A DNA stretch of 32,991 nucleotides, from contig WJJK01000031.1 in the NCBI GenBank assembly GCA_014729705.1, forward strand, positions 1-32,991, read 5' to 3'. A program made the translations under genes and the position numbers. Positions 1 to 32,991 of this stretch are shown in pieces. Source of the DNA: Candidatus Altarchaeales archaeon (GTDB lineage: Archaea > Altiarchaeota > Altiarchaeia > IMC4 > SCGC-AAA252-I15). The notes under the pieces were generated by a model, which made no database searches, was not told the DNA's origin, and was given only the letters and a program-made list of their open reading frames with translations. Numbering within the stretch: the stretch's first letter is position 1; every line of letters begins with the position of its first letter.

Positions 1-1
1 C

Positions 2-1216
2 CCTACCACCGCAACGTCTCCGAACAAGTACTATATCACGACCTCGTCAGACATCGTTAAGGTCATCCCTGGTGTAAACCTGACCATCTCCTCGACGGAC
101 GGTGGGACGGAAGACAATACGGACGACACAGTCCTCCTGCAGACTTACGTCAAGACAGGGGACGAGCCCGATGTTGGTGACAACTACTATGTCACCTTCG
201 ACCGTACGAAGACCAACTACAACATCTCGTACCATACGAACATGAGAACTGTCCAGGCTTTGTACGGACCAATCGATGTGAATAACCGTGTGGTTCTGGC
301 GGCTAACCTGGCGTTTTTGAATGGTTCACGAGCCGTGGCTATTAAGCAGGTTCAGAAGACCACGGGTGGTACGGATGCCAGCGTACAGTCGTACATCAAC
401 GGCATAGATGCATTCAACGAGCCCCTCCCGAACGGTCTGCGGCCTTCATTGATTGAGCCGCTTTCAACCGAGGCTGAGGTGCACTCATATCTGAAAACAT
501 CGAATGCAATACAATCAAGCATCCGTTACCGTAACGAGCGCACTAGCATCATCGGTTTCTCGCTCGGTACCAGCTCTGACACGGTTATACAGCAGGTCAA
601 AAATCTTTCATCAGAGAAAGTGACTGCGGTTTATCCGGATGGTGCTATCGTTGGCATAACGGACGCCTTCGGTAACGAAGTAGAGTACGCGGTTGATGGT
701 TCTCTAGTCGCTACAGCGGTCGCCGGTAGAGATGTATCTCCGGTGTCTGATATTGCCACACCGCTTACGAATGCGACGATAGTAGGATTCAAGAGGCTGT
801 ATCAGAGAGCAGACAATGTCACGGCCTCTCTCGTAGCGAATGCAGGTTGTACCGTACTCGAGGAGCAGATTCCGGTCATAAGGATCTTGATGTATCTGAC
901 CACGGATATGTCGTCGTCCTTGACACGCGATCCTCGTATCGTAGAGGTGAAGCACTATGTTCAGCAGGGCTTGAGGAGAACTCTTAATAGGTATATTGGT
1001 GTCAAGAATCTCCCGAAGGTCCAGCCTCAGGTTAAGGATTCTGTAGGAAGTTATTTCAAGGCTTTGAAGAAGTCCGAGATTATCACGGACTACACAGGTA
1101 TAAATGTAAGCCAGAACGAGACGGATCCGAGTACACTGGATGTCGAGGCGTATTACAGCCCGGTCTTCCCGCTGAACTGGATAGTTGTTACACTGAACTT
1201 GAGAACTTCGCTGTAA
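2..1216 (+). CDS. Contractile tail sheath protein, C-terminal part (5' end outside window)
   Basis: Frame is open from base 2 (PTTATSPNKYYITTSSDIVKVIPG...) through the listed ORF to TAA at 1214-1216. The C-terminus (VKHYVQQGLRRTLNRYIGVKNLP...YYSPVFPLNWIVVTLNLRTSL) has the layout of sheath C-terminal domains. It lies upstream of tube, chaperones and tape measure. Confidence 0.8.
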   Translation, partial: PTTATSPNKYYITTSSDIVKVIPGVNLTISSTDGGTEDNTDDTVLLQTYVKTGDEPDVGDNYYVTFDRTKTNYNISYHTNMRTVQALYGPIDVNNRVVLAANLAFLNGSRAVAIKQVQKTTGGTDASVQSYINGIDAFNEPLPNGLRPSLIEPLSTEAEVHSYLKTSNAIQSSIRYRNERTSIIGFSLGTSSDTVIQQVKNLSSEKVTAVYPDGAIVGITDAFGNEVEYAVDGSLVATAVAGRDVSPVSDIATPLTNATIVGFKRLYQRADNVTASLVANAGCTVLEEQIPVIRILMYLTTDMSSSLTRDPRIVEVKHYVQQGLRRTLNRYIGVKNLPKVQPQVKDSVGSYFKALKKSEIITDYTGINVSQNETDPSTLDVEAYYSPVFPLNWIVVTLNLRTSL

Positions 1217-1242
1217 GAGAATGGGGTCCTCGCCCCATTCTC
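1217..1242 (+). terminator. Perfect 10-bp stem hairpin right after the sheath stop (terminator or mRNA-stabilising/processing hairpin)
   Basis: GAGAATGGGG-TCCTCG-CCCCATTCTC starts at the base after the stop codon. No clear T-tract follows, so intrinsic termination is not certain. Confidence 0.5.
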
Positions 1243-1337
1243 CACGGCGTATGGAGATAAAATAAAAAGCTATCATAGATAGTTCACCTCAAACCGAGAA
1301 AAATGTGATAAAAATCTCATACACGAGGAGAGAAGTT

Positions 1338-2393
1338 ATGGATCGCATTGCGTTGTCGAAGAGACTGGAAGGTTTCTCTCAGGTATTCGCCGACGGGACT
1401 CCAATGGCACGTGACCTTAAGGCCATGTCTTACGTGCTTGCTAATATGAGCGACGAGAAGTTCGCGAACGTCGTGAACGCCAATTGGGGTGCCGATATGT
1501 CTGAAGAGGATAAGGAAGCATTTGTCCGCGGTATGCAGCCGGGTTATCAGCCCCGCGGCCCGCAGCAGATGATGCAGCAGAGGCGTCAGCGGCAAGAACG
1601 CCTCGAAGGTATGCCTGAGACACCGGTTTTTGAGCCGCGTGACCCGAAGGCTGCTTTGCAGGCACTTATGGCTAACCCTGCTGTACAGAAAGCAGTACAG
1701 AGTGACCCTAAGTTGAAGGGACTCATTAATCAGGATCAGCCTAAGATGGCTACCAAAGACTCTGAAGAAGCAGAGAGTTCAGAGGTTGGCGGCGGTTACT
1801 GGAATCGCGAAGCTTCATCAGCTGTTATGGCGGCTCTTGTAGAGGATGTCATAGGTAAAGAGGCTATGGAGAAGAGTGTTTGCTGTGACACTAAGATGCA
1901 TCTGGATAAGGAACAGACTCCGGATGGAGAGCACAAGCAGGAGACTCCCTCTACATTGAAGCCTGAGCAGACTCCTCATATTGATGAGAGTTTGGATAGT
2001 GATATCGTTGATGAGTCTAAGAAGACTTCTGTGAAAAAGGAAGCAGCGAAGAAGGATTCCGGACTCGAGGAGCTGAAGGAAGACAAGGCTGAAAAAGCTA
2101 AAGAGAAAGCCGAGAAGCTCGAAGACGAGGCAAAGGAAGATGCCGGAGAAGCCAAAAAGAAACTCGATAAGGCTGAAGAAGTAGAAGAGAAGGCCGAGGA
2201 TCTCGAGGTTAAGGACGATAAGGACGACGATGAGGATGAGATGCCTGTTGAGTCCAAGTCCAAGAAGAAGAAAGCTACGAAAGAAGAGGAGCCTGTACTG
2301 GCATCAGAAGGCGTAGAGTTGGTTCCTCCTATGCAGGAGATTGAGCTCAGTGATGATGAGGCCGCGAAGTTGGGCGCTCTCTTCTCTGAGTAA
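1338..2393 (+). CDS. Lys/Glu-rich protein of unknown function between sheath and tube
   Basis: In-frame ATG at 1338 preceded by GAGGAGAGAAG, a better start than the listed 1305. Ordered-looking N-terminus (MDRIALSKRLEGFSQVFADGTPMARDL), then a long charged K/E/D region. Confidence 0.75.
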   Translation: MDRIALSKRLEGFSQVFADGTPMARDLKAMSYVLANMSDEKFANVVNANWGADMSEEDKEAFVRGMQPGYQPRGPQQMMQQRRQRQERLEGMPETPVFEPRDPKAALQALMANPAVQKAVQSDPKLKGLINQDQPKMATKDSEEAESSEVGGGYWNREASSAVMAALVEDVIGKEAMEKSVCCDTKMHLDKEQTPDGEHKQETPSTLKPEQTPHIDESLDSDIVDESKKTSVKKEAAKKDSGLEELKEDKAEKAKEKAEKLEDEAKEDAGEAKKKLDKAEEVEEKAEDLEVKDDKDDDEDEMPVESKSKKKKATKEEEPVLASEGVELVPPMQEIELSDDEAAKLGALFSE

Positions 2394-2419
2394 TCTGAGT
2401 AAAACGAAGGAGACACGAC

Positions 2420-3118
2420 ATGGCATCTAGAGATAGGGACACGTACGTACATCGCCTTGGTGTTACACCAGAGACGGCGTCGGTCATTAGTTCTAAGAAC
2501 AAGATATACTCTACTCCTGCGGATAGCGGGGGAGAGCTGTTCCAGATCGGCGTTGTGGCTACTTTCGACCCTAGTGAGACACGGGCGATCGAGCCTGTAA
2601 GAGGTATAGGCTACGGTGACCATGTCGCGGAGCTTGTGCCTGGTGTAACGGACCCGATGACTCTGACTGTGACAAGAACAGCGCAGTACTTGTCTATGGT
2701 CTATCAGATTTTTGGGTATAAGGGTGGTGTAGATGGTTTGGTCAGGTCTCTCAGGCATCATAAGTGGCCTTTTGACATGGTCCAAGAGATTGTGTTGAGC
2801 CAGCTTATCGCTGAGAAAGATCAAGACATCAGCAACAATCCGGGTGTTGACAATCTCAACCCGGACAATCTGCGCGCTGTTCTTACTTATTACGAGGGAT
2901 GTTGGATATCTGATTACAGCTCCAGTTACGCATCGGATGCTGCTCTCGTACAAGAAAATGTGACAGTGAACGTTACAGATATCATCGCCGATCCTGCTGA
3001 GGAATACGAGGAGACGGATGACCTCTTCAACCTGAACGCTATCTCGAGGATTATCACTCAGAGTAATGGTTACCAGGTAGGACAGCAGCCGGAGGTGAAC
3101 TTCAACGTCCAGACATAA
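2420..3118 (+). CDS. Probable tail tube protein
   Basis: 232 aa with strong SD (GAAGGAG). Size and position fit (after sheath, before chaperones and tape measure). Beta-rich sequence with ...ELVPGVTDPMTLTVTRTAQYLSMVYQIFGYKGG... Confidence 0.65.
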   Translation: MASRDRDTYVHRLGVTPETASVISSKNKIYSTPADSGGELFQIGVVATFDPSETRAIEPVRGIGYGDHVAELVPGVTDPMTLTVTRTAQYLSMVYQIFGYKGGVDGLVRSLRHHKWPFDMVQEIVLSQLIAEKDQDISNNPGVDNLNPDNLRAVLTYYEGCWISDYSSSYASDAALVQENVTVNVTDIIADPAEEYEETDDLFNLNAISRIITQSNGYQVGQQPEVNFNVQT

Positions 3119-3141
3119 CCTGGCGGGGCGTGGCTGCCGGG
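3119..3141 (+). terminator. Weak GC-rich hairpin after the tube gene, possible terminator
   Basis: CCTGGC (3119-3124) can pair with GCCGGG (3136-3141), including one G-U pair, and is followed by A/T-rich sequence. Confidence 0.25.
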
Positions 3142-3339
3142 ATCAAATATTTAAATAAAATTCATATTGTTTTTACTTTTCGTATATAAAATAACATACG
3201 AATCTTACATAGCTACAATAGCATCCCACCTGTTATTCCCGCCTAACGTGCCTAGCACGTATTTTATTCTTATTGCTTTTTATTGTGTACACCGTCACTA
3301 CCCGCGGTGCGTGAAATTACATCATACAAGGAGATCGAA
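3142..3339 (+). promoter_or_regulatory. AT-rich intergenic region, possible promoter/operator and terminator ahead of the chaperone/tape-measure operon
   Basis: Largest non-coding gap in the window. Contains TTCGTAT-N10-ATACGAA (3179-3202) overlapping TATATAAAATAA, and a separate hairpin ACGTGC-CTA-GCACGT (3246-3260) followed by ATTTTATTCTTATTGCTTTTT. No promoter consensus could be confirmed. Confidence 0.4.
3246..3275 (+). terminator. Candidate intrinsic terminator
   Basis: Perfect 6-bp stem ACGTGC/GCACGT with 3-nt loop CTA followed by a T-rich tract. Confidence 0.4.
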
Positions 3340-3951
3340 ATGAACACTCTGCAGAGTAAGCTGGAGAGTATCCTTAAGAGGCTTGATTATCGTAAAGAGA
3401 CTGAGTTTAGCGGCATCAAGTTTGAGATGTCTCTTCTTAATATCTCAGATGAGCAGAAGATGAACGCTATAGATTTCGGCGGAGAAGAAGATGACGGTTT
3501 GCTCTATTTCAATGAAATGCGCAAGTCTATACTCAGCCATGCCATACGGAAGATAGACGGTGAAGAGATACCTGATGTTGTGTCGATTCCTAGTGATGAA
3601 GATGGAAAAGAGGGAGTAACGAAAGAGCGTGCTATATATCTTCGCGAGTTTTTAGATAAACTCCCTACGGCTGTTACTGAGCACCTTTTTGAGGTGTACG
3701 TAGATCTTAAAGAAGAGGCAGAGGATAAGTTCGGCGATAACGTTAAGTACGAGTGGTTTAAGACTCCTGAAGTGCGAGAGAAAGAGAACGAAGAACGTAT
3801 AAGAAAGATGCGAGATCAAGCCCCAAAAAAGGACTCCGAAGAGTCCGAGGAGTCCGAAGAGTCTGAAAAATCAGAGGAACTCTTAGAGGGAGAAGAAGAG
3901 ATTACTTTGAGGCATGTGAAGGACGATGAGGTCGAAGAGAAGAAAGCATAG
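3340..3951 (+). CDS. Probable tail assembly chaperone, first gene
   Basis: In-frame ATG at 3340 with AAGGAG SD. Sits between tube and tape measure. Small protein with acidic tail DSEESEESEESEKSEELLEGEEE. Function from synteny. Confidence 0.5.
   Translation: MNTLQSKLESILKRLDYRKETEFSGIKFEMSLLNISDEQKMNAIDFGGEEDDGLLYFNEMRKSILSHAIRKIDGEEIPDVVSIPSDEDGKEGVTKERAIYLREFLDKLPTAVTEHLFEVYVDLKEEAEDKFGDNVKYEWFKTPEVREKENEERIRKMRDQAPKKDSEESEESEESEKSEELLEGEEEITLRHVKDDEVEEKKA
3825..3846 (+). promoter_or_regulatory. Candidate -1 ribosomal frameshift site: in-frame A_AAA_AAG plus adjacent hairpin
   Basis: Codons GCC CCA AAA AAG GAC give A_AAA_AAG at 3825-3831. GGACTC-CGAA-GAGTCC (3831-3846) is a perfect 6-bp stem. 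The -1 frame stops at TGA 3864-3866. Confidence 0.3.
3832..3867 (+). repeat. Four imperfect tandem copies of a 9-bp unit encoding acidic E/S/D triplets
   Basis: gactccgaa gagtccgag gagtccgaa gagtctgaa. Confidence 0.7.
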
Positions 3952-3953
3952 CT

Positions 3954-5015
3954 ATGAATGTTCATGAAGCATACGATAATATAGAAAAAATCATATGCTA
4001 TGGTTTTCTTACAGTAGGTGTTACTATAGATGGTGTGGAGATTATACTTAAGAATATGACGGATAGAGAATATGAGAGGCTGCAGTTTTATGTGCTAGAT
4101 AAGGACAACACGGCCTCACAGTTTTTACTACAAGTGGCTATGGCTACTTTCATGATTAATGGCATAAACGTACTCGAAGACAGGCCGTGTAAGGTAGAAG
4201 AGCTTGTTTCATTTTACTCAAAACTTCCAAATCAATTTGTCCTACGCATTGTAGAAATCATACGAGAGCTTCAAGAGCGCTACATCGAGACTATACGCTA
4301 TCTGGAGGGGTACTGCTATACTGATGGGTCTCGGCAGCTGTGGAAATCAATTGGTGTAGATGGTTCTTTTCGTGTATGCACGGGTGTCCCGGGTATCGAT
4401 AGTGTAGGTATAAATCAGGTGCAACAGTCGTGGATGCTAATAAATAGACAGCTAGATGATGAAGTAAAATACGGACAGGATTTTGGACTGTCTATTATGA
4501 TATCTTCTTCATTTAACGCTAAAGGTGCTCGCTCAGTACAGAGGTCTTATGAGGTTCGTAGGGAGGAGCTTGATCAGCTTAGAAAAGACATAGCTAAGTA
4601 CGGATTTGATAAAAAGAGGATAAGCGAAGAGAAGAAGAGTAATCAATGGACAGCTCCTATTAAGAGCCGTGAAGATCTTGTGCGCGAGCTTTATCGGCAG
4701 ATACGAGGGAAAAAGGACAAGCACGATCTTTTTGTTGAGCAGTGGATAGAGCGGCAGAAGAAAGCCGCTGAGGAAGCTAAGAGGCGTGCAGAAGAGCGTC
4801 AGATTACGTTCAGAAAAGAACTCGAGAGCATAGACTTAGCTCAGGTTGAGCCTTCACGTCCTGTTACGATCGAGGAGATTCAGAAGGTAAAAGATAAACC
4901 TAAGGAAACAACATCAGATTACATATCTTCATATAAGAATTTAGACACAAGAGATAGGTATATCCAGAAGATAAGTGCGCGGGTTATACGTTCTACAGAC
5001 GATAAGAAACGGTAA
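3954..5015 (+). CDS. Probable tail assembly chaperone/tail assembly protein, second gene
   Basis: 353 aa; starts 2 nt after the upstream TAG (TAGCTATG, consistent with translational coupling); lies just upstream of the tape measure. Helical, K/R/E-rich C-terminal half. Confidence 0.5.
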   Translation: MNVHEAYDNIEKIICYGFLTVGVTIDGVEIILKNMTDREYERLQFYVLDKDNTASQFLLQVAMATFMINGINVLEDRPCKVEELVSFYSKLPNQFVLRIVEIIRELQERYIETIRYLEGYCYTDGSRQLWKSIGVDGSFRVCTGVPGIDSVGINQVQQSWMLINRQLDDEVKYGQDFGLSIMISSSFNAKGARSVQRSYEVRREELDQLRKDIAKYGFDKKRISEEKKSNQWTAPIKSREDLVRELYRQIRGKKDKHDLFVEQWIERQKKAAEEAKRRAEERQITFRKELESIDLAQVEPSRPVTIEEIQKVKDKPKETTSDYISSYKNLDTRDRYIQKISARVIRSTDDKKR

Positions 5016-5020
5016 GAGCT

Positions 5021-8000
5021 ATGGCAGAACCAAATCTTGAGATGTATGAAAAGCTTGATAGGACTCTTGAAAAGATCAGTCAACGCCTGAATCTTTCTAA
5101 GACGTATGCTGGGCAGATGGCTGAGAAGATGGATTCTGTCGAGAGCCGCACGAAAAAGCTTAGGAAACAGGCTAGTAAATACACTAAAGAGCTTAGAGAG
5201 GCTCAGAAAGCCGGAGATCCGAAGGGTATTGCCTCTGCTGAAAAACGCCTACAGAGCGTAACTACTTACCTACAGCAGGTAGAGACTTTCACTAAAAGAG
5301 CATTTAATCCAGCGTTGGTTAAGCAACAGGTGGATCAGGGCAAAAACCTTACTAAGGTATATGCATCTGTAGCTGAAGAAATAGAACAAATATCCAAGCT
5401 CCAGACCAAAAAGGGTGGCTCGATGCCGGGCTATATGACTCCTAAGGTTGCTAAGGAGTGGGCTGAGAAGACACAGAAGCAGGTTGCTCTGGACTACGCT
5501 CGAGGTGCAGGAGCCGAGGCAGAGTACAAAGCTTATTCTGAGGCTGGGGAGAAGGGCCGCACAGATCAGGCTGTAGGATCCAGCACACAGATGCTGAGTA
5601 GTATAAAAGGTGCTATAGGGTCTAAAGGGGGTTTAGCTGGATTTGGGGATGCCTTTAAAAACCTTAAGGGTACCAAGGACACATTCCAGAAGATGCAATT
5701 AGCTATGGGGCTGACCGCGAAGAAGGGTATGGGTCTTGTTGGTACGATAGGTAGTTTAGCAAAGGCTTTTGGTATGCTGGCGAAAGCCAACATCATCGTT
5801 TTGATCATTACCGCTGTTATTCAACTTATTAAGAAAATGAATGAGTGGGACAAGATGATGAAAGGTCTTAATCAGACCTTTCTTAAGATGGCGGGCCCTG
5901 TTACTTTGATGGGAAGTTTATCGGAGGAAATGAGGGATTTCTCCGATGCGCTATATGATCTTAAGAGAAATTTAGATCTAGGTATAGATGCGAAGGAGGC
6001 TCAACAGGTTTTTCAGGGCTTCGCCTCAGCGGGTATGAGCCTTCAAGGGGTAAAGCGGCAGGTGGGGAGCTATGGTAATGCCATTAAGGAGGCCTTCTCC
6101 ATGAGCCGTCAGTTTGGTGTTGGTATGGAAGAAATGGGGGGTATGATTTCAGACCAAATGCTGAACCTGCGTAGTTCTTTGGATGAGGTTGGAAATGCTT
6201 TTGATAGGCTGTCCTTCGATGCTTCAGTAGCAGGCATAGAGTCTAAGAAGTTCTATACAGCTGTGGAAAGTGCAGCATCTTCCGTACGGTTCTATGGTAA
6301 CTATTTGGATTTCGCTTCAGGGATGATGCGTGATTTTGTACAGACAGGTACGATGGGATTTAAAGATGCCGCGGATCAAGTCACAAAAATCACAGGGGCT
6401 CTATCTAAGATGGATTTCACTCAGAGGATGAAAGCCGTAGGAGTTTTAGGTAGAGACTTTATAAAAAAGCTAATCGAAGGAGAGGCAGAGTCCCTCAATA
6501 AACTTGCGGAGACAGCAACCGGCGCAGAGCGCGAGCGCTATCTCAGTGAGCGGGATAGGTTGTTAGGGGTGGCTCAAAGAGGGATCCCTCAGGAAATGGC
6601 TATGATCCTTCCTCGTCTTACTAAGGACATACGTAAGATGATGGTTCAAGGGATGAGTGGTATGGATATTTTTGATCCTCGTCAGGTTGCTGGGGTACAG
6701 AAAAAACTTGAGGGTGTTTTAGGGATAGATTTTTCAGCCTTTGAGAAGGAGTGGAATTCTATAGAGGAGGCTATCACTGCTGTAAATTCTATTCTTACTC
6801 GTTCTGAAGGCAGCGTGTCCTCTTTATTCCAGAAAAATAGTTCTGCTGCGAGAGAAGCCGGTAGGATAATGGAGAAGTATGAGGGTAATGTAGATGGAAT
6901 GACTAAAGCCATGACAGAATTTCTTCAAGGTAAAGTTGGTGGCGAGGATTTACAGATGTTCCTCAATCTCCTTAAGAAAAGCCCTGAGGCCGCTAAGATG
7001 TTTGTATCTGGCGGTAAGGCAGCTTTAAGAGATTCTAAAAAGGTACAAGGAGCTATTCTTACTGATTTTCAAAAGATCAGCGAGAAAACCGCTGAGATGA
7101 CAGAGGGAAAACTTGACCAGTTAGTAAAAGAGACAACACCTCTTGAGAAGATGTTTAAAATATCAAAAGAAGGTATAGATTACGCAATGGCTAGTACCAA
7201 CTTAACTGAGGAAGTGGCAGGTGCTACTTTTGACATTGCTAAGAGCTCAAAGGGCATTCTTTCTGGGATACAGAATATAATTAGGATCCTTGGGTCTATC
7301 CCTGGTATAGGAGGCCAACCCGAAAAATTTAGAAAGAGTGATGATTATACAAAGCTTCAAGCAGAGTATGCCCGGCTAGAAGCTGCCCGGGCCATGAAGG
7401 ATGCTGATCTTGCAAAAGAGATACAAAGCAGGATAGATAAAATAGAGAAGAAATGGGAAGATGCTTCGGTTGAGTTTTCTAGTGCCGCGAAAAAAGGTAA
7501 AGATATGTTTATTGAGAGCGGCCGTAAAATCGATAGCTATACTAGGCGGGAAGAAGAACTTACTAAAGAAAGAAGAAAGCTTGCCTCTCAAATAAGAGCA
7601 GAGCGTGATGAGGCTGAGAAAGCCTCGCTTGAGGCAGATAAGCGTAAGCTTGACGTAGAACACGCAAATATTATAGGACAAAGGCTTGCCCTAGAGAGGA
7701 AGACTAAGTCTTTCATGTCTAGTAAAGGATTAGAAGGGGTTCCGGGTGCCCAATCCCAACACGTAACGGCTGCTACCAGAAAAGGTATACCCGCCCCTAA
7801 AGCTTTGGATCTTCTAGTCACTAAAACGGGAGTCCTTCCTTTTACTGTACAAGCTGGTGAAAGGATTGTGCCTAAAGAGGAAATGGGTGCCGGGGTACGC
7901 TTCCCAAAAGGACAGCTCACAGACTCAAGAACAGGCCTTGTTCCTGGGGGTGGGATGACGCAAACCACCCGTGTTGGAGACATCCATGTGCATGTCCAAG

Positions 8001-8092
8001 GAGAGGCCAAGAACGTAGAAGCATTGTTCCGTAATAATGGTCCCGTAGAGCAGTCGATACTTCGTGTCCTTGATCGGGAGAAGAGGGGTTAG
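5021..8092 (+). CDS. Tail tape measure protein
   Basis: 1023 aa. Coiled-coil N-terminus, central hydrophobic segment (ANIIVLIITAVIQLI), long helical body, and Gly-rich C-terminus ending VGDIHVHVQGEAKNVEALFRNNGPVEQSILRVLDREKRG. Position follows chaperone genes. Confidence 0.8.
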   Translation: MAEPNLEMYEKLDRTLEKISQRLNLSKTYAGQMAEKMDSVESRTKKLRKQASKYTKELREAQKAGDPKGIASAEKRLQSVTTYLQQVETFTKRAFNPALVKQQVDQGKNLTKVYASVAEEIEQISKLQTKKGGSMPGYMTPKVAKEWAEKTQKQVALDYARGAGAEAEYKAYSEAGEKGRTDQAVGSSTQMLSSIKGAIGSKGGLAGFGDAFKNLKGTKDTFQKMQLAMGLTAKKGMGLVGTIGSLAKAFGMLAKANIIVLIITAVIQLIKKMNEWDKMMKGLNQTFLKMAGPVTLMGSLSEEMRDFSDALYDLKRNLDLGIDAKEAQQVFQGFASAGMSLQGVKRQVGSYGNAIKEAFSMSRQFGVGMEEMGGMISDQMLNLRSSLDEVGNAFDRLSFDASVAGIESKKFYTAVESAASSVRFYGNYLDFASGMMRDFVQTGTMGFKDAADQVTKITGALSKMDFTQRMKAVGVLGRDFIKKLIEGEAESLNKLAETATGAERERYLSERDRLLGVAQRGIPQEMAMILPRLTKDIRKMMVQGMSGMDIFDPRQVAGVQKKLEGVLGIDFSAFEKEWNSIEEAITAVNSILTRSEGSVSSLFQKNSSAAREAGRIMEKYEGNVDGMTKAMTEFLQGKVGGEDLQMFLNLLKKSPEAAKMFVSGGKAALRDSKKVQGAILTDFQKISEKTAEMTEGKLDQLVKETTPLEKMFKISKEGIDYAMASTNLTEEVAGATFDIAKSSKGILSGIQNIIRILGSIPGIGGQPEKFRKSDDYTKLQAEYARLEAARAMKDADLAKEIQSRIDKIEKKWEDASVEFSSAAKKGKDMFIESGRKIDSYTRREEELTKERRKLASQIRAERDEAEKASLEADKRKLDVEHANIIGQRLALERKTKSFMSSKGLEGVPGAQSQHVTAATRKGIPAPKALDLLVTKTGVLPFTVQAGERIVPKEEMGAGVRFPKGQLTDSRTGLVPGGGMTQTTRVGDIHVHVQGEAKNVEALFRNNGPVEQSILRVLDREKRG

Positions 8093-8095
8093 TAG

Positions 8096-9166
8096 ATGGC
8101 TGACACTAACAACATACTCCGGTCTGGTTTCTATGTTGATGAGTATACACGAGCTGTACACGAAGCCTCTAACGGCCGTCTGAACTGGAGTCAGTCAAAA
8201 GCAGTAGTAGAGCAGCTTCAGATCGAACAAGGTACAAATACTTTAGAGAGCATAGTCAGTGTCATCGAGGACAATCCTAATGGCACCTCAGATGAGCTAA
8301 TGCAGAATCTTCTCGGAGAGGGCCAAGTCACGATAGAAAGAGAAGGTCTTTCAAGTGAGCCAGCACAGAGCACATCTACGAATAATGTAGGACCTTTACA
8401 GGTTATTTCAAATGACCCGGGTACATCTACTATGCGTAAATTGACTCTTGAGGGTACCGCGTTAGGGTCACCAATAGCCGTACGTTCTCCTGGTGCTCGA
8501 AGGACTCCTGAAGAGTTACCTTTTTTCATACAGCTTCTAGATAGTGACTTAAAAGTTAGCGGCATGGCTGTGGACGATGTAATCATAACAGGGATACGTT
8601 TTACTCCGAACCCTGAAACGTTTGCTGTTAACTCCTCTAAGATGACAAATCGATACCAGACTATGACACGTTGGGTTGAGGAGTATTGGGGTGATGAGAT
8701 GGATACTATAACCTTTACAGGTAGTAGCTATTCCATGTTTGGGTATGATCCTAATTCTACTCTAGCTGAGGACAATACAGGGCTTACTATGGCTCATAGA
8801 GAGAATACTAAATCGTATCAGTTAATGCGGGCTCTCGTGACATTTTTTACTTATAATGGGTGCATCTACCAGGACGATAGTACTTATGAGGGGAAAACAG
8901 ACGGAGACACTGAGTCTACCGTAGTAGACTCTTTTTTAGAGGATTCTTCGAATCAATATTTCGTAGGGAATCACCCTCGTACAGGGATGGTTAGAGAGCG
9001 TTTGTATGTGAATTTGTTTTATGACTACGGGTCATACTTAGGGTACTTTGAGACGTTTGATTTAATAGAAGACGCTACAAGCCCTTTTAGGTATACGTAT
9101 AACATCATTTTCCGCTCTGAAAGAACCAAGTATGTTCAGGGCTCTTCTGCTATACTGAGGTTCTAA
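8096..9166 (+). CDS. Tail/baseplate protein sharing a domain with the next gene
   Basis: 356 aa. Region ITGIRFTPNPETFAVNSSKMTNRYQTMTRWVEEYWGDEMDTITFTGSSYSMF aligns by eye with LTMRLIVNPRDIQIGQVWMANNTYTRSGWVTTLWGRQQSTISANGQSAAFY in the next ORF. SD GAGGGG. Confidence 0.6.
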   Translation: MADTNNILRSGFYVDEYTRAVHEASNGRLNWSQSKAVVEQLQIEQGTNTLESIVSVIEDNPNGTSDELMQNLLGEGQVTIEREGLSSEPAQSTSTNNVGPLQVISNDPGTSTMRKLTLEGTALGSPIAVRSPGARRTPEELPFFIQLLDSDLKVSGMAVDDVIITGIRFTPNPETFAVNSSKMTNRYQTMTRWVEEYWGDEMDTITFTGSSYSMFGYDPNSTLAEDNTGLTMAHRENTKSYQLMRALVTFFTYNGCIYQDDSTYEGKTDGDTESTVVDSFLEDSSNQYFVGNHPRTGMVRERLYVNLFYDYGSYLGYFETFDLIEDATSPFRYTYNIIFRSERTKYVQGSSAILRF

Positions 9167-10759
9167 ATGCCACAGTATGATTCTACACTTACGACTGAAG
9201 CTTTCTCCGGGATGGTATTCCGTGCCGGAGGAGGTCTTATATGGCATAAAAAGGCTGGGTTTTATCCGCTTCGATCAGGTAAGTACATCACTCCGGTTAA
9301 GTATCCAGACGGGTACAAACCTTTTGAGATATCTTTGTACAACTATGAAGAGGATAGACGCATTCTTACGATGCGCCTAATAGTCAACCCCAGAGACATT
9401 CAGATCGGGCAGGTCTGGATGGCTAATAATACGTATACGCGCTCTGGGTGGGTGACTACACTTTGGGGTAGGCAGCAGTCTACGATAAGCGCTAACGGGC
9501 AATCTGCAGCGTTCTATTTGGCTAATGATGGCTTCAGGCAAGCAGTAAATGCTGCAGGGCAGCCTACGGTAAATCTTCAGAGTGAGTCCGTGAATGAAGG
9601 TCTGGTTAACATACGGCGTAAGGACAGTATTGGATTTATAAATCTTCAGACTTTAGTTGCATTCTTCAAGAATAATGGCGCGTATTTCATGGAGGACCCG
9701 AAAGAGCAGACCATATATAAGGACGGCACTAATAGGGTAATCTATGCTGTAGATAGTATCCTTATTACATATGGAGGTAATGAGTTCTTAGGAGGCTTCA
9801 ACTCGTTTACATTAGATGAGGCAGGAGAGGATCCTTATAGCATAGACTATAACTTTGAGTATATCATATCGGGTATACGTGGCACCCCGGTGGAGGGCCA
9901 TCTTAGGAAGCGTAACAGGTCTACGCAGGAAGAACGATGGAACACAGATAACTCTCGAGTGATATTAGGTCTACAGGGCTCAAATACTAAATTGGCGGAG
10001 ACGCTCTTTATGAACAAGAAAGAGCAGAATGTAGACCTTCGGACAGATGAGGGTACGATAGATGAATATGTGTACCTGTCAGAACAAAACGAGTACTCAA
10101 AAAGAGAAGAAGAGAGCGAAGATAAGTATTGGACACGCGATAAAGCTCGAGAGGTATTGAAGGATACTGTAGTTATCTCTAGCACTAATGGAGAGGGCAC
10201 CTCTGAGAGAAGACCAGACCATGATAAAAAGATAGATTTCAGACCAAGTACGGGCGTCGTTAGGTCTATGAGTAAAGGGGTGATCGTAGAAGTTCGTACA
10301 TCAGATAGTTTTAAGGGACCCAATTATGTGATTACAAGATCAGAGTATCCGGTAGGGTCCGGTCAATACGTCTTTGCTAGATATTACCATTTAGACACTG
10401 CCGATTTAAGAAGTCGTAATTGGCAGGCAGGAGATACTATAGAGGTTGGGACACCTATAGGGTTTGAGGGTACGGATAATGGAGCTTATCCGGCACATTG
10501 TGACTTAGAGGTTAAGCCCGCTTTTGACTCATATGAAACAAAGTACATAAATCAGTCATTCAATCAAATACCTAGGAGTAAAAGGATAGATGCTCTTAAA
10601 TTTTTTGGAGACGGTGTGGATGCCATGGCAGCAGGTATGGCTGAGGAACCAAAAGAGGGTGACCCTCTATATGAGTATACCACGATTAACTTCAGGCACG
10701 GATCTGAGAAGGTTCAACTAACGAGTGACCCTCGAGTGACTGTAGATGTAAGGGAATAA
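9167..10759 (+). CDS. Tail/baseplate protein with C-terminal M23/LytM-like peptidase domain
   Basis: 530 aa. N-terminal half is paralogous to the previous ORF. C-terminal half has M23-like layout: HDKKIDFRPSTGVVRSMSKGVIVEV...YVFARYYHLDT...WQAGDTIEVGTPIGFEGTDNGAYPAHCDLEV. Confidence 0.65.
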   Translation: MPQYDSTLTTEAFSGMVFRAGGGLIWHKKAGFYPLRSGKYITPVKYPDGYKPFEISLYNYEEDRRILTMRLIVNPRDIQIGQVWMANNTYTRSGWVTTLWGRQQSTISANGQSAAFYLANDGFRQAVNAAGQPTVNLQSESVNEGLVNIRRKDSIGFINLQTLVAFFKNNGAYFMEDPKEQTIYKDGTNRVIYAVDSILITYGGNEFLGGFNSFTLDEAGEDPYSIDYNFEYIISGIRGTPVEGHLRKRNRSTQEERWNTDNSRVILGLQGSNTKLAETLFMNKKEQNVDLRTDEGTIDEYVYLSEQNEYSKREEESEDKYWTRDKAREVLKDTVVISSTNGEGTSERRPDHDKKIDFRPSTGVVRSMSKGVIVEVRTSDSFKGPNYVITRSEYPVGSGQYVFARYYHLDTADLRSRNWQAGDTIEVGTPIGFEGTDNGAYPAHCDLEVKPAFDSYETKYINQSFNQIPRSKRIDALKFFGDGVDAMAAGMAEEPKEGDPLYEYTTINFRHGSEKVQLTSDPRVTVDVRE

Positions 10760-10763
10760 TGCG

Positions 10764-13193
10764 ATGCCAGTGCCACGCTCAGGACTATTCACACAGGAAG
10801 AGTTTGTAGGACGGAACATCCTTAAACTCGCTCCAGACGCTTTTGTAAGCATCAACGGGGCTCTTGGTGCTCGTGTGATCTCTCCTGCGAAAGTCAGTGG
10901 AAACCAGAATTTAGAAGTACGTGGAGGAGTCTCTTCTATCACAGTGAATGCGGCTATTAAACCCGCAGGAGCTACTCGTGCTACTATTGAGGTGATAGCT
11001 CCTCAGTATAAGGGTCTTCACGAGGACTACTATGTTACGATGCCTAACGGTACGCGTATACCCTATTTCGTTCCTATGATGGAGATCAAAGTATTCATGA
11101 AGGGACGTTTCCTCGACCCCTACACCAACAACCCTGTGTACTATCCCGTTTTTTGGGGCTTAATCCTTGATGTGACTGAGAACTACTCAGGAGGCGTGCA
11201 CACTTTTTCTCTTAATTGTGGGGATATACTGCACTGGTGGAAGTGGCAGAAGATAACTGTGAGGCCCGCAGACTCATCAGGAGGATTTGTTTTTGGGGCA
11301 CCTACTAACTGGCGTGTGCCGACTGTTTTTGAGCGTATGAACCCCTGGGAGATAATCGTAGCCCTCTTCATGGACAACTTTTTTCAGAACGAGGGCTCTT
11401 TTGGAGCTCTGTACAATTTTGTCTACATGAAGCTTTCTAAATCAGGAGTCTCCCCGGACTTCGGGGCTATTAATAGAGGAGATGCCGCTTCAACCTTTGG
11501 GGGACTGGCGCAACAAACAGTAAAGTACTGGGACCAGAGATTTGGGTTTAACTTCAACAATGCGACAGATCCTAACAAAGTCCCTGTAGAAATATACGGT
11601 ATGCGTAAGCAACTCAGTGTGTCCAGCATCATGGAGCGCGTGAATCTTTATCGTGAGTCAGAGAAGGCTAAGAGAAGATCTGATATCTTGGCTGAGATTG
11701 ATCTCGATGAAAGCATCCTTGGGAAGATCCAGCCGTTTGGCTCATTAGATTTGTATGGGGATGGTGGAGAGCCGTTGATACAGGCTAAACTAGACATCGC
11801 AAATGAAGTAGTAGAACAGACTCAAATGGAGTTTTTTGTAGACACGAACGGTACTATAGTGTTCAAACCTCCTTTCTATAACATGGATGTTGTGGATCCC
11901 GCGGTACCGGAGTACACTCTGGCACCACAAGATGTGATCAATTTCAGTGCGTCTCTAAACTCAGATAACATCGTAAACTATCTAGAGTGCACATCCCCTC
12001 AACATTATGATGTCCCTAATGCAGTAGAGCTTATAGGGTATCATATAGATTATGAGTCTATTAAGAGATTTGGTTTGAGAACAAAAAGTATCGCACTACG
12101 CTACGGTAATACATCAAGGAGTTTACGCCTTATAGCGGCAGCTGAGATGAGTAGAGTGAATGGTACGGCTTTTTCTGGGAGTGCCTCGATTCCTTTGCGC
12201 CCAGAGATTCGTTTGGGGTATCCTGTGTACATCAAGCATATAGATGCTTACTACTATGTCACAGGTATCACACATAGCTTCTCTTTCGGATCTGGAGCTA
12301 CGACGGACCTTTCGTTAGAGATGCGCCGAGATAGAGTCTTCGATGGAGGGGAAGTAACAGGAGTGCCCGGTACAGTTCTGAAGAGTAAGGTATATAGATA
12401 TAAATATCCTGATAATGAATCAACCAAGGGCAGTACAAATGACTCCACCGGCATAAGCATTAACCTTAAGAGCAAAGATCCTGTAGATCAGAAGATACAG
12501 AAGCTTAACCAAGAGCTTCAAGCTTTGAGAGGGTCTGGTAACGCAGAGGAACAGCAAAAGATAGAATCCCTAATCAACGAGCAGCTTAAGATCAGGGCGA
12601 TGAGGCAGAGTAAGATTTTGGATGGCCCTGCTACCGGAGGACTGTATGAAGTCAGTGATGCTGCGAATGTCCCCACTGATCATAACATAAAAATAGGGTC
12701 GGACCCGACATACATAGTACAGAAGATAACTTCGAATGAACTTCTTATGGTAACGGATGAGACAGTCCCGTATACGGACATCAATGGGTATCGTCATATT
12801 GGAGGATTCCCGTATGGTGCGAATTTGAAGTTGACTACGAACCTCAATTTACGAGATCTATCGGATTCAGAGGATAACGCCGCACTTCAAGTTGAAGCCC
12901 AAATAGGTACAGATGCAACCAGGACACGTGCGAACAGAACACGAAGAGTTACTCTTACTCCTGAAGAAGAAGCTAAGCTGGCTGAGGCGGAGGCTACCGT
13001 AGCCGCTGCAGGAGCTCCGAGGACAGCAGAGGAGGCCATAGGATCGCTACAAGAGCAGATTAATACTAGCGATGCTAATGCGCCAGCGAGTTCCGCTGTG
13101 AATATAGAGGTACAAGAAGTAAATCGAGGTGATGGCGAGCCTACTCAAGAGACTATTAATCAGATATTTGGTTTCGGGGACACTACACCGTAA
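10764..13193 (+). CDS. Baseplate hub protein (gp27-like)
   Basis: 809 aa, directly upstream of the spike gene. Beta-rich body (...MEIKVFMKGRFLDPYTNNPVYYPVFWGLILDVTENYSGGVHTFSLNCGDILHWWKW...IDAYYYVTGITHSFSFGSGATTDLSLEMRRDR) typical of hub proteins, with a low-complexity C-terminal extension. Confidence 0.6.
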   Translation: MPVPRSGLFTQEEFVGRNILKLAPDAFVSINGALGARVISPAKVSGNQNLEVRGGVSSITVNAAIKPAGATRATIEVIAPQYKGLHEDYYVTMPNGTRIPYFVPMMEIKVFMKGRFLDPYTNNPVYYPVFWGLILDVTENYSGGVHTFSLNCGDILHWWKWQKITVRPADSSGGFVFGAPTNWRVPTVFERMNPWEIIVALFMDNFFQNEGSFGALYNFVYMKLSKSGVSPDFGAINRGDAASTFGGLAQQTVKYWDQRFGFNFNNATDPNKVPVEIYGMRKQLSVSSIMERVNLYRESEKAKRRSDILAEIDLDESILGKIQPFGSLDLYGDGGEPLIQAKLDIANEVVEQTQMEFFVDTNGTIVFKPPFYNMDVVDPAVPEYTLAPQDVINFSASLNSDNIVNYLECTSPQHYDVPNAVELIGYHIDYESIKRFGLRTKSIALRYGNTSRSLRLIAAAEMSRVNGTAFSGSASIPLRPEIRLGYPVYIKHIDAYYYVTGITHSFSFGSGATTDLSLEMRRDRVFDGGEVTGVPGTVLKSKVYRYKYPDNESTKGSTNDSTGISINLKSKDPVDQKIQKLNQELQALRGSGNAEEQQKIESLINEQLKIRAMRQSKILDGPATGGLYEVSDAANVPTDHNIKIGSDPTYIVQKITSNELLMVTDETVPYTDINGYRHIGGFPYGANLKLTTNLNLRDLSDSEDNAALQVEAQIGTDATRTRANRTRRVTLTPEEEAKLAEAEATVAAAGAPRTAEEAIGSLQEQINTSDANAPASSAVNIEVQEVNRGDGEPTQETINQIFGFGDTTP

Positions 13194-13203
13194 TGGATAT
13201 CCT

Positions 13204-15222
13204 ATGAATTTCGACGGCAGAAGTTATAACCTTCCAGGAAGAAAAGTATCTCCGGGTGAAAAACCTACAATAGGGGCTCGTCCACGGACAGATACTACTT
13301 TTAAGGTCGGTAGGATACATACAGTTGATGAAGATCGTTATGTAATGACTGTAGAGCTATTTGGTCGTCAGGGTTTCTTATATGATGTGAGTATATCACA
13401 GCCGTACACGGGGACCTCTAGTTTCATAGCGGGTATGCCTGAAATAGGGTCAATAGTGATTTTGGGTTGTCAGGAGAATTTCACATGGCCTGTAGCCTAT
13501 ATCCCAAACTACTCTGCGGGTCTCGAGAGTATTAACACACGTACATGGCCTGACAGTGTTAAGACTGAAGATAGAAATGAGTTCTTCAACAGGTTTAAGA
13601 GATTACACCAAGGAGAAGTGGCTCTTGGATCTTCTAAAGGGTCAGAGGTATTTCTTTCTGACAGCCTTTCATTGTCAGATGATATGGGAGATAGCCTGCT
13701 ACTGAGAGGAAAAGATAATAGTATCATCTCATCTTCTCTGAGTAATTATCAGTTCTCAAGCGGTGTGTTTCTCAGCGCTGGTGTGGCTCGCAGGAACGGT
13801 CTTTTTGACCCTAAAAAAGAGAATGGATTTTTCGCCGTAAAAGAAGTCTTAGACAACAATAGAGCTACATACTCTCTTAAGACTTCTCAGGATCCTAATG
13901 TAGACCAATTCTTTACAGAATATCTGCTTGAAGTGTCTGACATCGATAATGCAGATATCCCTGAAAATGAAGTCACAAGCGGGCTTATCCCCGCACGAAA
14001 TCCTATAGCAGTATTTGGTCTTGGTAATCTCATAGGTAATCGTTGGGGTAAAGAAACCTATGGGCATATCCTTAGGGCAAGGCTTTTTAAAGAGTATAGC
14101 GATGACTTTGGCGACTTCAGTTTGGACGCGCTTACTGGTGAGGAAGCCACGCGATATGGCATGGCGTTTTCAATGTTCAAGCCAGACCGTAGAAATCCTG
14201 AGTTTGGAGCATTCTTTGGTATCGATAAAGAGGGACATTTTTATCAGTATATGCCGTCAGCTACGGCGGGGGGAATCGGAGACGGAAGGTCTATATCAAT
14301 CGTCGCGCGGGGCAATAAAAAAGAAGTATGGGGTCGTGACGCGAAGTGCGGATCGTCGTGGGACACCGTCCTTAATGGAGGTATACGCTGGGTCATAGGA
14401 AGTCACAATGAGCGAGACGGTAATCCTTATTCTGGACGCAGTGAGGACAAGAGGACTACAGGCTCTGTCTTCTATATGTATGGATCAGATGTGGATGAGG
14501 CTGTTTATGAGTTCGACGACCCCGACACAGAAGTAGCTAGGCTGAATCGTTACCGCAAGATAGAAAAAGTCGGCGGCATGTCGCGCTTGGAAGTAGAGGG
14601 CACGAGAGAGACTATCATTGAAGGAGGAGAAGCTCTTTCAGCAGGGTCTAATCTTGAGCGTATCTCAGGAGCGAAGACCGTTAGTATAGGTACAAATATG
14701 AATATCACCGTTGGTGATACATACGCTGAGAAGGTCATTAAGGAAAAGGAAGAGAGTTTTGGTAGCCGCCGGACTACGATAACATCAGGGGACAATGAGT
14801 TAATACAGCAGTCTCCTGTAGGAAATATAACAGAAGAGATTAAGTTCGTAGGTAACAGAGAAACTACAATCACCACAGGAAGCATCAAAGAGAATATAGT
14901 CTCTGCGGGAAGCCGCACGTTTTCTACGACTGCGGGTGATTTTGAAGCTACCACTAAGGCGGGAAACATCAAGCTTGAATCACTTGCTGGTCAGATAGAG
15001 ATGGCAACGAAAACAGGTCAAATAGATATTCAGGCCCTTCTTACTATGAATCTTAAGACCTCTCTTGCAGCTAGTGTAAACGTTAAGGGTGGGACTATAA
15101 ATCTCAAAGGAAAGACATCTAATCCAGCTACAGATGCTGGGGTAATAACAGCCAGAAGCCATCGGGATTATATCACGGGGGCCTTCTTGGTAGGTTCTTC
15201 ATCAGTGAATGCGTCTATATAA
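13204..15222 (+). CDS. Central baseplate spike protein (gp5/VgrG-like OB fold plus beta-prism C-terminus)
   Basis: N-terminal FKVGRIHTVDEDRYVMTVELFGRQGFLYDVSISQPYTG...MPEIGSIVILGCQENFTWPVAYIP is OB-fold-like. C-terminal short repeats (SIGTNMNITVGDTYAEKV...TITTGSIKENIVSAGSRTFSTTAGDFEATTKAGNIKLESLAGQIEMATKTGQIDIQA) fit a triangular beta-prism. The listed start at 13129 is a GTG that overlaps the hub gene; 13204 ATG preferred. Confidence 0.7.
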   Translation: MNFDGRSYNLPGRKVSPGEKPTIGARPRTDTTFKVGRIHTVDEDRYVMTVELFGRQGFLYDVSISQPYTGTSSFIAGMPEIGSIVILGCQENFTWPVAYIPNYSAGLESINTRTWPDSVKTEDRNEFFNRFKRLHQGEVALGSSKGSEVFLSDSLSLSDDMGDSLLLRGKDNSIISSSLSNYQFSSGVFLSAGVARRNGLFDPKKENGFFAVKEVLDNNRATYSLKTSQDPNVDQFFTEYLLEVSDIDNADIPENEVTSGLIPARNPIAVFGLGNLIGNRWGKETYGHILRARLFKEYSDDFGDFSLDALTGEEATRYGMAFSMFKPDRRNPEFGAFFGIDKEGHFYQYMPSATAGGIGDGRSISIVARGNKKEVWGRDAKCGSSWDTVLNGGIRWVIGSHNERDGNPYSGRSEDKRTTGSVFYMYGSDVDEAVYEFDDPDTEVARLNRYRKIEKVGGMSRLEVEGTRETIIEGGEALSAGSNLERISGAKTVSIGTNMNITVGDTYAEKVIKEKEESFGSRRTTITSGDNELIQQSPVGNITEEIKFVGNRETTITTGSIKENIVSAGSRTFSTTAGDFEATTKAGNIKLESLAGQIEMATKTGQIDIQALLTMNLKTSLAASVNVKGGTINLKGKTSNPATDAGVITARSHRDYITGAFLVGSSSVNASI

Positions 15223-15224
15223 TT

Positions 15225-15842
15225 ATGCCAGTCATACCACAAACAATGAGTGCCGCAATATTAGGTCAGATGACTGCTAAACAGTACACCGGGAAGAATG
15301 CCTCTGATCTTGCTAGTGCTGTAGGCACCGCAGTTTCGGGCTATATAGTAACACCTAATTTAGTTTCGTGTACGTTGTCTGGGGTAGCAGGTCCTTTAGG
15401 AAATATACAGAGCGTGGCTGTTGCAGGGATTGAGCCTAATTCTATGAGCACTCTAATGTATACGCGTGCTTTGAATAAGAATATTAGTGGACGTGATATA
15501 GGAGGGCTGTTCTCCGCTGTAAGCACAGGAATAGTGCAAATCCTTCAAGGTTTGGTATTGACTGGGACTGCAATAGGGATAGCTACAGGAGGGGGCACAG
15601 GTTTTTTTACCGCGGTAAACGAGAAAACACTGTCTGGTCTCATATTCGCACAGATGACTTTGAGGCAAATGACAGGTAAAAATGCGAGAGACTTGTCTGA
15701 TTGCATAAGCTATGGTGTGGTAACCCAATTAAAGACTACGGCAAAAGTTACCGTTGTGTCTGCGGGTACTATAGCTCCAGTAGCACCAACAGGTCCCGTG
15801 GCTGTTACAGGTATACCGTCAGCCACGACATCAATATCTTAA
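15225..15842 (+). CDS. Protein of unknown function built from three tandem ~65-aa repeats
   Basis: 205 aa. Repeat cores: SAAILGQMTAKQYTGKNASDLASAVGTAVSGYI / STLMYTRALNKNISGRDIGGLFSAVSTGIVQIL / SGLIFAQMTLRQMTGKNARDLSDCISYGVVTQL. Confidence 0.75.
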   Translation: MPVIPQTMSAAILGQMTAKQYTGKNASDLASAVGTAVSGYIVTPNLVSCTLSGVAGPLGNIQSVAVAGIEPNSMSTLMYTRALNKNISGRDIGGLFSAVSTGIVQILQGLVLTGTAIGIATGGGTGFFTAVNEKTLSGLIFAQMTLRQMTGKNARDLSDCISYGVVTQLKTTAKVTVVSAGTIAPVAPTGPVAVTGIPSATTSIS

Positions 15843-15855
15843 CTAAGAGGACGAG

Positions 15856-18800
15856 ATGTCATCTGAGATTTTCAACCTCAATTCGCTTCCTACAAACGAC
15901 ACGGTATCTCGTGGGGCTCGTGTAGGACAGAAGAATGCTAGAACGACTAAGACCGTTTCTGTAGGCCCCGAAGACAACGTAAAAACGGGGGAGCAAAATG
16001 TCAATGCTGATTACCTCGTTGAGTCTTCTCTCATAGGAAATGATCTTAAAGGTTATGGTACGTTCACACCGGAGAGTCCCGTTGTTACAGGGTACACAGG
16101 TCCTGTAGACCTGAACAATGGTGATGTGATCCGTGCCTCAGGGGACACTACGTTCTATACGGTTACAGGTTTAGACGGGACTAACCTGTATGTGGCCTCT
16201 AAGTATCAGGGAGAAACAAGCGTATCCGGGGTCTGTACTATACGTAAGACTAAGCTGGATAGTGCTAAGTATATAAGAGCTAAGGGTGTCGGTTCTTCCA
16301 CAGTTGTTGTATATGACAAGAATAAGAATGAGTGGTCAGTAACTGGATCAGAGGGTGTGACAGGTCCTTTTGTAGCTCCTACAGGAGAAACTGGTCTTGA
16401 TACGGGGATGTCTATAGAGTTCCTGCCGGGTGCGTCTCAGGCACAGCCTGATTTGATGACTGTAGATACGGTCTATAAGACCCTTGTTAAAAACAACAGC
16501 AATGAAATAACGGATCTCGGTCTGAGCCCTATTCCTTACCCTCATGAGACGCTGAAGGTTTATTGGGGATCCACAGATGGAACTTTAGAGGAAAAGACAG
16601 AGTTCATACCAGGGTCGGGTAGTTTCGCAGGGGATTATATTGTCAACTACTCTCAGAATCCTACTCTTCAGTGGCCTAGACCCCCACTTTCTGAGCGTCA
16701 GGTAGCCTACATTAAATTCTTAGGTGACCTGGAGGATGAGGTTCAAGTTGAGGCTATAGATGCTACATTCCAGGGGGGATTCCCTGTAACAAAAGCATCA
16801 GAAGAAGCTGATGCTCCGAACGTCTCGGTTAGAGATATTATACCAGATTCAGATAGCGTGAAGGTTGGCGGTACTGCACTCACGCGCAACAGCGAGTATC
16901 TCATCAATACCGCTGCCGGTATCGTCAACCTTATCACGCACCAGTATCAGGAAGAGCTTGTAGATACAGTTTCTTATCCTAAACGTCTTATGTGGGACGG
17001 CGTGAGCGTGATCCGCGGTGTAGGCAAAAACGATCTCACGAATCCGGACACTGTAAACAATGAAAACCTAGTTATCTCAGGTGTCACAGGGCTACAGGGC
17101 ATTACGGGTGTCGTCTATTTCGAGGACACAGATGACAACAACCTAATACGTGAGACAGACTACTCCCTCGAGTATACATCAGGTGCGATACGGCTTACTC
17201 AACCAATTCAGGAAGATGAAGCTGTGTTGGTATCATACTATGTCGAAGGGGAGGATGAAGAAAAAGAAAAGGTGGCGTCTAATTATCTGCGTACGAGCAG
17301 ATATCCTGTTTTACGTGATTCGGTCGTAATGACAAAGCGCCAGGACACGACACAGAGTGCGGGTGTCACAGTCATGATCGAAGGTCAAGATTTTGACATC
17401 TCTTACCTCACAGGATGGATTACGATTTACGATACAGACCTTCTTTCTGAGGAAGACTTCCAGGTTGAAGTGTCGTATACACCGATGTCTCCCATAAACT
17501 GTATCCTACAACAAAACCCTAATGATGATACCTTCTATAGGATGACTATTGTAGACGATCATCTTAAGATAGTGGGTGACCCTAGCACATTTGTATATGA
17601 AGTTGAGAACCCGATTGCTTCAGTGCTCCAGACAGATTATTTCAAAAAGCCCACCGATCCGGATCGTTATTCTTATAATGGTTCGTTAGCGGATAGTGAC
17701 TTTTTGTATATAAGAAACGGTACCGACCCTCTGAAAACCTTGGATACTGCAGGCTATACATATGAGGATGATAAGAGACAAATAACTCTTGACGTGGCTG
17801 TCAACGATAATATCCCTACGGACACAGACGACATACTGGCTACGTACAATGTAGTATCGGATGTTCTCCCGTACGCTCCTTTACAGCCTATTTTTCCTGT
17901 TATCAGTGAAGGCGGTAACAGTATTGTCATTGAGGGATTTGATAGGACAGACCTTCTTAAACCAAATAAGCTTCTTCGTATAGATAACTTCGACCCGGTC
18001 GCCACATATTACTTCCGTATCAAATCTGTAGTGTATGCTAATGGCAATACAACGGTCACTTTTTATGGGACTTTTCCAGAAGATATAAGGATCCCTACGT
18101 TTTACACGTTTGATGATTTCGTGTCTTGGGAAGAGATACCAGAAGCTACAGAGGTAAACAGGAGCGCGCTTAAGGGATCTACGTCACTCCAGTTCCGTGG
18201 GGTGACCTTAGAGTTTCTAGAACTTGTTCGGACAGATGGTCTGCTTTTAGTTAATGGTACCGATGTATACACAGTGACGTCGGTGGAGCAGAGTGGCACA
18301 GAGGCTACGGTCAATATCTTCCCGAAGCTTCTGGGGCCAGTCACTGGAGATGTATATGCCTCAGATCTTCCCGTTGTGGCTGAGGGGGAGGCTACACTTC
18401 AGCCGATGCACCATGTGATAGATGACCCCGAACAGCCTGCTTTTACCATATGGTATCAACCTCCAACGGACGCACAAGGCACAGTCTTGTTCGAGGGGTC
18501 AGCAAATATCCTTATTACAGAGGATAGCTTGGTCCTGTATGAATCTATAGAGGGTATCTCTAATCCTTCGCCTTATGTATACACTCTTTCTTCTTATGGA
18601 TCTATACGAGCGTTGGTAGATGCGATTAAGGCTACAAAGTCTACGTTCGCACAGCACGTTGATGTGCTTCCGAATGTTCCTGAGTACTACCCCTTCACGA
18701 CACTACCAAGCCACGTTGCAGAGGAGTTGTATTTCTTGCCTAATGGTGCTTGGAGCTCGACGCTCATCATACCTTTTGAGGAAGGCGCTTTACAGCAGGC

Positions 18801-21800
18801 TCCGTATACAGTTACGATAGCACCTGAGCTGAAGCGGAGAACTATCCTCGAGGCAGTGAAGGATAGCTCTTCTTTCGATGTTCCTGAGATAGACCGTACG
18901 TCTCTGTTTGGGTCTGGGGATTTCCTGTACTTCTTGGACCAGATAGAAGGGACACGTTACTTCTTTGAGGTGGTAAGCTCTAATTTGGTACCCACGGACA
19001 ACCCGGAAGACACGCGCGTCTTTTTGTCTGATACCTTTAGGGAGAATCTTCTTGATCCTCGTCTGTTCAGAGGTACCGGAGTTTCTTGGCAGAACGTTGA
19101 GGACCAGATGCTCAGCGTGGATTATACCAATTCTACGGTGACCTTCTCCGGTACCAGCACGTCCATCGCTTCTGGGATCCTTCTTAAGTTCTCAGATATG
19201 TATGTGTACAACGTCGACGAGGTAACTCAGGGCACTGCAGACTACACACTTAAATTGGCCCCTGCGATATCCTCGAATGTTACCGTGCAGAATTTTGAGG
19301 GATACGTACAGCGTACTGCACAGGGTATTGCGTGGACAGAACTTTCTAATTTAAATGAGACACGCTTGGTACAGGACTCAGACTATGGTATAGTTACGGG
19401 GGGTATAACACTTACGAGGCCTGTACAGCGCCTCGAACGTTTCCGCTTGAGTTACATGGGAATTGATACACATGCTGAGGATGAAGGAAAAGCTGTCACA
19501 TGCACCTGTAAGTACTTCACATCTCTCAGCGCTAACTCACAAGTAGATGTGTACTTGGATTACCTGAATATTGACCAGTTCTATCTTCAGAAACTTACGG
19601 AAGAGCGCTTCCTGGAGATTGTAACCGTTCCTCAGATGGAGCAGATCCTACAACAGAAGGGTGGCTCTGGGGGACAATCCGCGGACACAGGAGCCACGGA
19701 TGATTCAATCCCTGCGTATGAGGGAGGACTTGCCGACAAGTACTATCGTCTTCGTGATGAGAAGATTAAGATGCAGCTTTATCTACGCATCTACAAGTGG
19801 TATAAAGCCAGGCTTCGTAGCTTTGCGTCAGAGTTGCAGCTTACGATGGGATTTCAGTTAGGTAACAGCAACTCAGTAGGTACGCGAAACGGGCACTACA
19901 CACTTCAAGACGCATATGTAGAGAACGGTGATTACACACTCACGACAGACTCAGATATCCAACAGATACAGAACGGTTTTTCTAAGTTCTTCCCGGTAGG
20001 ATATGAGGGTACTGCTCCTTTGTACTATGACAGGTTCTCCAACGAGTACAGGACCTACAACGAGGTTTTCTGTTACAACCTAAATTACTATGATGAGTCC
20101 GGAAACTTTTTACGTAGCGAGGGTCGCGCGAAGTCGGTAAACCCGTATTGGGTTCAAAATCTTGACTATACAATTTTAAACAATACGAGTGATAATCTGG
20201 TCGCTTATTATGAGCGTGAGATCCCATCAGATGACCGCACATTCAGTGCTGATGATACGGCTTATAGCTGGCTCCGCAGGATATCTACAGGAGACACTTT
20301 CGAGATAGAAGGGTATAAGGACTCACACACAATAGGTTCTTTTAGCTCTGGTACGGATAAGGTAAGCCAAAAACCTTATGATGCTATCGTTTTGGCTGAA
20401 AATACTACTTTCTCAGAGAAGGGCATCCGGTCATTTAATATCACGGTTAGATCCGGTGTGCCGTACTACGTAACGGATGAGGGGTCCGTCACGCTCTCAG
20501 ATCTAGAAGCTGCATTAAGCGGAGAGGGCTATAATATCATTGTCAAGCGCCAGCAGGTGGAACCCTTCCCAATGTATGATGATGAGTTCAGCTATGGGCG
20601 TAAGCTCGAGGGCGGGGCTGTAGACGGACATGTGCGGGATAAAGATCGCATAAAGAAATTCTCTCTCGCCGCTCTTCTTACTATTCTCTTCGGGGTACCT
20701 GCTGTAAAGAGGCATAAATATGTTACAGTTCAGGTCGGGAGATATGACGAGAACTCTTTGGCGTTTACTACTGTGGAAAACATAAGTGTGGACCTGTCTG
20801 AGTTGAATTTCTTCCAGGAGCGTAAGGTTTCTACAACCGAGGATGCCCTTTACGAGAACTATCGAGATGAACCAAATGACTCTCTTAAGGGATTTGATAA
20901 GTATTTCTATTTGTCGTTCGAGAAGATCTATGATGAGAAGGAACGCCGTGGGTATCGTGAAGGTTTTGTCCTACGTACGAAAGACCGTAATCTTTGGTTC
21001 CGGTTTGTATTGGGCGGCTCTACACAGGTAGCTGATGAGTATGGTTTCACCACAAGTGAAGTTTATAAGAACTTCTACTATCCGGATAACATGTACCGTT
21101 ATCTCCTCCTTGAGAAACAGGCGTGGGAAATTGAGGAGATGATCATACGGGATATCTACGATTACAACGATAAGATCGCGCGAGCCTTCAACGAGGGTCA
21201 GATCAATCTTGCATATATTAGCAAGTTCAAGGGATACCTGGCGCAGTACATAGACGGAGAACCCGCCGGTATCTCAGAATGGATAGCTTCTCGCATATCT
21301 AAGTATGCTCCTCACTTGGCGTTTTTCCTTGGGGCATATACTTCAGATGGAGACGCGGGACCTCTCAATGGTATTCTTAAGCCTGATGGATTGCATGATG
21401 AAGATAGTGCCTCGGCAGCTATTGCTCAAACTTTTAAGGATACAACCGATGCCAAGGAGGATTACACTAACTTCTATGCTAAGTACCAGACTTTCTCGGG
21501 TCTAAACCACATTAATAATCAGGACTGGAAGTATGATTATATAAGATGGGTTTTGTCTCTAGAAGAAGGCCTAATGTATCAGAAGGATGCTCGTGTTTTG
21601 TACGACGAATCCGGGCAGATAAAGATGGGTTTGCGAGAGCTCCAGGCTCTGAGATTTAGAAAATCTCCAAACACTACATATACCTTCTCCAATACTTCAT
21701 ACACGGTAACGTCCACGGCGCTCAGCATAACCACTACGGTGGGTTTTGGAGGGTCTGAATCTTCAACACTTACATACTCCTATAATCTTCTTTCTAAAGG

Positions 21801-24800
21801 ACAGTATAAGACTCTAGATACGCTCGTTGGAGAAATTAATTCCCAGAAGTTAAGAGGGGTAAATATCTTCCAAGCCGAGGTTCTGTTTGATCATTATCCT
21901 TATGGTTCTCAGACTACTGAAAATCTTCTCCAAGGGACATGGAGTGCGAATTTATCTACATGGGCGACCTCCTTACTAACGAATGTTGCTGACCACCGTG
22001 TAGCTGACCCAAGGATTCTTTTCCTCAATAAGTTTCTTGAAGATTCTGTACCGCTGGATCATGTACGTCTTGAGGATCGTGAAGGAACTCTCTCTGGTGT
22101 CACAGGAATGGCTCCTTCTGAGAATCCCTTAGGAGTGTGGCCTATATATACCTCTAATGGGAACCCTAATAAAGAACCTATTGAAGGTTTGCCCGTAGCC
22201 GGTGAGTGGGAAACTCTAGAGGACAATGTCTTTGATGTCATACAGATACGCTCTATAGGGGCTCCGTGGACACTATCTTTTTCGGATATGGAGGATGGAG
22301 ACTTTAAAGATTATATGGGACCTCCTTCAATTTTAAAGAAAATTGATGATGAGGGCGCTATCTCTAGCGTAGAGTTGTCCCAGCTTCGCTCTTCTGTAGT
22401 TTCTAACCAACCCCAGGTGACTATACTTAAGAAGTTAGTACTAACTAGGCGTGGTGTTCAAGACACAGTGGTTGAGTATAATCTCCGTCAATACTCTACT
22501 ATAAATAAGCTTGTGGAAGCTATTAACGCTACCAGGTTTAATAAAGACGGTATTGTTGACCCCGAGGGAGATAGGCAGTACTTTGAGGCCCGTCTTGTAG
22601 GTGACAAAGATTTACAGGGTGAGGTAAATAGTTATGAACTTATGGCTGAATACGAGCAAATACGTAAGTCCTTTAGGGTCTACAGTAATGAGTACGAACA
22701 GGTAACTCGTTATTCTTTTACCCCCTCAGCCGGTCCAGTTATCTCTAACAATCCTTTGACTAATGTATTTGATTTAGAGACTGATATTAATAGCTCTGTG
22801 ATACGCGGTACGGATGACACACAGCTTTATAGTGCGGATTTGATCCAGAATGGATCAACGTTGAAACTTCAGCCTACACAGGGATATTTCCCAACGGGAG
22901 CATCTGATAGTGTGACCCTTGAGATTGATGGCTCTGTAGTAGGGGCAACGGGTGCCTTAGAATCTATCGAGCTGTCAGTACCAAATCCAGGGAGTCTCAC
23001 AGGAGATTATCAGATACAGGAGTCAACGTATGAGATACCTGAGACGCAAGATGAACTCATTCTATCGTCTAAGATAAGGTACTTTAGTGATAGCTTGGCT
23101 AAGACATCGGGGGCATCTTCTCAGCTCAATGATTATGTAGTGGGGTGGCAATTAGCTGAGGATCCAAATGAAACAGGGGGCTCGGTCACTCTTCGAGCGC
23201 CACGGAATCGGTATAGCCTGTACTCTACGCATAACTTCAATATAGAGGGACCAGAAGCCGCTTATCAGACCACACTGAGTAGCTTCCCGCTTGGACTACG
23301 CAAAGACATCCTGGCGTTTGATATCTATTGCTGGGATGATAAGAATCCAAGCGGTGAGAGATACTATGAGGTAAGGGACAATTGGATCTATTTCGTAAGT
23401 GCTAATGTGAAAAACCACGGTATCCCTCTTGCGGGATCGGGCCATCCTAATGCCCCCTATAATGAGAGCTTGGCAGATCTTTTAAGGAGAATAAACACAG
23501 ACCAAATCGTCAATAAGTATTTCTATGCAAATTTGAAGTTCACTCGTGAAAGCAAGCGGGACCCAGGATATTTCGAGTATACATACCTCCCGAACTTCAA
23601 GAAGGATGTACCAAAATCAACCCTGGATACGCTCTATTTGAGACAGGACGCTGCCTTAACGTTAAGGGATACGGAAGACGCAACGTATCGGATTAATCCT
23701 AATGGGGCTTTTGATCCGTCCAATACCGCTACGACGTACACGTCATCTAGCTTGGATATCAGGTCTGAGGTAAGAGTAATTTCTGTGTCTCCTGGAAACG
23801 GATATACATTTTCAGCATCGTCGTTTGTAGTCAATGATGGAGCAGACACACTATCGCTTTCTGCGACGTGGAAGTACAATTATAGTTATACGAAGACCTT
23901 CCTTTTCAGTGATGCGTCCACGGATTCTATATCAGAGCTTGTTAACGCTATCAACGCAGAAACCGTACCTGTAGACGGTACGCAGCTTTTTGACGCTGTT
24001 CTTCTTAACGATGATGATAGTGATGAGCTCTTGGCGACAAGCGGTAACTTGAATACTAGTTATGTAACGCTAACTAAAACAGGTTCTGTGAATGCTCTTA
24101 AGATAAAGATGAATACTACAGGAGGGGCCGGGTATACCGTACTGTCTCCTACTTACAGCATAAGAACACAGAGGGATAGGCTTATACTTAGGTGCACCAT
24201 CCAGTACAATGGGACGTACAATCCCCCAGCATACAACATTAGCTCGGGCAAGTACACACTTCTGTCTCTTACAGAGTCAATATCTAATTTGAAGCCTGTA
24301 TCTGACCCCATATTCACAGGGATATTCGATGCGAAAGTCTTTAACCTAGAATATGCTCTAGATGATGCATCGGAATTGTTGGATGTAAATACTTCTATCA
24401 CGGGGACTGTCTACGCAAAGTTTTTGGCTACGCATAGCTATGATTTGATTGGATATAGCTTATCATCTGTTGCTGCACTTATTAATGAAGACACTGTTGA
24501 GTCGGGCGTGACAGCCACATATGTCTCAGCTTACGGGACATATGAGGCGGGTTATTTACGTCCACAGCCTACGTACACAGCGATACCCACAGCAGTGACA
24601 GTGGACATGGATTTGAGAGAGGTACGGGGCGTGCGCCTTTTGAATATGGATAATCCGGGCATTATAACTGTAGAAGAGCTACAGCTGATAATCAACTCAT
24701 ATGAAAACTACAGAGTAGACCTTCCTGATTTGAGTACAAGTCTATCAGACTGGGTTGACTCCGTTAAGGGAGACACGCAAACTGGGATGCTGTCGGTAAC

Positions 24801-25275
24801 TGTCCTTCCTATGTCAGTGGAGAGTTCTCCATACGGGTTGATTGATGAGATAAGCGCGCAGTCACTTAGTACTAATGAACCGGCACATGTGTATTTCGGG
24901 GTGATGGGAGACATACGCTTCGTACAGATATCCGACTACAACCTGTATACGCAGATCAATTACATAAAAGAGCGTCTTGCTAAACCGTGGAAGAACTCTG
25001 AGGGGAAGGTGGTCCCAGACTATTATACCCCCGAGCAGTACAACACGAATAATCCGTACGCGATAGATGATGAGAACTTCCTGAATTGGCTCCGAAGTAC
25101 GCGTTACGGGCAGATTCGCAACAGCGTTATAAATGAGGCAACCGTTGCGAACATGTACTTCTGGCTGTATTTGAAGTTCCATAAGGAGTTTGGATGCGAC
25201 CAACAGAAGAAACTTCTCGAGGATCAAATCGAGAGGGACGAGAACGATCAAAAGATAATCGGACAGGCCACGTAG
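15856..25275 (+). CDS. Giant (3139-aa) baseplate-region/tail-associated protein, modular and repeat-containing
   Basis: Uninterrupted 9.4-kb ORF with SD (GAGGACGAG), in-line with the tail operon between spike and gp25/gp6-like genes. Multiple beta-rich repeats separated by helical stretches. Confidence 0.85.
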   Translation: MSSEIFNLNSLPTNDTVSRGARVGQKNARTTKTVSVGPEDNVKTGEQNVNADYLVESSLIGNDLKGYGTFTPESPVVTGYTGPVDLNNGDVIRASGDTTFYTVTGLDGTNLYVASKYQGETSVSGVCTIRKTKLDSAKYIRAKGVGSSTVVVYDKNKNEWSVTGSEGVTGPFVAPTGETGLDTGMSIEFLPGASQAQPDLMTVDTVYKTLVKNNSNEITDLGLSPIPYPHETLKVYWGSTDGTLEEKTEFIPGSGSFAGDYIVNYSQNPTLQWPRPPLSERQVAYIKFLGDLEDEVQVEAIDATFQGGFPVTKASEEADAPNVSVRDIIPDSDSVKVGGTALTRNSEYLINTAAGIVNLITHQYQEELVDTVSYPKRLMWDGVSVIRGVGKNDLTNPDTVNNENLVISGVTGLQGITGVVYFEDTDDNNLIRETDYSLEYTSGAIRLTQPIQEDEAVLVSYYVEGEDEEKEKVASNYLRTSRYPVLRDSVVMTKRQDTTQSAGVTVMIEGQDFDISYLTGWITIYDTDLLSEEDFQVEVSYTPMSPINCILQQNPNDDTFYRMTIVDDHLKIVGDPSTFVYEVENPIASVLQTDYFKKPTDPDRYSYNGSLADSDFLYIRNGTDPLKTLDTAGYTYEDDKRQITLDVAVNDNIPTDTDDILATYNVVSDVLPYAPLQPIFPVISEGGNSIVIEGFDRTDLLKPNKLLRIDNFDPVATYYFRIKSVVYANGNTTVTFYGTFPEDIRIPTFYTFDDFVSWEEIPEATEVNRSALKGSTSLQFRGVTLEFLELVRTDGLLLVNGTDVYTVTSVEQSGTEATVNIFPKLLGPVTGDVYASDLPVVAEGEATLQPMHHVIDDPEQPAFTIWYQPPTDAQGTVLFEGSANILITEDSLVLYESIEGISNPSPYVYTLSSYGSIRALVDAIKATKSTFAQHVDVLPNVPEYYPFTTLPSHVAEELYFLPNGAWSSTLIIPFEEGALQQAPYTVTIAPELKRRTILEAVKDSSSFDVPEIDRTSLFGSGDFLYFLDQIEGTRYFFEVVSSNLVPTDNPEDTRVFLSDTFRENLLDPRLFRGTGVSWQNVEDQMLSVDYTNSTVTFSGTSTSIASGILLKFSDMYVYNVDEVTQGTADYTLKLAPAISSNVTVQNFEGYVQRTAQGIAWTELSNLNETRLVQDSDYGIVTGGITLTRPVQRLERFRLSYMGIDTHAEDEGKAVTCTCKYFTSLSANSQVDVYLDYLNIDQFYLQKLTEERFLEIVTVPQMEQILQQKGGSGGQSADTGATDDSIPAYEGGLADKYYRLRDEKIKMQLYLRIYKWYKARLRSFASELQLTMGFQLGNSNSVGTRNGHYTLQDAYVENGDYTLTTDSDIQQIQNGFSKFFPVGYEGTAPLYYDRFSNEYRTYNEVFCYNLNYYDESGNFLRSEGRAKSVNPYWVQNLDYTILNNTSDNLVAYYEREIPSDDRTFSADDTAYSWLRRISTGDTFEIEGYKDSHTIGSFSSGTDKVSQKPYDAIVLAENTTFSEKGIRSFNITVRSGVPYYVTDEGSVTLSDLEAALSGEGYNIIVKRQQVEPFPMYDDEFSYGRKLEGGAVDGHVRDKDRIKKFSLAALLTILFGVPAVKRHKYVTVQVGRYDENSLAFTTVENISVDLSELNFFQERKVSTTEDALYENYRDEPNDSLKGFDKYFYLSFEKIYDEKERRGYREGFVLRTKDRNLWFRFVLGGSTQVADEYGFTTSEVYKNFYYPDNMYRYLLLEKQAWEIEEMIIRDIYDYNDKIARAFNEGQINLAYISKFKGYLAQYIDGEPAGISEWIASRISKYAPHLAFFLGAYTSDGDAGPLNGILKPDGLHDEDSASAAIAQTFKDTTDAKEDYTNFYAKYQTFSGLNHINNQDWKYDYIRWVLSLEEGLMYQKDARVLYDESGQIKMGLRELQALRFRKSPNTTYTFSNTSYTVTSTALSITTTVGFGGSESSTLTYSYNLLSKGQYKTLDTLVGEINSQKLRGVNIFQAEVLFDHYPYGSQTTENLLQGTWSANLSTWATSLLTNVADHRVADPRILFLNKFLEDSVPLDHVRLEDREGTLSGVTGMAPSENPLGVWPIYTSNGNPNKEPIEGLPVAGEWETLEDNVFDVIQIRSIGAPWTLSFSDMEDGDFKDYMGPPSILKKIDDEGAISSVELSQLRSSVVSNQPQVTILKKLVLTRRGVQDTVVEYNLRQYSTINKLVEAINATRFNKDGIVDPEGDRQYFEARLVGDKDLQGEVNSYELMAEYEQIRKSFRVYSNEYEQVTRYSFTPSAGPVISNNPLTNVFDLETDINSSVIRGTDDTQLYSADLIQNGSTLKLQPTQGYFPTGASDSVTLEIDGSVVGATGALESIELSVPNPGSLTGDYQIQESTYEIPETQDELILSSKIRYFSDSLAKTSGASSQLNDYVVGWQLAEDPNETGGSVTLRAPRNRYSLYSTHNFNIEGPEAAYQTTLSSFPLGLRKDILAFDIYCWDDKNPSGERYYEVRDNWIYFVSANVKNHGIPLAGSGHPNAPYNESLADLLRRINTDQIVNKYFYANLKFTRESKRDPGYFEYTYLPNFKKDVPKSTLDTLYLRQDAALTLRDTEDATYRINPNGAFDPSNTATTYTSSSLDIRSEVRVISVSPGNGYTFSASSFVVNDGADTLSLSATWKYNYSYTKTFLFSDASTDSISELVNAINAETVPVDGTQLFDAVLLNDDDSDELLATSGNLNTSYVTLTKTGSVNALKIKMNTTGGAGYTVLSPTYSIRTQRDRLILRCTIQYNGTYNPPAYNISSGKYTLLSLTESISNLKPVSDPIFTGIFDAKVFNLEYALDDASELLDVNTSITGTVYAKFLATHSYDLIGYSLSSVAALINEDTVESGVTATYVSAYGTYEAGYLRPQPTYTAIPTAVTVDMDLREVRGVRLLNMDNPGIITVEELQLIINSYENYRVDLPDLSTSLSDWVDSVKGDTQTGMLSVTVLPMSVESSPYGLIDEISAQSLSTNEPAHVYFGVMGDIRFVQISDYNLYTQINYIKERLAKPWKNSEGKVVPDYYTPEQYNTNNPYAIDDENFLNWLRSTRYGQIRNSVINEATVANMYFWLYLKFHKEFGCDQQKKLLEDQIERDENDQKIIGQAT
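19657..19728 (+). other. Flexible Gly/Ser-rich linker inside the giant protein
   Basis: Encodes KGGSGGQSADTGATDDSIPAYEGG between two helix-rich segments. Confidence 0.5.
21668..24560 (+). repeat. Protein-level repeat region of the giant ORF (IN-type modules)
   Basis: Recurring pattern Y-x-L...(Y/S)-x-(T/S)-(L/I)...(A/E)IN...(F/Y)xAxL: GEINSQKLRGVNIFQAEVL, EAINATRFNKDG...YFEARL, TDINSSVIRGTDDTQLYSADL, NAINAETVPVDGTQLFDAVL, ESISNLKPVSDPIFTGIFDAKV, ALINEDTVESGVTATYVSA. Confidence 0.6.
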
Positions 25276-25412
25276 CAAAGATTAGGGTCGTTAGAGCAGG
25301 GTCGGGTAATAGCGAGCTTAAAGGACATCTAAAGGCTCTTATGTATCATATGGAGAGGCTGTTGAAGGTTGAAATGAAAGAGGCTACTCGTCGCATAAAG
25401 AGGAAGCTATAA
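25194..25412 (+). CDS. Possible small basic protein, 5' end overlapping the giant ORF (start uncertain)
   Basis: 72 aa. Its stop overlaps the next start (TAATG at 25410-25414), and it fills the 136-nt gap between the giant ORF and the next gene. C-terminal part GHLKALMYHMERLLKVEMKEATRRIKRKL is helical and basic. Confidence 0.4.
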   Translation: MRPTEETSRGSNREGRERSKDNRTGHVAKIRVVRAGSGNSELKGHLKALMYHMERLLKVEMKEATRRIKRKL

Positions 25413-27133
25413 TGGGATTTCGTATTAAATACGACCAAAAACCAGAGCTCGTCAAGCCTAAATTGGATGACGTAGATATACCGACTGCCCCGGTCATAGA
25501 TCCAGCGCAGATTACCCCTCCTCAGTCTTTTCTTAGACCTCAGGAACAAACCCAGGATGTAGGTCAGGAGGAGTCTGGTAAGGGATACAACTGGCGGAAT
25601 TGGAGTTTAAACTTAAGCTTCTCTGAAATAGAAGGAATCATGGGGGCTGCGGAAAGTGTTCTAGAGGCCCTAGATAGTCTAACTGAGACGCTGTCGGTTT
25701 TCTTGAGACTCCTACGTGTGTTTACTAGTGATTTGAAGTCTATCATGCGTATTCTTAAGACTCTTTTGAAGCAAGTCATAAAACAGCTCCGCGCTTTTGT
25801 AGAGGGTTTTTCTTCTACAGGTGTTCATGCGTCTCTAATAGGGTTTGACGGGTTCGACAAAAGAGATAGTAAGTTTCAGTTTCCTATTAATGGGGGTCTT
25901 AGAGAGTTCGTAGCAAAAGTGAATGAGACATGCTTGAACAGCAAAGACCCGGATGCTCCTAAATACAGCAAACCAGACACGGTTGGTGGTTTTATATTCG
26001 CTATGATTGGTAGTACGAACGACCCTGAGTTCTTAGAGGATATGGTTCATAATTTCAAGATACTTGGTAATTTTTTCAGATTCAGGTTTCCTCTACCAGC
26101 CCCGCCTAAGAACGTAAGAGCAGTCCCCGGGATCTACAGAGATCGAGAGGATGGAGAAAAGAAGCTAGGTGTTAAGATAACGTGGGAAGACCCTCAAACT
26201 CCGATCACTAGGTTCTACATATTCCGTAGTCCCTATAAAGAGGGTGTCGTTAAACAGATAGAAGTGGATGGTGAAGATATAGATATTAGAGTGTTTGAGG
26301 ATGAAGGTTTTCCAGTACATAAGCCTGTGATACCCGGCAGACCGAGATACAGCTATATCGATTTTGATGTCAATCCAGAAGACATATACTACTATAAAGT
26401 TTTCAGTGCTTTAGGGCGCAGCTTCATAGAATCTGATAAAGAAGAAGATCAGGTATACAAAAGGATAGATGCTCCAAACGCTTCTCAAACAGTGAGTGCG
26501 GAACCTCGTCTTTGCATACCCGTATCTGAGTTAGAGAAGTACACACTGCTTGATGAAGACGGAAACGTTGTTAGCCCAATTGATTTAAAGGGAGATTGGT
26601 ACTCTCTTAGTTTACGTACTATGCTCGGTCCGGCTTTTGAAAAGCTCCTAGACAAGATGGACTCAGTTAGCGACCGCCTTCTTGGTATGGTCAATACAAG
26701 TTCAGATGCGATGTCTGATTACGTTAAGACTTTTCAAAGTAAGATAAGGACTTACCTAGATGTTGTAAGGAGAGTGTTGGATATCGTTGATCAGATGCTC
26801 TCTTATCAGCTGCGCGGTAACTTCATTTTGGTAGAGATCTATCCTGAAGTAGGAGGGATAGAAGGCTTTGTTGATAGATTCAATAGAGCAACTGCAGAAG
26901 ATGCAAAGGATCAAGACGGCAACAAGATAGCTACTGCAGGAGACGGTATATCAGACCTGGCTACAGAAGGTGTCATGTTTGGGGTCACCATGGTATACGG
27001 TTTCCCTACGGCGGACAGTGACTATATCAAAGAAAACGTACCTGATAAACAACAGAACAAGTTTGAGGGTAGCCTAGAGGACACGCAGAAGGCCCTTGAA
27101 GCATTCCTTAACATATTAGGACTAGGGGGATAG
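25412..27133 (+). CDS. Tail/baseplate-associated protein with a FnIII-like domain
   Basis: 573 aa, SD GAGGAAG. Internal PAPPKNVRAVPGIY...LGVKITWEDPQTPITRFYIFRSPYK...YSYIDFDVNPEDIYYYKVFSALG matches FnIII strand pattern; flanked by amphipathic helices. Confidence 0.65.
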   Translation: MGFRIKYDQKPELVKPKLDDVDIPTAPVIDPAQITPPQSFLRPQEQTQDVGQEESGKGYNWRNWSLNLSFSEIEGIMGAAESVLEALDSLTETLSVFLRLLRVFTSDLKSIMRILKTLLKQVIKQLRAFVEGFSSTGVHASLIGFDGFDKRDSKFQFPINGGLREFVAKVNETCLNSKDPDAPKYSKPDTVGGFIFAMIGSTNDPEFLEDMVHNFKILGNFFRFRFPLPAPPKNVRAVPGIYRDREDGEKKLGVKITWEDPQTPITRFYIFRSPYKEGVVKQIEVDGEDIDIRVFEDEGFPVHKPVIPGRPRYSYIDFDVNPEDIYYYKVFSALGRSFIESDKEEDQVYKRIDAPNASQTVSAEPRLCIPVSELEKYTLLDEDGNVVSPIDLKGDWYSLSLRTMLGPAFEKLLDKMDSVSDRLLGMVNTSSDAMSDYVKTFQSKIRTYLDVVRRVLDIVDQMLSYQLRGNFILVEIYPEVGGIEGFVDRFNRATAEDAKDQDGNKIATAGDGISDLATEGVMFGVTMVYGFPTADSDYIKENVPDKQQNKFEGSLEDTQKALEAFLNILGLGG

Positions 27134-27134
27134 A

Positions 27135-28565
27135 ATGTCTGATCCCTATCTGAAAAATCCGTATTCATCGAATGATAGCGAGGCTGTTGTAGAGAGCATC
27201 GTAGATATGATGCTTCAAACAGAGGAGCTATACTCTGACCAATTCAATAACTACCTGAGACGCATACACAGGGTGCGTAGGAATATAAAGAGAGAGCAAG
27301 AGAAGCTAAAGCTTTTGCTTGCCGAGAATAATTTGAGTCCTAGTCTCCCTCAATTTTCGAAAGTCTTAGGAGATTACTTATATCCTGATAGTGAGTCTGA
27401 ACCGGCACAGACATACGTAAACCCAGAAGAGTCCTACACAAAGACGCACACGGTACTTGAGGTCTATACACTAAAAGAGATAGCAGCACAGCAGCCCGGG
27501 GTCAATGACGCTATTAGAGACTCCATGGAGCGTATATATAAAGAGCGTAATATGCTCTCCAAGCTGACGTACAAGTTCCATAAGTTGAATAATGTATTCG
27601 GTGAGTCTATAGAGAGAAAAAAGAGCTCTTCTAGCTATAAGGACGTAAAGAAAAAGAATAGAGACATAGCTGTTCTTATATCAGAAGTGCGTAGTTTCCG
27701 GGATGTGATACAGCAGATCCCAGACGAGCTTGCAGCATCAAAAGCAAAAGAGGATTTGAATACAGGAATGAACGTTTATTGTTCAGCTTACATGGTACGT
27801 AAAAAGCAAGTCATAAAAGATGCGGCAGATCTCTCTGAAGACTTCTCTGATGATACCAGTTTGCAGGACACAATAAATGGTTTGCTTGCTATCATGTCTC
27901 TTTCAATGCCTAAGCAGTACACGGGGACCGTAGAGAATAAGAAAAGCATACTCCGTCTTCTTGATGGTGCTTTAACAGATCTAGGTCTTTTACTAGCAGA
28001 CACAATCGGGGAGCTTAATCTTCTTGCAGGATCCTCAGGTATACCTAATGAAAAGGTAGAGAGTATCAGGCGTAATATCATATCGGTTCTTCGTTCACAG
28101 GTTAAGTCCAAGGTAACAACTAAGACAACACGCGATCAGATGCTTGCAGTTAATGACTCTGATATCTCAGAAAAAGTACGTAAGAAAGATCGTTTCGTGA
28201 ACGCTTTGAATAGGATGAGCGATGCGGTGACCCAAGGAGCAGAGGCTATGGGTGAGGTCGCGCAGGAGTTCTCAAAGCGTTTATTTAATACCGCGGTCCT
28301 CTCTTCAGGGTTTCCTGAGACTTTTCAGAAGACTGGATTAGAGGCTTTAAAGGATAACCAAAGAGAGGTAGTGCGTCAGAGGTATGGAGGAGAAATACCT
28401 TTTTGTGATGAGGTGATAGTAATCAATGATGACGGGACTAAAGAGTTCGTTAAGAAAGAAGATGCGACAGAGATAGAGGACGGTACGTACAGGAAGAACT
28501 CAGATCTTAAGAGAAATCAATACTTTGACGAGTTTGGGAGAGACCCAAATGACGTCAATACCTAG
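27135..28565 (+). CDS. Coiled-coil-rich protein of unknown function in the baseplate operon
   Basis: 476 aa, SD GGGGGA, 1 nt after the previous stop. Long charged helical stretches (LRRIHRVRRNIKREQEKLKLLLAENN). Confidence 0.7.
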   Translation: MSDPYLKNPYSSNDSEAVVESIVDMMLQTEELYSDQFNNYLRRIHRVRRNIKREQEKLKLLLAENNLSPSLPQFSKVLGDYLYPDSESEPAQTYVNPEESYTKTHTVLEVYTLKEIAAQQPGVNDAIRDSMERIYKERNMLSKLTYKFHKLNNVFGESIERKKSSSSYKDVKKKNRDIAVLISEVRSFRDVIQQIPDELAASKAKEDLNTGMNVYCSAYMVRKKQVIKDAADLSEDFSDDTSLQDTINGLLAIMSLSMPKQYTGTVENKKSILRLLDGALTDLGLLLADTIGELNLLAGSSGIPNEKVESIRRNIISVLRSQVKSKVTTKTTRDQMLAVNDSDISEKVRKKDRFVNALNRMSDAVTQGAEAMGEVAQEFSKRLFNTAVLSSGFPETFQKTGLEALKDNQREVVRQRYGGEIPFCDEVIVINDDGTKEFVKKEDATEIEDGTYRKNSDLKRNQYFDEFGRDPNDVNT

Positions 28566-28595
28566 AATAATCTTCTAATACTTTGGCCTTATGCT

Positions 28596-29336
28596 ATGTC
28601 TATTGATATCAAGCTACAGAACGCCTGTGACCATCGCATTAATTGGATTCGGTCGGAGTTAGAGACTGATCGTAAGACCATTTTTCTATCGTATCCTATA
28701 GCGTCTACGGCCTCTTTTAAGCTTCGTATCAATAATGTAGTTCTTCCTAAGAGTTCCTACGGATTCAGTAATAGTGAAGAAAGCACTGTAGTAGAGCCTA
28801 CTAGGTATGTAAGTCTTAAGAAAAAATCCAAGCTGAATGACCCCATTATTGAGGCGCAGTATACGACATTTTTGGATTACTGCCCTAAGTGTGTGGGTCT
28901 TAGGTACATAGATGATCTTACGTATGATAAATCCGGAGACCTTAATACGGTACGGAATGAATATCTTCTTGTACAGAATGTTGAGAAGCGTGTTATAACA
29001 GAGTTGGGGAGTAACGTTTTCCACGAGAATATGGGTACTAATCTCCATTCTCTCGTTAATCAAAAAATCCTTGATTTTGACTTAATTCGAAATCAAATCA
29101 CGGACCAGATAATAACTAGTCTTAATCGCCTAAAGGAATCTCAGCGTACCCTTTTAGCATCTAGAAGAGAAGTTTCTGACGGTGAGCTTCTGGACAAAAT
29201 TGGCGAGGTTATTGTAGAGCGGGCTGAAGACCCGACCATTTTGCGTGTTACTGTTACTTTTACGGCACGCAGTGGAAGAACACTTGAATACACGCAGTTC
29301 CTGGAACTGTCTAGACAAAGGGTCGCTTTCGTATGA
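28596..29336 (+). CDS. Baseplate wedge subunit, gp25-like, with CPKC motif
   Basis: YLLVQNVEKRVITELGSNVFHENMGTNLHSLVNQKI...LRVTVTFTARSGRTLEYTQFLEL resembles gp25-like wedge proteins. Overlaps the gp6-like gene by ATGA. Confidence 0.65.
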   Translation: MSIDIKLQNACDHRINWIRSELETDRKTIFLSYPIASTASFKLRINNVVLPKSSYGFSNSEESTVVEPTRYVSLKKKSKLNDPIIEAQYTTFLDYCPKCVGLRYIDDLTYDKSGDLNTVRNEYLLVQNVEKRVITELGSNVFHENMGTNLHSLVNQKILDFDLIRNQITDQIITSLNRLKESQRTLLASRREVSDGELLDKIGEVIVERAEDPTILRVTVTFTARSGRTLEYTQFLELSRQRVAFV

Positions 29337-32300
29337 GCTTAGCTGCTCCAACAATATTATACCCCATGACAGACTGGGTATCTGGCGTTGAAGAGACGTA
29401 CTCTTCTTCAGATCTCGTGCAGATGATATCTGGAGAGATACCTGTAGTCGTCTCTGAGATAGACGACGAAACTATGCTGTCCGTACAGTATCGTTATAAG
29501 GTTTCTTATCCAGGTCAGGCAGGGACATGGTCTTCGTACAGTGAAAGCGGAATCACCGTAGGGGCAACTTCTACGGCTGTTATTGCTGTGCCTTGGTCTC
29601 TTAATACATCTGGTATAATAACTCTAGTAGATAATGCTACGCTAAATCTTCAGTTTAAGACCATAAAACGCAGAAGAATAGTGAATGATGTAGGTCCTAT
29701 ACTTGGAGAGAGTTCAGTATCAAGCCTCGTAGTAAACATAATAGATGAGGATGAGATTGAGGCATCTTCGCAACCCCCAACGGGTGTGGACCTCAAGAGG
29801 GCTAAAGATAGCATTAAGATACGTGTGCCTGCGAATGGTCTGCGCATCAGCGGAGATGGTAATTTTGCGGGGTGTAACTTCTATCTGGCGCTTGAACCCG
29901 GTGGAGGAGAGGATGGATATGCTCTCGCGAACAGTTTCCTTATAACCGACCCAGACTCTGCAGAGACTGTTACCTCTACCATCGAGGAGTCAGAGACTGA
30001 GGACTCAACCAATGACATCACTATCACTACGACGCGTGATAGGACAAGGTTGATCCAGTACTATACACTCTCTATTACAAAGACTGTTTTACGTAGAATG
30101 GTGAATGATGGCTCTATATCTGATGTATTCCTGGCAGACGGGCAGTCAATAGATAGAGACCGAAGGTTTTATTTAGTAGCCACTCTTGTTACGTATGACC
30201 AGGTACTAAATGAAGCCGTTGAGAGTCCTTATTCTTTCGAACAAGAGGGTCAATTTGTAGACTTCCAGACTCAGTACTTGACGCTGCCGTCTAGAAGCCG
30301 TACAGATGTTCTTTTCTCGATTTCCCAGGATATTTTCCAAAATAACGAACTAGTAAGTGTCATACCTGGTTCGGTGTTAAGGGATATTTCAGATCCTGTC
30401 GCTACAGAGTTTGAGCGATTCTACGTCATACAGGATTTTCTTTTTGCCTGTCTTTCGGTAGATACGCTCTTACAGTTTGATGACGCAAACGGTGATGGTA
30501 TAAGTGATAGTCTAGAGGAGAATGTAAGAAAGAGAAAGTTGGCGGACGCTCTCACGATATCTAGTTTTACCCCCCTTCAGAATTTCATAGACCAGCAGTT
30601 CAATAAGATGGGGTCAAACTATGATTTAACACGTAAGGGTTCTCAGAAGGCTCGAGGCACAGTCACGTTTTACATGACACAGAGGCCCACAGAGGATATT
30701 ATTGTCTCTGATGGGACTACGGTCTCAACAGAAGCAGATGTCGATGCAGGAACGCAGGCTACAGAGTTTTTAGTCCAAGGCAGCAAAATTTTGGATGCGG
30801 ATAATCCGGATCCCTTCTACAACCCTGATACAAAACGTTATGAGATAACAGCCAATATAGAAGCTCGCTTTGGTGGGACAGCAGGTAATGTCCCCGCGGG
30901 CACGATAACAATTGTGACTGGGTTGAATCCGTTACTTCGAGTAGAGAATAATTCTCCCACACTATACGGTTCTAATACAGAGACTAACGCACGATTCGCG
31001 ACTCGTATAAAAATGGCCAGAGCTTCTTATGATTCAGGGACAGAAACAGGATATGCCTCTACATCAAACGGTGTCCCGGGGGTACTTGAGGCTCGAGTAG
31101 AAAAGGAAGATGACCCCCTCATGATGCGCGACTATGATGAAGAGTCAAAAAAGCACATTGGGGGTAAAGTAGATATCTATGTAAGAGGAGAGTCTATAAC
31201 TCAAGTAGTAGACCAAGTAGCTTTCAGATATGAATACCCGACCGATACCTTTGGCAACAAGGTAGGGGAGCAGTTTTATGTCACAAACTCCTCTGAGTAT
31301 CGCATCCGTACTAAGAATCCTAATGTAGGTTCTGAGAGTCCTATCGTAATCGTGCATAGTGTTCGCAACGTCACAAGAAATTCTAACTACAGCCTAGACG
31401 GCCTGCGGATTATAGGCGACGGAGACACTATCTTGTTGGATGCGAATCTCACCAACCAGAATATAGGCATGGCTGCATTAGATGTTATCATGGTGGACTA
31501 CAGATATCGCAGCTCAAACGAGCTCATTCTATCTGAGCAGCCTGTAATAGAAGTGGTCTCAGTAACAGATACTAATGATGCTACGATAGATAGCTCGAAA
31601 TACGAGCTTACTAAATCGGAAGATATCCTTCAAAACGGTGAGTCTACAATTGCTAAGGACTCAGTGAAGTTCTACTTCAATGATAGCGATAACATCAATG
31701 AGTTGGTGAGTGTAGAAAACGAAGAGAAGGACATGTTAATCAACGTCCCTGCTAAGCTTAATTTGAAGGGCGTAGACATTGATACTATCGTCGTGAAACC
31801 AGATAATACGGGAACTGGATCGGCCTATCGACTAAATGTGGACTACACAGTAACACCGGGAAGCGTTACCACGTATACCTATATCAGTTTAAAAGATAAT
31901 GGCATGATCCGTAATGGTGACCGCGTTTATGTAGACTATGAAGCTAGTGAGAACTTCAACGTCACATATACTGTCAACAATCTTTTGTCTCAAGTACAGG
32001 ATGCTATCGACAGCATGAAGCATGCTTGTGCGGACACTATTGTTAAGAACGCTGTAGGAAACTACGCAGATTTTGCTTTCAAGGTGGTGGCTAAGACCGG
32101 TACTGACAAGACTCTTCTTAAATCACGCGTGCAGACGGCGCTTGCGAACCTGGTAGGACATCTTAAGATGGGAGACACTCTTACGCAAGGAGCTGTAATA
32201 AATGCTATAGTAGGTGTTAAGGGTGCGAAAGAGATACAGATGCCCATAACTAGGATGATGAAGAGAAACAGCTCCTACATTGTTCTGGATGATATAGGGG

Positions 32301-32710
32301 AGACTACTTTTGAGATATATCAGAAGACGAGTAGAAGTGGGGTGACATCATATCGTTCTGTAAATAGCGTCCTGACTTATAAGACGTCAGATGGAGGGGG
32401 AGATAGCAATCTTTACAGAGCTGTGTATGAAAATAATATACCGTTGACCCTCGTGGATAATGCTTCTCTTGTGTCTTCTGCTTCTGGCAGCGCATATATC
32501 CAGTCTGACGGAAGAATTATAGTCAGTACGACTGATGGTCTGCCCCCACAATCAAAGAGCTATAAGGCGACATATTATACGTTCTATCCTGCTGATGAAA
32601 ATGTTGTGCAAGATATCGAGACTGCCCAAATAGAGTATCTCAGAGTAGATAGTCTTAGCTTAAAGGGCATCGAAATTGTAGATGAGACGATAGTTAAAAG
32701 AGGACTCTAA
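29333..32710 (+). CDS. Baseplate wedge protein, gp6/Baseplate_J-like
   Basis: 1125 aa. KARGTVTFYMTQRPTEDIIVSDGTTVSTEADVDAGTQATEFLVQ...YEITANIEARFGGTAGNVPAGTITIVTGLNPLLRVENNSPTLYGSNTETNARFATRIKMARASYDSGTETGYASTSNGVPGVLEARVE matches the Baseplate_J pattern; follows the gp25-like gene as in other contractile tails. Confidence 0.75.
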   Translation: MSLAAPTILYPMTDWVSGVEETYSSSDLVQMISGEIPVVVSEIDDETMLSVQYRYKVSYPGQAGTWSSYSESGITVGATSTAVIAVPWSLNTSGIITLVDNATLNLQFKTIKRRRIVNDVGPILGESSVSSLVVNIIDEDEIEASSQPPTGVDLKRAKDSIKIRVPANGLRISGDGNFAGCNFYLALEPGGGEDGYALANSFLITDPDSAETVTSTIEESETEDSTNDITITTTRDRTRLIQYYTLSITKTVLRRMVNDGSISDVFLADGQSIDRDRRFYLVATLVTYDQVLNEAVESPYSFEQEGQFVDFQTQYLTLPSRSRTDVLFSISQDIFQNNELVSVIPGSVLRDISDPVATEFERFYVIQDFLFACLSVDTLLQFDDANGDGISDSLEENVRKRKLADALTISSFTPLQNFIDQQFNKMGSNYDLTRKGSQKARGTVTFYMTQRPTEDIIVSDGTTVSTEADVDAGTQATEFLVQGSKILDADNPDPFYNPDTKRYEITANIEARFGGTAGNVPAGTITIVTGLNPLLRVENNSPTLYGSNTETNARFATRIKMARASYDSGTETGYASTSNGVPGVLEARVEKEDDPLMMRDYDEESKKHIGGKVDIYVRGESITQVVDQVAFRYEYPTDTFGNKVGEQFYVTNSSEYRIRTKNPNVGSESPIVIVHSVRNVTRNSNYSLDGLRIIGDGDTILLDANLTNQNIGMAALDVIMVDYRYRSSNELILSEQPVIEVVSVTDTNDATIDSSKYELTKSEDILQNGESTIAKDSVKFYFNDSDNINELVSVENEEKDMLINVPAKLNLKGVDIDTIVVKPDNTGTGSAYRLNVDYTVTPGSVTTYTYISLKDNGMIRNGDRVYVDYEASENFNVTYTVNNLLSQVQDAIDSMKHACADTIVKNAVGNYADFAFKVVAKTGTDKTLLKSRVQTALANLVGHLKMGDTLTQGAVINAIVGVKGAKEIQMPITRMMKRNSSYIVLDDIGETTFEIYQKTSRSGVTSYRSVNSVLTYKTSDGGGDSNLYRAVYENNIPLTLVDNASLVSSASGSAYIQSDGRIIVSTTDGLPPQSKSYKATYYTFYPADENVVQDIETAQIEYLRVDSLSLKGIEIVDETIVKRGL

Positions 32711-32713
32711 ATC

Positions 32714-32991
32714 ATGGCCAAGAATTTAGGCGAAGGCGTGTCCACTGTTCTTAATGCTGAAGGTTACGCATTCGATAAAGTAGTTTTTCAGAAGGGTAAG
32801 CCCCCGTTCGATGCGGAGCTTAACCTCGCACAAGAACTGCAGGAAATAATCACTCAGAGATCGACGGCTCATCTTCCTTCGGGATGGCTTAGCTATCGCC
32901 CCTATTATACCTCTAATACTCTTCAGAATAGCTTCTATACCCAAAATCCCACAGGGGCAAAGCCTGAGGTAGCTTTGGTAAATGGGTGGCC
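32714..32991 (+). CDS. Baseplate/tail protein, N-terminal part (3' end outside window)
   Basis: Frame open from ATG 32714 to the window end: MAKNLGEGVSTVLNAEGYAFDKVVFQKGKPPFDAELNLAQELQEIITQRSTAHLPSGWLSYRPYYTSN... Preceded by GGAC and starts 3 nt after the gp6-like stop. Confidence 0.6.
   Translation, partial: MAKNLGEGVSTVLNAEGYAFDKVVFQKGKPPFDAELNLAQELQEIITQRSTAHLPSGWLSYRPYYTSNTLQNSFYTQNPTGAKPEVALVNGW

Follow-up and report, generated by a model that had tools for sequence, protein, structure and literature searches.

What does a protein of 3139 amino acids do within the baseplate operon of a contractile tail? We addressed this question in a stretch of 32,991 nucleotides (the window), which is a whole contig (C284) from a metagenome bin with 405 contigs. 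A single unbroken frame there encodes a protein of 351 kDa with a pI of 4.5, referred to below as the giant (Table 1). The preliminary description had reported an uninterrupted 9.4-kb ORF, and this was confirmed: the ORF starts with ATG, an AGGA Shine-Dalgarno-like sequence lies 7 bases 5' of the start, the probability of 3139 open codons arising by chance at the base composition of the window is ∼1e-77, and the 14 full-length homologues described below are each one open frame. Its length, put earlier at about three times that of the tape measure, is 3.07 times as great (3139 versus 1023 aa), with the tape measure assigned by position and length. Because dN/dS was 0.12 to 0.14 (two pairs), indicating purifying selection, the giant is a genuine, constrained protein.

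Table 1 Features of the window and modules of the giant (aa, amino acids; residues are those of the giant).
Feature	Position	Strand	Basis or remark
Tail sheath	2..1216	+	phrog_2839 2.9e-25, PF17482 1.5e-10; 5' end beyond contig
Glu/Lys-rich, highly charged 362-aa ORF	1305-2393		Between sheath and tube; without family match
Probable tail tube	2420..3118	+	phrog_985 0.0035, position
Two ORFs at tail-assembly-chaperone position	3283-3951, 3954-5015	+	Position only; compared with phage G gp181/182
Tape measure, 1023 aa	5021..8092	+	Position and length; without family match
Tail tube initiator-like	8096..9166	+	PF23980 0.0066, under cut-off
Tail protein with M23 peptidase-like domain	9167..10759	+	PF01551 8e-4, under cut-off
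Baseplate hub (gp27-like)	10764..13193	+	phrog_52 7e-6; relatives phrog_400 3e-7
Central spike (gp5-like)	13129..15222	+	phrog_4011 0.0055; relative Gp5_trimer_C 2e-4
p205, small conserved protein, spike-giant interval	15225..15842	+	Conserved in relatives
Giant, 3139 aa	15856..25275	+	Single unbroken frame
N-terminal region, residues 1-230	15856..16545	+	Small tail-fibre-type barrel module via alignment to compact members
Hairpin-type beta repeats, residues 230-600	16543..17655	+	Y..DY..G.I.L....E.V.VSY, read in sequence; similar hairpins in giant-versus-giant profile match
Barrel and helix-bearing superunit 1, residues 685-998	17908..18849	+	Self hhalign; AF2 pLDDT ∼80
Superunit 2, residues 1002-1153	18859..19314	+	Repeat of superunit 1 (self hhalign)
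Most conserved core, residues 1164-1400	19345..20055	+	Hairpin, 'NIDQFYLQKLTE', Gly/Ser linker, helix pair; common to LR745208 branch
Gly/Ser-rich linker, residues 1267-1290	19654..19725	+	KGGSGGQS, about residue 1267
Expandable module array, residues 1907-3002	21574..24861	+	∼175 aa in compact homologues
C-terminal helical anchor, residues 3003-3139	24862..25272	+	Conserved YxWLxxxxxxEfGC-type motif
p573, conserved partner gene	25412..27133	+	Homologue of 867-aa ORF beside LR745208 giant (HMM E 1.5e-11)
p476, helical, fast-evolving	27135..28565	+	Two ORFs in several relatives
gp25-like baseplate wedge	28596..29336	+	phrog_975 2e-6
gp6/gpJ-like baseplate wedge	29333..32710	+	PF04865 3.7e-15
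Contig-end-cut protein start	32714..32989	+	Homologues with PSII_BNR-type beta-propeller; candidate adhesin

The giant had been placed between the spike and the gp25/gp6-like wedge genes, and this location is right, but the genes do not adjoin: p205, p573, and p476 intervene. The sheath and gpJ of the window match the huge phages LR745208 (485 kb), Tunturi_5 (308 kb), and Bacillus phage G (497 kb). The two ORFs at the tail-assembly-chaperone position hold a place like that of gp181 and gp182 of phage G, which are made via translational frameshift. The cell-wall enzyme domain of the tail protein preceding the hub varies, from M23 peptidase-like in the window to an SLT transglycosylase in one relative (L021, 3555-4883; E 6.5e-28). 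By eye, a fibronectin-like segment was seen in p573. The fastest-evolving gene of the row was p476, and its positional counterpart in L105 and L108 (5085-7019 in L105) seemingly carries a phage-lysozyme-like domain, also judged by eye.

Scans of IMG/VR recovered ∼20 contigs with close homologues of the giant. Full-length close members number 15 with the window included and range from 3139 to 3779 aa, the 14 homologues being 34 to 47% identical to the window giant. As far as the loci reach, all 15 have the same gene row: hub, spike, p205, giant, p573, p476 (sometimes split), gp25, and J. A scan with gpJ yielded 80 loci, 65 of them longer than 9 kb and 4 of these too short upstream; a member of the giant family adjoined p573 in 57 of the 61 loci with enough upstream sequence, all relatives being known from metagenomic contigs and some gpJ loci representing one phage assembled twice. 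The exceptions were L105, L106, and L108, in which two separate ORFs, one of them 719 aa long, occupy the giant's place, and L111, in which the giant is replaced. In L105, with its split giant, the 719-aa remnant is preceded by an ORF (3-1124) that looks LamG/concanavalin-type by eye and is possibly an adhesin insertion. The family is found beyond the phage of the window and so is not peculiar to one phage, and even in divergent phages the giant keeps to one position within the hub-spike-gp25-gpJ operon. Since the family was absent from GTDB contigs (two pattern scans) and from 198 related prokaryote genomes, it is not a host gene family in the prokaryote genomes scanned. It is a conserved, orthologous family of huge bacterial viruses, a large and mostly uncultured group.

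A second, more distant branch was represented by the uncultured huge phage LR745208, in which an unannotated giant ORF of 3642 aa (230286-241214) lies directly upstream of a p573 homologue. This ORF was located through its p573 neighbour and is too diverged for a single-family HMM; its IMG/VR relatives (3504-3924 aa) sit in an identical gene row. With p476 as the sole exception, the flanking genes are homologous across the branches (hub, 1e-66; spike, 4e-22; p205, 2e-9; p573, 1.6e-12; gp25, 3e-35; J, 9e-138). In a profile-profile comparison of the giants, residues 1011-1350 of the window giant aligned with 1361-1764 of the LR745208 branch (prob 79.8; E 1.4e-5, the E values of the family comparisons coming from small custom databases), and reversed-sequence controls gave prob 0.2 and 0.03. 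The LR745208 giant and the window giant share a family (by profile), a gene row, and N- and C-terminal motifs, whereas the direct confident alignment is limited to the barrel/core region. Both branches carry the N-terminal motif RGARxxxxNAxTT, and the patterns R-x-x-x-x-N-A-x-T-T (N terminal) and Y-x-W-x3-R-x2-R-x2-G (C terminal) were found by eye in most of the family. In LR745208.1 the row is split between opposite strands, with the giant and the p573 homologue (230286-244267) on the forward strand and gp25 and gpJ (263.8-268 kb) on the reverse strand.

Compact members gave the clearest view of how the giant is built. Complete compact members are single ORFs of 1535 to 1783 aa, and the family as a whole spans ∼1.5 to 3.9 kaa. 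Two stretches of the compact profile aligned with the window giant, one over 1383 columns (8-1490 to 5-1906; E 4e-123) and one at the C terminus (1665-1774 to 3003-3132; prob 96.3), while the alignment of the compact G-type profile with the X-type profile spanned 723 columns (E 2.4e-23, prob 99.5). Based on these profile comparisons, both branches and the compact members evidently form one family. The preliminary description had suggested a fusion of several peripheral proteins; we rejected this because each compact homologue is one ORF that runs colinear with the giant, an alignment that argues instead for a single protein made larger through duplications and insertions within it. The giant would thus be a 1.5- to 1.8-kaa protein enlarged mainly by the array that separates the C-terminal anchor from the core, with growth rather than shrinkage assumed as the direction, without a rooted tree. 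Size differences within the family come mainly from this beta-module array (∼1907-3002) and from duplicated barrel units. Profile self-comparison revealed strong internal duplication, with several helix-bearing beta modules of ∼110 aa in the C-terminal half, and the window giant lacks ∼232 aa (at residue ∼1160, superunit 2) and ∼254 aa (∼2070) that are present in most relatives. The conserved parts of the family are both ends and the central helical core.

Alternation of beta modules with helices, together with a Gly/Ser linker, had been noticed at the outset, and both were present. The array consists of tandem beta modules with one helix each that are flagellin-IN-like; the flagellin IN motif (PF07196) scored 19.6 bits, below the cut-off of 22.7, hence "IN-like" only. 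Models built with 16 sequences had a mean pLDDT of 65.6 for residues 640-1839 and 63.8 for 1940-3139. The confident parts were the tandem modules at 2589-2929 (mostly 80-94) and the barrels at ∼680-1200 (mostly 75-90). The core (1164-1400) had low confidence as a monomer, and the most conserved segments (1202-1394 and ∼3000-3139) were mostly below 50 despite predicted helices. We infer from the models that these conserved segments of low confidence may be interfaces needing partners.

In Foldseek searches of the PDB, the top match of the 640-1839 model was a baseplate chain of JBD30 (E 5.5e-4, prob 0.82), followed by a tail-tip chain of phage Chi, although the matches were local only (whole-query TM, 0.05-0.1, and close to 0.06 for this model against the PDB). 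Several predicted baseplate-J and wedge proteins were among the best matches in the viral library. The 1940-3139 model had no significant Foldseek match; hits of this C-terminal model to a Thermus RNA polymerase beta-prime insert and to outer-membrane barrels (prob <0.25, TM ∼0.05) were rejected. At the level of individual beta-barrel modules, the giant is weakly similar to distal tail barrels (T5 pb9, DT57C) and small tail-fibre modules, but the similarities lie below curated cut-offs and in the giant the barrels are strung together many times. For the T5 pb9 B-domain (PF21430), the window giant scored 13.1 bits against a cut-off of 27, and weak matches occurred in three family members (best E 0.0077). 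Weak matches to distal tail proteins had E values of 0.18 and 0.043, and one compact member matched the tail-fibre family phrog_1980 (E 1.3e-5).

Sequence searches of Pfam, PHROGs, NCBIfam, and the PDB with the giant returned no convincing match, nor did tblastn against 50,697 phage records. Clear homology to a nonstructural family, raised earlier as a finding that would count against a tail role, did not emerge: no catalytic domain was found in Pfam, NCBIfam, or the PDB. The NCBIfam hit DGQHR_dnd_1 (15.4 bits against a cut-off of 450) was attributed to chance. We also rejected the giant as the tape measure, since a separate ORF (5021-8092) holds that place and the giant is beta-rich. The region of S-PM2 inspected for a comparable cyanophage giant contained none. 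Literature searches found no paper on this family or on its baseplate position in huge phages.

Taken together, the giant probably belongs to the baseplate of the contractile tail, as part of a wedge or of a peripheral ring. This structural reading, close to the baseplate scaffold or peripheral ring first proposed, follows from the invariant synteny, the co-divergence with gpJ, the purifying selection, and the barrels, whose likeness to modules of distal tail, baseplate, and tail-fibre proteins is weak but consistent. From pair to pair, identity in the giant closely tracked identity in gpJ (r = 0.96, 91 pairs), and identity in the array alone did so too (r = 0.93). Against this structural reading stand the weak and local structural matches and the mean pLDDT of 64-66. 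Phage G and Tunturi_5 share a homologous hub, gp25, and gpJ with the window (Tunturi_5 also the spike) but the giant, p205, and p573 were not detectable in either; in phage G one gene of the 335-aa class (gp186) lies between gp185 and the gp25-like gp187. Because no copy is detectable in these two phages and L111 replaces it, the giant is not essential to this baseplate type.

The modular build of the giant also invites a reading as an adhesin that binds the receptor, or as a very long fibre, mounted on the baseplate: its beta-rich modules are in tandem and are gained and lost, compact members carry a small tail-fibre-type barrel, and synonymous divergence jumps in patches. In one close pair, dS reached 0.46 in one block of the giant gene, compared with 0.03-0.12 in its first 1600 codons, a jump inside the gene that suggests local recombination. 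However, the C terminus, variable in many fibres, is among the best conserved parts of the giant, and we saw no receptor-binding end that is hypervariable or has been exchanged. Even the array keeps pace with gpJ in its divergence and shows no trace of swapping. This combination is typical of a co-assembled structural part and unlike an exchangeable adhesin tip. A separate BNR-propeller gene 3' of gpJ is moreover a better adhesin candidate, and we regard an adhesin or fibre as quite improbable. As a separate observation, synonymous divergence between L031 and L033 over codons ∼1600-2800 of the giant was several-fold above that of the neighbouring genes, which points to recombination inside the giant gene.

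Partly overlapping with the wedge or peripheral-ring role is the idea that the giant is a vastly enlarged counterpart of T4 gp7 or P2 gpI, the third chain of the gp6-gp6-gp7 wedge core. Those proteins, too, are large, have a helical core, and are encoded in a wedge operon close to gp6/gpJ and gp25. The giant neighbours gp25 and gpJ in an operon without another recognised gpI/gp7 homologue, its conserved helical core looks partner-dependent in the models, and a cyanophage wedge initiator was a weak predicted-structure match in the viral library (E 1.4e-3). Yet searches of Pfam, PHROGs, and NCBIfam gave no match to the gp7/gpI families, the giant is ∼3 times the size of gp7 and has another place in the gene order, either p573 or the gene 3' of gpJ could be that chain, and phage G and Tunturi_5 have gpJ without a giant; such a counterpart seems unlikely. 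The place in the operon, taken by itself, would also suit an assembly factor. Cargo genes can sit after the spike in other contractile systems, and the giant gene comes directly after the spike and p205, but a protein that leaves the baseplate, whether as a scaffold for assembly, a chaperone, or injected cargo, is very hard to reconcile with whole-length purifying selection, gpJ-like co-divergence, tail/baseplate-type modules, and the lack of a catalytic domain in the searches above.

If the giant is a wedge or peripheral-ring component, its conserved core and ends would serve as assembly interfaces with gpJ, gp25, p573, or other copies of the giant, and six copies per baseplate are assumed from the baseplate symmetry. 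As an arm or rim, the beta-module array would make the baseplate larger and could carry or position receptor-binding proteins; a change in this rim could then reach gpJ and the sheath ring and couple adhesin movement to them. More tentatively, and with some doubt on our part, the giant may make up a novel layer, unseen in T4, P2, and Mu, of outer ring or struts built from one giant protein whose reach and girth are tuned by beta-module duplication between fixed anchors. If so, baseplate size would evolve through change in one gene.

The giant is a new kind of part in a known machine, known here from metagenomic contigs. Huge phages are common in metagenomes and their tail machines are almost unknown; the family offers a conserved, recognisable baseplate gene across their branches. 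Huge phages encode predicted proteins of up to 7,694 aa, some of them tentatively structural (Al-Shayeb et al., PMC7162821). The family profile can annotate "hypothetical" giants beside gp25 and gpJ, with the gene order as a lineage marker. Compact and giant forms together are a natural experiment on the growth of contractile baseplates, and the compact members (∼1.5-1.8 kaa) are small enough for structural study.

The bin of the window contains a second phage-like contig (C168), which carries a terminase. Because its closest IMG/VR relative (74%) shares sample number 3300028920 with a giant-bearing contig of 183 kb, the two contigs of the bin may come from one phage.
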